Origin: an uncultured Pseudomonadales bacterium
GTDB taxonomy: Bacteria > Pseudomonadota > Gammaproteobacteria > Pseudomonadales > Azotimanducaceae
Direction: 5' to 3'
DNA length: 64,000 nt
NCBI GenBank assembly: GCA_958296165.1
Contig: OY282447.1
Location: 2,604,001-2,668,000 of the forward strand
In this document: positions 1 through 64,000 of the stretch, one piece after another
Position numbering within the stretch: the stretch's first letter is position 1
Layout: each line of letters opens with the position of its first letter
The notes under the pieces: generated by a model
What the model saw: only the letters and a program-made list of their open reading frames with translations
Told to the model about the DNA's origin: nothing
The model's database searches: none
Made by a program: the position numbers and the translations under genes

Positions 1-2
1 AC

Positions 3-863
3 ACGGTGATGTCCAAGCGCCTGTTCGCAACGCTCGTAGACGGTGGCCATGTGGGTGGCTGGGACGATCCGCGCATGTCTACGCTGGCCGGGCTGCGCCG
101 CCGCGGCGTTCGACCCGCGGCGGTGCGGGAGTTCTGTCGCCGCATCGGCGTTACGAAGTCCGAAAACCGCGTGGAGCTGGAGATGCTGGATTTCTGCCTC
201 CGCAAGGATTTGCAGACGGCCCCGCGCGCCATGGCGGTGCTGGACCCGCTGCGAGTCGTGCTCGTCAATTACGAAGGCGGCGGCGAGGTGCTCGCCGCGC
301 CTTGGCATCCGCAGCACTTGGAACGCGGCGGCCGCGAACTCACGTTCTCGTCCACTCTCTACATCGAGCGCGAAGACTTCAAGGAAACGCCGCCGCGCAA
401 GTATCGACGGCTTACGCCGAACGGCATGGTGAGGCTGCGCTACGGCTACATCATCGTTTGCGAGGAAGTGGTCAAAAACGCCAACGGCGACATCGAAGAG
501 CTGCGCTGCCGCTATGTGCCGGAGTCCAAGAGCGGCAGCGACTCAAGCAACCTCAAGCCGAAGGGCGTGATCCATTGGGTGGATGCCGCTACCGCAGTGG
601 CCGCCGAAGTGCGCCTGCTCGAACGCCTGTTCGATAGCGCCAACCCCACGCCAGCCACTTTTCGATCGGCGTTGAACACCAACTCTTTGCGCACCGTGCA
701 AGCGCAAGTGGAACCGGCCGCGGTGGCCAGCGCGGAGCCGCACTTCCAGTTCGAGCGCACCGGCTACTTCGTTAAAGACGAGCGCGATCATTCAGCGGCG
801 CAGCCGGTGTTCAACCGCACCGTTTCGCTGCGCGACAGCTACAACCCGAAAGCCGGCCCATGA
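3..863 (+). CDS. glnS: Glutaminyl-tRNA synthetase, C-terminal part (5' end outside window)
   Basis: Cytoplasmic class I aminoacyl-tRNA synthetase that charges tRNA-Gln. The frame is open from the first bases and begins inside the KMSKS-type loop (TVMSKR). It continues through the family blocks GWDDPRM, GLRRRGV and REFCRRIGVTK, the anticodon-binding beta-barrels (APRAMAVLDP, KGVIHWV) and the family-typical end (QFERTGYF, FNRTVSLRD). About 286 residues are present, roughly the C-terminal half of a normal 550-residue enzyme, so the Rossmann fold and HIGH motif lie left of the window. The stop overlaps the next start (ATGA), which suggests translational coupling. Confidence 0.96.
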   Translation, partial: TVMSKRLFATLVDGGHVGGWDDPRMSTLAGLRRRGVRPAAVREFCRRIGVTKSENRVELEMLDFCLRKDLQTAPRAMAVLDPLRVVLVNYEGGGEVLAAPWHPQHLERGGRELTFSSTLYIEREDFKETPPRKYRRLTPNGMVRLRYGYIIVCEEVVKNANGDIEELRCRYVPESKSGSDSSNLKPKGVIHWVDAATAVAAEVRLLERLFDSANPTPATFRSALNTNSLRTVQAQVEPAAVASAEPHFQFERTGYFVKDERDHSAAQPVFNRTVSLRDSYNPKAGP

Positions 864-1774
864 CGGCCAAAGCGCGGCCGACGCACGCCGATGTGCTGGC
901 TGCGGCGCGGCGCATCGAAGGACACGTGCATCGCACGCCTGTGCTCGTTAGCCGAACGTTGGACGAGCTGCTCGGCGCGCGCTTCCACTTCAAGTGCGAA
1001 AACCTGCAACGCAGCGGCGCGTTCAAGATGCGTGGCGCAACGAATGCGGTGCGTTCGCTGCCGGAGCGCGTGCGCGTGGTGGCCACCCACTCGTCCGGCA
1101 ATCACGGCGCTGCGCTGGCCTTGGCTGCCGCGCAGGCGGGACGCCGCGCCGTCGTCGTGGTGCCACGCGATGCGCGGCCGTCGAAGCAGGCCGCCATCGA
1201 ACGCTACGGTGCGCAAATCGTCTCCTGCGAGCCGACGTTGTCCGCTCGTGAAACAACGCTTGAGGATGTGGTGGCCCGTACCGGCGCAACGTTCGTGCCG
1301 CCCTACGACGACCCGCGCATTGTTGCCGGGGCCGGCACGGCCGCGCTGGAACTGTTGGCGGAGCATCCCGATCTAGACCAGATATGGGTGCCGGTGGGCG
1401 GCGGCGGGCTCGCAGCCGGCACGGTGGTTGCGAGCGCCGGCCGAACGGCGGTGATGCTCGCCGAGCCGGCCTTGGCGTGCGACGCCAAGGCTTCGCTTGA
1501 GAGCGGCATCCTGCAAGCAGCACTGCCGCCGCGGACCATTGCGGACGGCTTGCGCACGGCCTTGGGCCGGCTCAACTTCGACATCCTCAAACGCGCCAGA
1601 ACGCCGGTGGCATTGGCGTCTGAAGACGCCATCGAGAGCTGGACGGAGCGCATAGCGGCGATCATGAAGATCGTCGTAGAGCCGTCTGCGGCGGTGACGT
1701 TGGCGGCGATTGCAGAGCAGCCGGGCATCGCGGCCGGCAAGGTGGGCGTGGTGCTCACCGGCGGCAACGTGTAG
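860..1774 (+). CDS. PLP-dependent threonine/serine dehydratase or serine racemase family protein
   Basis: Fold-type II PLP enzyme of 304 residues. The Schiff-base lysine lies in SGAFKMRGA (about residue 55), the substrate loop is SSGNHG (about 77-82), and the glycine-rich phosphate cradle is PVGGGGLAAG (about 176-185). The length matches short dehydratases/racemases without a regulatory ACT domain, so it is closer to serine racemase, hydroxyaspartate dehydratase or catabolic threonine dehydratase than to IlvA. The ATG overlaps the glnS stop by four bases, implying co-translation. The exact substrate cannot be read from sequence. It ends convergently with fusA. Confidence 0.85.
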   Translation: MTAKARPTHADVLAAARRIEGHVHRTPVLVSRTLDELLGARFHFKCENLQRSGAFKMRGATNAVRSLPERVRVVATHSSGNHGAALALAAAQAGRRAVVVVPRDARPSKQAAIERYGAQIVSCEPTLSARETTLEDVVARTGATFVPPYDDPRIVAGAGTAALELLAEHPDLDQIWVPVGGGGLAAGTVVASAGRTAVMLAEPALACDAKASLESGILQAALPPRTIADGLRTALGRLNFDILKRARTPVALASEDAIESWTERIAAIMKIVVEPSAAVTLAAIAEQPGIAAGKVGVVLTGGNV

Positions 1775-1826
1775 TGCGCCGGTCGATGTCCTCGCCTTCG
1801 CGCTTGCCGCTACTCGCTAACGACTC

Positions 1827-3929
<2,103 letters not shown>

Positions 3930-4031
3930 TGCTTGAATCCTCTAGAGCGTCCCCCTGCCTGGAGGGCGCCGTTTTCGACGAAGGAGGTTGAGAGCGGTGT
4001 GAGAGCGGTGTGAGAGCTGCAAAAGGGCGCT

Positions 4032-4502
4032 CTAGAAGCGGTAGTGCGAGAACGCTCGGTTCGCTTCTGCCATGCGATGGGTTTCCTCGCGTTTGCGCAC
4101 CGCGCTGCCGCGCCCCTCGGCGGCATCCACCAGTTCGCCGGCGAGACGCGCCGCCATGGATTTCTCGCTGCGCGCCCGGGCGCTGTCTACCAGCCAGCGC
4201 ATGGCCAGCGCCTGGCGGCGCGAAGGGCGTACCTCCACCGGCACCTGATAGGTAGCCCCGCCGACGCGCCGCGATTTCACTTCCACCAACGGCGCCACGG
4301 CTTCAAGGGCTTTCTCGAAGGTCTCGACCGGTTCGCGGCGTATGCGCTGCTCGATGCGCGTGAGCGCCCCGTAGACGATGCGCTCGGCCACGGGCTTCTT
4401 GCCGTTCACCATCACGTGGTTGATGAACTTGGCCACCGTTTGATTGCCGTACTTGGGGTCCGGCAGGATTTCGCGCTTGGCGATGACTCGGCGTCTGGGC
4501 AT
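4032..4502 (-). CDS. rpsG: 30S ribosomal protein S7
   Basis: Primary 16S rRNA-binding protein of the small-subunit head, 156 residues. I chose the ATG at 4502, giving [19 protein letters not shown], because this is the conserved S7 N terminus. An upstream in-frame ATG at 4556 would add 18 unrelated residues. Family blocks visible are [22 protein letters not shown] and the C-terminal [20 protein letters not shown]. It is the middle gene of the str operon, 127 bases after rpsL and 102 before fusA. In E. coli, S7 represses this operon by binding the rpsL-rpsG spacer; a matching structure was not verified here. Confidence 0.97.
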
Positions 4503-4629
4503 ATCGAATGGTCTCCATTGCGCCTTGAACAGTAGAGGCGCGGGCTTCAGGGGCATCCGCCACCTGCCGCTTGAGCTGCGGCGCTGGGCGGCCTTACTTG
4601 GGCCTTGTTGGGTTGGTTGGCTGCGTCGT

Positions 4630-5001
4630 CTACTTCGGCTTCTTGGTGCCGTACTTGGAACGGCGCTGGCGACGGTCGGCTACGCCGGACGTATCCAACG
4701 TGCCGCGAATGGTGTGATAGCGCACGCCGGGCAAATCCTTCACCCGCCCGCCGCGAATCAGCACAACGGAGTGTTCTTGCAGGTTGTGGCCTTCGCCGCC
4801 GATGTAGGAGTTCACCTCGTAGCCGTTGGTCAGCCGCACCCGACATACCTTGCGCAAGGCCGAGTTCGGCTTCTTGGGCGTGGTGGTGTAGACGCGCGTA
4901 CATGTGCCGCGCTTCTGCGGGCTGGCCTGCAACGCCGGCACCATGTTCTTCGCAACGCGGCGTTTGCGCGGCTTGCGCACCAGTTGGCTGATGGTGGCCA
5001 T
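4630..5001 (-). CDS. rpsL: 30S ribosomal protein S12
   Basis: Decoding-centre protein of 123 residues. The start at 5001 ([14 protein letters not shown]) is the conserved N terminus; a longer in-frame reading from 5061 would run through the promoter. The decoding loop [13 protein letters not shown] keeps Lys at the position equivalent to E. coli K43, and [13 protein letters not shown] keeps the K88 equivalent followed by the Asp that RimO methylthiolates. It therefore has the wild-type residues at the classic streptomycin-resistance sites. First gene of the str operon, preceded by a good sigma70 promoter. Confidence 0.97.
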
Positions 5002-5032
5002 ATTTCTCTTACAGCTTGGGCTAGGAGGCGCG

Positions 5033-5061
5033 ATTGTATGGATCGCTCGGCCCGGTCGCAA
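5033..5061 (-). promoter_or_regulatory. Sigma70-type promoter of rpsL-rpsG-fusA
   Basis: Read on the minus strand: -35 TTGCGA (5061-5056), a 17-base spacer, and -10 TACAAT (5038-5033). Transcription would start near 5026, leaving a leader of about 25 bases before the rpsL ATG at 5001. Spacing is optimal and both boxes are near consensus. Confidence 0.75.
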
Positions 5062-5097
5062 GCGCTTATGGCGCTAGGCGGAAGCGCTTCGCCACGG

Positions 5098-7158
5098 TTA
5101 GGCCATTGCTCGCTCGAACGCCGCCAAGTCGGTGATCGGCGCTCCGCACTCCAAGCCGGAGCAGATGAACGCCGACACTCGGGCTCTGGTGTCGGCGGAG
5201 ACTAGGCGCGGCAGGTATTGCGGCGCTCGCTCGGCATCGTAGGGGATGCCGTAAGCGGTGCGCCACGGCCTAAAGCCCGTGCGGGCGACGTCAAGCCAAG
5301 CGTCCATGTCTGCGGCGGGGCCGCGCAGGATCACGACCTGCGGCAGATGAACGGTCTCTTCCAGCGCGGTCAGCAGCGTGCAGTGGCTGGCCGGATGCTG
5401 CTCGATGAAGCCGCGCGACCACTGCAACGAGCGTTGTGCGGCGTCCAGATAGCGCGGTTCGCCGGCGAGGTGGCCGAGGGCAAACAAGGCACGGGCAGCG
5501 CTGCCGTTGCCGGGCGGCAGGGCATCGTCGCTGGTCGGCTTGGGGCGGTGGATGAGCCGCTCGTGGTCGTGGGCGGTGAAGAAGAAGCCGCCGCCGTCTC
5601 GATCCTCGAAGCGATTCAGCAATTCGTCGGCGAGAAACGTCGCCAAGGCCATGTCCTCGTCTCGCCAGCGCGCTGCGAGCAGGGCCAAGAGCCCGAGCAT
5701 CATGTTGGCGTAGTCGTCCAAATAGCCGGCATAGTTGACGGTGCCATCCTTCCAAGTGGCGTACAAGCGGCCGTCCTCCACCATCCGTGTACGCACGAAG
5801 TCGGCCGCTCGGGTGGCGGAATCGAGCCACGCCGGCTCGCCGAGGCGCATTCCCGCCTTTGCAAGCCCGAAGATGGCGAGGCCGTTCCAGCTGGCCAGCA
5901 CCTTGTCGTCGCGGCCGGGTGGCTCGCGCTCGGCGCGGGCGGCCAGCAGCTTTGCCTTCGCGCTCGCCAGATGCCGCTCGGCGTCCTCGGGCGCCAAGTA
6001 CAGCCGTTCTACCACCGCTCGCCAAGCATCACGGCGGTGCAGGTTCCACTTGCCCTCGAAGTTGGCCGGCTTGTCTAGGCCGTAGAGCGTCTCGATTACG
6101 AGATACTCGTCGCTAGTCAGAAGGCGCTTCACCGCATCGCGCCGCCAGACGTAGAACCTGCCCTCCTCGCCTTCGCTGTCCGCGTCCAGCGCGGCGTAGT
6201 ATCCGCCTTCGGGATGCTGCATCTCGCGCATCAGCCAGGTTGCGGTCTCAACCACGGCGCCGCCGAACAGCGGATCCGGCCCCAGTGCCAAGGCATCGGC
6301 GTACAAGCCGAGCAGGGCGCCGTTGTCGTAGAGCATCTTCTCGAAGTGGGGAACAGCCCAGCGGCGATCCGTGGAATAGCGGTAGAACCCGCCGCCCAAG
6401 TGGTCGTAGATGCCGCCGCGAGCCATCTTGGTGAGCGTGGTCATCACGATGTTGAGGGCATCCCGATCGGGCCGCTCGGAACGATCCGCGTGGATGTGGG
6501 CCCAATGCCGAAGCAGACGCTCAAGCGCGGCCGGCATCGGGAACTTGGGCGCCGAGCCAAAGCCGCCCTCCAAGGCGTCGTGTTGTTTGCCGAGCTGCTC
6601 GCGGGCGACATTCAGCAGAGTGCGGTCGTCGGCCTTGGCCTGCCGCTTCGAGTGCACCAGCTGCGCCATCAAAACGGTGAGTTTCTCGCTTTGACCCTTG
6701 AGCTCCTCGCGTTTGGCGCGGAACGTGTCGCTGATGCGCATCAAGAGATCGGCGAAGCCCGGCAACCCGTAGCGTGGCTGGCGTGGGAAGTACGTGCCGG
6801 TGAAGAATGGCCGGCGTGTTTCTGGATCGAGGAAGGCGGTGAGCGGCCAGCCGCCGGATTGGCGGTTCAACAGCTGGTGCGCGAACTGATAGACGCGATC
6901 CAAGTCCGGCCTCTCTTCGCGGTCCACCTTGATGTTCACGAAGCGCTCATTCATCACCGCCGCGGTGGCGGCGTTCTCGAACGACTCGTGCGCCATGACG
7001 TGGCACCAGTGGCAGGAGGAATAGCCGATCGAGAGCAGTATCGGCCGATCTTCGGCTTGCGCCAGCTCAAGCGCCTCGTCGCACCACGGATACCAGTCCA
7101 CCGGATTGTCGGCGTGCTGGCGGAGGTAGGGGCTGGTTTCTGCGGCGAGCCTATTCAT
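5098..7158 (-). CDS. DUF255 / thioredoxin-like (YyaL, SPATA20-type) protein
   Basis: A 686-residue protein of the YyaL/SPATA20 family. The N-terminal thioredoxin-like domain carries SSCHWCHVM (a CxxC at about 48-51) after the family signature [17 protein letters not shown]. It is followed by the alpha/alpha-barrel half with [17 protein letters not shown] and [10 protein letters not shown]. The biochemical role of the family is not established; a redox or sugar-isomerase-like function has been suggested from fold. Its ATG overlaps the end of the upstream AAA/nuclease gene by eight bases, so the two are probably co-transcribed. It stops 37 bases short of the str promoter. Confidence 0.9.
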
Positions 7159-8977
7159 GGTGGCTCGTAGGCATCGCCTCGACCGCTGCGGAGTGGACGA
7201 GCTCCCAGCCCCGAAACACCAGCGCCACGCCGGTGAACTCCGCTTGCGGATAGCGCCGCGTCAAGAGTCCATTGGAAAGGTAGCGGCGCAGCTGGCCTTG
7301 CGCCTCTTCGGCCAGTACCGACGCCTTTGCCTTCGTGCTCGGCGCTCGGCCTAGGTACTTCACCTCGATCACGAAGCCGCGCGTCATGCCGGGATAGCGC
7401 ATCGACAGCGGCTCCAGCACGATGTCGGCGTAGCCCTTGGCGAGCTCGCCCTCGGTGTGCAGCGCGAAGTACCCCGGTGCGCTCAAATAGGCTGCCAAGA
7501 AGGTCTGCACCACCTTCTCCCCTTGCTCCCCTTGCATGTAGTCACGGATGGCCGTCTGCTCGGCAATCGCGGCGCTCAAATGCTCCACCACCGGGCGCCA
7601 TGCGCCTTCCAGCGCCATCCGCCGCACCAGTCGGTCGAGCGTCACCAGGTCTGGCGAGAAAGCGCCGACGTCGCGGTACGCACCGCGCATGAAGCCGTAC
7701 ATCAGCTGCCGGACGGTCTGGTTCGGGATGCCCAGCCGCGGCACGCCGGCGACGACTGCTCGGATGCTCAAGAGGCCGAAGTAGTGCAAGAGCGAGAGGA
7801 AGTTCTCGCGCAGAACCAAGTCTGCCAGCGGGAAGCTCTCCACGATGTCGCAGTCCGTCTCTCCTTCCTCGATGGCCTCGCGCAGCAGGTCGAAGTTGCC
7901 GTTCAGAACGGCACGACCACCGTGCGCACCTGCGACTTGCGGGGGCGCAACCTGGTCGCCGGTTAGCAGGTGGCGTAGCTTGCCGTAGTCGATGCGCACG
8001 TTGACGTCGATGAGCTGGCGCGGCCCGGGCTTGTTCGGAATCGAGTGTTTAACGTAGTGCAGCACCATGACGGTGTTGTAGACGATGGCGTCCGCCGCTT
8101 CCGAGAACCGATAGCCGTTGTACCACTCGCGCATCGTGCCTAGCGCCGTCTCCGCGTCTTGGTCGAAGGAGCCTGAGTTGCTGTACGTCTCCAGCATCCC
8201 GCGCACCTCGTTCTCCGTGAAGCCGAGCATCTCGTTGTATTCCGGCAGCAGGCTCAAGTTGGCGCCGATGTTGAAGCCGCTAGTTACGTCGTCCATCGTC
8301 ACCGGCGAGACTCCCGTGATGAACAGTCGTTCTACGCTGCCGTTCTCTGTGCCGCCTTTAAGCGTCGCAAAGAAGTTCCGGTAGAACCCGCCACCGTGCG
8401 TTAGGGCGTGATACGCATCCGGGCCTTCGTGGGCAAGGATGGTGTTGGCGAAGTTGTCGTACTCGTCGATCAGTACATAGAGCGGAACGCGGTGCCGGCG
8501 CGCGTGCAGGAACAGCGCGTTGAGTCGGCCGTTGATGCTCGAAGGCGACATGATGCGTTCGAGTGCCATGGCTGAAAACAGGTCCGGGTTGTTTTCCAGC
8601 GCATCCTGAAGCTGCATGGCGCAGTATTCCTCGAACTCCCGTTCAAGCGTTTTCAAAGCGTCGTTGATGAGGGAGAAATCGAACCGCAGCACCACATAGC
8701 GGCTGCGGTTGGCGGTCGGGTTGGCGCCGATTGCTGTGCCCGCGAACACCGCCTCGAAGTCATCCGCCTCGCGACGGTCGTAGTAGCTCTCCAGCGTCGA
8801 AAGCCAGCAGGTCTTGCCGAACCGTCGCGGGCGGATGAGGAACACGTAGCGCTCGTTCTCCAACTGCCGGATGAAGTTCGTCTTGTCCACGTAAAGGCAG
8901 CCTTCGAGGCGCAAGCCCTTGAAGTAAGCCCGCCCGTAGGGAATCGCGGGGTAGGAGATGTTGGGCAGCGCGGACAT
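7151..8977 (-). CDS. AAA-ATPase-like protein with C-terminal PD-(D/E)XK nuclease-like domain
   Basis: A 608-residue protein of the AAA-ATPase-like plus PDDEXK_9 architecture (Pfam AAA-ATPase_like and PD-(D/E)XK families). The N terminus shows [22 protein letters not shown] and a Walker A-like RPRRFGKTC (about residues 49-57). [12 protein letters not shown] resembles Walker B. The C terminus has the nuclease-like signature GYADIVLEP...FVIEVKYL. Such genes are scattered and often multicopy in symbionts and gut bacteria; their function is unknown. It overlaps the DUF255 gene by eight bases. It could be a mobile or defence-related gene, but nothing nearby confirms this. Confidence 0.85.
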
Positions 8978-9044
8978 GCCCGCATCCTATCAGACGCCTA
9001 GCGCTGCGCCCCTAAAGTGTGGCAATCCGCGGCGCGGCTGCGCT

Positions 9045-11540
9045 TCACCAGCGGTATTCGATGCGGCCGCTGTAGTGCCGCGGCAGTTCCGGCAGCACGA
9101 TGGTGCCGCCGAACAGATTAGGAAAGTTGGCGCGGAAGTAGCGTTCGTCGGTGAGGTTCTTGGCGGTGGCGCTGAACGTCCAGTTGCCGCGCTTGTAGAC
9201 CATGCCGGCGTTCAGCAGCGTGTAGGCGGGCAGCGTGACGGAGTTGGAGAAGCTCGACGCGGCTGCGTCCACGTCGGAAACGCTCGCGCTCAGCGCCAAA
9301 CCGTTGCCGAAATCGTAGCTGGCGGTGCAGGAGAGGATGCTCTCCGGCATGCCAGCGCGGATGGCGCCGGCTCTGCCGGGGCGCAACAGCTGGCCGCCCA
9401 AGGTCGCGCCGTACCAAGTGTGCGCGGGAATGTTGGGGATGTCGTCCGCGCCGATGAACGAGAATCGGCCACCGGCTTCCAGCGTGTTCAGGTTCACCAC
9501 TTCCATGTTCGTGTAGGCGAAGGTGAGCAGCAGCCGTTCGTTCACGGCCCAGCGCAGCTCGAACTCGGTGCCCTCGGTGCGGCTCGCCTGGTTGGTGACG
9601 GTGGATTGGGCGGAGAAGTCCGTGCGTTCCTGCTGATAGAGGGCCAGTGCGAAATACAGCGCGTCGTCCAGCGCACTGCCCTTCAGGCCAAACTCGCGCA
9701 GCGAGGATACGTCGAACGCCGTTCCGTCGGCGATGTTGGCGGTGTTGATCTCGCCGCCTTGGCCGGCAATCACGGTGGCTTGGCGGGAGAAAGTGACGTA
9801 AGGGACGAGGCCAAAGGGAGCTTGGTAGCTCAAGCTTGCCGTCCACGAGACGCCGCTCACCTCGTCTGCCGCTTGGCCATTTACACAGGCGGCGTCCACA
9901 CAGAAATTGTTGGAGCTTGGCAGCAAGAGCTTGTCGACGGGCTGGCGGCTGTTGATGTCGATGCTGTCGTGGCGCACGCCGAGCAGCGCATTCATGCCGC
10001 GCCAGTTCAAGTCCGCGAGCGCCGCCAGGCCGATGTCCATGTAGTCGCCGATGTAGTACTCGGTATAGTCGGCGTCGATTTGGGTCGCCAGGAGGCGCGT
10101 GTCCAAAGGCCCGGCTGGTCGCGTGATGTCGCGGCGGTTGAAGTGTTCGTTGGTGTAGTCGTCGCCGTGCCGGAAGTTCGTGAAACGCAGCGACGGGGAG
10201 AGCTGCACATCCACGGCCAGAGCGCCGGCGGCGAATGCCTTGGCCAGCACCAGCTTGTCTTCCACCACCCACGTGTCGTGGAACTGCGAAAAGCCAATGG
10301 CCACTTCGTTGCGGTGGTCGTAGGTTTCGAAGAAAAGCTGGTTGCGCCATATCCACCCGCCGTCCGTATCCAGATTGGCGTCGAAGTACAAGGTGGTCAC
10401 CTTGTTGCGTATGAAATCGTCCGGGCCGACGAACACCTGACCTCCACGCAATGTCGCCGAGCCGGGGTTGACGAGCGCCCACTGTTCCGGGTAGCAGCCG
10501 AACACGGGCACGGCACCGATGCTGCAAACCGGCGAGCCGCTTGAATCGAGCCCGTCGCGCGTGCCGGGCGACAGGCCGGCGACGAACGGGTTGAAGTCCG
10601 TGAAGCCGTCGCCATCGACATCGAACTCACGATGCGAGATGCGCCCGTCGCCATCGACGTCGAGCGGCATCGGCTGGCCGGTCACATAGGTGCCGTTGTC
10701 GATCAGCGCCTGGCTCAAGCGGTTCCAGCCGCCCACTTGATTGCCGGCGTAGTCGTGATGCATGGCCCCGAATTGCAGCTGCAGGCTGGCGGTTACGTCG
10801 ATGTCGAAGGACGCTTGCAACAGGGCTTGTTCGGTTTCCGTGTTCTCGTAATAGCTCCCGGAATCCTCTATCTCCGCATACAGCCAATAGCCGAAATCTT
10901 CGCCGCCGAGGCGCCCTGGCCCGCCCACCTCGCCGCTGACGACAGAACGTTGCCAAGAACCCACGTCCAAGGCCACAGCGCCGGTGGTGTCGTCGATGAA
11001 CTCTCCTGTTTCCTCAATGCGCGCCGATTTCGGGTTGAAGTTCAGATAGCCGCTGATCTTGGCCGGGCCGTGGATGGGCGAGGCAGGCCCGCGCACGATG
11101 TCCACTCGCTTGGAAGCCCCGATGGGGGTGGGATAGTTGCCCGGGTTGTCGAGTCGGCGGATGCCACGGAAGTACGTCTCGCCGCTTGTGCCGCGGATGT
11201 CGAGCGAACCGACCACGCCGAAGAAAGACTGTGTGAAGGAACCGGGCACCAGCGCGATCAGTTCGTCGATGTCGCGTATGTTGAAACGAGTCATCATCTC
11301 GTCGCCGACGGTGGAGGCAGAGCGCGGCGTCTCCAGCAACGATTTCTCGAAGCCGGTGAGCGACGGCACGTTTTCGCGCGCGGAATTGTCCAATTTACCC
11401 GTGACCACGAGGGTTTCGACCTCGTCGTCCTGCTCGGCTTCCTCCGCCAGCCCCAGGGGCACGGTCAGCGCGACTGCGAGCAGCACTGAAAATGCTCTTG
11501 GTTCGCATCTGTGCCTCTGGTATAAAGCCCTTTCTCTCAC
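9045..11540 (-). CDS. TonB-dependent outer-membrane receptor (signal peptide possibly frameshifted)
   Basis: Outer-membrane beta-barrel importer, probably for a siderophore or similar ligand. A TonB-box-like segment (VETLVVTGK) precedes a plug domain with [20 protein letters not shown] and [23 protein letters not shown]. The protein ends in a C-terminal aromatic residue (YSGRIEYRW), as TBDRs do. One predicted outer loop contains two EF-hand-like calcium motifs. As read, the frame opens at a GTG at 11540 with a poor N terminus. A good signal peptide (MRTKSIFS...) starts at the ATG at 11508 in another frame and joins this frame if one T is removed from the T run at 11492-11489. The ligand is unknown. 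Confidence 0.88.
11498..11526 (+). promoter_or_regulatory. Sigma70-type promoter of rpmB-rpmG(-mutM)
   Basis: -35 TTGGTT (11498-11503), a spacer of exactly 17 bases, and -10 TATAAA (11521-11526). Predicted start is about 11533, 25 bases before the rpmB ATG. It lies inside the divergent TonB-receptor N-terminal region, so the two transcription units overlap at their 5' ends. Confidence 0.7.
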
Positions 11541-11557
11541 GACCGTTTCGTCTCCCT

Positions 11558-11794
11558 ATGTCGAAAGTCTGCCAAGTGACCGGCAAGCGCCCGATGAGCG
11601 GCAACAACGTCTCTCACGCGCACAACAAGACGCGCCGCCGCTTCGCGCCCAATCTGCACATGCATCGCTTTTGGGTGCCGTCCGAGAATCGCTTCGTGCG
11701 GCTGCGCGTCTCGGCCGCTGGCATGCGCATTATCGACAAGAAAGGCATCGAGGTGGTACTGGCGGACATCAAGAAGCGCAAGCAGCGCGGCTAA
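11558..11794 (+). CDS. rpmB: 50S ribosomal protein L28
   Basis: 78-residue large-subunit protein. The start at 11558 gives [29 protein letters not shown], the L28 signature; an earlier in-frame start would lie upstream of the promoter. The C terminus is [16 protein letters not shown]. The first-position Cys-containing VCQVTGKRP motif is typical of gammaproteobacterial L28. It heads rpmB-rpmG, with rpmG 13 bases downstream, and mutM and coaD beyond, the order seen in E. coli. Confidence 0.97.
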
Positions 11795-11807
11795 GGAGGC
11801 AGGAATC

Positions 11808-11963
11808 ATGCGCGACAAGATCAAGATGGTTTCCACGGCCGATACGGGCCACTACTACACCACCACCAAGAACAAGCGCACCATGGAAGGCAAGCTGGAA
11901 CTGAAGAAGTACGATCCGGTGGTGCGCCGCCACGTTCTCTACCGCGAGGACAAGATCAAGTAG
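11808..11963 (+). CDS. rpmG: 50S ribosomal protein L33
   Basis: 51-residue large-subunit protein. The ATG at 11808 follows a strong AGGAGG Shine-Dalgarno sequence at 11795-11800. The translation begins [20 protein letters not shown], continues [20 protein letters not shown] and ends [10 protein letters not shown], which is diagnostic for L33. There are no CxxC zinc ligands, so this is the zinc-independent form. It lies between rpmB and mutM in the conserved order. Confidence 0.97.
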
Positions 11964-11973
11964 GCGGACTGTT

Positions 11974-12783
11974 CTGCCCGAGCTGCCCGAAGTAGAAACC
12001 ACGCGGCGCGGCCTCGACGCCGCCCTGCGCCACCGCTGCCTTACGCGCGTTGTCGTGCGCTGCACGGCGTTGCGCTGGCCGGTCGATCTGCCCACTTCCA
12101 TCGGCGGCCAGCGCCTCGGCATCATCGCCCGCCGCGCCAAATACCTGCTCTTGCCGCTGCAAACCGGCGGCCTCATCATCCATCTGGGCATGTCCGGCCA
12201 CTTAGCGGTGGTACGGGCCGGAACGCGGCCCGGCAAGCACGACCACATCGACCTCGAACTCGACGATGGCAACGTCGTGCGCTTCACCGACCCGCGCCGC
12301 TTCGGTAGTTTCCACTGGCAGCCGTATCCGCTGGAGCGTCATCGGCTGCTCGCCAACCTCGGGCCGGAGCCGCTCTCGGCAGCGTTCGACGGCGACTACC
12401 TCGCGCGCCGCGCCCGCAAGCGCCGCCTGCCCATCAAGACACTGTTGATGGATGCCAAAGAAGTGGTAGGCGTGGGCAACATCTACGCCAATGAAGCGCT
12501 GTTTGCGGCCGGCATTCGTCCGCGCGTTGCCGCCGGCCGCCTTTCGCGCCAGCGCTTGCGTGCCTTGGCGGATGCCGTCAAGGCAACGTTGGCGAGCGCC
12601 ATCCAAAGCGGCGGCACCACGTTGCGCGACTTCGTGGCCACCGACGGCCGGCCCGGCTACTTCGTACACGAGCTAGCCGTATACGGGCGCGACGGCGAAC
12701 CCTGCCGGCGCTGCGACACTCCGTTGAAGGGTGTGCGGCTGGGCGGCCGTGCAACGGTCTACTGCCCCTCCTGCCAGACCTGA
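11974..12783 (+). CDS. mutM: Formamidopyrimidine-DNA glycosylase with apparent CTG start codon
   Basis: Removes 8-oxoguanine and formamidopyrimidines; the N-terminal Pro (residue 2 before Met removal) is the catalytic nucleophile. The family N terminus PELPEVETTRRGLDA is encoded directly after CTG at 11974-11976. No in-frame ATG, GTG or TTG occurs between there and the rpmG stop, and starting at a later ATG or GTG would delete the catalytic Pro and Glu. A CTG start gives 269 residues, equal to E. coli MutM. The C-terminal zinc finger is complete (CRRC...CPSC), as are IHLGMSGH and DPRRFG. A weak AGGCGG sits six bases upstream. Either CTG is the real start or the base is an error. Confidence 0.93.
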   Translation: MPELPEVETTRRGLDAALRHRCLTRVVVRCTALRWPVDLPTSIGGQRLGIIARRAKYLLLPLQTGGLIIHLGMSGHLAVVRAGTRPGKHDHIDLELDDGNVVRFTDPRRFGSFHWQPYPLERHRLLANLGPEPLSAAFDGDYLARRARKRRLPIKTLLMDAKEVVGVGNIYANEALFAAGIRPRVAAGRLSRQRLRALADAVKATLASAIQSGGTTLRDFVATDGRPGYFVHELAVYGRDGEPCRRCDTPLKGVRLGGRATVYCPSCQT

Positions 12784-12822
12784 AGGATCAGCCGCGCATC
12801 CGCTGCCGCTAGGCCTGAGCGC

Positions 12823-13302
12823 TCAGCTGCCGCTGGCGTAGTGCGCCGCCACGGCGGGATGGACGAAATCCGAGATGTCGCCGCCCAAGCCGGCAATCTC
12901 GCGCACCCGCGACGAGGAGAGGAACGACCACTGCCGCGAGGTTGGCAGCAGCACGTATTCCAAGTCTGGCGCCAGCGTCTGATTCATGGCGATCATCTGA
13001 TATTCGTAGTCGAAATCCGACATGGTGCGCAGCCCGCGCACGACGCAGCGCGAACCCTTCGCGCGCATGTAGTCCACCAGGAGCACGTTGAAGCCTTCCA
13101 CTTCCACTCGGTCGCCGAACTCGGCTAGCGCCTGGCGGCACAGGTCGATGCGCGTGGCGAGATAGGTGGCCGGATCCTTGTCCGCCGAGGTGCCAACGGC
13201 GACGATCACGCTGTCGAATAGCTGCAAGGCGCGTTCGACGATGTCTCGATGGCCATAGGTGATCGGGTTGAAACTGCCTGGATAGACGACGACGCCGGTC
13301 AT
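12823..13302 (-). CDS. coaD: Phosphopantetheine adenylyltransferase
   Basis: Penultimate step of coenzyme A synthesis, transferring AMP to 4'-phosphopantetheine. The start at 13302 gives MTGVVVYPGSFNPITYGHRDI, with the nucleotidyltransferase (T/H)xGH motif. The same family ends show RGLRTMSDFDYEYQMIAMN and SRQWSFLSSSRVREIA. The length is 159 residues, as usual. A longer in-frame reading from 13326 adds eight residues without support. It converges on mutM. A perfect 12-base palindrome, CTGAGCGCTCAG (12815-12826), overlaps its stop, too short to be called a terminator. Confidence 0.97.
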   Translation of the reverse strand: MTGVVVYPGSFNPITYGHRDIVERALQLFDSVIVAVGTSADKDPATYLATRIDLCRQALAEFGDRVEVEGFNVLLVDYMRAKGSRCVVRGLRTMSDFDYEYQMIAMNQTLAPDLEYVLLPTSRQWSFLSSSRVREIAGLGGDISDFVHPAVAAHYASGS

Positions 13303-13629
13303 GGTTCTCGCCCTAGCAAGAGGCAACGATGGTAGCCCACCGCTTCACGCGCCCGCAAATGTCTGAACCGGTTCACTACATACACGGACGGTGCCGCTGT
13401 TCGCTCCGGCGGATGACTGTATCCAGGGCGGGAGTCGCTGCAATTTGACGGATTTGCCCATGTGGCGTATCTTGCCCCCAATGAACCTAGCTGGTTCGTT
13501 GCCCCTCCCACGCGCTCGGCCACGAAGACCGTTGCGCAATGCTGGTGTTGATGAGTCAGCGGCGCGAGCGTAGGCCGCCGAACTCGCTCACCGAAGGGAC
13601 TAAGGACTGAAAGGTACTGGGCCGCCGCT
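13303..13629. other. Gene-poor spacer upstream of the RiPP island
   Basis: 327 bases between coaD and the first kinase gene. Only short chance ORFs were seen, none with a recognisable leader peptide or domain. It holds the promoter candidate at 13445-13473, so it probably serves as the 5' control region of the plus-strand RiPP genes. Confidence 0.6.
13445..13473 (+). promoter_or_regulatory. Sigma70-type promoter candidate for the RiPP operon
   Basis: -35 TTGACG (13445-13450), 17-base spacer, -10 TATCTT (13468-13473). The predicted start near 13480 leaves a leader of about 150 bases before the first kinase gene. The -35 box is one base from consensus and the spacing is optimal. Confidence 0.6.
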
Positions 13630-14586
13630 GTGCAGCAGACGCCCTTCACCATTGACGCGGACTTCGACTTGAGCGAAGCCGCCGCACCCTGGTCCCGGGC
13701 GCACGGTGCCGATGTGGCCGTGCGCCGCGGCGCGGTGCCGTTGTCGCTGCCGCGTCCGGAATCGCGGGGAGTTGCCTGGCAACACGCCGCCGGCCGCACC
13801 TTGATCCTGACGCCCTGCGGTGTGCGCTTCCTCGTCGAGGGCGGCTCGACCATCCGCTACGCGCTCGATGGCGGTGCCTCGCTGGCGGACCTGCGGTTGT
13901 TCTTCCTGGGCACGGCGCTTAGTGTGCTGGCCGCGCAGCGTGGCCTGCTGCCCCTGAAGGCAAGCGCCGTTGCCAACGGCGAGGACGTGCATGCCCTCGT
14001 CGGCATGCCGATGAGGGGCAAGTCGGCCTCGGCGGCGGCGTTGGCCGCACGCGGCTATCCATTCTTCGCCGACGACCTGTTGATTCTCGATGCCAAGGGC
14101 TTGGATGCCGAGGCGCGCTGCTATCGCTGCGACGACCTGAAGGTGTGGCCGCAGGCGCTGGCGCTGGCGGACTGCGAGAGTCTAGGTCCCGTGCGCGGAA
14201 CTTCAAAGTACCGCAAACTGTACGCCATGCCGCGCCAAAGGGCGGCCCGAGTGTCGGGGCGCCTGCGAACCATCGTTTACCTGGCCAGCTTCAAGAAGGG
14301 CGATGCTTCCGGTGATCGCCACTCCACGCACTTGGAGCGGTTGTCGGGGAGAAAAAAAGTGGAAACGGTGATGACCACCATACACTCCCGGCCGATCACG
14401 ATTGCCGTCGTTGGGCACCGGCCGCTCTTTCAATGGGTCATGGCTTTGAGCCGTCGCGTGGAGATGCTGGGGCTCACCCGCCCCGAAATCCCGACGGTGT
14501 TCGGGGCCGGCGTCAACCGCATCGCCACGCTGCTGTCGGCAGCCGAGTCAGGCACCGTGCAGACGCGCAAGGGCGCGGCGCCATGA
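13630..14586 (+). CDS. HPr-kinase-like RiPP tailoring kinase, copy 1 (diverged active site)
   Basis: 318-residue relative of HPr kinase/phosphorylase as found in lasso-peptide clusters, where such enzymes phosphorylate the peptide. It starts at GTG 13630. The Walker A loop reads GMPMRGKS (125-132), which keeps GKS but loses the usual GPSGAGKST form. The family HASAV motif is KASAV (His to Lys at 110). The DD pair (148-149) is kept. Compared with copy 2 at 16344 it has lost typical residues and may be weakened, inactive or altered in specificity. Its stop overlaps the next ATG (ATGA), so it is translationally coupled to a sulfotransferase. Confidence 0.78.
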   Translation: MQQTPFTIDADFDLSEAAAPWSRAHGADVAVRRGAVPLSLPRPESRGVAWQHAAGRTLILTPCGVRFLVEGGSTIRYALDGGASLADLRLFFLGTALSVLAAQRGLLPLKASAVANGEDVHALVGMPMRGKSASAAALAARGYPFFADDLLILDAKGLDAEARCYRCDDLKVWPQALALADCESLGPVRGTSKYRKLYAMPRQRAARVSGRLRTIVYLASFKKGDASGDRHSTHLERLSGRKKVETVMTTIHSRPITIAVVGHRPLFQWVMALSRRVEMLGLTRPEIPTVFGAGVNRIATLLSAAESGTVQTRKGAAP

Positions 14587-15488
14587 TGCGGGCGCACCCG
14601 GTGTCCGGCCAACGGCGCATCGCCTGGTTGGCGAGCTACCCGAGGTCCGGCAACACCTGGACGCGCCTGCTGTTGGCGAACTTCCTGTCGGCGGCGGCCG
14701 AACCGGTAGGCGTCAACGACATCGGGAGTGCGATGTTCAGCGCCCTTTACCACGGCCGGCCGTGGTTCGACAGCGTGGCGGGCATCTCATCGTCGGACTG
14801 CACGGAGGACGAGGCCGAATCCCTGCGTCCGGCCGTTGTCCGATTCTGGGCCCAGGAGGCGAAGCGCGAGGAAACGCCGCTGTTCTGCAAGTCGCATGAA
14901 GCCTATCGCGACACCCCGGCCGGCGAGCCCTTGTTTCCGGACGACGTCACTGTCGGCGCTGTCTACTTGGTACGCAACCCGCTCGACGTCGCCGTGTCTT
15001 GGGCGTTTTACCTGGATGAGGGCTTCTCGCACAGCGTCGCCTATCTGAACGCACGGACGAGTCGCATCGGAGGCGCCGGAAGCCAAGAGCTTCGCCAGCG
15101 GCTGTTCGATTGGTCGGGCCACGTCGAGAGCTGGACGGGTGCGCCGTTTCCCGTGCTGACGGTGCGTTACGAAGACCTGCTCGCGGACACGGTTAGCTGG
15201 CTGGGCAAGATCGCTTCGTTCCTGCGCCTCGATGGCGCTTCCGACCACCGGCGGCTGGAGCAGGCCGTTGCCCACTCGGCCTTTGCGCGGCTGCAGGAGA
15301 ACGAAGACCGCGAAGGCTTCCATATGCGCGGTCAATACAGCCGGACCCCCTTCTTCCGCTCGGGCGTCGCCGGAGACGGGCGGCGGCATCTCTCGGCGGC
15401 ACAGGTGCGCGACGTCCTGGCCGCCCATGGGGCGACGATGGCGCGCTTCGGCTATTCATGTCGAGCTACTGGTCGAGCTACTGGATGA
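14583..15488 (+). CDS. PAPS-dependent sulfotransferase, copy 1
   Basis: 301-residue cytosolic-type sulfotransferase transferring sulfate from PAPS to a hydroxyl. The 5'-phosphosulfate loop is LASYPRSGNTWTR (about 15-27) and the 3'-phosphate motif is YLVRNPLDVAVSWAF. RYEDLLAD and the C-terminal half follow the family. The ATG at 14583 overlaps the kinase stop. Together they form a kinase-sulfotransferase pair repeated at 16344-18205; the two sulfotransferases align along their whole length with long identical blocks (TWTRLLLANFL, RNPLDVAVSWAF, DWSGHVESW). The substrate is most likely the RiPP peptide, by context. The last residues (SCRATGRATG) look less conserved than in copy 2. Confidence 0.85.
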   Translation: MMRAHPVSGQRRIAWLASYPRSGNTWTRLLLANFLSAAAEPVGVNDIGSAMFSALYHGRPWFDSVAGISSSDCTEDEAESLRPAVVRFWAQEAKREETPLFCKSHEAYRDTPAGEPLFPDDVTVGAVYLVRNPLDVAVSWAFYLDEGFSHSVAYLNARTSRIGGAGSQELRQRLFDWSGHVESWTGAPFPVLTVRYEDLLADTVSWLGKIASFLRLDGASDHRRLEQAVAHSAFARLQENEDREGFHMRGQYSRTPFFRSGVAGDGRRHLSAAQVRDVLAAHGATMARFGYSCRATGRATG

Positions 15489-15500
15489 AGAATATGGAGA

Positions 15501-15920
15501 TCACACCAGAAAGCCGAGCACATGCTCATGCCGGAACCGGCGGTACCAGCGGTTCCGGGTCGGTGTCTCCGGGAAGCTCGGCACGACCCGCCGCCAGCCG
15601 TTTTCCAGCAGTACCCGCTCGGCGGCCTGAAACGTTCGCGGCGCAACCAGCAGGTCGATGTCCCGCGCCATTCTCGCCAGCGGGTGCCCGTACAGGCGTT
15701 GGCTGAGCGGCAGGCCCTTGAGCACCAAACAGGGATGTCGGCGGCGGCAAGCAGGCCGGTCGCCCGTTTCAGCGCTACGATTTGGGCCAGTCCATGACGC
15801 ATGATCCGTTCGCGGATTCTCTTGAGCCCCGGCACCCTTCAAGCGGTTGCGCAGACCTGGTGCCAGCGCGGGTGTTTCTCGCATCTTCGCTGTCATCCAT
15901 TTGGGCAGTTCATTGCTCAT
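15501..15920 (-). pseudogene. Decayed copy of the nucleotidyltransferase (NTP_transf_5-like) segment
   Basis: The minus strand from about 15840 to 15514 is closely similar at DNA level to 24395-24076, the nucleotidyltransferase part of the B2 fusion gene. Both encode KRATGLLAAADIP, GLPLSQRLYGHPLAR, DIDLLV, RTFQAAERVLLENGW and NRWYRRF. Here the frame is broken near 15730, where GGGG of the intact copy is GGG. The reading that starts at 15920 (MSNELPKWMTAKMRETPALAP) enters the correct frame only after the break. Nothing of the remaining 350 residues, including the peptidase domain, is present. This is a truncated, frameshifted duplicate. Confidence 0.82.
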
Positions 15921-16343
15921 GGACGCAAATCAAGACACCTGCCCTCAACCCGACGCCGGTGTGCGCGGCGAAAAAGAGCCTCCGGCTGCACCGCCGACTG
16001 AACTTGGCCGGTCGTCTTGCGGGCGACCGCCTGAACGCCTGCAAAGCCGGAATCATGACCCGCTTCGTACCGTGCGCTGGGCGATGACGACACCATCCCC
16101 CAGCCAATCGCTTAGATACTTCTCGTCACCGCTTCGGGTGCGGTCGGATGTTGGCGATCACTTATATTCCGGACATCGAGGTCGAAGTGTTCTTCGCCCG
16201 GCCGAGTGATAACATTCTCCGTCGTTGAGGTTGTAGCCCTCTCATGCACGGAACTTGGCATGGTCGCGTCTGATGCGCTGGCGAACCGGACGGGAGTAGT
16301 CTGGGACGGCGTTCGCCACTCCCCCCCAGGGGCATGACGAGAC
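15921..16343. other. Spacer between the two kinase-sulfotransferase units
   Basis: 423 bases with only short, unconvincing ORFs in all frames. I recognised no domain, second precursor peptide or promoter of good quality. It may be degraded remains of the sequence once linking the duplicated units. Confidence 0.5.
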
Positions 16344-17327
16344 ATGCCGGTTTCTCCCCCCGTGGACATGGCGCAGGGCGCTAACCCGCACGAACGGACG
16401 GACGACGCGCCGCCGACGGTCCCTTTCACTATCGAAGCGGATCTCGATGTAGGCGCGGCTCTCGCTCCCTGGCTGCGGGCGTCCGGTGCCGACGTCTCCA
16501 TTCGGCGCGGCGACGTGCCAACGGCCCTTCCGGCCCCGGAGGCCGAGGGCGTCGTGTGGCAACATGCCAGCCGGCGGACCCTGTTCCTTCTCCCTTGCGG
16601 CGTGCGGTTCCTCATCGAAGACGGCCGGACGGTCCGCTACGCCATGGAACGCGGCGCGACGCCGCGCGACGTTCGGCCCTTCGTGCTCGGCAACGTATGG
16701 GGCGTCCTGGCCATGCAGCGTGGCCTGCTGCCGCTGCACGCGAGCGCCGTGAGCCGGGGGCCGGGCCTGCATGCGTTCACCGGTCCGTCGGGGGCGGGCA
16801 AGTCCACGCTGGCAGCGGCCCTGGCCCCGCGCGGATACCCGCTGTTCACCGACGACATATTGCTCGTTGACCCGGCCTCGTTCGATGCCGGGCCGCTGTG
16901 CTACGGCCACCGCACCCTGAGTCTGTGTCGGAAGAGTCTGGCGCTGATGGGAGTCGAGGCTGTGGCCCAGGTGCCCATGCGGCAGCGCCTCCCCAAGTGG
17001 TACGCCGTCCCCGCCCGTCAGGTGCCGCCGCGCGCAGGCCAGCTGCGAAGGCTGTACATCCTGTCGTACCGGAACAACGTCCCGGGCAGCCCCCCCTGTA
17101 GCGTCGAGCGGGTAACCGGCCGACTCGCGGTCCAAGCGCTGTGGGCCGCCGTCTACCATCCGCGGCAGGCGATCGCAATCATGGGACGCCGGCGCATTCT
17201 GTCGCTGTTGGTCGGCCTGGCCCAGGGCACGCGGGTGTCGATGTTCCACCGTCGGCGGTGCGACCCGGATGTGACGTGGTTCGCCGAAGACGTGACGCGC
17301 CTCGCCGCCGAGTTGGGGGCGCCATGA
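16344..17327 (+). CDS. HPr-kinase-like RiPP tailoring kinase, copy 2 (intact motifs)
   Basis: 327-residue HPr-kinase-like protein with canonical motifs: HASAV (His132), Walker A GPSGAGKST (147-155) and the DD pair at 170-171 (FTDDILLVDP). In characterised lasso clusters a kinase of this family phosphorylates the C-terminal serine of the precursor. Here the predicted precursor ends in Pro, so an internal Ser, Thr or Tyr would be the target. It aligns with copy 1 across its length (FTI-A-DLD, PCGVRFL, RGLLPL). The stop overlaps the start of sulfotransferase 2 (ATGA). The ATG at 16344 is chosen; one at 16368 is possible. Confidence 0.85.
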   Translation: MPVSPPVDMAQGANPHERTDDAPPTVPFTIEADLDVGAALAPWLRASGADVSIRRGDVPTALPAPEAEGVVWQHASRRTLFLLPCGVRFLIEDGRTVRYAMERGATPRDVRPFVLGNVWGVLAMQRGLLPLHASAVSRGPGLHAFTGPSGAGKSTLAAALAPRGYPLFTDDILLVDPASFDAGPLCYGHRTLSLCRKSLALMGVEAVAQVPMRQRLPKWYAVPARQVPPRAGQLRRLYILSYRNNVPGSPPCSVERVTGRLAVQALWAAVYHPRQAIAIMGRRRILSLLVGLAQGTRVSMFHRRRCDPDVTWFAEDVTRLAAELGAP

Positions 17328-18205
17328 CCGCCGGCCGGCAGCCCTTCGTCTGGCTCGCCTCCTATCTGAAGTCCGGCAACACCTGGACGCGGCTGCTGCT
17401 GGCGAACTTCCTTGCAGACTCCGAGCAGCCCGTGCCCATCAACGATATTGATACCGTGCTGCCGGGCTTCGGCCCGCATGATCGCCGCTGGTTCGACGAT
17501 GTAACCGGCTTGTCCTCGTCCGAATGCACCGACGACGAAGTCGAGTCGTTGCGCCCCGCCGCGCTGCGGGCGGTAGCCGCGGACGCCGCTGGCGAGCGGC
17601 AGTTCTGCAAGGTCCACGACGCCCTGCACGAAACGGCCGCGGGCGAGCCGCTGTTTCCGGCAGACGTCACCGCCGGCGCGATCTATCTGGTGCGCAATCC
17701 GCTCGATGTGGCCGTCTCCTGGGCGTTCCATGTCGGCCGCGCGAACTCTCCCGGGCTTGCCGAGATCGTGGCGCGGATGAACGATCCCCGAAGCACGGTG
17801 GCGGGCGGTTGCAGCCGTCAGTTGCGGCAGCGGCTGCTTGACTGGTCGGGTCACGTGGAGAGCTGGCGGGCCGCGCCGTTTTCGGTTCTCCTGGTGCGCT
17901 ACGAAGATCTGCTGGCGGACGCGGCCGGCCAGCTCGCGCGCATGGTCCGGTTCGCGGGGCTCGATGGCGCGGCCGACCGGCACCGTCTGCGGCGCGCGGC
18001 CGAGGCCACCGCCTTCCCCCGGCTGCAGGAGCAGGAAACGCGGCACGGCTTCCGGGAGAGCGACCCGCGCTGCCGGCGCTTCTTCCGTGCCGGCAGGTCG
18101 GGCGACTGGCGGCGGCATCTGAACGCGGCGCAGGCGCGGCAGATCACGCTTCACCACGGGCCGGCCATGCTGGCCTGCGGCTACGATCCGCGCGAGGCGG
18201 CATGA
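17324..18205 (+). CDS. PAPS-dependent sulfotransferase, copy 2
   Basis: 293-residue sulfotransferase. The phosphosulfate loop is LASYLKSGNTWTR and the 3'-phosphate motif YLVRNPLDVAVSWAFH; RYEDLLAD is also kept. The start at 17324 overlaps the kinase stop (ATGA); a longer in-frame reading from 17141 would lie over the kinase gene and has no family similarity. The stop overlaps the oxygenase start in the same way, so kinase 2, sulfotransferase 2 and oxygenase form one tightly coupled unit. Sulfation of the RiPP, on Ser, Thr, Tyr or a newly made hydroxyl, is inferred from context. Confidence 0.87.
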   Translation: MTAGRQPFVWLASYLKSGNTWTRLLLANFLADSEQPVPINDIDTVLPGFGPHDRRWFDDVTGLSSSECTDDEVESLRPAALRAVAADAAGERQFCKVHDALHETAAGEPLFPADVTAGAIYLVRNPLDVAVSWAFHVGRANSPGLAEIVARMNDPRSTVAGGCSRQLRQRLLDWSGHVESWRAAPFSVLLVRYEDLLADAAGQLARMVRFAGLDGAADRHRLRRAAEATAFPRLQEQETRHGFRESDPRCRRFFRAGRSGDWRRHLNAAQARQITLHHGPAMLACGYDPREAA

Positions 18206-19152
18206 TTACGATCCCCGCCGCGCTGGACGCGGGCCTGTTCGACAGGGCCGAGGCCACCCTGCTGCGGATGCTCGCGGCCGATCCGACCAACGCTCGGGCG
18301 CTGGCGCGGCTCGGCGACTTCCGGCGCGGGAGAGGAGACCTTGCGGGTGCCCTGGCGGCGTACCGGCGCCTGCGCGCCATTGCACCCGACGACGCGACGG
18401 CCGCGTGGTCGATCGCCGTGCTGGGCGGCACCCGGCTGCCGGACGCGGCACCGCCGGGCGGCCGGGCCGCGCCGTTCGTGCGGATGACGAACTTCCTGTC
18501 CTCCGCGGCGTGCGACCGGCTGCTGGCGGGAGTGTCGGCGGCGAGCGACCGGTTCGTTCCGGCGCAGGTGCGACGAAATGGGAACGGGATGGTGAACCGC
18601 AAGATCCGCATCGCTTCCTGTTCAGATGCGCGAATCAACCGGGACGTCCGATCCTGGTTCGTCCCGCAGCTGCGCGGCGTGCTGCCGGAAGTCCTGGGAC
18701 GGCTGCGGATGGAAGACCTTGACGTGGGACGCATCGAACTGGAAGTGACGGTCCATCGGCGCGGGGCCTTCTTCGCCACGCACCGTGACGGCGACACGGG
18801 CAACTTGCGATCGCGCAAGCTCAGCTACGTCTACCACTTCCACCGCGCTCCACGACCGTTCGTCGGCGGAGACCTGCTGCTCTACGACGATGCCGGCGGC
18901 ACGGGCGGCTCCGTCGCCTTCTCGCGAATCGACCCGCTCCGCGACAGCGTCCTGTTCTTTCCCGCCGACTGCATGCACGAGGTCACTCCCGTGGCGTTCG
19001 GCGACGGGCGTTTCACCGTCAACGGCTGGATTCACTCCCGACATGCTGCGGAAGGACGAAGGAAGCCGGTGACGCCGCAAGGTCAAACATCGAACGCCAG
19101 CGCCGGGGAAATCAAGATCAACCGCGAGCCGGTGGCGTCACCGCGCGTCTGA
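18202..19152 (+). CDS. TPR plus 2-oxoglutarate/Fe(II) dioxygenase (prolyl-hydroxylase type)
   Basis: 316 residues. The first 75 form a TPR-like helical repeat (LFDRAEATLLRMLAADPTNARALARLGDF...GDLAGALAAYRRLRAIAPDD). The rest is a prolyl-4-hydroxylase-type fold with the iron triad H194-x-D196 (ATHRDGD) and H259 (CMHEV), and the 2-oxoglutarate Arg270 (GRFTVNGW). It would hydroxylate a residue of the peptide, possibly creating a hydroxyl for the kinase or sulfotransferase. The ATG overlaps the sulfotransferase stop. It ends 62 bases before the precursor start. The low-complexity C-terminal tail after about residue 285 has no clear role. Confidence 0.82.
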   Translation: MITIPAALDAGLFDRAEATLLRMLAADPTNARALARLGDFRRGRGDLAGALAAYRRLRAIAPDDATAAWSIAVLGGTRLPDAAPPGGRAAPFVRMTNFLSSAACDRLLAGVSAASDRFVPAQVRRNGNGMVNRKIRIASCSDARINRDVRSWFVPQLRGVLPEVLGRLRMEDLDVGRIELEVTVHRRGAFFATHRDGDTGNLRSRKLSYVYHFHRAPRPFVGGDLLLYDDAGGTGGSVAFSRIDPLRDSVLFFPADCMHEVTPVAFGDGRFTVNGWIHSRHAAEGRRKPVTPQGQTSNASAGEIKINREPVASPRV

Positions 19153-19214
19153 ACGGATCAGGATGTTAAAGTGACTACCGAGTCGCAACCGAGACTCTAG
19201 TTGGAGGAATGGAT

Positions 19215-19415
19215 ATGCCCATCAACAACCCATCGGACGACACCCGATCCTCCATCCGGGAGAGGGGAGACCAGAAAGACGGAGCAGCTTCCGGGGAGGA
19301 GCGCAAGCAGCGCAAGCCGTGGACGCCGCCGAGGCTGGAGACGAACGGCGCCAGCGACATCGACGCCGGCACCGCTGCCAGCCATCAAGACGGTGTGACC
19401 AGCTACATGCCTTGA
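19215..19415 (+). CDS. Probable lasso-peptide precursor (66 residues)
   Basis: Small acidic/basic leader followed by a Gly-rich core. The start at 19215 is chosen because GGAGG (19203-19207) is seven bases upstream; the ATG at 19209 is only one base from it. Residues 35-41 (PWTPPRL) match the aromatic-xx-P-x-L element by which lasso leaders bind the RRE partner. The preferred core is GTAASHQDGVTSYMP (52-66): Gly1 and Asp8 could form an eight-residue macrolactam ring with a seven-residue tail. Starting one residue earlier gives an Ala1-Asp9 ring. Neither puts the common leader Thr at -2. It lies directly before the cyclase gene, overlapping it by four bases. Confidence 0.75.
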   Translation: MPINNPSDDTRSSIRERGDQKDGAASGEERKQRKPWTPPRLETNGASDIDAGTAASHQDGVTSYMP

Positions 19416-21424
19416 ATGCTGTCGCAGGCCCCACTTCGGCGCTGGCCGCGGTTTTCCTACGCGATGGCGGGTCGGTATCGAGGGAACGGGTCGCTTCCCT
19501 GTCCGCCGCGTTGCGCCCGTTCGGGAACTACGTCGACCTGTGGCGCGGCGGGTCGGAGGCCCTGATTCGGAGGGCTGATCGATCTCCCGCGGCGCGGGCA
19601 CCTGAAGACCGGCAACCCACCGCCGCCGGAGACGGAAGCCTGATCCTCTTCGCCGGGTTCCTCAGCCACCGCGACGAGCTGGCTGGCGCGTTGCGCCTTC
19701 CCCCCGGCGACACGGCCCGGCAATCCGACAGCGCCCTGTTCGCCCGTGCGTGGACGCGGTGGGGCCGCGACGCCGTGGGGCGGGTGGACGGCGAGTTCGC
19801 CGTCGTGGTCTGGGACCGTCCCGCCCGGACGCTCGTCGCCGCCTGCTCCCCTTGGGCGGCACCGCCCTTGTGCTTCCACGTGAACCGCCGCCGCGCCGTC
19901 GTCGCCACCGCCCCCCGTGGCGTCTTCGGCTGGGGCGACCTGGCGCGGCGCCTGGACGACGAGCGGTTGTCCAACTGCCTGATCGGCCACCACGGCGACC
20001 CGCGCCGCACCTACTACCGGGATGTGCTCAACCTGCTGCCCGGCGAAATGCTGACGGTCACGCCCGAAGCGCACGACATCCGCCGCTACCACAGTCCGGT
20101 GGCGGCGGGCCGGCCGGATCGGGTAGCGGCCGAGTACGTTGAAGAAGCCCGGCACCGGTTGCGCGAGGCGGTGCGGGACGCGCTTTGCTCGCCGGAGCTT
20201 CCGGCCATCCTGCTCAGCGGCGGCTTGGACTCCCCGGCCGTCGCCGTCACCGCCCTTGAAATCCTGGCCGAATCTCCGACGCACCAGTCCGCGACACTGC
20301 TCTCGTTCACATCCCACCCGGAGCCGGATTGGGACGGCCGTGCGCCCGAGAACCGGAGCGGCGACGAACGGCCGCTGGTGCGCGAGCTGGCGGCGCGGTA
20401 CCCGGCGCTCGACATCCGGTTCGTGGACGCGGCGGGCCTCGGCTTCGACCACCGGTTGGAGCAGACAATCGCTTTGGCCGAGGTGCCGCCACGCAATGTG
20501 GGCAATCTGGTCTGGATCCACGAATCCTTGCGCACGGCGCGCACGGCCGGCCGGCGGGTGGTACTCGGTGGCGACTCCGGCAACTTGACGCTCTCGCTGA
20601 CCGGCCAGGAACGTCTGGCGGAGCTGTTGGGCACCGCCCGCCTACGGGAGCTGCGGCACGCCGTAGGGCCGTTCACGGGACGTTCGGTGCGATCTCTCCT
20701 CCGTCACGCGCTGCCTTGGCTGCCGCCGCTATTCCAGCGGGCCGTCCTGCGCCGCTTGGGCGCGCCAGTGGCGATGCCACCGCCCTTCAGCGCCATCCAC
20801 CGCGGCTACGCACGCACGACGCGGCTGGCCGAACGCGCCCGGGCGCAAGCGTTTGGGCCGTATCGGCCGCTGCCGAGATCCTTGCGCGAGAGTCAACTGC
20901 TCGGCTTGACGTCCCCCATCCGGCAAGGCGACGGCCGGGCCGTGATGTGGGCGCTCAAGACCCTGCACGGCGTCGCGCTGCGTGACCCGCTGGGCGAGGG
21001 CCGGCTGGTGGAATCGTGCCTGGGCATGCCCGGCGAGCAGTTCTTTGATCGCGGCCGTCCGCGGCTGCTGATCCGCCAGCTCCTGCGCGGCCGCGTACCG
21101 CCCGCGTTCCTGTCCGCGCCCCGGGGCCTGCAGGCGGCGGACTGGCACGTGCGCTACACCCGCGCGCTGCCGCGCATCCGCGAGACGCTGGGCGACTGGC
21201 GCCACGACCCCGCGGTGGCCGAGCGTCTCGACCTCGACCGTCTGTTGCGGTTGGTCGATACGTGGCCGGCCAAGACGCCCCTGAGCGCTCGCGACCACCC
21301 CGAGTTCAGGCTCGCCCGGACGGGCCTCGGCCGCGCCCTCGCCGCCGGAACGTTCATCCGCTGGGTCGAACGGGGGTACGAGCAGGCACCGCCGGACGAA
21401 ACGGCGACCGAGGGAACAGCCTGA
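19412..21424 (+). CDS. Lasso-peptide cyclase (asparagine-synthetase B-like, protein C)
   Basis: 670 residues from the TTG at 19412, which overlaps the precursor stop (TTGA); this gives the expected N terminus (SALAAVFLRDGG). An N-terminal glutaminase-like domain lacks the catalytic Cys, as in lasso cyclases. The ATP-pyrophosphatase loop is SGGLDS at 269-274, with LGGDSGNLT downstream in place of the typical GGDE-like block. In lasso pathways this enzyme adenylates the ring Asp/Glu side chain so that the N-terminal amine attacks it. A longer frame from 19319 overlaps the precursor and is rejected. The stop is about 40 bases before the PqqD-like gene. Confidence 0.88.
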   Translation: MNAVAGPTSALAAVFLRDGGSVSRERVASLSAALRPFGNYVDLWRGGSEALIRRADRSPAARAPEDRQPTAAGDGSLILFAGFLSHRDELAGALRLPPGDTARQSDSALFARAWTRWGRDAVGRVDGEFAVVVWDRPARTLVAACSPWAAPPLCFHVNRRRAVVATAPRGVFGWGDLARRLDDERLSNCLIGHHGDPRRTYYRDVLNLLPGEMLTVTPEAHDIRRYHSPVAAGRPDRVAAEYVEEARHRLREAVRDALCSPELPAILLSGGLDSPAVAVTALEILAESPTHQSATLLSFTSHPEPDWDGRAPENRSGDERPLVRELAARYPALDIRFVDAAGLGFDHRLEQTIALAEVPPRNVGNLVWIHESLRTARTAGRRVVLGGDSGNLTLSLTGQERLAELLGTARLRELRHAVGPFTGRSVRSLLRHALPWLPPLFQRAVLRRLGAPVAMPPPFSAIHRGYARTTRLAERARAQAFGPYRPLPRSLRESQLLGLTSPIRQGDGRAVMWALKTLHGVALRDPLGEGRLVESCLGMPGEQFFDRGRPRLLIRQLLRGRVPPAFLSAPRGLQAADWHVRYTRALPRIRETLGDWRHDPAVAERLDLDRLLRLVDTWPAKTPLSARDHPEFRLARTGLGRALAAGTFIRWVERGYEQAPPDETATEGTA

Positions 21425-21453
21425 TCATGGACTCGATCCGAATGCTTCGACTA

Positions 21454-21459
21454 TATAAT
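21454..21459 (+). promoter_or_regulatory. Possible -10 element before the PqqD-like gene
   Basis: A perfect TATAAT at 21454-21459, with no convincing -35 at the right distance. If used, transcription would start near the ATG at 21468 and give a leaderless or nearly leaderless mRNA. It may be chance in an A+T-rich patch. Confidence 0.3.
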
Positions 21460-21467
21460 CTGTGGCC

Positions 21468-21770
21468 ATGGCACTGGAGTTGACCAGCCGCGTACGGCGC
21501 ACGACCGGAGACTTCGTCGACGTTTCGGTGGACGGCGAACTGGTGTTCATGAACGTTCTGGAAATGCGGTTCCACAGCCTACGGGACACCGGCCTGCGGG
21601 TCTGGCAACTCCTTGACGGCGACGAAAGCCCGGTGACGGTGGGCACCGTCGTCGCGGCGCTGTGCGAGGAGTTCGAGGTCGACGCGGACACCTGCCTGCG
21701 GGACATGGCGGTTCTGCTGCAGGAACTTCAGGAAGCCGGTCTCGTCGAACTGGAGGGCGAGGCCACCTGA
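21468..21770 (+). CDS. PqqD-family RiPP recognition element (lasso protein B1)
   Basis: 100-residue PqqD-like protein (winged-helix RRE) that binds the leader and delivers the precursor to the B2 peptidase. The start is the ATG at 21468 ([12 protein letters not shown]); a GTG two codons upstream is possible. Family features are the beta strands around [33 protein letters not shown] and the helical C terminus ([20 protein letters not shown]). It stands alone on the plus strand, while the B2 partner is fused to a nucleotidyltransferase on the minus strand. The decayed exporter gene overlaps its 3' end on the opposite strand. Confidence 0.88.
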
Positions 21771-22849
21771 CGCGGAACAGGTGGTCCGGTGACCCGGCCG
21801 GATTTCAGCCGCACGATCCCGTCCGCCGCTTCCAGCAGGGCGGGACGGTGGGTGATGGCGACGATGGTCGTGTGTCCCCGCAACGATTTTCAGCGCTTCG
21901 AGGATCTGCCGCTCGTTCTCCGCGTCGAGTTGACCCGTTGCTTCGTCGAGCACGAGCAGGGCCGGGCTTCTCATCAGCGCCCGCGCCAGGGCGGTCCGCT
22001 GGCGCTCGCCGCCGGAGAGCCGCCCGCCCCGGTTGCTGGTGACGGTGTCCAGCCCCGTCGGGCAGGGCGGTGACAAATCCGTCGGCGGCGGCTAGGCGCA
22101 ACGCCTGCCACATCTCCACGTCCGTGGCGCCGGGCTGTGCCCACCGCAGGTTCGTCCGTATGGTGTCGTGAAACAGGTGAGGGTCTTGGGGAACGCAGGC
22201 AACGGAGCGCCGCCAGCGGTGCAGGTTCGCTCCGGCCAGGGGCACGCCGTCAACGCACGCCTCGCCCTCGCTGGGCGCGAGTAGACCGAGCAGGACGTCT
22301 GCCAGCGTGCTCTTGCCAGCCCCGGATGGCCGGCGATCACCGTCATCTTGCCGGCGGGGATATCCAAGCTAACATTCTTCAGCGCCGGCCCGGCGACGCC
22401 GGCCGCCGTTCCGAACCCAGCCTCGGACCCGGGTTCCGTCGCGGTCCCGCGACCAAGCAGGGCTTCGGCCCCGATTCCGTATTCGGCTCCGGCCTGGTAG
22501 GTGAACGAAGCGTCGCGCACCGTCAGCGCGCTGTGCAGCTCCATGCGCGGGCCGCCTCCGAGACGGGGCTTTCCCCACCGGGCCGCGCGGCGAAACCGAC
22601 CATGTGCAGAAGGGGAATGATCATGAGGAGGCCGAACGCCTCGGTCACCCCGGCGGCCAGCAACAGCGGCAGCGCCAGGACGCTCTTGCGCGGCGCATAG
22701 GCGATCAGGGCGTCCGCGAGTCTCCCCGCCTCGGCGAAGATGGCGGGAGAACCGCTCGACCGGCTGGAGCGCGAACCCGATGGTTCAAAGCGGCGGTCCG
22801 ACGGGCCGGGCGGTGGGCCGGCCTCATCCCCTTCGCCCCGAATGTTCAT
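21728..22849 (-). pseudogene. Decayed ABC exporter (fused permease/ATPase) of the RiPP island
   Basis: The start ATG at 22849 overlaps the stop of the B2 gene (ATGA). The first membrane region (ALPLLLAAGVTEAFGLLMIIPLL) is present, then most of the membrane domain is missing and the frame changes near 22540. The ATPase domain is recognisable but broken by three single-base indels. One lies at the Walker A loop (C run 22320-22323; restoring a base gives GHPGAGKSTL), one at 22053-22056 before [14 protein letters not shown], and one near 21871-21876 before [24 protein letters not shown] (Walker B) is intact. Four lesions in about 1.1 kb make this a pseudogene. Confidence 0.85.
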
Positions 22850-24618
22850 CCGGGCCGCGGGCCGATACCGCCGAACGGAGGCAGCGCCGCGTACGTCTCG
22901 ACCTCGCCCGCCCCGATCACGCACTCCCCGCCGACGGTCAGCCAGGCGTGGAAGTCCAGCCCCGAATCCTGCGCCTTGCGGCGGGCGCCGAAGACGAGGC
23001 GGCTCGAGACCCCGCGGCGGCGCAGCATCCACTGCAGCGCCATGGCCTGCGGCAGGCACACGGCCGGAAACGGCACGTGGCGGGCGACCCTTCGCACGAT
23101 GCGCGCCACCCTTCGGGGAAGCCGCCGCGGCGGTGCGTACGCCGGATGTTCACCGGCGGGTGCCGGTCCTTCGGGATCGCCGGCGGAGGAAGCAACGTGC
23201 GAGTCCGCCGGCGGTCGGCCGGTCGGCGCCGGTTCTTCCGCCGTGGCCAGCCAGCGCCGCCAGCGGCGCACCGGCGCATGCGCGACGAGCAGCCGCGCCA
23301 GGAGCAGGAACAGCGTCGCTTCCAGCGCCATCGCCTTGGCCGCAACGGGCGCTCGGACAAAAGCGCGGACGGCTTTCGCGGATTGCCCGAAGCGGAGATC
23401 CGCCCGTGCGGTCGCGGCAGGAGGCGCGCTCCGGCCGCCCTTCCTCCTGGTCGCCCAGAGCAGCGGACGCAGCGGGAAGTACAGGTAGAACAACCGGTCG
23501 GGGAGGTCGAGCCTCCCCCAGTCTTGCGGGCCGACGAACACGCTCGCGATCTCGTGCAGGATGGTCCTCGAATGGGGCTTGGCGATCAGCCTGACCACCT
23601 TCTGCCCGGCCCAGTCAAAGCCGCCACTTGAACGGGCGGCGTCTTCTTCACGCCAGGTCCGTTCTGAAAAACGGGCGATCCAGGCAGCTCGTCTTCCACC
23701 GGCGGGAAACGGCGCCGCACCGCGCGGAAGCCGGACGTGGAGCGCTGCCCCGCACAGCAGCAGCGTTGAGGCGAGGATGCTCGAAAGCCCCACTTGCCGG
23801 CACCGCGCCGACACCCGTTCGAAGCGCTCGGGGCCCATGGATGCGAGGACGACCGCCACGTCGCACAGCCAGACGAGTCTCGTCCAGTAATGCCTCGCGC
23901 CGTGGCACATCAGGTACAGGAGTTCATCCTCCTGCCCCAGGGTTCTGAACGAAAGCGCGCCGATCTCCACTTGGACACTGCCCACAAGGAGCCTCTCGAA
24001 AGGCACATCGATATAGAAGGGGTTAGTCGACAGGCGCCAGTGCAGCTCCAGCAATCCGCCGGGGCCGGCGAGCGTATGATCATGTTGGAACCTGCGGTAC
24101 CAGCGGTTGCGGGCCGGTGTCTCAGGGAAACTCGGCTCGACCCGCGACCAGCCGTTTTCCAGCAGTACCCGCTCGGCGGCCTGAAACGTTCGCGACGAAA
24201 CCAGCAGGTCGATGTCCCGAGCGCTTCTCGCCAGCGGGTGTCCGTACAGGCGTTGGCTGAGCGGCAGACCCTTGAGCACCAGACAGGGGATGTCGGCGGC
24301 GGCAAGCAGGCCGGTCGCCCGTTTCAGCGCTGCGACCTGGGCCAGCCCGCGACGCACGGTCCGTTCGCGGATTCTCTTGAGCCTCGGCTCGACGCCGGAG
24401 TCGGAGACGGAGGCCAGACCGGCGGCTCGGGCCTGCATCCCTCGCAAGAGCAGGGACGCCACCCGGTGGCGCCGCGCGAGCGCGGCGACGGCGTTCCAGT
24501 CGTCGACCCGGGAGAGTGCCTCTAGGTCGGCTTCCGGGTCGCCGGCCCCCACCCCGAGGCCGAGGCGCAGCCCCGCGAGCAGGCCCTCCAAGGGCGCGGT
24601 GACGGGCGGAGGCGTCAC
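22846..24618 (-). CDS. Nucleotidyltransferase fused to lasso-type transglutaminase-like peptidase (B2)
   Basis: 590 residues. The N-terminal half is a nucleotidyltransferase of the NTP_transf_5 type: DIPCLVLKGLPLSQRLYGHPLARSARDIDLLV (the DxD metal pair), then LLELHWRL and LMCHGARHYW. The C-terminal 150 residues match the transglutaminase-like leader peptidase of lasso clusters: Cys521 in PFPAVCLPQAMALQWMLRRRG and His557 in DFHAWL. The usual third acidic residue after HAW is not evident. A Pro/Ala-rich linker near 440-475 joins the two. It would cut the leader and perhaps nucleotidylate the peptide. It is transcribed opposite to the rest of the cluster. Confidence 0.82.
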   Translation of the reverse strand: MTPPPVTAPLEGLLAGLRLGLGVGAGDPEADLEALSRVDDWNAVAALARRHRVASLLLRGMQARAAGLASVSDSGVEPRLKRIRERTVRRGLAQVAALKRATGLLAAADIPCLVLKGLPLSQRLYGHPLARSARDIDLLVSSRTFQAAERVLLENGWSRVEPSFPETPARNRWYRRFQHDHTLAGPGGLLELHWRLSTNPFYIDVPFERLLVGSVQVEIGALSFRTLGQEDELLYLMCHGARHYWTRLVWLCDVAVVLASMGPERFERVSARCRQVGLSSILASTLLLCGAALHVRLPRGAAPFPAGGRRAAWIARFSERTWREEDAARSSGGFDWAGQKVVRLIAKPHSRTILHEIASVFVGPQDWGRLDLPDRLFYLYFPLRPLLWATRRKGGRSAPPAATARADLRFGQSAKAVRAFVRAPVAAKAMALEATLFLLLARLLVAHAPVRRWRRWLATAEEPAPTGRPPADSHVASSAGDPEGPAPAGEHPAYAPPRRLPRRVARIVRRVARHVPFPAVCLPQAMALQWMLRRRGVSSRLVFGARRKAQDSGLDFHAWLTVGGECVIGAGEVETYAALPPFGGIGPRPG

Positions 24619-24862
24619 GGAGAGATCTCGGCGGACAGATGCAATGAGAAGCCCCTCGTGGAAGCGATCCCTGTGGTACTTTTTTTCAGCTAGGCTATCC
24701 GCGCCGTCATCGACCGGAGCCGCCAGCCAATGCGCCGATCCTACCTTATTGCTGCATCAAGTTCGCCGATCCACAGGGCTGGGTGGGTGGATGCACCGGG
24801 AAACGGCGGCTTTAGCAGCTTCGTGTTGCAGGGACTCTAAGTACGGCGAATAGGAACGGGCA
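24619..24862. other. Divergent control region between the B2 fusion gene and the LRR ligase gene
   Basis: 244 bases between two divergent starts, so it must hold promoters for both directions. It is less G+C-rich than its surroundings around 24675-24700 (a run of seven Ts). I found no sigma70 pair of good spacing that I would defend. Confidence 0.4.
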
Positions 24863-27800
24863 ATGCTGTTCGGACATCCGGCCTCGCTGCTGCGCCGCCG
24901 AGAGGCGTTGCCGACGTCATTGATCGCCGTTGCGTTTTGGGGATTGGCGTTCGCAACGTTGACCAACCTGAGGTATCTCCCGCTTCGGGGGCTGCCCGAG
25001 TTCGAGGCCATGGTGGCCAAGGCGACGATGGCGTTCGTCGCGGTGTTGTTGGGCTTGGTCGCGGTGCGCAGCGTGATCGCTTGGCGGAAGTCTCGTTCAT
25101 TCGCCCCTATCCGGAGGACGCTTGGCGAAACGCCCGGCATGTTGCTGTTGGGCGCGGTGGCGTCGTATCTGGCAATCGGCGCCTTGGCGCTTGGCGCCGA
25201 AGCGATGCGGGAACCGGCTGCATTGGACCGCTTGAAGTATCAACTCCTCCATTTCGGCGTGCTCGTGGCTGCCGTGACGGGCGGCTGGGCGGCGTTGGAA
25301 CGAGTCGGGGCGCAGCGGCTGTTGCAGGGCGCGCTCTTCATCCTGATTCCGGCCTGCGTCGTCATTCTCGCTTCGCCGCTCCTGCGCGACCTCGGAGTCC
25401 TTTCGCCTTACCGAATTCCATTTCGTCTGACCGGCGTTTTCGTCGATCCCAACGAAGCCGGCTTACCCGCTTGCATGACGGTGGCACTCGCCATGGCGCT
25501 GCTGATCCATGGCGGATCGCGCAAGCTCGGCTGGCTGGGCCTGGCCGCCGGCGTCGCCGCGAGCCTGGCGACGGCGTCCCGGACCGCTCTGGTCGTACTC
25601 GGCGTGCTGATGGTCGTGTTCGCGGGGATCAATTTCCGCGGCAAACGGAGCACTTTCGTCCCGGTCCTGGCCTTGGCATTGTTCGCCGTTGCAGGATTCA
25701 TCGGAGTTGCGTTCATTTCTGGCGGTCTAATCCACTGGTCGAGCCTTCGATCCAGCCCTGCCGCCCCGCAGGAAGTGGGCACGTCCTGCGACCTCTCGCC
25801 AACCCACAGCGCCAGCGCAGACTGCGCTGTCCTGCTGGCAATAGAGGACACCCTAGCCGGCGACGTTGCCCTGAATTGGAGTCCTGCCGTACCTTTGAAC
25901 CGCTGGCAGGGCGTAACCATGGACGGCCCGGATAACCGCGTCACCAGGCTGCTTCTGCCGGGACTAGGACTGAACGGCCGCATCCCACCGGAGCTTGGCA
26001 ACTTGGATCGCCTCGTTTCTCTGGCCGTTCAAAGAAATCGGCTCACCGGTTCCATTCCACCCGAGTTGGGCAATCTGGCAAGCCTTCAGATACTGAACTT
26101 AAGCTACAACGACCTGACCGGGACCATCCCGCCAGAGCTGGCTCGGCTGCCTCAACTCCGGCAGCTATGGCTTAGACACAACCGTCTGGCGGGCCCAGTT
26201 CCAGCCGCTCTCGGAGATCTCGAACTGCAGGTGCTGCGGCTCAGCGGCAACGACATCCACTCCGTGCCCGCCGGACTTGCCACCTACCACGATCTGGCCG
26301 CCATGCGAATCTGCGCGCCGCTGCCGCCAACGAACGCGGCGCTGTTCAACGACTGCACGGCGCTGCTCGAAGTGAAGGACGCGCTGGCCGGCGACGTGCC
26401 GCTCAACTGGCACGCGGAGGTACCCATCGGTGAGTGGCAAGGCGTGGCCGTAGGCGGTCCGCAAGAACGGGTAGTGGAACTTGACCTGTACGAGAAAGGG
26501 CTGCGCGGATACATCCCGCCCGAGCTGGGCAGGCTCGATGGTCTCGTCGACTTGAATCTGGCCGCCAATCGGCTCACCGGGCCGATTCCGCCCGAGCTGG
26601 GGCGCCTCGTCAACTTGCGTCATCTGAGTTTGGACAGCAACGCTCTGACCGGCACCATTCCCGCGGAACTGGGACAGCTCGGCCAGCTCGAGTCCTTGTG
26701 GCTGAGAGACAACCACTTGAGCGGCCCTGTTGCGTCCGCCGTGATCCAGATTCCCGACCATGATCTCAGCCATCTAGAGTTGTGCCAGCAGCCCGCGCCC
26801 CCCGTGCCAACCCTGTTCGAGGACTGCACCCTCCTGCTGGCGGCAAGGGAGACGCTGGCTGGCGAGGCCGAACTCAACTGGCACGCAGCCCGGCCGATCA
26901 GCGAATGGCAAGGCGTGGTCGTGGGCGGCACGCCGAGCCGGGTGATCGCGCTCAACCTGGAGTCGATGGGGCTCGCCGGACGCATTCCGCCGCAGCTCGG
27001 CAGCCTGCCTGGCCTGCAGTGGCTGAACCTGTCCGCCAACGAGCTCACGGGTCCGGTTCCGGCAGAGTTGGCGCAATCCGTTCCCTTGCGCGACATATTC
27101 CTGGATGGCAATGCCCTGACGCGCTCCGACCCACCCGAGCTGTTCGATGTCCAGCGCAGGATTCCGCGAGACACCTCGACGGAGTCTTCAGATCGGCCGG
27201 CCCGCTCCGCGATGGCCTCTACAACAGTGGTTTGCCGGCTACCGCCGCTCAGCAGCTCCGCGTTGTTCGACGACTGCCGTCTGCTGTTGGCGATGCAAGA
27301 CACGCTGGCCGGCAGCGCGTCGCTCAACTGGAGCGCGACCCTGGTGCCGGGCGAATGGCAGGGCGTCACCGTGGGAGGTCCGGAAAGTCGCGTCGTGCGG
27401 CTGGAACTGCCCCGCATGGGGCTGAATGGGCGAGTTCCCGCGGCCTTGGGTCAGCTCGCCGGGCTGCGGTCGCTGGTGCTCGACGGCAACCAGTTGATCG
27501 GCGCCATTCCGCCAGAACTGGGGAAGTTACGCGATCTGGATACTCTCGGGCTCGCTGACAACGCGCTGACTGGCCCCATCCCGCCGGAACTGGCGTCGCT
27601 GTCTAGCCTCAAGGAACTCTGGCTGAGCGGCAACCACATCACCAGTAACTCCCTTCCGCCCGAACTACGTTCGGTGGCCAGGCAGGACATGCCCTGCCCC
27701 GCCGCTCCCGCCGACAATCCCGGATTGCGGGCCGATTGCGCGGTCCTGCTGGCGGCCCGGGATGTTCTCGCCGGCACCGGCCGGCTCAACTGGAGCGAGC

Positions 27801-30800
27801 GCATCCCCATCGAGTTCTGGCAAGGCGTCACTGTCGGGGGCTCCATGGGACGCGTGACGAAGCTCGAACTGCCAGACTCAAGCCTGAACGGGCGCATTCC
27901 GCCAGCGCTGGGACGATTGCTCCAACTCGTGTCGCTGGATCTGAGCCGCAACCAGCTCACCGGCCCGCTGCCTCCCGAACTGGGGGAGCTCACCAACCTC
28001 GAGAACCTGCGGCTCTCCTTCAACGCCCTGCGCGGCCCGATTCCCCCGGAACTCCGAAAACTAAGAAATCTGAAAGAGTTGTGGCTGTGGAACAAGCGCT
28101 TGAGCGGCGTCGTGCCGGTGCAACTCGACGACTTCGTCATGCTCGACAGTGTGCGGAATCGTCCGTCGTTCGGCGACCCCAAAACGCCCGCAGTGGCGTC
28201 CCGCGACGCGAGCGAAGATCGCCCGGGCGCGGTCAGGCGGCTGTTCTGCCGCCGCTCTCCCCCATTTCCCGCTAGCGCCGATCTGCACGCCGACTGCGCC
28301 CTGCTGCTGGCGAGCAGAGACCTCCTGGCCGGCGAAGCATCGCTCAACTGGAGCGAGGACATCCCCATCGAGTTCTGGCGCGGCGTCACCGTCGCGGGGG
28401 TGCCGCCGCGGGTGACGGCCCTGGAGTTGCCGCGCGCGGGACTGAACGGGCGTCTGTTCGCCGAGTTGGGAGACTTGCGCGGCCTCGTCGCTCTGAACCT
28501 GAGTCACAACCGGCTCGCCGGGCCCATCCCGCCGGCGCTGGGTGGACTGGAACATCTCGTCTCGCTGCGCTTGGAAGGCAACCGGCTCGCCGGCCCTGTG
28601 CCTCGGGAACTGGGAGGGCTCGACAATCTCGCTTTTCTGAGCCTCGCCGACAACGACTTGGACAGACCCTTTCCGCCGGCGCTGCATGAGATCGACGACC
28701 ATGACCTCGACGCACCGGTCTTCTGCCGACCGAGGAAGATCGATCCGGGCCTGCTCGCCGATTGCACCCTCTTGCTGGCGGTGCGCGACGTCCTGGCGGG
28801 CGACGCGCCGCTCAACTGGAGCGAGGCGGTGCCCGTCGATGACTGGCTGGGCGTCGTCACGGACCGTTCGCGCGGCCGCGTGACCGCGCTGGACCTGACG
28901 CAAATGGGGTTGAACGGGCGCATCCCCGCAGAGTTGGGGCAGCTTGCCGGGCTCGTCTCCTTGCGCCTGGGACGCAACCGGCTAGCTGGCAGCATCCCGC
29001 CCGAGCTCGGCAGCCTCGGCGCCCTGCGCATGTTGGCCTTGGACCGCAATCTCCTGGCCGGTCCCATACCGCCGGAGCTGGGCCAGCTGTCGAGCCTCGC
29101 GGACCTGTGGTTGCAGGGGAACCGCCTGATCGGTCCCCCACCTCCTTCGGTAGCCGACCTGCCCAAGCTGACCCTGTTGCGCCTAGACGACGCCGCGGCT
29201 GCGGAACCGCCGCCGGCGCCGGATACGCGCGTCGGCCACGGCGGGTTTCGCAACAGGAACCTGTTCTGCCGGCCATCCCACGCGACGATCTGGCCCCTGC
29301 AGGGCGACTGCACCACTTTGCTGACCGTGCGGGACGTGTTGGCCGGCGACGTCGAACTGAACTGGAGCGACGAAATACCCATCGACTACTGGCGCGGCGT
29401 CACCGTTGGCCCTTCATCCTTCACCAGTGACTCGACCAGTGACTCGCAGCGCATCATCGCCCTGGATCTTTCGCACGCGGGACTGAACGGGCGGATTCCC
29501 CCCGAACTGGCGGCTTTGGACGCGCTTGCGGTGTTGGGGCTCGGCCACAACCGGCTTGAAGGATCCATCCCGCCGGAACTGGGCACCCTGACCGAACTGC
29601 GAACGCTGAGTCTGGAGAATAACGCGCTGACCGGCCGAATCCCGTGGGAGCTGGGCAAGTTGTATAGCCTCGTTTCGCTGCGTCTCGGGAACAACGAGCT
29701 CACCGGTCGTGCGAAGTGGTTCACTAACCTCGCCAAGCTGCGCACGTTCGCGGTCGAGAACGCCGGCCTGCGGGGTGAAATCGATCCGCAGATCGGCACT
29801 CTGCAGCACTTGGAAGAGCTGCGGCTCGACAACAATCGCCTGCACGGAAGCATCCCCAAGGCGCTGGAGGGATTGAATCGCCTTGTGATCCTTCGCCTGG
29901 GCGGCAACGCGTTTCCCTACTGCGTCCGAACTACGTCGCCGCTGGCGCAAGTACGGGACAACGATCTGGAATCGGCCGATTTGCTCTGCGAGACGCCGCC
30001 TTGGCGCAAACTGGACCTGTTCGAGGACGGCGCGCGTCTGATGCAGATGCGCGACACCCTAGCCGGCGATGCCGTGCTGAACTGGAGCTATACGCGGCCC
30101 GTGGCCTCCTGGCAAGGCGTGCAAGTCGGACCAAGCGGCCGCATCGTCTCTTTGGACTTGCGGGACATGAACCTGACCGGACGGATCCCAGCGGAGCTGA
30201 GCGAACTGAGCCATCTCAACCTGGTGCGGCTCGGCCGCAACCGACTCGCCGGCGCCATTCCGCCGGAACTCGGAAAATCGCCCCGTCTGATCACGCTGTC
30301 GGCCGGCGGCAATCTTCTCGCCGGCCCCATCCCGCCCGAGATCGGCAATCTGTTGAATCTCCGGCGGCTGTGGCTGGCCGACAACCGCCTCGCCGCTCCC
30401 ATCCCCATCGAATTGGCCAAAATCCCGCGTCTGTCGTTGGCCGTCGCCGGCAACGACTTCCACAACTGCACGCACCATGAGCTGAAACATCTGCGCAGCC
30501 ACGACTTCGACGAACGTGCCATCTGCGCTGCCGCTGATCTGGCGAGGGAGGGGGCTGCGGATAGACTGTTGCTTTGGAAGCTGGGTTTCGAGAAGGCCAT
30601 GGAGGCGCCCCTCCTTGGTCATGGCTTTGGGGCGTTGGAATCCATGGACGGCGCCCCCTTCGGTAACGACGGTCGACCGCTCGGCCCCCACAACTTGTAC
30701 CTGACCTTGCTGGGCGAGGCGGGCATTGTCCCTCTGCTGCTGTTCGTATCCGCCATCGTCCTGCTGCTGCGTGCGCAGTGGGCCGCGCCCAAGTCCGTCG

Positions 30801-30958
30801 CCCGGGATGCGACCATAGCCTGTGTCGTCGTGATCGCGCTGTACTCCATGTCCTTCGAGCATCTGCTCGGCCTCGGCGCTTTCATGTTTCTCGCCGGGGT
30901 GAGCGTCGCAACCGGGATGGCGTACGACGACCGCGACCGGCACGTCGCTGAGGCGTGA
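24863..30958 (+). CDS. Giant O-antigen-ligase/Wzy-type membrane protein with nine LRR modules in its periplasmic loop
   Basis: 2,031 residues in one open frame. Residues 1-295 hold about nine membrane segments and O-antigen-ligase marks (RLTGVFVDPNEAG near 185-197, TASRTALVV near 237). Residues 320 to about 1,890 are nine repeats of an LRR module. Residues about 1,895-2,031 resume the ligase: PLLGHGFGALESM, then GPHNLYLTLLGEAGIV, close to the ligase motif H[NSQ]x9Gxx[GTY], and two or more membrane helices. WaaL, PglL and Wzy proteins move glycans from undecaprenyl carriers in the periplasm; the LRR block would sit in the large loop near the catalytic His. Glycan, acceptor and LRR ligand are unknown. 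Confidence 0.85.
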   Translation: MLFGHPASLLRRREALPTSLIAVAFWGLAFATLTNLRYLPLRGLPEFEAMVAKATMAFVAVLLGLVAVRSVIAWRKSRSFAPIRRTLGETPGMLLLGAVASYLAIGALALGAEAMREPAALDRLKYQLLHFGVLVAAVTGGWAALERVGAQRLLQGALFILIPACVVILASPLLRDLGVLSPYRIPFRLTGVFVDPNEAGLPACMTVALAMALLIHGGSRKLGWLGLAAGVAASLATASRTALVVLGVLMVVFAGINFRGKRSTFVPVLALALFAVAGFIGVAFISGGLIHWSSLRSSPAAPQEVGTSCDLSPTHSASADCAVLLAIEDTLAGDVALNWSPAVPLNRWQGVTMDGPDNRVTRLLLPGLGLNGRIPPELGNLDRLVSLAVQRNRLTGSIPPELGNLASLQILNLSYNDLTGTIPPELARLPQLRQLWLRHNRLAGPVPAALGDLELQVLRLSGNDIHSVPAGLATYHDLAAMRICAPLPPTNAALFNDCTALLEVKDALAGDVPLNWHAEVPIGEWQGVAVGGPQERVVELDLYEKGLRGYIPPELGRLDGLVDLNLAANRLTGPIPPELGRLVNLRHLSLDSNALTGTIPAELGQLGQLESLWLRDNHLSGPVASAVIQIPDHDLSHLELCQQPAPPVPTLFEDCTLLLAARETLAGEAELNWHAARPISEWQGVVVGGTPSRVIALNLESMGLAGRIPPQLGSLPGLQWLNLSANELTGPVPAELAQSVPLRDIFLDGNALTRSDPPELFDVQRRIPRDTSTESSDRPARSAMASTTVVCRLPPLSSSALFDDCRLLLAMQDTLAGSASLNWSATLVPGEWQGVTVGGPESRVVRLELPRMGLNGRVPAALGQLAGLRSLVLDGNQLIGAIPPELGKLRDLDTLGLADNALTGPIPPELASLSSLKELWLSGNHITSNSLPPELRSVARQDMPCPAAPADNPGLRADCAVLLAARDVLAGTGRLNWSERIPIEFWQGVTVGGSMGRVTKLELPDSSLNGRIPPALGRLLQLVSLDLSRNQLTGPLPPELGELTNLENLRLSFNALRGPIPPELRKLRNLKELWLWNKRLSGVVPVQLDDFVMLDSVRNRPSFGDPKTPAVASRDASEDRPGAVRRLFCRRSPPFPASADLHADCALLLASRDLLAGEASLNWSEDIPIEFWRGVTVAGVPPRVTALELPRAGLNGRLFAELGDLRGLVALNLSHNRLAGPIPPALGGLEHLVSLRLEGNRLAGPVPRELGGLDNLAFLSLADNDLDRPFPPALHEIDDHDLDAPVFCRPRKIDPGLLADCTLLLAVRDVLAGDAPLNWSEAVPVDDWLGVVTDRSRGRVTALDLTQMGLNGRIPAELGQLAGLVSLRLGRNRLAGSIPPELGSLGALRMLALDRNLLAGPIPPELGQLSSLADLWLQGNRLIGPPPPSVADLPKLTLLRLDDAAAAEPPPAPDTRVGHGGFRNRNLFCRPSHATIWPLQGDCTTLLTVRDVLAGDVELNWSDEIPIDYWRGVTVGPSSFTSDSTSDSQRIIALDLSHAGLNGRIPPELAALDALAVLGLGHNRLEGSIPPELGTLTELRTLSLENNALTGRIPWELGKLYSLVSLRLGNNELTGRAKWFTNLAKLRTFAVENAGLRGEIDPQIGTLQHLEELRLDNNRLHGSIPKALEGLNRLVILRLGGNAFPYCVRTTSPLAQVRDNDLESADLLCETPPWRKLDLFEDGARLMQMRDTLAGDAVLNWSYTRPVASWQGVQVGPSGRIVSLDLRDMNLTGRIPAELSELSHLNLVRLGRNRLAGAIPPELGKSPRLITLSAGGNLLAGPIPPEIGNLLNLRRLWLADNRLAAPIPIELAKIPRLSLAVAGNDFHNCTHHELKHLRSHDFDERAICAAADLAREGAADRLLLWKLGFEKAMEAPLLGHGFGALESMDGAPFGNDGRPLGPHNLYLTLLGEAGIVPLLLFVSAIVLLLRAQWAAPKSVARDATIACVVVIALYSMSFEHLLGLGAFMFLAGVSVATGMAYDDRDRHVAEA
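25820..30535 (+). repeat. Nine tandem LRR modules (protein-level repeats)
   Basis: Modules begin with an Asp-Cys cap (last one Asp-Gly) at 25820, 26351, 26822, 27272, 27734, 28292, 28760, 29306 and 30026; spacing is 450-720 bases. Each reads as a cap (LL..rD.LAGd..LNWs...pi..W.GV.v......RV..L.L) followed by three to six LRRs of the plant type (L.L..N.LtG.IPPELG.L). Linkers between modules carry a Cys 12-17 residues before the next DC, so disulfides are possible. The cap resembles the plant receptor LRRNT_2 domain in layout. Confidence 0.88.
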
Positions 30959-30999
30959 CCGGACGCTTCAAGCGGCGCTGTGGTTCCGCAAGGCTGCCG

Positions 31000-31443
31000 A
31001 GCAGGGACACGCGGGCATCGCTCCCCGTGACCTCGTCCGGCGAACCTCGAGGTGCAGGTGGAGTTCCACTGGGCCCCGGCCTTCGCAGACGCTGGCGAGG
31101 GGCACGGCGCCGACCGCGATGGCGTGCGAGAGGATGCGCCCGACGGCGGACACGCTCAGCGCAGGCCCTTGCGTTCGAGCATGCGCTGGATCGGCGCCGT
31201 GCCCATGAACGGGTGCCTGCGGCGCAGATCCAGGACGGCCTTCCACCAATACATCGTCCGGCGGCTGACGCCGATCTCCCTCGAGGCGGCCTGTTCCGCG
31301 CAGCGGCCTTCGCGCAGTTCGTCGTGCCGGCGGATCGCCGACAGGCGCTCGCGGGCCTCGGCCGGCAGGTCGGCGTCGTCGACCTTGAAACTGCGGTACG
31401 ATCGCGTCCGCATCGATTCGATCTTCATGGTTCGGGTCTCCAT
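31000..31443 (-). pseudogene. IS481-type transposase remnant
   Basis: The minus strand from 31443 encodes a helix-turn-helix segment (AAREIGVS-like: AASREIGVSRRTMYWWK). This runs straight into AVLDLRRRHPFMGTAPIQRMLERKGLR, so the expected stretch between them is deleted. A missing base near 31156 then shifts the frame; the correct continuation LSVSAVGRILSHAIA and a CEGR motif lie in the next frame. The DDE catalytic core is absent. Inverted repeats were not identified, so the limits are approximate. It lies just after the LRR ligase gene, at the right edge of the accessory region. Confidence 0.72.
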
Positions 31444-31612
31444 TCAGTGGGTTTGCGTTCACTGAAGGCTGCCCGATCCGGCGCCGGCGTCGGGTCTTCC
31501 GTCGCCGGCGCCGCCTCGGCCAATCACAGCCGCGGCAGTGCCAAATCTATCTGAGCCGGCACAATGTCGAATCTGTGTGCCTGTGCGTGCGTCGCCGAGG
31601 CGGAGCCGGCGC

Positions 31613-32254
31613 TCAGTCCGAGACCGTTGGCATGTCGCCGACGACTTCGACGCCGGCAGGAATCTCGAACTCGAAGACTCGCGGTTCCAACGCCGGATTC
31701 AACTTGGCTTGTGCAAAGGAGATGCGGGTGATCTGATCGAGGTGGTCGACGATGTCCAGTGCGGCGAGCACGCCGTCGGACGAGAAAGTGAGCGTGGCGT
31801 CGCGGAATACCGACGTTTCGTCGCGCGGCGCGAGCACGAATCGCTTGCCGCCGGGCGTCGACGGTTGGGCGACGCTAACGGCAAAGTGCGGCGCTACGTC
31901 GCTGGTGACGCCGGTGAGGAACGCAGCTGGCGAACCTGCAATGGCTTCAGCCAAGGGTTGAACGGTGACTTGGTCGAGATCGGGGTCGTATATCCATAGC
32001 GATTGGCCGTCCGCTAGCAGCAGTTGCGCGTAGGGATCATCCACTTCCCAGCGCAGCCTGCCTGGGCGCTGCAAGCGCATGCTGCCGGTAGTGGTTTGCA
32101 GCGCTTCGCCGAAGCGGTTCAGCACCGTCTGCTCGAACTGGGCTTGAAAGCTCGTCATGCCTGCCAACAGCGCTTCGAGCTGGCCGCTCTCGTCGGCGCG
32201 ACTTGCGCTTGCGGCCAGCAGGGCGGCACCGATCAGCAGAGTCTTGATGCGCAA
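31613..32254 (-). CDS. lolA: Periplasmic lipoprotein chaperone LolA
   Basis: 213-residue carrier that takes lipoproteins from LolCDE to LolB. The N-terminal signal peptide is MRIKTLLIGAALLAASASRA with likely cleavage after SRA. Family blocks include FQAQFEQTVLN, RPGRLRWEVDDPYAQLLLADGQSLWIYDPDLDQVTV and the beta-sheet core. It is transcribed after ftsK with an 11-base gap; ftsK-lolA is a common gammaproteobacterial pair. Confidence 0.96.
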   Translation of the reverse strand: MRIKTLLIGAALLAASASRADESGQLEALLAGMTSFQAQFEQTVLNRFGEALQTTTGSMRLQRPGRLRWEVDDPYAQLLLADGQSLWIYDPDLDQVTVQPLAEAIAGSPAAFLTGVTSDVAPHFAVSVAQPSTPGGKRFVLAPRDETSVFRDATLTFSSDGVLAALDIVDHLDQITRISFAQAKLNPALEPRVFEFEIPAGVEVVGDMPTVSD

Positions 32255-32265
32255 GGGAACGGCCC

Positions 32266-34623
32266 TTACTCGGCCGAAGCGCCGGGTACGAGCACTTCAC
32301 GCCCGCCCTGGCCATTCATCGCCGAAACCACGCCGGCCTGCTCCATCGCTTCGATGAGCCGAGCGGCGCGGTTGTAGCCGATGCGCAGCCTGCGTTGCAC
32401 CGCGGAAATGGAAGCGCGGCGCGATTCCAGCACAAAGGCCACGGCCTCGTCGTAGAGCGGTTCGGCGGATTCGGTGTCGCTGCCGCCGCCCAGATCCACC
32501 ACGCCGGGCAGATCTGGGTCCGGCGCACCGGCCAAGAGATTTGGAACGTAATCCGGTGCGCCCTTGGCCTTCCAATCGCCGGCCACGGCGTGGACTTCGT
32601 CGTCCGAAACGAACGCGCCGTGAACGCGCACCGGCATGCTGGTGCCCGGCGGCAGGAACAGCATGTCGCCGTGTCCTAGCAGCTGTTCCGCGCCGCCTTG
32701 GTCGAGAATGGTGCGCGAATCGATCTTGCTGGACACTTGGAAGGAAATTCGCGCCGGGATGTTGGCCTTGATGAGCCCGGTGATCACATCCACCGACGGC
32801 CGTTGCGTCGCCAAGACCAGATGGATGCCTGCCGCGCGCGCCTTCTGGGCGATGCGGGCGATCAGCTGTTCCACTTTCTTGCCGACGATCATCATCATGT
32901 CCGCGAACTCATCGATGACCACGACGATGAACGGCAGCCGCGCCAACGGCGCTGGGTCTGCGCCGGTTTCTTGCGTCCAGAGTGGGTCGAGCAGCGGCTG
33001 TTCCGCCTTCTCGGCTTCGGCGATGCGCTTGTTGTAGCCGCCGAGGTTGCGCACGCCAAGCGCCGCCATCAGCTGGTAGCGGCGTTCCATCTCGGCCACG
33101 CACCAGTTCAGGGCCTGTGCAGCATCCTTCATGTCCGTGACGACTGGCGCGAGCAAGTGCGGGATGCCGTCGTAGACGGCGAGTTCCAGCATCTTCGGAT
33201 CCACCAGAATGAGGCGCAGCTCGTCGGGCGTCGCCTTGTAGAGCATGGACAGCAGCATGGCGTTGATGCCTACGGATTTGCCGGAGCCGGTCGTTCCGGC
33301 CACCAGCAGGTGCGGCATCCTGCCGATGTCCGTCATCACCGGCACGCCGGCGATGTCCTTGCCCAGGGCCAGCGTCAACGCGGAGTTCGCATTCCTATAG
33401 TTGGCGCTGTCTAGGATCTCCTTCAACCGCACGGTCTCGCGCCGCTCGTTGGGAATCTCGATGCCCACCACCGATTTGCCGGGGATGATCTCCACGATGC
33501 GCACGCTCACCACTGCCAGCGAACGAGCGATGTCCTTGGCAAGGCCGGTAATTTTGCTGACTTTGACGCCCGCCGCTGGCTGCAACTCGAAGCGCGTGAC
33601 GACTGGCCCGGGCAGCACCGAGACCACCTCGGCATCTACGCGGAAATCCGCGAGCTTCGCTTCGAGCAAGCGCGACATCGCTTCCAAGGACTCCTTCGAG
33701 TAGCCGCCGCTGACGTTGCGTTCGTATTCCTCGAGCAGGTCGAGCGTCGGAAAAGCAGGTGGTGCCGCCGCCGCGTCCTGCTCCGGCGCTGAGGTTGACG
33801 CGGCGGGCGTGCGCCGCACGTCGATGGGCACGCCGCGCACGGATTCCGGCTCGACCGGAGGCGGCAACACGGTGGCTGACGAAACCACGACCGGCGTTGG
33901 CGGCACTGGCGCAAGCTCTGCCGGCTGCCGTTGCTCAAGCTCGCTCTGTTCCGCCACTCGAGGCGCATCTCGCTCGCCAGTGCGCTTGCGGCGTACACGA
34001 ACAGCACGAATGCCCTTGGCCAATGCGGGGCCGGCAAACGCCGCCGCAGCCACGACCCTAAGAGCGGCAACATGGACGCCACGCCCCGTAGCTTCAACGA
34101 CTGCCAGCCAGGAGTAGCCGAGCGTCGCCTGCGAGCCGACCAGAAGAACCAACAGGACGCACAGCGTCAGCCCGACCCAGTTCAGCATCGGCAGCCCCGC
34201 CTCGGCCAGGCTCGCGCCGATCGCTCCGCCACCGCCAGCCGGCAGACTCTCGCCGGCAGTGAAGTGCAGATGCGCGAGCACGCAGATGGAGACCAGCGTG
34301 GCCAGGAAGCCGACCACGCGTATCGCCAGGCGCGGCCACGATTTCGAGTCTGGGATGCCGCGCCGCAGCAATTGCACGCCTGCCCACGCGAAACCCGCCG
34401 GCACCAGATACGCGGCCCAGCCGAACGCGAACAGCATCACATCCGCCGTGAGGGCGCCGCTCTTGCCAACCAAGTTCGACACCGCCAAATCGGTGCCGGC
34501 AAAGCTAAAGGCGGGATCCAGCGGCGAATAGGAGCCGATCGCCAGCAACAGATAGACGGCCAAGGCGACGAGCGCAACAAGGCCGATTTCGCGCACCGGC
34601 AGCAGCGTGACGGGTGATGCCAT
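32266..34623 (-). CDS. ftsK: DNA translocase FtsK
   Basis: 785-residue division-septum DNA pump for chromosome dimer resolution and segregation. The start at 34623 ([27 protein letters not shown]) is chosen; an in-frame extension to 35019 runs into the divergent ABC gene and has no similarity. Four N-terminal membrane segments are followed by a short linker (about residues 240-330), shorter than in E. coli. The motor has Walker [15 protein letters not shown] and Walker [15 protein letters not shown]. The C-terminal winged-helix gamma domain that reads KOPS sites is present (LLLYDEAV-like: [26 protein letters not shown]). Confidence 0.96.
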
Positions 34624-34849
34624 AACCGGGGAAGTCCTTTTCGCCCAACCGATGCGGCGCAGTCTACGCCCTTTGGACATCGCCGACAAACCAACCGGGC
34701 AGGGCCATAAAGGAGGTTCGGGCAGACTCTTCGGATCTGCCTCGTCCGCCGGTTCATGGTCGCCTGCGCACCCACCGCGGCACATTTGGTGAACCATCAA
34801 CCAGTACGAGCAGTTGACTCGCAGCCTCGATTGAGTAACGGTTGCCGCC
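34624..34849. other. Divergent promoter region of ftsK and the ABC exporter pair
   Basis: 226 bases between divergent starts. It must carry promoters for both units. No sigma70 pair with good spacing stood out, and no gene was seen. Confidence 0.4.
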
Positions 34850-36688
34850 ATGCTGCAACGTCTTCGCGCCCGCCAGGAGTGGCAGTTCGCCAAGGCGCTG
34901 CCGCGTGCGAACTCGCTGCTCGCCGTGCTGTGGTGGATGCTGCTGCTCATGCGCGGCATCTTGCCGGCGCTGTTCGCCATCGCGATGGGGGTGTTGGTCG
35001 GTGCCGTGCAGGCCGGCACCGATCTCGTGGCGCCGCTGGTTCTGATGGGTGTCGTCTTCGTGCTTCTGCAAGTGCTGGGGCCGTTGCATCAAGCAGTGGG
35101 CGCGAACCTGGGCTATCAGACGGCCGCTTGGCTCTACGATCAGCTCACCGTCTCCTGCGTCGAGCCGCCGGGCATGGCCCACTTGGAGGATCCCGAGCTC
35201 GCCAAGGACATCACCATGGCGCGGGATTTCGACTTGGGCATCAGCGGCCCGCCGCTGTCCATCTCCATGGACTTCATCGCCTCCGGCCTCGTCGAACTGC
35301 TCGCCGGGCTCGCCTCGGCGGTGGTGCTGGCCGCGTACGCTTGGTGGGCGCCGCTCTTGCTCGGCGGCGCCTGGCTCGCCACGCACTGGCTGTTGCGCGA
35401 GAGCGGCGTGTGGAAGGATCGCAACACGGACGTCGTCCGCGAGGCGCAGCGCCATGCGGATTACGCCTATCGGCTGGCCGTGGATGCGCCATCGTCCAAG
35501 GAGTTGCGCCTATTCGGCATCTCGGCGTGGACCGTGCAGCGGTTCAAGCGCCATCGGCGCCTGCTGCACGACCTGCGCTGGCAGGCAACCAAGCTGCGCC
35601 AGCGTCCTGTGGCTGCCAGCGTGATCGTGGTGACCTTGGCGAACGCGATCGCCTTCACGTCGATGGCCATGGACGTCAACGCTGGCGTCTTGTCGCTGGC
35701 GCAAATGGTGGTGTTCGCCACCGCCGCGTTCAGCACCAGCATGATCGCCTTCGGCGGCCTTTCCTGGGCGCTCGATGGCGCAGCAGCGCCGGCGGCGGCA
35801 GTGCTGCGCCTGCGCGAGCCCATGGCGAAGACGGGTGCGCTCAGCCGCGGCACAGCGCCGGCGAGCGGTCTGCCGGCACGAGAAGTGCGCTTCAAGAACG
35901 TTACTTTCGCCTATCCCACTACGCCGGACGAGACGGTGCTCGATGGTTTCGATCTCATCATCCCGGCTGGCACTTCACTCGCCATCGTCGGCCAGAACGG
36001 CGCTGGCAAGACCACCTTGGCGAAACTGCTGTGCCGGCTCTACGAGCCGCAGTCCGGCTGCATTGAAGCGGATGGCGTGGACTTGCGAGCATTGGACCTC
36101 GATGCCTGGCGCGAGCGCGTTACCGCTGTGTTCCAGGATTTCGTGCGCTTTGAATTGCCATTGCGCGACAACGTGGTGCCCGCCGGAGCGCCGGACGCCG
36201 TCGTGGACGCGGCCTTGGAGCAGGCCGGCGCCCAGAACTTGGCAGGTATGGACACGATCCTCTCGCGCGGCTACGACGGCGGCACGGATCTCTCCGGCGG
36301 CCAATGGCAGCGCGTCGCGCTGGCGCGGGCACTGGCTGCGGTGCGCCAAGGCGCCGGCATCGTGCTGCTCGATGAGCCCACCGCGCAACTCGACGTGCGC
36401 GGCGAGGCGGAGATCTTCAATCGCATACTGCAAACCACCCGCGACGTCACCACCATCCTGATCTCGCATCGCTTCTCCACGGTGCGCCACGCCGACCGCA
36501 TCTGCGTATTGGAGCAAGGGCGCGTCGTCGAATTGGGCACGCACGACGAGCTGATGGCGTTGGGCGGGCGCTATCAGACGATGTTCGACCTGCAAGCGCA
36601 GCGTTTTGAGTCCGAGAGCGGCGAGGGCGCCGAGCAAGGCGTACAGGGCGCACAACAGGAAGAGGCGTTGGATGCTGACCGCAGCTAA
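34850..36688 (+). CDS. ABC exporter half-transporter, subunit 1 (permease-ATPase fusion)
   Basis: 612 residues: a six-helix membrane domain (about 25-310) followed by an ATPase domain. Walker A is [15 protein letters not shown], the signature [16 protein letters not shown], Walker [14 protein letters not shown], and the switch His lies in ISHRFSTVR. All catalytic motifs are canonical. Its 3' end overlaps the next ABC gene by 17 bases, so the products are probably a heterodimer. The substrate is unknown. It is divergent from ftsK and is not linked to the RiPP island, although it is the only intact exporter in the window. Confidence 0.9.
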
Positions 36689-38495
36689 CGCGGTGCCTAG
36701 CATCGACGCGATGCCGGCGGCGCTGCCGTCGATGTGGCGAGCCGTCAAGCGCGGCTTTGTCGCCGAGCCGGCCCTCATCGTCATCGCCTTCGCGCTGTCG
36801 TTGTTGGCGGCGCTGCCGGACGTGCTGATGCCGCTGTGGCTGAAGTTCCTAGCCGACGGCTTGCTGGGCGCGATGCCTGCGCTCGTCTACGTTGCCGCCG
36901 CTGGCTTGGCGGCGTCCGCGATGCTCACTTGGGTGCTCCGCGTGGTGAGCGACCGCACGCAGCGGCGCTTTCGAGATCGCGTGGCCATCGCCTTGGAGTC
37001 GCACGTCGCGCAGCTGCAAGCCACCGTCGCCACCGTGGAGCATCACGAACGGCCCGACTATCTCGACCGCCTCGCCATCTTGCGCAACCAAGTCTTCGTG
37101 CTCGACCACATGTACATGGCGTTGTTCAGCACCTGCGGCTGGATCCTGCGCTTGGGAGTCGCCATCGCGCTGCTGGTCTCGGTGCATCCGGCGCTGGCGT
37201 TCTTGGCTGCGTTCGCGTTGCCGACCGTGGCCACCTCGTCGTGGCGCCCGGCCGTGGAACGGGCTGCCGAACAGGCCGGCGCCCAATCCGAGCGCTTGGC
37301 GCGACACCTGTTCGATTTGGCCACCACCGCGCCGCCGGGCAAGGAAGTGCGAGTGGCGGGCATCGCCACGCGCTTGATCCGCGATCGCCGCGCCGCATGG
37401 GATCGGTGGTACGCCGGAGTCTCGCGGGCGCGCTGGGGCAGCGCCGGATGGCACACGCTCGGCTGGGCGGTGTTCGGGGCCGGCTATGTGGGCGCGGTGG
37501 TTTTCGTTGCCTATTTCCTGGAGTCCTCGCCGGGCGACACGCTATTGGTGCTGGCGGCGGGTTCTCGTCTATCCGCGTACATCAGCGCCACGGTAGGCGA
37601 GATCGGTTTCCTGCGCGGCATTTGGATGGACGGCTCCAAACGCATGGCCTGGCTGGAGGACTACGCCGCCGCGAAGGCCGAGCGCGCCGACCGGCCAACG
37701 CCCCGCACCATTGAACGAGGCATCGTCCTGCAAGATGTTTCGTTCGCCTATCCGGGCACAGAGAAGCTGGTGCTCAAAGACGTGAACTTGGAACTGCCGG
37801 CGGGGGCGGTGGTCGCCTTGGTAGGCGAAAACGGCGCCGGCAAGACGACGTTGGTGAAGCTCTTGGCGAAGATGTACGAGCCGCTGAGCGGGCGCATTCT
37901 GGTGGATGGCGAGGATCTAGGGCGCATGCCGTCCGCCGACTGGCGGCAGCGTTTGGCCGGCGCCTTTCAGGACTTCTTCCGGTTCGAGTTCGAGGCTCGG
38001 CACACGGTGGGCCTTGGCGACGAGCCGCGCATGGAGGAGCGGCCGGCGGTGGCTGCGGCCGTCGAGCGCGCCGGTGCCGGGGATGTCGTCGAATCGTTGC
38101 CGAACGGCTTGGAGACGCAGTTGGGGCCCACTTGGCCGTCTGGCGTGGAGGTGAGTTTCGGACAATGGCAGAAGCTCTCCTTGGCCCGAGGCTTCATGCG
38201 CGACGAGCCACTGCTGCTATTGCTGGATGAACCCACTGCCGCGCTCGACGCGGAGACGGAACACGCCCTGTTCGAGCGCTATGCCAGCGCCGCCAGAGGC
38301 GAGCACGATCAAGCCCCAGCCAATGGCCGCATCACGCTCTTGGTTTCGCACCGCTTCAGCACCGTACGCATGGCCGACCTCATCGTGGTCATGGACGGCG
38401 CGCAAGTGGTCGAGGTTGGCGGCCACGACCAGCTGATCGCAGCCGGAGGGCAATATGCGGAGCTGTACGAGATACAGGCTGCGGCGTATCGCTAG
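36672..38495 (+). CDS. ABC exporter half-transporter, subunit 2 (degenerate signature motif)
   Basis: 607 residues from the ATG at 36672 ([15 protein letters not shown]), which overlaps subunit 1; an earlier in-frame start lies deep in that gene. The membrane domain covers roughly 25-310. The ATPase domain has Walker [15 protein letters not shown], Walker B LLLLLDEPTAALD and SHRFSTVR. The signature is VSFGQWQKLSLARG instead of LSGGQ. Heterodimeric exporters often have one degenerate site, which fits pairing with subunit 1. A short repetitive spacer (CCTAACC-like words) separates it from lipB. Confidence 0.9.
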   Translation: MLTAANAVPSIDAMPAALPSMWRAVKRGFVAEPALIVIAFALSLLAALPDVLMPLWLKFLADGLLGAMPALVYVAAAGLAASAMLTWVLRVVSDRTQRRFRDRVAIALESHVAQLQATVATVEHHERPDYLDRLAILRNQVFVLDHMYMALFSTCGWILRLGVAIALLVSVHPALAFLAAFALPTVATSSWRPAVERAAEQAGAQSERLARHLFDLATTAPPGKEVRVAGIATRLIRDRRAAWDRWYAGVSRARWGSAGWHTLGWAVFGAGYVGAVVFVAYFLESSPGDTLLVLAAGSRLSAYISATVGEIGFLRGIWMDGSKRMAWLEDYAAAKAERADRPTPRTIERGIVLQDVSFAYPGTEKLVLKDVNLELPAGAVVALVGENGAGKTTLVKLLAKMYEPLSGRILVDGEDLGRMPSADWRQRLAGAFQDFFRFEFEARHTVGLGDEPRMEERPAVAAAVERAGAGDVVESLPNGLETQLGPTWPSGVEVSFGQWQKLSLARGFMRDEPLLLLLDEPTAALDAETEHALFERYASAARGEHDQAPANGRITLLVSHRFSTVRMADLIVVMDGAQVVEVGGHDQLIAAGGQYAELYEIQAAAYR

Positions 38496-38546
38496 CGATG
38501 TTCGTCTAGCCTAACCAACCTAACCTACCCAAGGAGCTCGGCGCAG

Positions 38547-39208
38547 TTGACTACTTTAATCGTCCGCGACTTGGGCCCAGAGACGGGCTACGAGCATGTC
38601 TTCCGTGCCATGCGCGCCTTCACGGACGCTCGCCAGCCAATTACGCCGGACGAACTCTGGCTCACCCAACATCAGCCCGTATTCACCCAAGGCCAAGCCG
38701 GCAAGGCGGAGTTCCTGCTTGACCCAGGGGACATTCCGGTGCTGCAAAGCGACCGTGGCGGCCAAGTCACCTACCACGGCCCGGGCCAGATCGTTGCCTA
38801 CTTGCTGTTCGATCTGCGCCGGCGCGGCCTCACGTGCGGCAGCTGGTGTGCGGCATCGAGAACGCCGTGATCGTACTTCTGTCGAGCTACGGCATCTCAG
38901 CCGGTGTCCGCGGCGGCGCACCCGGCGTGTACGTCGGCAACGACAAGATCGCCGCGCTCGGCTTGCGCGTGCGGCGCGGCTGCAGCTACCACGGCTTGAG
39001 CCTGAACGTGGACATGGATCTAACGCCCTATGCTCGCATCGTGCCGTGCGGGCTTGCCGGCACGGGCGTCACCACGCTGGCGACGTTGGCGCGAGGGTGT
39101 ACGGTGGAGGATGTAACGCCGCGACTGGTGGCGGCACTGGCGCGGGAGTACGGATTCGCCGCCATCCGTCACGAGGATGTTCAGGCAGCGCAAAGCGGCA
39201 CTACGTAA
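38547..39208 (+). pseudogene. lipB: Octanoyl-ACP:protein octanoyltransferase, broken by a one-base deletion
   Basis: LipB moves octanoate from ACP to lipoyl domains. The first part (TTG start at 38547 with AAGGAG ten bases upstream) encodes [28 protein letters not shown], then goes off frame. The rest (GTG 38834 onward) is in the -1 frame: [32 protein letters not shown] with the catalytic Lys, and [13 protein letters not shown] with the catalytic Cys. Adding one C at 38831-38834 (CTCACC GTG) rejoins them into about 220 residues with every motif intact. This is either a recent lesion or a sequence error. The 3' end overlaps larA convergently by 28 bases. Confidence 0.88.
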
Positions 39209-40461
39209 GGCCCTTCGGGGATCACTGCCACCGCCCTGTCGCCCGATTCCGCAACGCTGCGGCGCACGGCTTCGTCTACCGAAGGCACGCACTCAACGCC
39301 GGTTAGGGCCTGATCGGCGCAATCCAAGCCGCTGTGCAGCTGCACCCGGGCTGCCCGTTGAGCCTTGAGCTGCATCTCGCTCTCCCACTCGTCCACATCC
39401 GCTAGGCGCTTGTTCATCAGCGACGCCAAGAATCGCTCGCCGCCTTCGGCGAGCAATCGGCGTTGGGCGGCGCGGTAGGCATCGGAGCCGATTCCTTCGG
39501 CGCACTCCGAGGCGACGATCAAGGTGGCTTCCGGGGCGAGGATGTCCATGGGCGTCACCATCCCCTTCACGGTTTGGTAGTAGGTGAGGTCGAGCGGAAA
39601 GCCGGCGGCCGAGGTCACCACGGTGCGGAAACGCCGCGGCGCGCGAACAGTGAGATAGTGGCGTGCGAAGTCCACCGCCTGCGCGTGACTGGCGACGATG
39701 TCGCCGAAGTTGACGAACGACAGCCGGCGCTTGTCGTCGATGACCGTATTGAGCGCGTAGACGTCGCCCAGCGTGTACACGATCTCCAGCTGCTCCTCGT
39801 GCAGCGGATTGCCGTCGAGCTTGCATTGCACGGCTTGCGGATGCTCGATGAAGCGAGCGCTGTGAAAGGTGCGGATGGTGTCGGCATGGGCGATGCCGGG
39901 CGCGACGACCTTGCGACCGCCGGAGTAGCCAGCCATGAAGTGCGGCTCCACTAGGCCGGTGGCAATGCGCAGGTCGGCGGCCACGAAGCGGCGATCGAGC
40001 TTCACCGGCGTGCCGCGCCCGGACGTGACGCCCAAGTCGACGTGCGCCGCATCGTCGTAGGCGTCGTGGTTCACCACCGCCACTCGATCGCAAACCCATT
40101 GGTCGTCGATCAGGGTGCGCAGCTCGGCGCCCTCGTTGGGCCGGTGCAAGCCGGTGGCGATCAGCAGCGTGATGTTGGCTGCGTCGATGCCGGCGGCCAG
40201 CAACGTCTCCACCATCGGGCGCAGAAACAGGCCGTTTGGCACCGGGCGCGTGATGTCGCAAACCAGAATGCACGCCGATTGCTTGCCGGCCGCGATGTCC
40301 GCCAACGCCGGGCTGCCAACGGCAGACGCCAGTGCCTGCCGCACTGCCATGTACGGGTCGGCGACGAGCGGCATGGGCGGCTTTTCGAGCACCGTGACTT
40401 CCAGCGTGCCGTCGAAGGTCACCGGCAGTCGGCCTTTGCCGTAGGGCAGTTCAACGATCAT
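39181..40461 (-). CDS. LarA-family (nickel-pincer lactate racemase-like) protein
   Basis: 426-residue homologue of LarA (DUF2088 plus C-terminal domain). The N-terminal part has CDITRPVPN and [10 protein letters not shown]. The block [19 protein letters not shown] contains the Lys that anchors the pyridinium cofactor in LarA. LarA-type enzymes epimerise 2-hydroxy acids; many homologues act on substrates other than lactate. No larB, larC or larE cofactor genes are nearby. It lies 24 bases after recG in the same direction and may be read through from it. The function is named only at family level. Confidence 0.85.
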
Positions 40462-40485
40462 GCGTTGGCACCTCGTACACGCCGC

Positions 40486-42585
40486 CTACACCGTCGCGTA
40501 GTCGACCTCGCCACGCGCCCAAGTATCCACGATCAGACGCGCCATCGCTTGATCTTCCGCCAAGAGCCGATTGCCGAGGGCGACGGCCTTGGATACCAGC
40601 GCGTGATCGGCCGCCAGATCAGCGACCTTGAATGCCTGCTCGCCGGTCTGGCGAGTGCCCAGGATGTCGCCGGGGCCGCGCAGTGCGAGGTCCTTCTCGG
40701 CGACTTCAAAGCCGTCGTTGGTGTCGCGCAACGTGGCGAGACGCTGCTGCGCCAGCGCGGAGAGCGGCGGCTCGAACAGCAGGATGCACTCGCTCCTGCC
40801 GCTGCCGCGCCCGACCCGGCCGCGCAGTTGGTGCAGCTGGGCAAGGCCGAGCCGCTCGGCGTTGTCGATCACCATCACCGTGGCGTTGGGTACGTCCACG
40901 CCCACTTCGATCACCGTGGTGGCAACGAGCACATCTATTTCCGCGGCTTTGAACTTGGCCATCACGGCGCTCTTTTCCGCCGCCGACAGCCGACCGTGTA
41001 CTAGGCCCAAGCGCAGGTCGGGCATCGTGGCGGAGAGTTCCGCAAAGGTCGCCTCGGCGGCGTTCTGGCGTGGACGCTCCGCGCTGCCCGAGCTCTCTAC
41101 GTTGGCCGCGCTCTGGCTGCCGCCCTCATCCTCGATCAGCGTACAAACCCAATACGCTTGACGGCCTTGCGCGCACGTGCGGCCGACTCGCTCGATCACC
41201 GCGGCGCGGCGCGGCATGGCGACCAAGCGTGTACGCACCGGCTCGCGGCCCGGCGGCAGCTCGTCGATGGTGGAGATGTCCATGTCGGCGTAGAGCGCCA
41301 TGGTGAGCGTGCGTGGGATGGGGGTTGCCGTCATCACCAATTGATGCGGCACGCAGCCTTTGTCGCGCAGCGCCATGCGCTGGTGAACGCCGAAGCGATG
41401 CTGCTCGTCGATCACCGCGAGGGCGAGTTTGTGGAACGCGACGCCAGCTTGGAACAAGGCATGGGTGCCCACGACTACTAGATCCCGCCCCTCGTGTACG
41501 GCCGCGAGCCGGGCGCGGCGCTCCACGGCGCTCTGGCGGCCGGTCACCAGGCAGACGCCGATGCCCAGCGGCGGCAGCCATGCGCCGAGCGTCTCGAAGT
41601 GTTGTTCGGCGAGGATTTCGGTGGGCGCCATCACCGCGGTCTGGCAGCCGTTTTCTGCGGCGCGGATGGCGGCGAAGGCCGCCACGACGGTCTTGCCCGA
41701 GCCGACATCGCCTTGCAGCAGGCGCATCATGGGGCGTTCGGCGGCCAGATCGTTCAGCACCTCGCTGGTCACCCGCGCTTGCGCTCGCGTCAGCCGGAAC
41801 CCGAGCTGGTCGAGCAGTGTGCGGCCAAGGCCGCGATGCGACGGCAACGGCAGCGTCGTTTGCGCCTGCAGCAGCGCTTGGCTCTGCTTCATCACCAGGT
41901 AGTGGCCGGTCAGCTCGTCCAGCGCAACCCGTGAGCGCGCCTTGCGGATGTTCTCCTGATCGACTTGCGGCGGCGCGTGCAGGGTGCGAATCGCGGCCAT
42001 GAGGTCGGCGAAGTCCGCAAACGCTGCGTCGTCGAAGCGGCTCAGATGCACATCCTCGCAGCGTGCCAACGCTCGCTCCACGCAAGTGCGGATGCGCGTC
42101 GTGGCAAGGCCCGCGGTGGCGTGGTAGACCGGCGTGAGCGTACCGGTCGCTGGCGGCGGTTCGTCGTCGTGCAGGCGGTACTCCGGGTGCGCCATTTCCA
42201 GCCCGTTCGGGCCCGCACGCACATCGCCAAAGCAACGCATCCACACGCCGGTGCGCATGGCGTTGCGCTGCCGCGGCGCGAAGTGGAAGAACCGCATCGT
42301 CAGCCGGCCAGTGCCGTCGTCCACGGCGACTGTGAGCGAGCGGCGTCGGCCGTAGGCGATGTTCGATGCCACGATCTGGCCGGTCACCAGACACTCCTGG
42401 CCGGCGGTCAACTCGTTGATCGGTATCGAGCGGCTGCGATCCTGATAGCGAAAAGGCAGGTGCAGCAGCAGATCGCCAAGCGTCTCGATGCCGAGCCGCT
42501 CGAGCTTCTCCGCGCCGGCGCGGCCGACGCCCGGCAGGGCAGTCACCGGCGCGTCGAGTTGCGTCCGGCCGCCGCCAGCACTCAT
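40486..42585 (-). CDS. recG: ATP-dependent DNA helicase RecG
   Basis: 699-residue branch-migration helicase for stalled forks and Holliday junctions. The start at 42585 (MSAGGGRTQLDAPVTALPGVG) opens the wedge domain; the frame stays open upstream only as antisense of spoT. Helicase motifs include LLQGDVGSGKTVVAAFAA (Walker A), VIDEQHRFGV (DExH-like), MTATPIPRTL, and in domain 2 VLVATTVIEVGVDVPNATVM and QLHQLRGRVGRG. The trmH gene found between spoT and recG in E. coli is absent; recG follows spoT by 14 bases. Confidence 0.96.
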   Translation of the reverse strand: MSAGGGRTQLDAPVTALPGVGRAGAEKLERLGIETLGDLLLHLPFRYQDRSRSIPINELTAGQECLVTGQIVASNIAYGRRRSLTVAVDDGTGRLTMRFFHFAPRQRNAMRTGVWMRCFGDVRAGPNGLEMAHPEYRLHDDEPPPATGTLTPVYHATAGLATTRIRTCVERALARCEDVHLSRFDDAAFADFADLMAAIRTLHAPPQVDQENIRKARSRVALDELTGHYLVMKQSQALLQAQTTLPLPSHRGLGRTLLDQLGFRLTRAQARVTSEVLNDLAAERPMMRLLQGDVGSGKTVVAAFAAIRAAENGCQTAVMAPTEILAEQHFETLGAWLPPLGIGVCLVTGRQSAVERRARLAAVHEGRDLVVVGTHALFQAGVAFHKLALAVIDEQHRFGVHQRMALRDKGCVPHQLVMTATPIPRTLTMALYADMDISTIDELPPGREPVRTRLVAMPRRAAVIERVGRTCAQGRQAYWVCTLIEDEGGSQSAANVESSGSAERPRQNAAEATFAELSATMPDLRLGLVHGRLSAAEKSAVMAKFKAAEIDVLVATTVIEVGVDVPNATVMVIDNAERLGLAQLHQLRGRVGRGSGRSECILLFEPPLSALAQQRLATLRDTNDGFEVAEKDLALRGPGDILGTRQTGEQAFKVADLAADHALVSKAVALGNRLLAEDQAMARLIVDTWARGEVDYATV

Positions 42586-42599
42586 GGGGCCGCGGCGGC

Positions 42600-44912
42600 C
42601 TACTGAACGGGGCGTTCCACCCGTTGTACAGCGGGAATGGCAAGCAAGCGCTGCTGCACACGGGCGAGATGATCCCGGTTGGTCACGGACAACTCCAAGC
42701 GCACGCTGGAGAGATCCGCCGAACGCTCGTCCACGGTGATGTTGTCGATGCCGGCGTCCACGGCGTTCACCGCCGCCGCCAGTTCGGCGACGATGCCCTT
42801 GCGCCGCTGCACGGCAATGGCCAAGGTGGTGTCGAACTCGCCTTGGGTGCGCTCCGCCCAGCGCGCGGGGATGAGCTCGTGGGCGCGCCGCCGACGCGAT
42901 TCCACGATGTTGTTGCACGTCTCCACATGCACCACGAGACCCCGCCCAGGCGTGGTGTGGCCAACCACGGCGTCTCCCGGCACCGGCCCGCAGCAACGCC
43001 CGTAGGTAATCACCAAGCCCTCGCCGCCGCGAATGGCAACCGATCCGCCGCGCTCCAAGTCCACGGCTTCGTAGTCGGGGTTGTCCGCGGCTAGCAAGCG
43101 CTGCGCCACCGCGTAGGCCATGAGGTTGCCGAGGCCGATTTCCGCCAGCAGGTCGTCCAGTTTGCGCACGCTGAACGTGCGGAAGACGCTGCGCAGGCGG
43201 CGGAAATCGAACGCCTTGATGGACATGCCGGCATTGGCCAGCGAGCGATCGAGCAATCGACGCCCCAGGCGCACGGACTCTGAGCGCTGTCGATCCTTCA
43301 AGGCTTGTCGAATCGCGCTGCGGGCGCGGCTCGACACTGCGAAGGCGAGCCAATCGGGGCTTGGCCGAGCATGTGCTGCAGTGATGATCTCCACCGTCTG
43401 GCCCGACTCCAAAGGCACCGAGAGCGGCGCCGGGATGCGGTTGACGCGGCAGGCGGAACAGTGATTGCCGATGTCGGTATGCACCGCATAGGCGTAGTCG
43501 ATGGCGCAGGCGCCCTCCGGCAGTTCGAGAATCTCGCCGCGCGGAGTGAACACGTAGACTTCGTCCGGGAACAGGTCCATCTTGAGGCTCTCGATGAACT
43601 CCAAGGAATCGCCGGCGCGCTGCTGCAAGTCGAGCAAGCCAGCCACCCATTGCCTCGCTCGCACGTGGCTGCCGCTGGTCGCCTCGTCGTTGCGATACAG
43701 CCAATGGCCGGCAATGCCTCGTTCCGCCACCGTTTCCATCTGGCGGGTGCGAATCTGCACTTCTATCGATACGGCGTGCATGCCCACTAGCGCTGTGTGC
43801 AGCGATTGATAGCCGTTCGCCTTCGGGATGGCGATGTAGTCCTTGAAGCGGCCCGCAACCGGCTTGTAGATGTTGTGGACTGAACCCAAAGCGCGGTAGC
43901 AAGTGTCCACTCGATCCACCACGACGCGAAACGCGCAGACGTCCATGATGTCCCTGAAGGACTTGCGCTGCGTCTTCATGCGACGATAGACGGCATAGAG
44001 ATGCTTGTGATGGCCGGTCACCTTGGCCTCGATGCCGTCCCGACGCAGAGCCGTTTCTATGGAGAGCCGCAGTTCCTCCATCAGTGCAGCTTGTTGGGTG
44101 CGCGCGGTTCTAGCGGCGCGATGCATGCGATCGGCACGCAACGGATAGAGCGCTTGAAAGGCTAGTTCCTCGAACTCGACGTACACCGTGTTCATGCCCA
44201 GACGGTTGGCGATGGGCGCGTAGAAATCCAGCGTCTCGCGGGCAATGCGCTTGCGCTTTTCCGGCGGCATGACGCCGATGGTGCGCATGTTGTGCAGGCG
44301 GTCGGCCAGCTTCACCAGAATCACGCGCAGATCGCGAGCCATGGCCATGGCCATCTTGCGGAAGTTCTCGGCTTGCGCCTCGGCGCGCGATTGGAAGATG
44401 GTGGCCAACTTGGAGACGCCGTCCACGATCTCGGCCACTTCCGCGCCGAAGTTGGCGGCCAGCGCTTGTTTGCCGATGCCGGTGTCTTCGAGCACGTCGT
44501 GCATCACGGCTGCCGCTATGGACTCGCAATCCATGCGCATGGAGGCCAGGATGTTGGCGACCGCCAAGGGATGGGTGATGTAGTCGTGGCCCGTGCGCCT
44601 GAACTGGCCGGCGTGTGCGGCTTCGGCAAAGCCATAGGCGCGGCTGATGGTGTTTACGTCTTGCTCGGGCAGATACTCGCGCAGATCTTCGAGCAGCGCA
44701 TCGATGGTGGTGGGTACGGCGACTTGCGGCGCCAGCGCTTGGGCGCGCAACTGAGACTGGAAATAGCCCTCGCCTACATCGGCGAGGCGCGGCTCGTGCT
44801 TGCCGAGCGAACGACCTTTGGCGAGCTTCTTGCGCCCGCTGTTCTTACGCTTGCCGTCGTCGGCTGCGTCGGCGGCGACCGTCGCGGCGCTAGAAGTCGT
44901 CTGCGCGTTCAT
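42600..44912 (-). CDS. spoT: Bifunctional (p)ppGpp synthase/hydrolase
   Basis: 770-residue RelA/SpoT protein that makes and degrades the stringent-response alarmone. The HD hydrolase domain is intact ([20 protein letters not shown] and HDVLEDTG), so hydrolase activity is expected. The synthetase region has [44 protein letters not shown]. The TGS ([30 protein letters not shown]) and C-terminal ACT domains are present. A Lys/Arg-rich N-terminal extension of about 45 residues precedes the core. It overlaps rpoZ by 23 bases. Confidence 0.95.
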
Positions 44913-45174
44913 CTCCCAAGCTGCCGAAGGGCATTTCCATCGCCTCTTCCGCGTCCTCTTCTTCGATCACGGCCTCGGCCGCATCGAGCACTTCGTCCGT
45001 GATCCTGCCTTCGGCGATTTCCCGCAACGCGATTACCGTCGCCTTGTCGTCCTCGTCCGCTACCAGCGGGTCCACGCCGCGTTGCAGTTGCCGCGCTCGG
45101 CGCGTCGCGCGTATCACTAGCGCGAAGCGGTTGTCGACATGCTCCATGCAATCCTCAACGGTCACTCGTGCCAC
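44890..45174 (-). CDS. rpoZ: RNA polymerase omega subunit
   Basis: 94-residue omega subunit that helps assemble beta' and, in E. coli, forms part of a ppGpp site. [30 protein letters not shown] is the conserved N terminus, and [19 protein letters not shown] the following block. The C-terminal tail is acidic. It lies between gmk and spoT in the usual order and overlaps spoT by 23 bases. Confidence 0.97.
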
Positions 45175-45221
45175 GGCGTTTCCTCAAGGTTCGTGCCTGG
45201 CCGTGCAGCATACCGGGTTGG

Positions 45222-45839
45222 CTAGCCTGTGAACAACAGCTCCCGCAACAAAGCCGAGTGGCTTTCGCGCGGCAACGACTCGCCGCGTCGTGCGGCGTCG
45301 ACGATGCGCCGCAAGGCACGCAACGCCGTGTCGAAGTCGTCATTCACCACCAAATGATCGAATTCGCAATGGTGGGACAAGTCCGCCACGGCCTCGGCGG
45401 TTCTTTTTGCGATGACCTCCGGGCGGTCTTGGCCACGTCCGGTGAGCCGCTGCTCGAGCGCCTGACGGGATGGCGGCAGCACGAAAATGGAGATGGGATT
45501 TGGCCAGCGTGTGCGCACTTGCGCCGCGCCTTGCCAGTCGATTTCCAGGATGACGTCGCGCCCTGCGTGTACGGCCGCCAGCACGGCCTGGCGCGATGTG
45601 CCGTAGGAATGGCCGTAGACGTCGGCCCACTCCAGGAACTCGCCGGCGTCGCGCATGGCCGCGAACGCGCTCGCATCGACGAAGTAGTAGTGGACGCCGT
45701 GCGTCTCGTCGGCGCGTTTGCGCCGCGTGGTGTGGGAGACCGAAACTACGAGCGATCGGTCGCCTGCCACGAGCGAACGGACGAGGCTGGTCTTGCCTGC
45801 ACCGGATGGCGCCGAGATCACGAACAGGCGTCCCAACAT
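45222..45839 (-). CDS. gmk: Guanylate kinase
   Basis: 205-residue kinase converting GMP to GDP. The P loop is [11 protein letters not shown] near the N terminus. GMP-binding residues lie in [21 protein letters not shown] and [28 protein letters not shown] is also typical. It begins four bases after yicC and precedes rpoZ-spoT, so one operon yicC-gmk-rpoZ-spoT-recG is likely. Confidence 0.97.
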
Positions 45840-45843
45840 GGGC

Positions 45844-46689
45844 CTACTCGACGTTCTGCACCTGCTCGCGCATCTGCTCGATGGCGACTTTCAGATCCAC
45901 GGCGATGCGGCCTATTTCCGGCAGCACGCCTTTGGCCGCCAGCGTATTCGCCTCGCGGCTCAACTCCTGCATCAGGAAGTCCAGCCGCCGCCCGCACGGT
46001 TGGCGCCCGGCCAGGCTTGCGCGGGCTTGCGCAACGTGCATGGCCAGGCGATCGAGCTCTTCGGCCACATCCGCCTTCTGCACGAGCAGGGCCGCCTCCT
46101 GGGCCAAGCGTTCAGGCTCGACCGCGGCGACGAGTTCCGTGATGCGCTTGTGCAGTCTTTGCCGCAGCCGTGCGCCCTGGCTCTCGGCAAGACAGCGCAC
46201 CTGCGCCGCACCTCGCTCGATCTCGTCGAGCCGTGCGCGCAGCAGCTCATCGATGCGCTCGCCTTCGCTGGCGCGGTGCGCGATCAGGTCGTCGACTGCC
46301 AGAACGTAGGCGCTGAGCGCGGCTTCCCGCAGCTCGGCCAGGTCCTGCTGGTCGTCTTCGAGCACGCCTGGCCAGCGCAGCAAGTCGAGAGGGTTGATTT
46401 GTGCCGCTGGTGTATGTTCGCGCACCTCGCCGACTGCGGCGAGCACCTTGCGGAGCGCGACGGTGTTCAGCCGCGGCATCGGTGCCGCGACACCGGCCAG
46501 CCGCAGCGTGGCATCCACCTTGCCGCGTCGAATGCGGCCCACCGTGCGTTCTCGCAAGGGCTGTTCAAGGCTCTTGAGGGAATCCGGGAGCCGAAATCCG
46601 AGTTCCAGATAGCGATGGTTGACGGACCTGATCTCCCAATCCAACAGATCGCCGCCGGCGCGCCCGAATGCGGTCATGCTCGCTACCAT
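45844..46689 (-). CDS. yicC: YicC-family endoribonuclease
   Basis: 281-residue YicC protein. Family members are now regarded as endoribonucleases involved in RNA turnover. The start at 46689 gives [29 protein letters not shown]; the second Met (MTAFGR) at 46677 is equally possible. The frame stays open upstream only opposite rph. The C terminus has [21 protein letters not shown] and [17 protein letters not shown], the family signature. It is divergent from rph, as in E. coli. Confidence 0.95.
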
Positions 46690-46734
46690 CGTGGCATTAT
46701 AGTCGCCGGCCATCTGTACGAAGGGGGGCGGGGC

Positions 46735-47436
46735 ATGGTTGCGCGGCCAAGCGGGCGTGCGGCGAACGAGCTGCGCAGCGTCCGCATCACCAAGGGCTTC
46801 ACCAAGCACGCTGCTGGTTCCGTGCTCGTGGAGTTCGGCGCTACGCAGGTCATCTGCACGGCGAGCATGGAGGGCAGGGTGCCGGCCTTTATGCGCGGCC
46901 AAGGGCGTGGCTGGATCACTGCCGAATACGGCATGTTGCCGGCCGCCACGCACACCCGCACCGACCGCGAAGCGGTGCGCGGCAAACAGGGCGGCAGGAC
47001 GGTGGAGATACAACGCCTGATCGGTCGGTCGCTGCGCGCTGCGGTGAATCTCCGAGCGTTGGGCGAACGCACCGTGAAAATCGACTGCGACGTCATCCAG
47101 GCCGATGGCGGTACGCGCACGGCGTCCGTCACGGGCGGCTGCGTGGCGTTGGCCATCGCCCTGGGCGGCGTGGCGCCGGAGGCGTTTGTGGGCTTGGTGG
47201 CTTCGATCTCGGTAGGCATCTACCGCGGCCTGTGCGTGCTGGATTTGGACTACGCCGAGGATTCCAAGGCAGAAACGGACATGAACGTGGTGATGATGGA
47301 GCGCCGCGGCTTCATTGAAGTGCAGGGCACGGCGGAGCGCGGCGCCTTCGACCGTGCCGCCCTCGACGAACTGCTGGGTCTGGCGGAACACGGCATCGGC
47401 GAGCTGTTCGACGCGCAACGGCAGGTACTGGCGTAG
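46735..47436 (+). CDS. rph: Ribonuclease PH
   Basis: 233-residue phosphorolytic 3'-5' exoribonuclease for tRNA 3' ends. The ATG at 46735 follows a G-rich Shine-Dalgarno-like tract (AAGGGGGGCGGGG). Blocks visible are [53 protein letters not shown] and [10 protein letters not shown]-like [14 protein letters not shown], and [17 protein letters not shown]. The C terminus is complete, unlike the truncated K-12 allele. pyrE starts directly after the stop. Confidence 0.96.
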
Positions 47437-48087
47437 ATGACCATTGGCGCCGCGACGTTCATCCGCGCCATGATCGAGCGCGACGTGTTGAGGTTCGGCG
47501 ACTTCGTGCTCAGGTCCGGGCGTCGTAGCCCGTACTTCTTCAATCTCGGCGATGTTGCCGATGGCGCCGGCCTCGACCTCCTAGGCAGAGCCTATGCTGC
47601 TGAAGTCATGCGCTTGGCCGTCCTGCCGGATGTGCTGTTCGGCCCGGCGTACAAGGGCATTCCCATCGCCGTGGCGGCGGCAGTGGCGCTAGCGCGCGAC
47701 CACGGCGTCGCAACGGGTGCCGCCTTCGACCGGAAGGAAGCGAAGACGCACGGCGAAGGCGGCCGTTTGGTGGGCGCTGCAATGGCGGGCAAGAAGGTTG
47801 TCGTAGTGGACGATGTGGTTACCGATGGAACCGCCAAGCGCGAAGCGTTCGAGACGATAGGCGCGGTCGGCGGGCAAGTGGTTGGCGTGGTGCTGGCATT
47901 CGATCGACAGGAGGTTGCCGTTGCCGGCGAGATGACCGCCGTGCAAGCGCTGCAACGGGATTTCGACGTGCCGGTGCGTTGCGTAGCCGATATAGACGAC
48001 GTGCTCGCCTACCTAGCGTCCGACCGACGATTCGCCGAACATCGGCATCGATTGCTGGCTTACCGGAGCGGAACATGGCACGGTTGA
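47437..48087 (+). CDS. pyrE: Orotate phosphoribosyltransferase
   Basis: 216-residue enzyme making orotidine monophosphate. The start immediately follows the rph stop, so the pair is coupled, as in many gammaproteobacteria. Conserved parts are LRSGRRSPYFFNLG, FGPAYKGIPIA, FDRKEAKTHGEGG and the PRPP loop VVVVDDVVTDGTAKREA. In E. coli pyrE is controlled by attenuation in the rph-pyrE gap; here there is no gap, so that mechanism cannot work in the same way. Confidence 0.96.
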   Translation: MTIGAATFIRAMIERDVLRFGDFVLRSGRRSPYFFNLGDVADGAGLDLLGRAYAAEVMRLAVLPDVLFGPAYKGIPIAVAAAVALARDHGVATGAAFDRKEAKTHGEGGRLVGAAMAGKKVVVVDDVVTDGTAKREAFETIGAVGGQVVGVVLAFDRQEVAVAGEMTAVQALQRDFDVPVRCVADIDDVLAYLASDRRFAEHRHRLLAYRSGTWHG

Positions 48088-48128
48088 ACGGCAGGAGTCC
48101 AAGGCAAGAGGCCAACACGGAGCGCAAG

Positions 48129-49043
48129 ATGATCGCTGTTCTCGACGGCGGCATGGGCGGTGAGCTCATTCGCCGCGGCGTGATCCCTCGGGACGGGCTG
48201 TGGTCGGCGCAAGCGCTCATCGATCAGCCCGAAGCCGTGCTGCAAGTGCATCTCGACTACATCGCCGCCGGCGCCCGGATCATCACCACCAACAGCTACT
48301 CGACGATCCCTAGCTACTTGTGCAAGGCCAGCCTGGAAGGGCAGTACGTGACCTTGACCGCGTGCGCCGGGGCGTTGGCGCGCCGCGCCGCGGATGAATC
48401 CAACGAGGACGTCCTGGTCGCCGGCAGCCTGCCGCCGCTGGCCGAGAGCTACCGCGCCGATCTTGTGCCGCCGGACAGCGAGGCACAGCCGATCTATGCC
48501 AACATGGCCGCGGCATTGGCGCCGCATGTAGACATCTTCCTTTGCGAAACGATGGCCTCGGCGCGCGAAGCTCGCAATGCTGCTGTGGCCGCCAAGCAAG
48601 CGGGCTCGGCGCGTTCGTTGCCGGTCTACGTGTCTTGGACGCTCGGCGAGACGCCGGGCAGCGGGTTGCGCAGCGGCGAGAGCATCGCCGCGGCCCTCGA
48701 CGCGGTGCGGGATTTGGCTTTGGACGGCTTCTTGTTCAACTGCACGTCGCCGGAAGCCATTGACGCTGGCCTGGCTACGCTGGCTGGCCTCACCGACAGA
48801 CCCTTCGGCGGCTATCCGAACCGCATCCGGGTGCCCGATGGCTGGACGTTGGACAACGATGTGCAGGCGGAACATCGGGAGGACGTCACTACGCGCGATT
48901 TCGTTGCCGGCGGTTTGCGCGCCATCGAGCGCGGCGCCTCCCTTTACGGCGGCTGCTGCGGCATCGGCCCGGACGACATCGCGGCCCTCGCGCAAGCGCT
49001 GGACGCACGAACATGCTCTGGGTCGTCGATAAGAAAGTGGTGA
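48129..49043 (+). CDS. Homocysteine S-methyltransferase-family protein
   Basis: 304 residues. The start at 48129 (MIAVLDGGMGGELIRRG) has GGAG about eight bases upstream; an ATG at 48075 overlapping pyrE is possible. The zinc-binding Cys residues are in LFNCTSPEAI and YGGCCGIGP, as in MmuM/BHMT-type enzymes that methylate homocysteine from S-methylmethionine or betaine. The methyl donor cannot be told from sequence. The TIM-barrel start LDGGMG and TNSYST are family typical. Its last 31 bases overlap the next small ORF. Confidence 0.87.
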   Translation: MIAVLDGGMGGELIRRGVIPRDGLWSAQALIDQPEAVLQVHLDYIAAGARIITTNSYSTIPSYLCKASLEGQYVTLTACAGALARRAADESNEDVLVAGSLPPLAESYRADLVPPDSEAQPIYANMAAALAPHVDIFLCETMASAREARNAAVAAKQAGSARSLPVYVSWTLGETPGSGLRSGESIAAALDAVRDLALDGFLFNCTSPEAIDAGLATLAGLTDRPFGGYPNRIRVPDGWTLDNDVQAEHREDVTTRDFVAGGLRAIERGASLYGGCCGIGPDDIAALAQALDARTCSGSSIRKW

Positions 49044-49453
49044 AACACGCCCTGAACGTGGGCGTGGCGTTGGTGGAAGTGCCCATTCGCATTCGTTTCG
49101 AGTTTGGCCTGGACGACGGATGTTTCGCGGCGCGGTCGATGCAGCGCGACGTCCTTTACAACGCCGAGGAACTGCTGCGCCGCTTTCCGCGCTTGCAGCG
49201 CTCGGCACTCGATGCGGAGATCGGGCGGGTGGCCGACAAGGCGCTCGTGGAACACCTCAAGTTCAGCGGCTACGCGCACGGCGATGTCGAGCTGTACGCG
49301 CGCGATGCCCACGAGCGGGAGGGAGAGAAGGAAGGGCAGGAAGGGCAGGAAGGGCAGGGGCGGCAAGAGCAGGAAGAACAGCAAGCCGCGCCCACCATCG
49401 TTGTCGCCCGCAGCGTCCACGACTACAAAGCGGCCGCAAGAGCCGAGCAATGA
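49013..49453 (+). CDS. Hypothetical protein with a Gln/Glu/Gly-rich repeat linker
   Basis: 146 residues, not recognised. The first 95 look like a folded domain (VDKKVVKHALNVGVALVEVPIRIRFEFGLDDGCF, then ALVEHLKFSGYAHGDVELYAR). Next comes a charged low-complexity stretch (about 100-123) made largely by three perfect nine-base repeats, then a short tail. No signal peptide or membrane segment. It overlaps the upstream gene by 31 bases and the methyltransferase by four (ATGA), which supports real translation. Function unknown. Confidence 0.6.
   Translation: MLWVVDKKVVKHALNVGVALVEVPIRIRFEFGLDDGCFAARSMQRDVLYNAEELLRRFPRLQRSALDAEIGRVADKALVEHLKFSGYAHGDVELYARDAHEREGEKEGQEGQEGQGRQEQEEQQAAPTIVVARSVHDYKAAARAEQ
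49330..49356 (+). repeat. Three perfect 9-base tandem repeats (GAAGGGCAG)
   Basis: GAAGGGCAG occurs three times in a row (49330-49356), encoding Glu-Gly-Gln units in frame, with degenerate copies on both sides. Copy number could vary between strains without breaking the frame. Confidence 0.85.
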
Positions 49454-50076
49454 TGGGACTGTATGCGCGCTACGTGTTGCCCAAGCTCATCGATGCCGCA
49501 TGTGCGCAAAAGCCCATGGCGGAAATACGCGCTCAATATGTGCCGAGGGCATCTGGCCGCGTTCTGGAAATCGGCTTCGGCACCGGCCTGAATCTGCCGC
49601 ACTACGCCACCGGCGCTGCCGCGCCGACGCAACTGTCGGCGCTGGAGCCAGCTGCCGACATTGCGGCGCTAGCCCGCCAACGCCTCGCCGAAACGCCGCT
49701 GGCAGTGGATGTGATGCAGGCATCGGCCGAGCAGATCCCGATGGATGACTCCACGTTCGACACCGTCCTCTCGACTTGGACGCTGTGCTCGGTGCCGAAC
49801 GTCTACCGTGCCTTGCAGGAACTGCGCCGAGTGTTGAAGCCGGGCGGCTTGCTCGTCTTCGCCGAGCATGGCGCCAGCCCGGAGCCAGCCGTGCTGCGTT
49901 GGCAGCGCCGCTTGGAGCCGGGATGGAAGCTGGTCGGCGGCGGCTGCCACCTTTCGCGGCGCGCCGACCAGCTCATAGCGGCTGGTGGTTTTCGCATTGA
50001 CGAGTTGGAAACCGGCTATCTGCCCGGCCCGAAGATCGCCACCTTCACCTACCGCGGCGTTGCTGCGAAGCGGTGA
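49450..50076 (+). CDS. Class I SAM-dependent methyltransferase (UbiE/SAM-11 type)
   Basis: 208 residues. The start at 49450 overlaps the previous stop (ATGA); the longer frame from 49120 is antisense-like noise over the small gene. SAM motif I is VLEIGFGTGLNLPHY, motif II SALEPAAD, and motif post II TFDTVLSTWTLCSVPNVYRALQELRRVLKPGGLLVFAEHG. It is closest to small generic methyltransferases related to phosphatidylethanolamine N-methyltransferase or UbiE. The substrate is unknown. It converges with slmA, 21 bases apart. Confidence 0.85.
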   Translation: MMGLYARYVLPKLIDAACAQKPMAEIRAQYVPRASGRVLEIGFGTGLNLPHYATGAAAPTQLSALEPAADIAALARQRLAETPLAVDVMQASAEQIPMDDSTFDTVLSTWTLCSVPNVYRALQELRRVLKPGGLLVFAEHGASPEPAVLRWQRRLEPGWKLVGGGCHLSRRADQLIAAGGFRIDELETGYLPGPKIATFTYRGVAAKR

Positions 50077-50097
50077 ACGGCCGATCTGTTGCTTGAG

Positions 50098-50676
50098 CTA
50101 GAACACGGACGAAGCCAGCACGCGCCACTGCTCGGCCCAGTCGCGCGTTGGCGGGATCTTGAACTCGCTGCGCACGAACTGATTGATGCGCCCCTCTGCG
50201 CAAGCCAGCAGCAGGTTGGCGGCGATGTTCGGGCTTAGCGGCGCGACGCCGTCGCGCACCATGGCGTATTCGCGAAAGACCTGGCGCAGCTGCATCTCGA
50301 TGCGCTCGTAGAACTGCCGCGTGCGCTGGCGCAGGCGCTCCGTTTCGCCCTGCAGCCCATCGCCGGCGAAGAGCCGCGCGAAGCCTGGGTTCTTCTCGCA
50401 GAAGGTGAGCAGCAGTAGCAGGATGTCGCCGCATTGCTTGTCGGCAGCCTCGCGCGCTTCGAGAATCTGGTTGACGCGGCCGAACACCGTAGTCTCCGCG
50501 AACTCGATCAGCGCATCGATCATCTTCGCCTTGCTGGGAAAGTGGCGATACAGCGCGGCTTCCGAAACGCCCACATGCGCGGCCAAGGCGGCCGTCGTGA
50601 TCCGGGCGCCGGGGTTGGTTTGCAGCATCGCTGCGAAAGCTCGCAGGATGTCGTCGCGACGGTTGGCACGGGGCAT
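50098..50676 (-). CDS. slmA: Nucleoid occlusion factor SlmA
   Basis: 192-residue TetR-type DNA-binding protein that blocks FtsZ assembly over the nucleoid. The ATG at 50676 (MPRANRRDDILRAFA) is preferred; a TTG two codons upstream is in frame. The helix-turn-helix is ITTAALAAHVGVSEAALYRHFPSKAKMIDALIEF. The C-terminal part has ANLLLACAEGRINQFVRSEFK..PTRDWAEQW, diagnostic for SlmA. In E. coli it lies between dut and pyrE; here dut is absent from the neighbourhood. Confidence 0.95.
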   Translation of the reverse strand: MPRANRRDDILRAFAAMLQTNPGARITTAALAAHVGVSEAALYRHFPSKAKMIDALIEFAETTVFGRVNQILEAREAADKQCGDILLLLLTFCEKNPGFARLFAGDGLQGETERLRQRTRQFYERIEMQLRQVFREYAMVRDGVAPLSPNIAANLLLACAEGRINQFVRSEFKIPPTRDWAEQWRVLASSVF

Positions 50677-50793
50677 CGTCAATGCCGCCTAATGTTTCGT
50701 GGCCGGATCATGAGTGTCATCGTAGCCGTGACCTCGCGAACATTCGCGCCGACGCGACGCCGACGCAAACGGAGATGTTGTCTTTGGCATGCC

Positions 50794-51702
<909 letters not shown>

Positions 51703-51719
51703 CTAGCTAGAGGTGCGAG

Positions 51720-53126
51720 CTAGGTGCCAGTTGGGTGAGTTGGGAGAGACAGGCTCTCGTCGATGCCGCGCAGGGCGGCGTCGAACGTGGTTTGGATGCG
51801 GTGCAGCGCGGCTTGGTCGTCGGCCTCGAAGCGCAGGCTCAGCACAGGGCTCGTGTTCGACGCTCGCACCAGGCCCCAACCATCGGCGTAGTCCACGCGA
51901 ATGCCGTCGATGTGGTTGACGGTGCCGGCGCCAAAGTTCGCCTCGCCGGCCAAGCGCTCCACCACCTCGAACTTGGCCCTCTCGGTAGTGGCGATCTTGA
52001 TTTCCGGCGTAGCGACGGCGGCGGGGAACTCGGCGAAGACGTCGTGCGCCGTCCTGTCGTGGGCGGCGAGAACCTCCACTAGCCTGGCGGCGCTGTAGAT
52101 GGCGTCGTCGAAGCCGTACCAGCGTTCGGCGAAGCACAGGTGGCCGGAGAACTCGCCGCCGAACAACGCGTCGGTCGCTCGAATCTTGGCTTTGATGTGC
52201 GAGTGGCCCGTCTTCCACATGATCGGCGTACCGCCCCAGGCACGGATCAAGGCGGACAAGTGACGGCTGCACTTGACGTCGAAGACGATGCCGCCGCCAG
52301 GGTGGCGGGCGAGAATGTCGCGCGCGAACAGCATCATGGCGCGGTCCGGCCAGATGATGTCGCCACGGTCGGTCACCACGCCTAGACGATCGCCATCGCC
52401 GTCGAAGGCTATGCCGATGTCCGCCCGCTGGACGCGCACCGCGGCGATGAGGTCGTCCAGATTCGCCGCCTCGGCGGGATCTGGATGATGGTTCGGAAAC
52501 GAGCCGTCGACGTCGGCGTAGAGCGGAATCACCTCGCAGCCCAGCGCCGCTAGAAGCCGCGGCGCCACCAGTCCCGCAACGCCGTTGCCGCAGTCCACCG
52601 CTACTTTGAGCGGTCTGGCGAGCACGACGTCGCAGGTCACGCGCTCGATGTAGCGCTCGATGACCTCTATGTTGGCGAGCTCGCCAGCGCCGCTCGAGAA
52701 GCATCCGCGCTCGATGCGCTTGCGTAGACGCTGGATGCCCTCCTCCGCCAACGTCGTGCCGCCGATCATCATCTTCAAGCCGTTGTATTCGGGCGGGTTG
52801 TGCGAGCCGGTAATCATCACGCCGGTGCCGGTTCCCGCCACGTGCGTGGCGAAGTACAGCAGCGGCGTCGGTACGCAGCCGACATCCGTAACGTTCATGC
52901 CGCCTTCGCGCAGGCCGCGCTGCAGAGCGCGGCGCAACGCTGGCGTCGTCGCTCGCCCGTCGCCGCCCACTAGCGTGCTCGACTGACCGTGCGCCTCGGC
53001 CTCGGCAGCGAAGGCGAGCCCCACTTGGTAGACCGCGCGTTCGGTGAGCGTACTGCCCACCACGCCACGGATGTCGTAGGCACGGAAGATCTCGGCGGCC
53101 GGCGGCGGCGAAGTGCGCGCCGTCAT
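51720..53126 (-). CDS. algC: Phosphomannomutase/phosphoglucomutase
   Basis: 468-residue hexose-phosphate mutase. The phosphoserine loop is MITGSHNPPEYNGLKM, the metal loop FDGDGDRLGVV, the sugar-specificity loop GGEFSGHLCF, and the phosphate-binding end RASNTSPVLSLRFEA. It supplies mannose-1-P and glucose-1-P for LPS and exopolysaccharide, and so could feed the nucleotide-sugar dehydrogenase at 60985. The start overlaps the coaBC stop by four bases. Confidence 0.95.
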   Translation of the reverse strand: MTARTSPPPAAEIFRAYDIRGVVGSTLTERAVYQVGLAFAAEAEAHGQSSTLVGGDGRATTPALRRALQRGLREGGMNVTDVGCVPTPLLYFATHVAGTGTGVMITGSHNPPEYNGLKMMIGGTTLAEEGIQRLRKRIERGCFSSGAGELANIEVIERYIERVTCDVVLARPLKVAVDCGNGVAGLVAPRLLAALGCEVIPLYADVDGSFPNHHPDPAEAANLDDLIAAVRVQRADIGIAFDGDGDRLGVVTDRGDIIWPDRAMMLFARDILARHPGGGIVFDVKCSRHLSALIRAWGGTPIMWKTGHSHIKAKIRATDALFGGEFSGHLCFAERWYGFDDAIYSAARLVEVLAAHDRTAHDVFAEFPAAVATPEIKIATTERAKFEVVERLAGEANFGAGTVNHIDGIRVDYADGWGLVRASNTSPVLSLRFEADDQAALHRIQTTFDAALRGIDESLSLPTHPTGT

Positions 53127-54373
53127 CGATCGCGCTTCCGTGCCGTGTGCTTCCGTGCCGCGCGTGCCGCGTAGAGCGCGGCGATTTCTTCTATCAAGCG
53201 GCGGGCGATTGCCGCTTTGGGCATCTTCTGCAGCGCGACTTCGCCGCCGTCGTGAATGAGCGTCACAGCGTTGTCGGCACTGTCGAAGCCAATCGCCTGA
53301 TCGGAGACGTCGTTGACTACGATGGCGTCCATGTTCTTGCGCAGGCGTTTCTCGCGGCCATAGGCCAACGCGTTTTGCGTCTCGGCGGCGAAGCCCACGA
53401 CGAACGGACGCGGCTCGGCCGTGGCGATGGAACCCACGATGTCGTCGTTCTCCTCCAGCAGGACATGCATCTCGCTGCCATTGCGCCCGCTTTTCTTGAG
53501 CTTTTGCGCGTAGAACTCGGTGGGCCGATAGTCTGCCACCGCGGCTACGGAGACGAAGATGTCCGCGGTGTGTACGTGTGTCGCCACCGCTGCCTTCATC
53601 TTTTCGGCGCTCACCACATCGATGCGGTCGATGCCGGCCGGCGCGGGCAATTGCACAGGCCCTGCCACCAGCGTCACCTGTGCGCCGGCATCCCGAGCCG
53701 CTTCCGCCAAGGCGAAGCCTTGACGGCCGGAACTGCGATTGCTGATGAAGCGCACCGGATCTAGGAACTCGCGCGTGGGCCCGGCGGTCACCAGCACTCT
53801 CACGCCGGCCAGAACGCGCTGCGTTCGCAGTGCCGCAACGACGGCGTCGGCGATCTGTTCAGGCGCCAGCATCCGCCCGGGGCCGAACTCGCCGCAGGCC
53901 TGTTCGCCATCGGCGGGGCCAAGCACCGTTACGCCATCCGCGCGCAGGCACTCGACGTTGCGCTGCGTGGCGGGATGCAGCCACATCCTTGTGTTCATGG
54001 CCGGCGCCACATAGACCGGCGCTGTCGTGGCAAGGCGGGCCGTGGTCAGCAAGTCGTCCGCAAGGCCGGCCGCCAAACGGGCGAGTAGATTGGCAGTCGC
54101 TGGCGCAATCAGCACGGCGTCCGCCCAGCGCGCCAATTCGATATGGCCCATGGCGGCTTCCGCGTCCGCATCCCAAAGCGTCGATCTTGGTTTTCTGCCG
54201 GAAACGGCCTGCAATGCCGTTTCAGCAACGAAGCGCCGAGCGTTTTCCGTGAGAACAACGGCGATCTCCGCACCGCGAGAGCGCATATCTCTTACAAGCG
54301 AAGGGGTCTTATACGCTGCTATGCCGCCGCCGATGCCGAGTAGGATGCGCATTAGATGGGTATCGGACTGCAT
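53123..54373 (-). CDS. coaBC: Bifunctional phosphopantothenoylcysteine decarboxylase/ligase
   Basis: About 416 residues; catalyses two consecutive steps toward coenzyme A. The decarboxylase half has LLGIGGGIAAYKTPSLVR, the active-site His in AMGHIELARWAD, and PAMNTRMW. The synthetase half has VTAGPTREFLDPVRFISNRSSGRQGFALAEAA. I chose the start at 54373; the Met at 54352 directly before RILLGIGGG is equally possible, and neither has a clear Shine-Dalgarno sequence. It is divergent from radC, a common gammaproteobacterial order. Confidence 0.95.
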   Translation of the reverse strand: MQSDTHLMRILLGIGGGIAAYKTPSLVRDMRSRGAEIAVVLTENARRFVAETALQAVSGRKPRSTLWDADAEAAMGHIELARWADAVLIAPATANLLARLAAGLADDLLTTARLATTAPVYVAPAMNTRMWLHPATQRNVECLRADGVTVLGPADGEQACGEFGPGRMLAPEQIADAVVAALRTQRVLAGVRVLVTAGPTREFLDPVRFISNRSSGRQGFALAEAARDAGAQVTLVAGPVQLPAPAGIDRIDVVSAEKMKAAVATHVHTADIFVSVAAVADYRPTEFYAQKLKKSGRNGSEMHVLLEENDDIVGSIATAEPRPFVVGFAAETQNALAYGREKRLRKNMDAIVVNDVSDQAIGFDSADNAVTLIHDGGEVALQKMPKAAIARRLIEEIAALYAARAARKHTARKRDR

Positions 54374-54507
54374 GGCCGACATTCGCGGCTTGCTCATCGT
54401 CTCGCTGGAATGGCGACCTACCATACCACGCGACTTAATCGGGCGGGGTACCGCGGCGGGATGTCCGCTCGCCCAAGGAGGATGTTTCAGCCAGTGAGGT
54501 CTATGTA

Positions 54508-55263
54508 GTGAGAGTGCTCGGAAGTGTCGCGCGAATCATCGAGCCGCAGCGCCGGCCGCGAGATCGATTGCTGGCCGGGGAAGCCCGCCATATGCGCGAT
54601 GCCGAGCTGCTCGCGGAGGCGCTGCGCATCCACAGCGGCGAGCGCGAACCCGTCGACCTCGCCCGTGCAATGCTCACGGAGTTCGGCGGCCTCGAAGGTC
54701 TGCTCGGCCAGAGCACGGCGCAGTTGCTCAAGGTGCGCGGCTTGGGGCAAGCCAAAGCGGCGTCTTTGATGGCCATGCGTGAGTTGTTGTCGCGGGCGAT
54801 GCTGGCCGCCGCGCAGCCGCCGCTCGCGCGGGCCAGGAGCAAGCGCGGCAAGATGCTGTTCAAAGCCGCCAAAGCCATGCGTGGCTATTTGGCGATGCGG
54901 TTGCTCAGCCAAGAACGGGAAACTTTCGGAGTGGTGCTGCTCGATGTGCGCAATCAATTGCTCGGCATTGAGGAACTGTTCTTCGGTTCCATCGATCGCG
55001 CATCGGTCTATCCACGCGAAGTGCTGAAGGCATGCCTGCGCTACAACGCTGGCGGCGCCGTCCTCTACCACAATCACCCGTCCGGCGTGCCGGAGCCGAG
55101 CGAAACGGACGTATCCATCACCACGCGCCTGATGAGCGTTCTCAACGAGATCGACGTGAAGGTGCTCGATCACGTCGTGGTGGGTGGACTGGCGCAGGTC
55201 TCGATGGCCGAGCGCAAGATGGTGGAGGGCCTTGGCGACCCGGACTATTTGGAGAGCGACTAG
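54508..55263 (+). CDS. radC: RadC-family JAB1/MPN protein
   Basis: 251 residues from a GTG start. An N-terminal helix-hairpin-helix region (LLKVRGLGQAKAASLMA) is followed by the JAMM metal site YHNHPSGVPEPSETD. FFGSIDRASVYPREVLKACLRYNA is the family core. The old link to radiation repair is doubtful; the role is uncertain. In E. coli radC lies next to rpmB; here that ribosomal pair is about 43 kb away. Confidence 0.93.
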   Translation: MRVLGSVARIIEPQRRPRDRLLAGEARHMRDAELLAEALRIHSGEREPVDLARAMLTEFGGLEGLLGQSTAQLLKVRGLGQAKAASLMAMRELLSRAMLAAAQPPLARARSKRGKMLFKAAKAMRGYLAMRLLSQERETFGVVLLDVRNQLLGIEELFFGSIDRASVYPREVLKACLRYNAGGAVLYHNHPSGVPEPSETDVSITTRLMSVLNEIDVKVLDHVVVGGLAQVSMAERKMVEGLGDPDYLESD

Positions 55264-55317
55264 GCGCCTAGGTTCTCGATGGCGTCAGCTGGCGAACCAG
55301 CCGCGTGGCGGTGTGGT

Positions 55318-58170
55318 TCAGCCCGCCGGCAACGCCTCGACCTGCTCGCGCGCCCGCTCGACATAGTCTGCCTGCCATTCCGAGCGGTGGTTGGCGGGCC
55401 GCACTTGCACGGCCGTCACCTTGTATTCGGGGCAGTTCGTCGCCCAGTCGGAGAGCTCGGTGGTGACCACGTTGGTGCCGGTCTGCGGGTGGTGGAAGGT
55501 GGTGTAGACGACTCCGGGGGCCACCCGTTCCGTTACCGTGGCGTGCAGCGTAATCTCGCCGATGCGGCTCGTCACCGATACCCAATCGCCTTCGCGCACA
55601 CCGCGCAGTTCGGCGTCGACGGGGTGGATTTCCAGCACGTCCTCGGTAAGCCATTCGACGTTCTCCGTGCGCCGCGTCTGCGCCCCTACGTTGTATTGGC
55701 TCAGCTGGCGACCGGTCGTTAGCAGCAGCGGGAACTTGCGGTTGGCGCGTTCCGGCGTGGGCTGATAGTCCGTGACGACAAACAGGCCCTTGCCGCGCAC
55801 GAAAACGTCCTCGTGCATCACCGGCGTGCCGAACGGAGCAGTCTCGTTGCACGGCCACTGCACGCTGCCGGCGCGATCCAAGAGGTCGAAGGTGACGCCA
55901 GCGAAGGTCGGCGTGAGCGCCGCGATCTCGGCCAAGATGTCTTGCGCGGACTGATAGTTCATGGGGTAGCCCATGGCGTTGGCAAGCGCCTGCGTCGCCT
56001 GCCACTCCTGCAGGCCCGCTTTCGACGGCATCACCGCCCGTACGCGGTTGATGCGTCGCTCGGCGTTTACGAACGTGCCGTCCTTCTCCAGGAACGACGT
56101 GCCGGGCAGGAATACATGGGCGAACTTGGCGGTTTCGTTGAGGAACAAATCCTGCACGATCACGCACTCCATGCTGTCGAGCGCCGCTTCCACATGCTGC
56201 GTGTTGGGGTCGGACTGGGCGATGTCCTCGCCTTGGATGTAGAGCGCCTTGAAGCCGCCGGCGCACGCTTCGTCGAGCATGTTCGGGATGCGCAAGCCGG
56301 GCATCGGATCCAGATCCACGCGCCAGTGGTCGGCAAAGACCGTGCGCACCGCGTCGTCGTCCACGCGGCGGTAGTCCGAGAGCTCGTGCGGGAAGGAACC
56401 CATGTCGCAGGAGCCCTGCACGTTGTTCTGGCCGCGCAAGGGGTTCACGCCCACGCCGGGTCGGCCGATGTTGCCGGTTGCCATGGCGATGTTGGCGATC
56501 GCCATCACCATCGTCGAGCCTTGGCTGTGCTCGGTGACGCCCAGGCCGTAATAGATGGCGCCGTTGCCAGCGCTGGCGTAAAGCCGGGCGGCAGCGCGGA
56601 TGTCCTGTGCCGGCACGCCGAGAACGTCCGCCACGTTCTCCGGCGCGTTGGCGGCGTCCTTGGCGAATGTCAGCCAGTCGTGGAAGGACTCCAAATCGCA
56701 GCGCTCGGCTACGAAGTCGTGGTCGATCAAGTCCTCGCTGGCCACCACATGCGCGAAGGCGTTCATCAGCGCCACGTTCGTGCCGGGCTTGAGCGGCAAA
56801 TGGTAGGCGGCTTCGATATGCGGCGTGCGCACGATGTCGATCTTGCGCGGGTCGCAGACGATCAGCTTGGCGCCTTGGCGCAGGCGCTGTTTCATCTGCG
56901 AAGCGAACACCGGATGGCCGTCGGTGGGATTGGCGCCGATGACCACGATCACGTCGGCGCGCAGCACCGAGTCGAAGTCCTGGGTGCCGGCGGACGTGCC
57001 GAAGGTCTGCTTGAGGCCGTAGCCGGTGGGCGAGTGGCAGACGCGAGCGCAGGTATCCACGTTGTTGTTGCCGAACGCCGCGCGGACCATCTTCTGCACC
57101 ACCCACACTTCCTCGTTTGTGCAGCGCGACGAAGTAATGGCGCCGATGGATTTCCGGCCGTGTTTGGCTTGAATGGCCTGCAAGCGACTGGCGGCATAGT
57201 CAATCGCCTCTTCCCAAGTCGCGCGGCGCCAAGGATCGCTGCTGCGTGCGCGGATCATCGGCGTAACGATGCGCTCACGATGGTTGGCGTAGCCCCATGC
57301 GAAGCGGCCCTTCACGCAGGAGTGGCCGTGGTTCGCCTTGCCGTCCTTGTGCGGCAGCATGCGTACCACTTGATCGCCCTTCATCTCGGCGCGGAACGAG
57401 CAGCCGACGCCGCAGTAGGCGCAGGTGGTGTCGACGCTGCGATCCGGTACGCCGTGCTCGAGCACGGCTTTGTCGATGAGCGTCGCGGTGGGACATGCCT
57501 GTACGCACGCGCCGCAAGAGACGCACTCGGAATCGAAGAAGCCGTCGGTGCTGGTGGCCACCTTGGAGGCGAAGCCGCGGCCGTCGATGGTGAGGGCGAA
57601 CGTGCCCTGCACTTCGTCGCAGGCGCGCACGCAGCGCGAGCAGACGATGCACTTGGCGGGGTCGAATTGGAAGTATGGATTGGAGACGTCCGCTGCCGCA
57701 GCGAGGTGGTCGGCGCCGTCCTGATAGCGCACTTCGCGCAGGCCCACCGCGCCGGCGACGTCCTGCAGCTCGCAATCGCCGTTGGCGGCACAGGTGAGGC
57801 AGTCGAGCGGATGGTCGGAGATGTACAGCTCGAGCACGCCGCGGCGCACGCGCGCCACTTGCTCGGTTTGGGTGCGAACCACCATGCCTTCCTGCACCGG
57901 CTCCGTGCAGGAGGCGACGAGACCACGCCGCCCTTCCACCTCCACCAAGCAAACGCGGCAAGAGCCGAATGCCTTGAGGCTGTCGGTGGCGCATAGCTTC
58001 GGGATGTCTAGGCCGGCTTCTTTGGCTGCGCGCATGATGGACGTGCCGGCGGGCGCTCGAAGACGCTGACCGTCGATGTCGAGCTGCACCGTGTCCGTGG
58101 TGGCGCCGGCGGCAATCGACACGACGGCCGCCGCCTCTGGCGTGCCGTAGTCCGGCACTGCTATCGTCAT
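55318..58170 (-). CDS. Formate dehydrogenase catalytic (alpha) subunit, FdsA/FdhA type
   Basis: 950-residue molybdopterin oxidoreductase. The N terminus is a 2Fe-2S ferredoxin fold (SCRVCLVEVEGRRG) with a CxxCxxxxxC region; then two 4Fe-4S clusters (CIVCSRCVRACDE, CVSCGACVQACPT) and the Mo domain with its own cluster (CAYCGVGCSF). The active-site residue is Cys near 377 (CARVCHSPT), so no selenocysteine is needed. A perfect AAGGAGGT Shine-Dalgarno sequence precedes the ATG. NAD-linking beta and gamma subunits, FdsD and FdhD are not adjacent on either side. Confidence 0.93.
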   Translation of the reverse strand: MTIAVPDYGTPEAAAVVSIAAGATTDTVQLDIDGQRLRAPAGTSIMRAAKEAGLDIPKLCATDSLKAFGSCRVCLVEVEGRRGLVASCTEPVQEGMVVRTQTEQVARVRRGVLELYISDHPLDCLTCAANGDCELQDVAGAVGLREVRYQDGADHLAAAADVSNPYFQFDPAKCIVCSRCVRACDEVQGTFALTIDGRGFASKVATSTDGFFDSECVSCGACVQACPTATLIDKAVLEHGVPDRSVDTTCAYCGVGCSFRAEMKGDQVVRMLPHKDGKANHGHSCVKGRFAWGYANHRERIVTPMIRARSSDPWRRATWEEAIDYAASRLQAIQAKHGRKSIGAITSSRCTNEEVWVVQKMVRAAFGNNNVDTCARVCHSPTGYGLKQTFGTSAGTQDFDSVLRADVIVVIGANPTDGHPVFASQMKQRLRQGAKLIVCDPRKIDIVRTPHIEAAYHLPLKPGTNVALMNAFAHVVASEDLIDHDFVAERCDLESFHDWLTFAKDAANAPENVADVLGVPAQDIRAAARLYASAGNGAIYYGLGVTEHSQGSTMVMAIANIAMATGNIGRPGVGVNPLRGQNNVQGSCDMGSFPHELSDYRRVDDDAVRTVFADHWRVDLDPMPGLRIPNMLDEACAGGFKALYIQGEDIAQSDPNTQHVEAALDSMECVIVQDLFLNETAKFAHVFLPGTSFLEKDGTFVNAERRINRVRAVMPSKAGLQEWQATQALANAMGYPMNYQSAQDILAEIAALTPTFAGVTFDLLDRAGSVQWPCNETAPFGTPVMHEDVFVRGKGLFVVTDYQPTPERANRKFPLLLTTGRQLSQYNVGAQTRRTENVEWLTEDVLEIHPVDAELRGVREGDWVSVTSRIGEITLHATVTERVAPGVVYTTFHHPQTGTNVVTTELSDWATNCPEYKVTAVQVRPANHRSEWQADYVERAREQVEALPAG

Positions 58171-58360
58171 GGCCGTACCTCCTTACAACAGCATCTTCGA
58201 ACGCCTGTGTCGCGAACAGCCTCCGCAACGCGGCCACGGATCATAGCAAGCTCGGCGCACGCTCGGCTACGGTGGCTTCGCCAAAACCTCGGGCGTCTGG
58301 CGCGTCTGCATGGGATGCGGCGGACGAACGCCATCAGCTAGGTGTAGTAGTATCGGATGC

Positions 58361-59143
58361 ATGAGACTGGACGGAGCGGAACGGAGGGGGCGCGGGCAAC
58401 GCTGCGCTTTGCGGTCAACGGCAACCAGTGCCGGCGGCCGTGCCACAGCTCAGGACGGATACAAGCGCACCTTCGACCTTTGCATGCTCGGCATCGTCGC
58501 GGTCCTTCTCGCACCGCTTTGGCTCTTGCTTGCAATCTTCATCCCCGTCGCCATCTGGCTCAACGACGGCCGGCCGATCTTCTTTACGCAAGAGAGAGTC
58601 GGCAAAGGCGACCGGGACTTCCGCATCATCAAGTTCCGCTCCATGCAGATGCCATCATCCGCCGATCGAACGCCGCCGACGTCCCTCGGCCACGTGACCG
58701 CGGTTGGCAGACTGCTACGCCCTTTCCACCTCGACGAGCTGCCGCAAGTCGTCAACGTCTTGCGTGGAGAAATGAGCCTGGTGGGACCGCGCGCGGAGTG
58801 GCGGCCGCGCCATGATCTGATCTGCAAACAGTTGCCCGAGTTCGCCCAACGCTTACGCGTCAGGCCTGGCATCGCCGGATTGGCGCAGGCGCGCGGCCAC
58901 TACTGGTCATCGCCCCGGGAGAAGTTGCGCTACGACAATCTCTATATCGACAGTCTCGGCCCTTGGCTCGACATCAAACTCATCTTCCTGTGCGTCTGCG
59001 CTGCTATCCGACGCGCCTGGATGTCCGAAGATCATCACGGCTACGCCGCACACATGCCACAGCACACGGACGAACCGGATGCGGAAATCGACGTCTTGCG
59101 GCCGGCCTCTGTCTTGCCTCGCCAAGGCCACGAGTCGGCCTAA
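58361..59143 (+). CDS. Initiating undecaprenyl-phosphate sugar phosphotransferase
   Basis: 260 residues from the ATG at 58361; an in-frame start at 58310 is less likely. One membrane anchor near the N terminus (FDLCMLGIVAVLLAPLWLLLAIFIPVAIWL) precedes the cytosolic catalytic domain: FTQERVGKGDRDFRIIKFRSM, FHLDELPQVVNVLRGEMSLVGPRAEW, RVRPGIAGLAQ. These are the signatures of the bacterial sugar transferase family (WcaJ/PglC-like) that loads the first sugar-1-P on the lipid carrier. It starts the polysaccharide locus. The TXRPTELDELPQ-type position reads LLRPFHLDELPQ. Confidence 0.92.
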   Translation: MRLDGAERRGRGQRCALRSTATSAGGRATAQDGYKRTFDLCMLGIVAVLLAPLWLLLAIFIPVAIWLNDGRPIFFTQERVGKGDRDFRIIKFRSMQMPSSADRTPPTSLGHVTAVGRLLRPFHLDELPQVVNVLRGEMSLVGPRAEWRPRHDLICKQLPEFAQRLRVRPGIAGLAQARGHYWSSPREKLRYDNLYIDSLGPWLDIKLIFLCVCAAIRRAWMSEDHHGYAAHMPQHTDEPDAEIDVLRPASVLPRQGHESA

Positions 59144-59179
59144 CCGCACAATAAGCCGGCCTGGCTTCACTTGAACCCA

Positions 59180-60988
59180 ATGCGCACTTGGCGGACGGCC
59201 AGGTACCTGACGCCAGCGCAGGTCTTCTGGCGCATCCTCTGTCGCGGCCGACTTCTCTATTCGAGCAAGGCGCCAAGGCGGGCGTGGCGACGCATCGAAC
59301 GCGCCGCCTGCGCGCTGCCGCCGGCCGACCCTGGCAACGCACTGCTCGCCCCTGTCGCCGGCCACATTCTCAAGTTGCAGCAGGCGGTGCATGGGCCCCA
59401 TGTCGGCAACATCGCCAGCGGTCGATTCACGTTGCTTGGCCGCACCGTGGACTTCGGCAGCCTAGGCGCGGTGAGTTGGCGCCGCGACTTGGGGGAGGGC
59501 AACAACGCACTGTGGCGGATGACGCTGTCCTACTTCGGCTACGCTCCGCCCCTATTGGCTAGCGGCGACGAGCGGGCGTTGCAGATCGTGCTAGCGCTAG
59601 TGCAGTCCTTGGAACGGCAGAACTCCTTTGCTGCAAGCGGCGTGTTTCGCGATGTCTGGAATCCCTACAGCGCCAGCCATCGATTGATCAATCTACTGGT
59701 TGGCTTGCACCTGTTCGACCGTCACGCCCGGCCAAGACCAGCGAAGGCTGAAACTCATGCCGCACGAACTGCGCTGCTCGCGCACATCGGAATCTGCGCG
59801 GCGTTCGTGGCCCGCAATCTGGAGCGGGATCTGCAATACAACCATCTGCTGAAGGACTATGTGGCGCTGGTGGTCTATTCGTGCGGCGTTGGGGAATTGC
59901 CAGTGGCTTGGCGATTCCTTCATGCCGCGCTGCCGGCTTGCGTGGAGTCGCAAGTGTTGAGCGACGGCGGCCACGCCGAACGATGCCCGATGTATCACGT
60001 GCTTTCCATTCTGGACTTGATGGTGCTTGTCGACGCCGGCGCGCTCGACGAAGCGGCGTCGAGCAGGATCGCTAACTGCTTGGCACGTATGCGCCGCGCT
60101 GTCGTGGCGATGACCCATCCCGATGGCGACATCGCCTTGTTCAACGACTCGTGGCTCGGCGAGGCGCCAGCGGCGCGATCGCTGGCCAATGGCGGCTGCG
60201 GGCAGCGGCTGATTTTGGCGAACACCGGCTATGTGCAGCTACGCAGCGGCGGCGACGCAGCTATCTTCGACTGCGGCGCCTGCGGCCCCGACGACAACCC
60301 CGCGCACGCTCACGCGGACTTCTTGGCAACCGAGCTGTCCGTTGCCGGCCGCCGCTTTCTAGTGGATTTCGGCGTGCCCACATACTCGAGCGGGCCGCTC
60401 CGTGACGCCGCGCGCTCGGCTGCCAGCCACAACGGCCCCCGCTTCGTGGGTGTCGAACCCCTTGAATGCTGGCTGTCGTTCCGCGTTGGCAGGCGTGGTC
60501 GCGCCTATCGGATCGCCGCTCTCGACTGCGCTGTGGCGACGCCGCTTTGGTGCGCAGGCTGGCAGGATGGCTATGCGCCTATCGGCGCGTCCGTAGCCCG
60601 CTGCTTGGTGCTGTATCCGGGCGCTGGGCTGTTGATCGTCGATGTCTGGCGCGGCGGCGAGGATTGCGAAGCTGCGGTCGATTTCCTAGTGTCGGACGCA
60701 TGGCTTGCCAGCGAAGCGCCGTGCTTCAAGGCCACCGACGACAATGCCGCGGTCGCTGTTGACGCTATCGTTGGCGTGCTCGCACCGCCCGTCCCGGCGC
60801 AGTACTGGCCGAGATTTGGGGAGGCAAAGCCAGCATCCCGTTTGTGCGTCTCGCCGCAGCAAGACGATGCGGGGCGCTGGTCGGCCGTTTGGATTGGTTG
60901 GGGAGGAGACGTCCCGGAAAAAAACGTTGCGGCGGGCGTGCGCGACGCGTTGCTCACGGCCGTCGATCGGGCCGAGCTAGCGGCGTGA
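59180..60988 (+). CDS. Heparinase II/III-family polysaccharide lyase-like protein
   Basis: 602 residues from the ATG at 59180; a TTG nine bases upstream is possible. The N-terminal half is an alpha-barrel (NPYSASHRLINLLVG, NLERDLQYNHLLKDYVAL). The beta-sandwich half has DDNPAHAHADFLATELSVAGRRFLVDFGVPTYSSGPLRD, the heparinase II/III signature with a catalytic-type His. Such proteins often accompany uronic-acid exopolysaccharide synthesis. No clear signal peptide is seen, so the site of action is uncertain. The next gene starts on its stop (GTGA). Confidence 0.88.
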   Translation: MRTWRTARYLTPAQVFWRILCRGRLLYSSKAPRRAWRRIERAACALPPADPGNALLAPVAGHILKLQQAVHGPHVGNIASGRFTLLGRTVDFGSLGAVSWRRDLGEGNNALWRMTLSYFGYAPPLLASGDERALQIVLALVQSLERQNSFAASGVFRDVWNPYSASHRLINLLVGLHLFDRHARPRPAKAETHAARTALLAHIGICAAFVARNLERDLQYNHLLKDYVALVVYSCGVGELPVAWRFLHAALPACVESQVLSDGGHAERCPMYHVLSILDLMVLVDAGALDEAASSRIANCLARMRRAVVAMTHPDGDIALFNDSWLGEAPAARSLANGGCGQRLILANTGYVQLRSGGDAAIFDCGACGPDDNPAHAHADFLATELSVAGRRFLVDFGVPTYSSGPLRDAARSAASHNGPRFVGVEPLECWLSFRVGRRGRAYRIAALDCAVATPLWCAGWQDGYAPIGASVARCLVLYPGAGLLIVDVWRGGEDCEAAVDFLVSDAWLASEAPCFKATDDNAAVAVDAIVGVLAPPVPAQYWPRFGEAKPASRLCVSPQQDDAGRWSAVWIGWGGDVPEKNVAAGVRDALLTAVDRAELAA

Positions 60989-62253
60989 AAGTCGTCGTCT
61001 GCGGCCTTGGCTACGTCGGCGCCACTACCGCCGCCTGCCTGCTCAAGGACGGTCATAGCGTAGTCGGCATAGACGTCGACCCTGCCAAGAACGAGCGCTT
61101 CGCGGTGGGCCGTTCGCCTGTGCGAGAACACGGTATCGACGAATTGCTGGCAGCCGGCCTCGCCGAAGGCCGTTTGGCGAGCGGCCAATCCGTTGCCGAG
61201 CACGGCGACGCGGATGCAGTCTTGGTTTGCGTCGGCACGCCGGTCGCGGCCGACGGCACTTTGGATCTTTCGCAGTTGCAGGCCGTGACCGCAGACATCG
61301 GCGACGCGCTTGCGGTGCGGCTGCCGAGCGCGGCCGGAATCGCAGTCGTCTACCGATCGACGATGCTGCCAGGTTCGCTCGAGAGGGTTGCCATGCCGGC
61401 ACTTGCCGAGCGCGCCGGGCCACCCGGCGAACGCTACGAGGTGATCTACAACCCGGAGTTCCTGCGTGAGGGCAGCGCCATCGCGGACTACTTCGCGCCG
61501 CCGAAGGTCGTCATCGGCGAGCGCATTCCCGGCGCCGGCGACGTCGTGGCGGCGCTATACGGTCACGTCGATGCGCCTCTCTTCCGAGTGCCGATTGCCG
61601 TTGCAGAGATGACGAAATACGCGGACAACGCCTTCCACGCGATGAAAGTGGCTTTCGCCAACGAACTCGGCCGGCTTGCCGATGCGCTGGCTCTCCCCCC
61701 GCAACTGCTCGCGGACGTCTTCCTAGCAGACACCAAGCTGAACGTTTCGCCAGCCTATCTGCGGCCCGGCGGCGCATTCGGCGGCGCCTGCCTGCCGAAG
61801 GACTTGCGCGCTCTGAACGCCTGCCTGCACGAACAGCGCGTGTACGCCCCGGTCCTGGCCGGCATCCTGGCCAGCAACGACGCCCACAAGCAGTATCTCG
61901 CCGATCGCGTCGCCAAGCGCGCGATTGCCGGCGGGCACATCCTGCTCTTGGGTTTGACCTTCAAGGCCGCTACGGACGATCTGCGCGAGAGCCCTCTAGT
62001 GGATTTGGCGAAAAGGCTCCTAGGAGCGGGATTTTCCGTTTCCATCTTCGACCCTGATCTCGATGCCAAGCGCTTGACTGGCGCCAATCGACGGTTGGCG
62101 GAAACGCAACTGCCGGAGCTGATCGGCTGCCTCGTCGACGACCTTCCGACGGCGCTGCCGCAGGCCGATCTCGTCGTTCTAGGCAAGTCGATGCCGGCGC
62201 TGCCTGCTCATCTTGCCGCAGACCCGCGCTTCTTGGACATCAATCGGCTCTAG
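60985..62253 (+). CDS. UDP-glucose/GDP-mannose 6-dehydrogenase (AlgD-like)
   Basis: 422 residues from the GTG at 60985, overlapping the previous stop. The NAD-binding loop is VVCGLGYVGATTAACLLKDGHSVVGIDVD. YNPEFLREGSAIADYF and AEMTKYADNAFHAMKVAFANE follow the family. The catalytic Cys is in GGAFGGACLPKDLRAL, closer to AlgD (GGSCLPKD) than to most UDP-glucose dehydrogenases. It oxidises a nucleotide sugar to the uronic acid for the polysaccharide. Which sugar is used is inferred, not proved; GDP-mannose is favoured. Confidence 0.9.
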   Translation: MKVVVCGLGYVGATTAACLLKDGHSVVGIDVDPAKNERFAVGRSPVREHGIDELLAAGLAEGRLASGQSVAEHGDADAVLVCVGTPVAADGTLDLSQLQAVTADIGDALAVRLPSAAGIAVVYRSTMLPGSLERVAMPALAERAGPPGERYEVIYNPEFLREGSAIADYFAPPKVVIGERIPGAGDVVAALYGHVDAPLFRVPIAVAEMTKYADNAFHAMKVAFANELGRLADALALPPQLLADVFLADTKLNVSPAYLRPGGAFGGACLPKDLRALNACLHEQRVYAPVLAGILASNDAHKQYLADRVAKRAIAGGHILLLGLTFKAATDDLRESPLVDLAKRLLGAGFSVSIFDPDLDAKRLTGANRRLAETQLPELIGCLVDDLPTALPQADLVVLGKSMPALPAHLAADPRFLDINRL

Positions 62254-62354
62254 CGACCGTGGCGACGATTGCCGGCAACGCTTGCCTGGGCGCCGAGCGG
62301 AATGCAAGCGGCGTGTATCCCCGCCGTATGGTCGTCTCGCCAGCGGAGCGACCG

Positions 62355-63617
62355 ATGAACATCGCGGTGGTCTGTTCGCGGTTTCCTCTGCCCATGACGC
62401 GCGCCGATCAGATGACCGTGGCGCATCTGCTGGCGTTTCTGTCGGCGCGCGGCCACAACGTGGACCTCTACAGCCTCTACGACCAGCGCCCGCCGGCCGG
62501 AGAACAACGCCGCTGGGTTGCAGAGCGATGCCGCCGCTTGATGGTTTTCCGGCAGCCGCGCTGGCGGCGGCTGGCGGGTCTGCTGCTCGGCCTAGCGCGA
62601 GGCCTGCCCTTGCAAGTGGGCTGGTTCGACAACTCTCGGCAGCGCCGAGCGCTGCGTCGAGATGCGCTGGCCGAGCGCCACGAAGTCGTCTACGGCTATA
62701 CGCTGCGCAGCGCCCAGGCAGTGCGGAGCTTAGCGCGATCCGGCTCGCGGGACGCCGCCCGCCGCCCGGTGACCTATCTGGCCATGCAGGTATCGCAGGC
62801 GCTGAATACCCAACGCGTCGCCGCGCATGCGCCGGGCTGGGCGGAGCGGCTCATGTACCGTTTGGAGAGTCGGCTCGTCGGCGCCTTCGAGGCGCGCATC
62901 TGGCAAGAGTTCACGCGCACCGTACTGATCGGCGAAGCCGACGCTGGCGCCGTGCGGCAGATCTGCGCAGCCAGAGGCCTGCCAGCGATCGACAACTACC
63001 TGCTCGCGCCGCACGGCGTCGATGCAGACCGCTTCCGCCCTCGGGCGCCCGGCCTGGTCGAGCCCTGCTCGGTGGTGTTCAGCGGCGTGATGGCCACCAA
63101 CACCAACGTCAGCGCGGCGTTGTGGTTCGTGAACAACGTGTGGCCACGAGTGCGTCGCCAAGTACCGCACGCGAAGTTCACGATCGTCGGCCGCATGCCG
63201 CGCCGCGAGATCCGCGCCTTGCACGGCCGGCTCGGCATAGCGGTGACGGGCGAAGTGTACGACCCTGCCGACTTCATCGCCGCCGCAGCGGTGTGCGTGA
63301 ACCCCATGCAGGCTGGCGCCGGAATGCAAAACAAGCTGTTGGAGTACCTCGCCATGGCGAAGCCGGTAGTGGCGACGTCAATCGCCAACGAGGGCATCGG
63401 CGCCCGGCCCGGCGAAGACCTTGAGATTGCCGATGACCCGGCAGACTTCGCTGCTGCGGTGGTTGCGTTGTTCTCGAACGCCGAACGGCGCCGGCAGCTA
63501 GGCCAAGCGGCACGTCGTTGCGCGCTGCGCGCTTGGAGCTGGGAAGGCCACTTTCTCAAGCTGGAGGCAGACATGGCAGAGCAGTTGGAGCGGCGCAGAA
63601 GCCCGCACGCCCGCTGA
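62355..63617 (+). CDS. Family 4-like glycosyltransferase (GT-B)
   Basis: 420 residues from the ATG at 62355 (MNIAVVCSRFPLPMTRADQMTVAHLLAFLSARGHNVDLYSL). The N-terminal acceptor domain has the typical start. The donor domain has PHGVDADRFRP, VVFSGVMATNTNVSAALWFVNNVWP, and NPMQAGAGMQNKLLEYLAMAKPVVATSIANEGI, resembling PEP-CTERM/exosortase-type and sugar-transferring group 1 enzymes. A longer in-frame reading from 62259 adds 32 unlikely residues. It is the last gene of the polysaccharide locus. Confidence 0.9.
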   Translation: MNIAVVCSRFPLPMTRADQMTVAHLLAFLSARGHNVDLYSLYDQRPPAGEQRRWVAERCRRLMVFRQPRWRRLAGLLLGLARGLPLQVGWFDNSRQRRALRRDALAERHEVVYGYTLRSAQAVRSLARSGSRDAARRPVTYLAMQVSQALNTQRVAAHAPGWAERLMYRLESRLVGAFEARIWQEFTRTVLIGEADAGAVRQICAARGLPAIDNYLLAPHGVDADRFRPRAPGLVEPCSVVFSGVMATNTNVSAALWFVNNVWPRVRRQVPHAKFTIVGRMPRREIRALHGRLGIAVTGEVYDPADFIAAAAVCVNPMQAGAGMQNKLLEYLAMAKPVVATSIANEGIGARPGEDLEIADDPADFAAAVVALFSNAERRRQLGQAARRCALRAWSWEGHFLKLEADMAEQLERRRSPHAR

Positions 63618-63786
63618 CGCTGGCCGCCGTGGCGCGCAGATGCAAGTGTCGATGGGTCCATTTTCGCCCTCGCGGCGCATCTGACGTGCGTCGCAATGGC
63701 GGCAATGAAGAGTGGGCGATTTCCTACATACAAGACGGTCGCAACCATCCAAACTTGGAGGCCGTTCTCGCTACCGGCCACTGAAA

Positions 63787-64000
63787 ATGTCTGTTAAATC
63801 ACGAGCGGAGTTGGCGGATCTGCGTCGCCAGCTTGCCGACGTTGAACAGGAGCGCGCCGAGGCTCGCGGACGGCCTCCAACCACCACGCTCGCGCTCCGT
63901 CGCGCTCTCGCCCGGCGACTGCACCCTGACTGCGCGGGCGCCGACGGCTGGACGGACCTGCACTACGCAGCCATTTTGAACTTGCCGGGGCTTGCCGTCG
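63787..64000 (+). CDS. Probable ankyrin-repeat protein, N-terminal part (3' end outside window)
   Basis: The open frame from the ATG at 63787 runs to the window edge, 71 residues. The first 30 form a charged helix likely to be a coiled coil (SRAELADLRRQLADVEQERAEAR). Residues near 55-71 (DGWTDLHYAAILNLPGLAV) match the start of an ankyrin repeat (G-T-LH-AA pattern). No signal peptide. The call rests on a single partial repeat. Confidence 0.55.
   Translation, partial: MSVKSRAELADLRRQLADVEQERAEARGRPPTTTLALRRALARRLHPDCAGADGWTDLHYAAILNLPGLAV

Follow-up and report, generated by a model that had tools for sequence, protein, structure and literature searches.

The window, a 64,000-nucleotide stretch from an uncultured Pseudomonadales bacterium (GenBank GCA_958296165.1, contig OY282447.1, positions 2,604,001 to 2,668,000), was searched with Pfam and NCBIfam profiles. 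Between positions 13630 and 24618, every part named in the initial annotation was found in place (Table 1): a precursor-like small open reading frame overlapping an asparagine-synthetase-like cyclase, a PqqD-like RRE, a transglutaminase-like B2 domain, two HPr-kinase-like proteins (with weak HprK_rel_A matches), two PAPS sulfotransferases, and a 2OG/Fe(II) oxygenase. The four-base gene overlaps it described occur at four junctions, K1/S1 (14583–14586), K2/S2 (17324–17327), S2/Ox (18202–18205), and A/C (19412–19415), with the TTG start of the cyclase overlapping the precursor stop in the last. Three parts had gone unnamed: an ABC transporter gene on the minus strand that is broken, a nucleotidyltransferase relic, and the nucleotidyltransferase domain joined to B2.

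Table 1. Features of the cluster, with positions numbered from the first letter of the window.
Feature	Positions	Strand	Evidence
K1, HPr-kinase-like protein	13630..14586	+	weak HprK_rel_A match, motif alignment, dN/dS
S1, PAPS sulfotransferase	14583..15488	+	Pfam Sulfotransfer_1 7e-19, alignment, tree
Nucleotidyltransferase gene relic, two frames	15515..15833	-	90% identical to 24069-24388
K2, HPr-kinase-like protein, complete motif	16344..17327	+	weak HprK_rel_A match, motif alignment, structure model
S2, PAPS sulfotransferase	17324..18205	+	Pfam Sulfotransfer_1 2e-20, PDB matches
Ox, TPR + 2OG-Fe(II) oxygenase	18202..19152	+	Pfam 2OG-FeII_Oxy_3 plus TPR
A, candidate lasso precursor, 66 aa	19215..19415 (program-listed ORF start 19209)	+	leader motif, conservation
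C, lasso cyclase, asparagine-synthetase-like, TTG start	19412..21424	+	Pfam Asn_synthase plus GATase_7, NCBIfam, tree
B1, PqqD-like RRE	21468..21770	+	Pfam PqqD (PF05402) 5e-16, NCBIfam
D, broken ABC transporter gene	21743..22849	-	internal deletion ~0.85 kb plus frame changes
N-B2, nucleotidyltransferase fused to B2 leader protease	22846..24618	-	NTP_transf_5 8e-54 + Transglut_core3 (PF13471) 2.5e-21

Lasso machinery and precursor peptide

Among the core proteins, B2 scores 64.6 bits against NCBIfam model NF033537, above the curated cut-off of 33. The best NCBIfam match of C is the lasso model NF033535 (135.6 bits, below the cut-off of 525), at 2e-39 versus 2e-19 for TIGR01536, and that of B1 is lasso_PqqD_Bac (NF033536; 47.3 bits, below the cut-off of 80). 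In a cyclase tree built by a quick method with SH-aLRT support only, C lies within the starred groups of cyclases from lasso loci that carry a kinase–sulfotransferase (K–S) pair, apart from the main asparagine synthetase group. Seven of nine AsnB rows, together with one C of genome G262 (L024, at 16623), cluster apart from the window cyclase; the other two (L155 and L158) share a separate long branch, where the longest open frame was perhaps the wrong one. The nearest row outside the window's family, in this tree and in that of the sulfotransferases, is L082. Of 61 B2 places, 40 were retrieved, 11 were already in the set, and 10 were left out; the locus set omits a place in G153 and weak partial matches in G459, G493, and G795:C28. 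Many retrieved B2 loci gave no cyclase match above 200 bits with the model used, so the set of 50 loci that have C is limited to those close to the window's type.

Precursor A, which is conserved in two related genomes, carries the leader motif WTPPRL (YxxPxL type) and a proposed core, AGTAASHQDGVTSYMP, after SDID. Cleavage at this junction would place Asp at core position 9, within the 7–9 range given for lasso ring closure in PMC10368454. The junction reads SDID, SDIN, and SDIG in the window and two relatives, SDVE in L082, and QDVE in G346. In the window, the predicted leader position −2 is thus Ile in place of the paeninodin-type Thr. If the cut stays after SDIx, a one-codon insertion in G013 moves the conserved Asp to position 10, where G346 has Glu.

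The precursor ends in SYMP in three genomes, so the C-terminal residue is Pro and not a Ser phosphosite, versus Ser in 19 of 21 K–S precursor candidates outside the family. These 21 exclude the family's own loci, namely the window, L011, and L017 (Pro), L014 (Asn), L153 (Leu), L152 (Ser), L016 (two candidates, Ser), and L075, as well as K–S loci where no candidate was credible (L076, L077, L080, and L081) and the plasmid loci L148–L151, whose credible candidates end in Ser. A kinase-only set of 16 leaves out L013, from the window's own genome; low-scoring kinase-only precursor candidates are those of L117, L123, and L113 and the second of L135. Tyr as a universal sulfation site, suggested by the tails at sister loci in the genus, was rejected, as it occurs in only 5 of the 21 outside-family cores.

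The initial annotation had named three outcomes that would speak against lasso biosynthesis: a cyclase grouping with ordinary asparagine synthetases, a B2 domain outside the lasso peptidase family, and a precursor that is not conserved. None was found, and on the evidence of its sequence this is a real lasso-type gene cluster.

Kinases, sulfotransferases, and their pairing

Against the HprK_rel_A model (cut-off 200), K2 and K1 score 38.9 and 22.2 bits. The K2 motif is complete (H132, G147, G150, G152, K153, S154, D170, and D171) and places the BsfK motif residues at identical spacing. No PDB sequence matched K2 at E 0.1; in comparisons of its structure model (pLDDT 88), PEPCK and HprK/P structures come up at good E-values but modest TM-scores, at most 0.47 by query length. 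K1 retains GKS and DD, but Lys replaces the conserved His and Met the second P-loop Gly, and it looks catalytically altered. Loss of the His is seen in two genera.

The best PDB sequence matches of S2 are Teg12, Teg14, and StaL, sulfotransferases of glycopeptide antibiotics; the title of the Teg12 entry names teicoplanin aglycone. In the sulfotransferase tree, the lasso-associated enzymes form one supported group (98/99) that contains those of the window, with the kinase gene adjoining. Near lasso genes, a kinase gene lies within 200 bp of the sulfotransferase gene in all 36 cases counted (10 from the window's family), as against none of the eight sulfotransferase loci whose retrieved stretch has no lasso genes. 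Among IMG/VR sulfotransferase loci, 40 of 41 gave no match above 60 bits to C, B1, B2, or kinase. The remaining one (L034), at a contig end, matched cyclase and sulfotransferase, with no kinase in its 7.8 kb stretch. Apparent K–S gene fusions, in L014 (a single 656-aa frame) and L075 (a single 749-aa frame), were set aside as evidence; their domain orders are opposite, and L075 has a possible internal start.

The K–S pair is thus not unique to the window but common to many lasso loci. HPr kinases with sulfotransferases in some lasso clusters were remarked upon earlier (PMC4289311), and the pairing is also in print in PMC8498205. K–S together with a 2OG gene recurs on two alphaproteobacterial plasmids, from Hyphomicrobiales UR115 and Tistrella mobilis (pTM3). 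Literature searches of open-licence papers did not turn up any sulfated lasso peptide; a 2026 review (PMC13352647) has no word beginning with 'sulfo' and a single one with 'sulfat', in a reference.

Relation to known lasso systems

The paeninodin, ThcoK, and SyanK clusters, as described in portions of PMC8498205 and PMC9266682, likewise have split B1/B2, C, an HPr-kinase-like kinase, and an ABC transporter. The window differs from them in its sulfotransferases, its 2OG oxygenase, the predicted Ile(−2), and a precursor that lacks a Ser at its C-terminal end, the residue on which known lasso kinases act. Pseudomycoidin (psm) also combines a kinase with a nucleotidyltransferase, and nucleotidyltransferase–B2 fusions are noted in related clusters; the passages on psm in these two papers ascribe no sulfotransferase or 2OG oxygenase to it and place the phosphate on the C-terminal Ser.

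Another comparison is the Bradymonas bsf cluster (BsfA/BsfK/BsfB1/BsfB2), for which PMC10368454 documents Ile(−2) and an RRE that aids both kinase and protease. It shares with the window this Ile(−2), the H-G-G-G-K-S-D-D spacing of K2, and a nucleotidyltransferase gene, whereas the word 'sulfotransferase' is absent from the paper's main text. BsfK targets core Ser3. We rejected a phosphosite at this position for the window, as the residue varies between Thr, Asn, and Pro among the three relatives. Ox, with its 2OG-Fe(II) domain, is a candidate lasso hydroxylase like CanE of canucin A biosynthesis. Helped by an RRE, CanE modifies the precursor while it is still linear and hydroxylates a C-terminal Asp (PMC9266682); the window's tail ends in Pro and Ox has TPR repeats.

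Three plasmid loci are similar in layout. That of Thalassobaculum sp. OXR-137 (NZ_CP139716.1) has adjacent K–S, C, and B1, plus B2, D, and a nucleotidyltransferase; pTM3 has adjacent K–S, C, B1, and the 2OG gene, with no B2 match in the pTM3 stretch; and UR115 has a K–S lasso locus with the 2OG gene. Unlike the window's, the credible precursors at plasmid K–S loci (picked by eye from motif ORFs) end in Ser, and the window has two K–S pairs and the N–B2 fusion.

Proposed pathway and alternatives

From what was observed (the genes present and their families, their conservation and co-occurrence, and dN/dS values under 1), the cluster is probably best explained as a lasso peptide cluster in which kinase, sulfotransferase, and 2OG enzymes tailor the linear precursor. 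The chemical steps and their order, as well as where the precursor is cut and which residues are modified, are predictions from sequence. The B1 RRE would bind the WTPPRL leader and the tailoring enzymes would act on the linear precursor: K2 would phosphorylate a Ser or Thr, S2 and probably S1 would sulfonate a hydroxyl from PAPS (an APS kinase is encoded in the genome), and Ox would hydroxylate one residue. K1 probably serves S1 as a scaffold or as a partner of low catalytic activity. The B2 domain would then cut after SDID, and C would close an Ala1–Asp9 isopeptide bond, with GVTSYMP as the tail inside the ring. Like PsmN, the nucleotidyltransferase part of N–B2 may add to the phosphate, and export may rely on a second transporter copy, which is intact and lies at another place in the genome. 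The tailoring proposed in the initial annotation is a reasonable prediction that is supported in part: its genes have uninterrupted reading frames and dN/dS values under 1, and the K–S and K–S–2OG arrangements recur elsewhere; against it stand the missing C-terminal Ser, the altered K1, and the broken transporter.

A bolder model, which we offer tentatively and consider somewhat unlikely in full, is an obligate relay giving lasso peptides with both phosphate and sulfate. The sulfotransferase would act only on, or next to, a phosphorylated precursor, K1 would be a non-catalytic partner presenting substrate to its sulfotransferase, 2OG hydroxylation would be a third mark, and the ring might have 10 residues in relatives like G013. 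With the supported sulfotransferase group and its 36 of 36 kinase neighbors, what was long a remark from bioinformatics becomes a specific and inexpensive biochemical question, namely whether the sulfotransferase depends on the kinase product. The cluster and its relatives make sulfated-lasso chemistry directly testable, and the natural variants in the window (no C-terminal Ser, an altered K1, and a 2OG enzyme) discriminate between models.

It is unlikely that kinase and sulfotransferase have separate targets, with the latter decorating a hexose or other small molecule instead of the peptide. In its favor are the glycopeptide-antibiotic enzymes that S2 matches best in the PDB and the lack of a conserved Tyr in K–S cores. 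The nucleotidyltransferase partner also suggests a phospho-glycan handle, as parts of PMC8498205 and PMC9266682 describe for pseudomycoidin. However, in the limited stretches retrieved, 17 of 28 K–S loci showed no nucleotidyltransferase up to 6 kb from the lasso genes, and the sulfotransferase adjoins kinase, RRE, cyclase, and precursor at locus after locus.

Decay offers another, improbable account, in which the cluster is an inactive mobile remnant that is open only through recent arrival. The local D is broken, a relic of N is present, and K1 lacks the conserved His. The K2–B1 block is 95–97% identical between genomes whose rpoB is only ~74–79% identical, which suggests recent horizontal transfer; the cluster seemingly moved between distantly related genomes, leaving little time for decay and basing dN/dS on few changes. 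Against decay, K1, S1, K2, S2, Ox, A, C, B1, and N–B2 are all open, with dN/dS of 0.11–0.89 calculated without a significance test (K1, 0.24 vs G013; the precursor, 0.89 vs L017, near neutral). The Lys of K1 is common to another genus and so is not fresh decay, and the genome holds an intact D plus N–B2 copy at L012.

A non-threaded RiPP, whether a branched cyclic peptide, an unusually large macrolactam (in some relatives with a 10-residue ring), or the product of a cut one residue further, would accommodate Asp or Glu at position 10 in G013 and G346 with the D[IV]x junction fixed, and the score of C below the lasso cut-off, but is very improbable. In the tree, C lies with cyclases from loci such as L082 and L024, where the precursor candidates would form rings of the ordinary 8–9 residues, and the window and L017 precursors both give a 9-residue ring.

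Lasso identity and enzyme content of the cluster

The window spans positions 2,604,001-2,668,000 of a single-contig genome of 5.07 Mb. Its cluster reads, on the plus strand, K1 (HPr-kinase-like), S1 (PAPS sulfotransferase), a relic, K2, S2, the oxygenase Ox, precursor A, the asparagine-synthetase-like cyclase C, and the PqqD-like RRE B1, followed on the minus strand by a broken ABC transporter gene D and then by N-B2, in which profile search finds an NTP_transf_5 nucleotidyltransferase fused to the B2 leader protease. Every protein family named in the initial annotation was found again by profile search, the kinases as weak HprK_rel_A matches, and the four-base overlaps it described occur at four gene pairs (K1/S1, K2/S2, S2/Ox, and A/C).

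Placement of B2 in the lasso family is supported by HMM (64.6 bits against an NCBI cut-off of 33). C and B1 also had lasso models as their top matches, but scored under the cut-offs of those models. A sequence search found one solved relative of C, a hydroxyamidotransferase (7ylz). In a quick cyclase tree of 61 rows with SH-aLRT support only, C is placed in starred groups alongside cyclases from further kinase-sulfotransferase loci and apart from the main asparagine-synthetase group, which comprises seven of nine AsnB rows and one C of genome G262; the remaining two AsnB rows stand on a separate long branch. The nearest cyclase outside the window's own family of loci is that of L082 (genome G1127), which is also the closest such row in the sulfotransferase tree. 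The window cluster is a genuine lasso-type cluster, with a product chemistry that is predicted from its genes.

S1 and S2 retain the residues invariant among 24 aligned lasso sulfotransferase rows, including SGNTW, K-x-H, and R124. The top PDB matches of S2 are Teg12, Teg14, and StaL by sequence and Teg12 by fold, enzymes that act on glycopeptide antibiotics. Pfam assigns Ox a 2OG-Fe(II) domain and TPRs. PAPS supply is plausible, given the APS kinase genes in this genome. HPr kinase and sulfotransferase genes have been noted in some lasso clusters (PMC4289311), and a review notes sulfotransferase genes and nucleotidyltransferase-B2 fusions (PMC8498205). Searches of the open-licence PMC literature, a scope that could miss subscription reports and that covered PMC12670498 by its abstract and section list, yielded no characterised sulfated lasso peptide or lasso sulfotransferase.

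Coordinates of features in the window and in loci from searched genomes
Locus	Position (strand)	Feature
Window	13630-24618	Lasso-type cluster
Window	19215	Favoured start of precursor A
Window	5098-8977	Flanking stretch; matches fall at many places in the G013 and G1129 genomes
Window	32266-36688	Flanking stretch
Window	8001-13439	No match in L017 or L018 (comparison covered 8001-33000)
Window	24863-30958 (+)	2031-aa protein; Wzy_C (O-antigen-ligase) sequence near its end, many leucine-rich repeats ahead of it
L148 (Tistrella mobilis pTM1)	6400-7165	Two precursor-like ORFs adjoining the kinase-sulfotransferase pair
L014	1744-3711 (-)	Kinase and sulfotransferase domains in one frame, 656 aa
L075	6292-8541 (+)	Same two domains in the opposite order, one frame, 749 aa
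L014; L015	9818-11431; 6413-7984	Two similar genes (IGIQTF...YYVDKTAHI) near G013 lasso loci
L014-L016	G013:C1:3396000-3444000	Further kinase-sulfotransferase and cyclase loci

Kinase-sulfotransferase pairing across genomes

An alignment of four sulfotransferases (E 1e-20) matched six of 369 class-level and 21 of 398 phylum-level genomes, and the B2 model matched 15 of 390 order-level and 45 of 398 phylum-level genomes; most of the matched places were then annotated. A kinase match lay within 200 bp of all 36 sulfotransferase genes that had a lasso C, B1, or B2 match within 7.5 kb, on the same strand in 35, a set that includes 10 genes from the window's own family and near-copies among the others (L080/L081, L022/L025, and L032/L033). 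Eight of the nine other sulfotransferase genes had no kinase match in their stretch. The ninth, L148, carries a kinase, a sulfotransferase, and the precursor-like ORFs, with no cyclase in its 18.8 kb; a cyclase acting in trans is possible, as plasmid pTM3 of the same strain carries one. An IMG/VR contig end with a cyclase and a sulfotransferase (L034) had no kinase within its 7.8 kb and was not counted among the 36. Fifty loci had a cyclase match, with both kinase and sulfotransferase at 33, kinase only at 15, and neither at two, frequencies biased by a sample partly drawn by sulfotransferase. Of the 62 rows in a sulfotransferase tree, the 37 labelled as lasso (L148 included) are all separated by one supported branch (98/99) from eight other bacterial and 15 viral rows; L034 and L020, the latter identical to the L153 row, lie on the lasso side. 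From the kinase neighbors, the kinase-only loci, and this tree, we conclude that in this sample the sulfotransferase accompanies the kinase, but not vice versa.

A 2OG match was present at eight of the 50 cyclase loci, all with kinase and sulfotransferase: six from the window's family and two plasmids (Hyphomicrobiales UR115 and T. mobilis pTM3). The three-enzyme combination is uncommon in this sample, yet recurrent.

K2 has, with unchanged spacing, every motif residue listed for BsfK, the kinase of the Bradymonas bsf lasso cluster (H, three G, K, S, D, D). Its AlphaFold model (pLDDT 88.4) aligns with structures of PEPCK and HprK/P, the TM-scores normalised by query length reaching no more than 0.47. 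In K1, Lys replaces the motif His and Met the second Gly. Both changes recur in the K1 of G013, and the Lys, with additional P-loop changes, in that of G346, which is from another genus and 85% identical. The dN/dS of K1 against G013 is 0.24; K1 is thus conserved, though its catalysis is probably altered.

The single open frames at L014 and L075 could represent either a domain fusion or two starts. Kinase-sulfotransferase and cyclase loci of the same genus also include L013 and L075 in the window's own genome; at these and L014-L016, some cyclase matches are split across frames, and precursor-like ORFs are of the W[AST]KP[TV]I type with a Tyr close to the C-terminus.

Predicted precursor cleavage and candidate modification sites

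A precursor-like peptide is indeed kept in homologous clusters, those of locus L017 (OY282433.1) and genome G013 (OY282460.1). The leader is nearly invariant through SDI, the residues that follow are variable, and HQDGVTSYMP is invariant. A Shine-Dalgarno-like GGAGG upstream of the second ATG favors the tabulated start. Aligned junctions read SDID (window), SDIN (L017), SDIG (G013), SDVE (L082), and QDVE (G346). Thr at -2 is stated for previously reported precursors, and the bsf precursor BsfA, with Ile at -2 and experimentally demonstrated cleavage, is a precedent for the Ile placed there in the window precursor (PMC10368454). With the cut placed as in BsfA, the predicted core would be AGTAASHQDGVTSYMP, with a ring from Ala1 to Asp9. 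Counting from the same cut, one additional codon in the ring places Asp at 10 in G013, and G346 has Glu at 10; the range given for ring-closing positions is 7-9 (PMC10368454). Both precursors count against the proposed cut, and either a shifted cut, a 10-residue ring, or a wrong assignment would account for them.

Reviews place the phosphosite of the lasso kinases PadeK, ThcoK, and SyanK at the C-terminal Ser (PMC9266682). The window precursor ends in SYMP, so its phosphosite must be elsewhere. Conserved across the window, L017, and G013 are the tail residues T11 and S12 as well as a Ser ahead of HQD. Among candidate precursors picked by a motif score blind to the last residue, a C-terminal Ser is present in 19 of the 21 from 19 kinase-sulfotransferase loci that do not belong to the family, versus six of 16 from 14 kinase-only loci; five of those 21 have Tyr in the core.

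Probable horizontal transfer and a broken transporter gene

Compared with L017/G013, the K2-to-B1 block of the window shows 95-97% identity; dS is 0.05-0.12 for the precursor and 0.02-0.08 for the remaining genes (K2, S2, Ox, C, and B1). The longest rpoB matches to the window genome are 79% identical in G013 (dS ~0.75) and 74% in G1129, the genome of L017 (dS ~0.96). These dS values are approximate, as they were calculated on complete open frames after removal of 60 codons from each end. The two flanking stretches match these genomes at ~65-79% identity over their longer matches. Recent horizontal transfer of the block is the simplest reading of these sequence comparisons.

Transporter gene D is ~0.85 kb short and split between reading frames. 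It is open at L017 and at L012, a second locus of the window's genome that also carries an N-B2 91% identical to that of the window; L012 gene products may process and export in trans. Homologues of the 2031-aa protein adjoin the N-B2 loci L012 and L015 and also occur near the L011 cluster.
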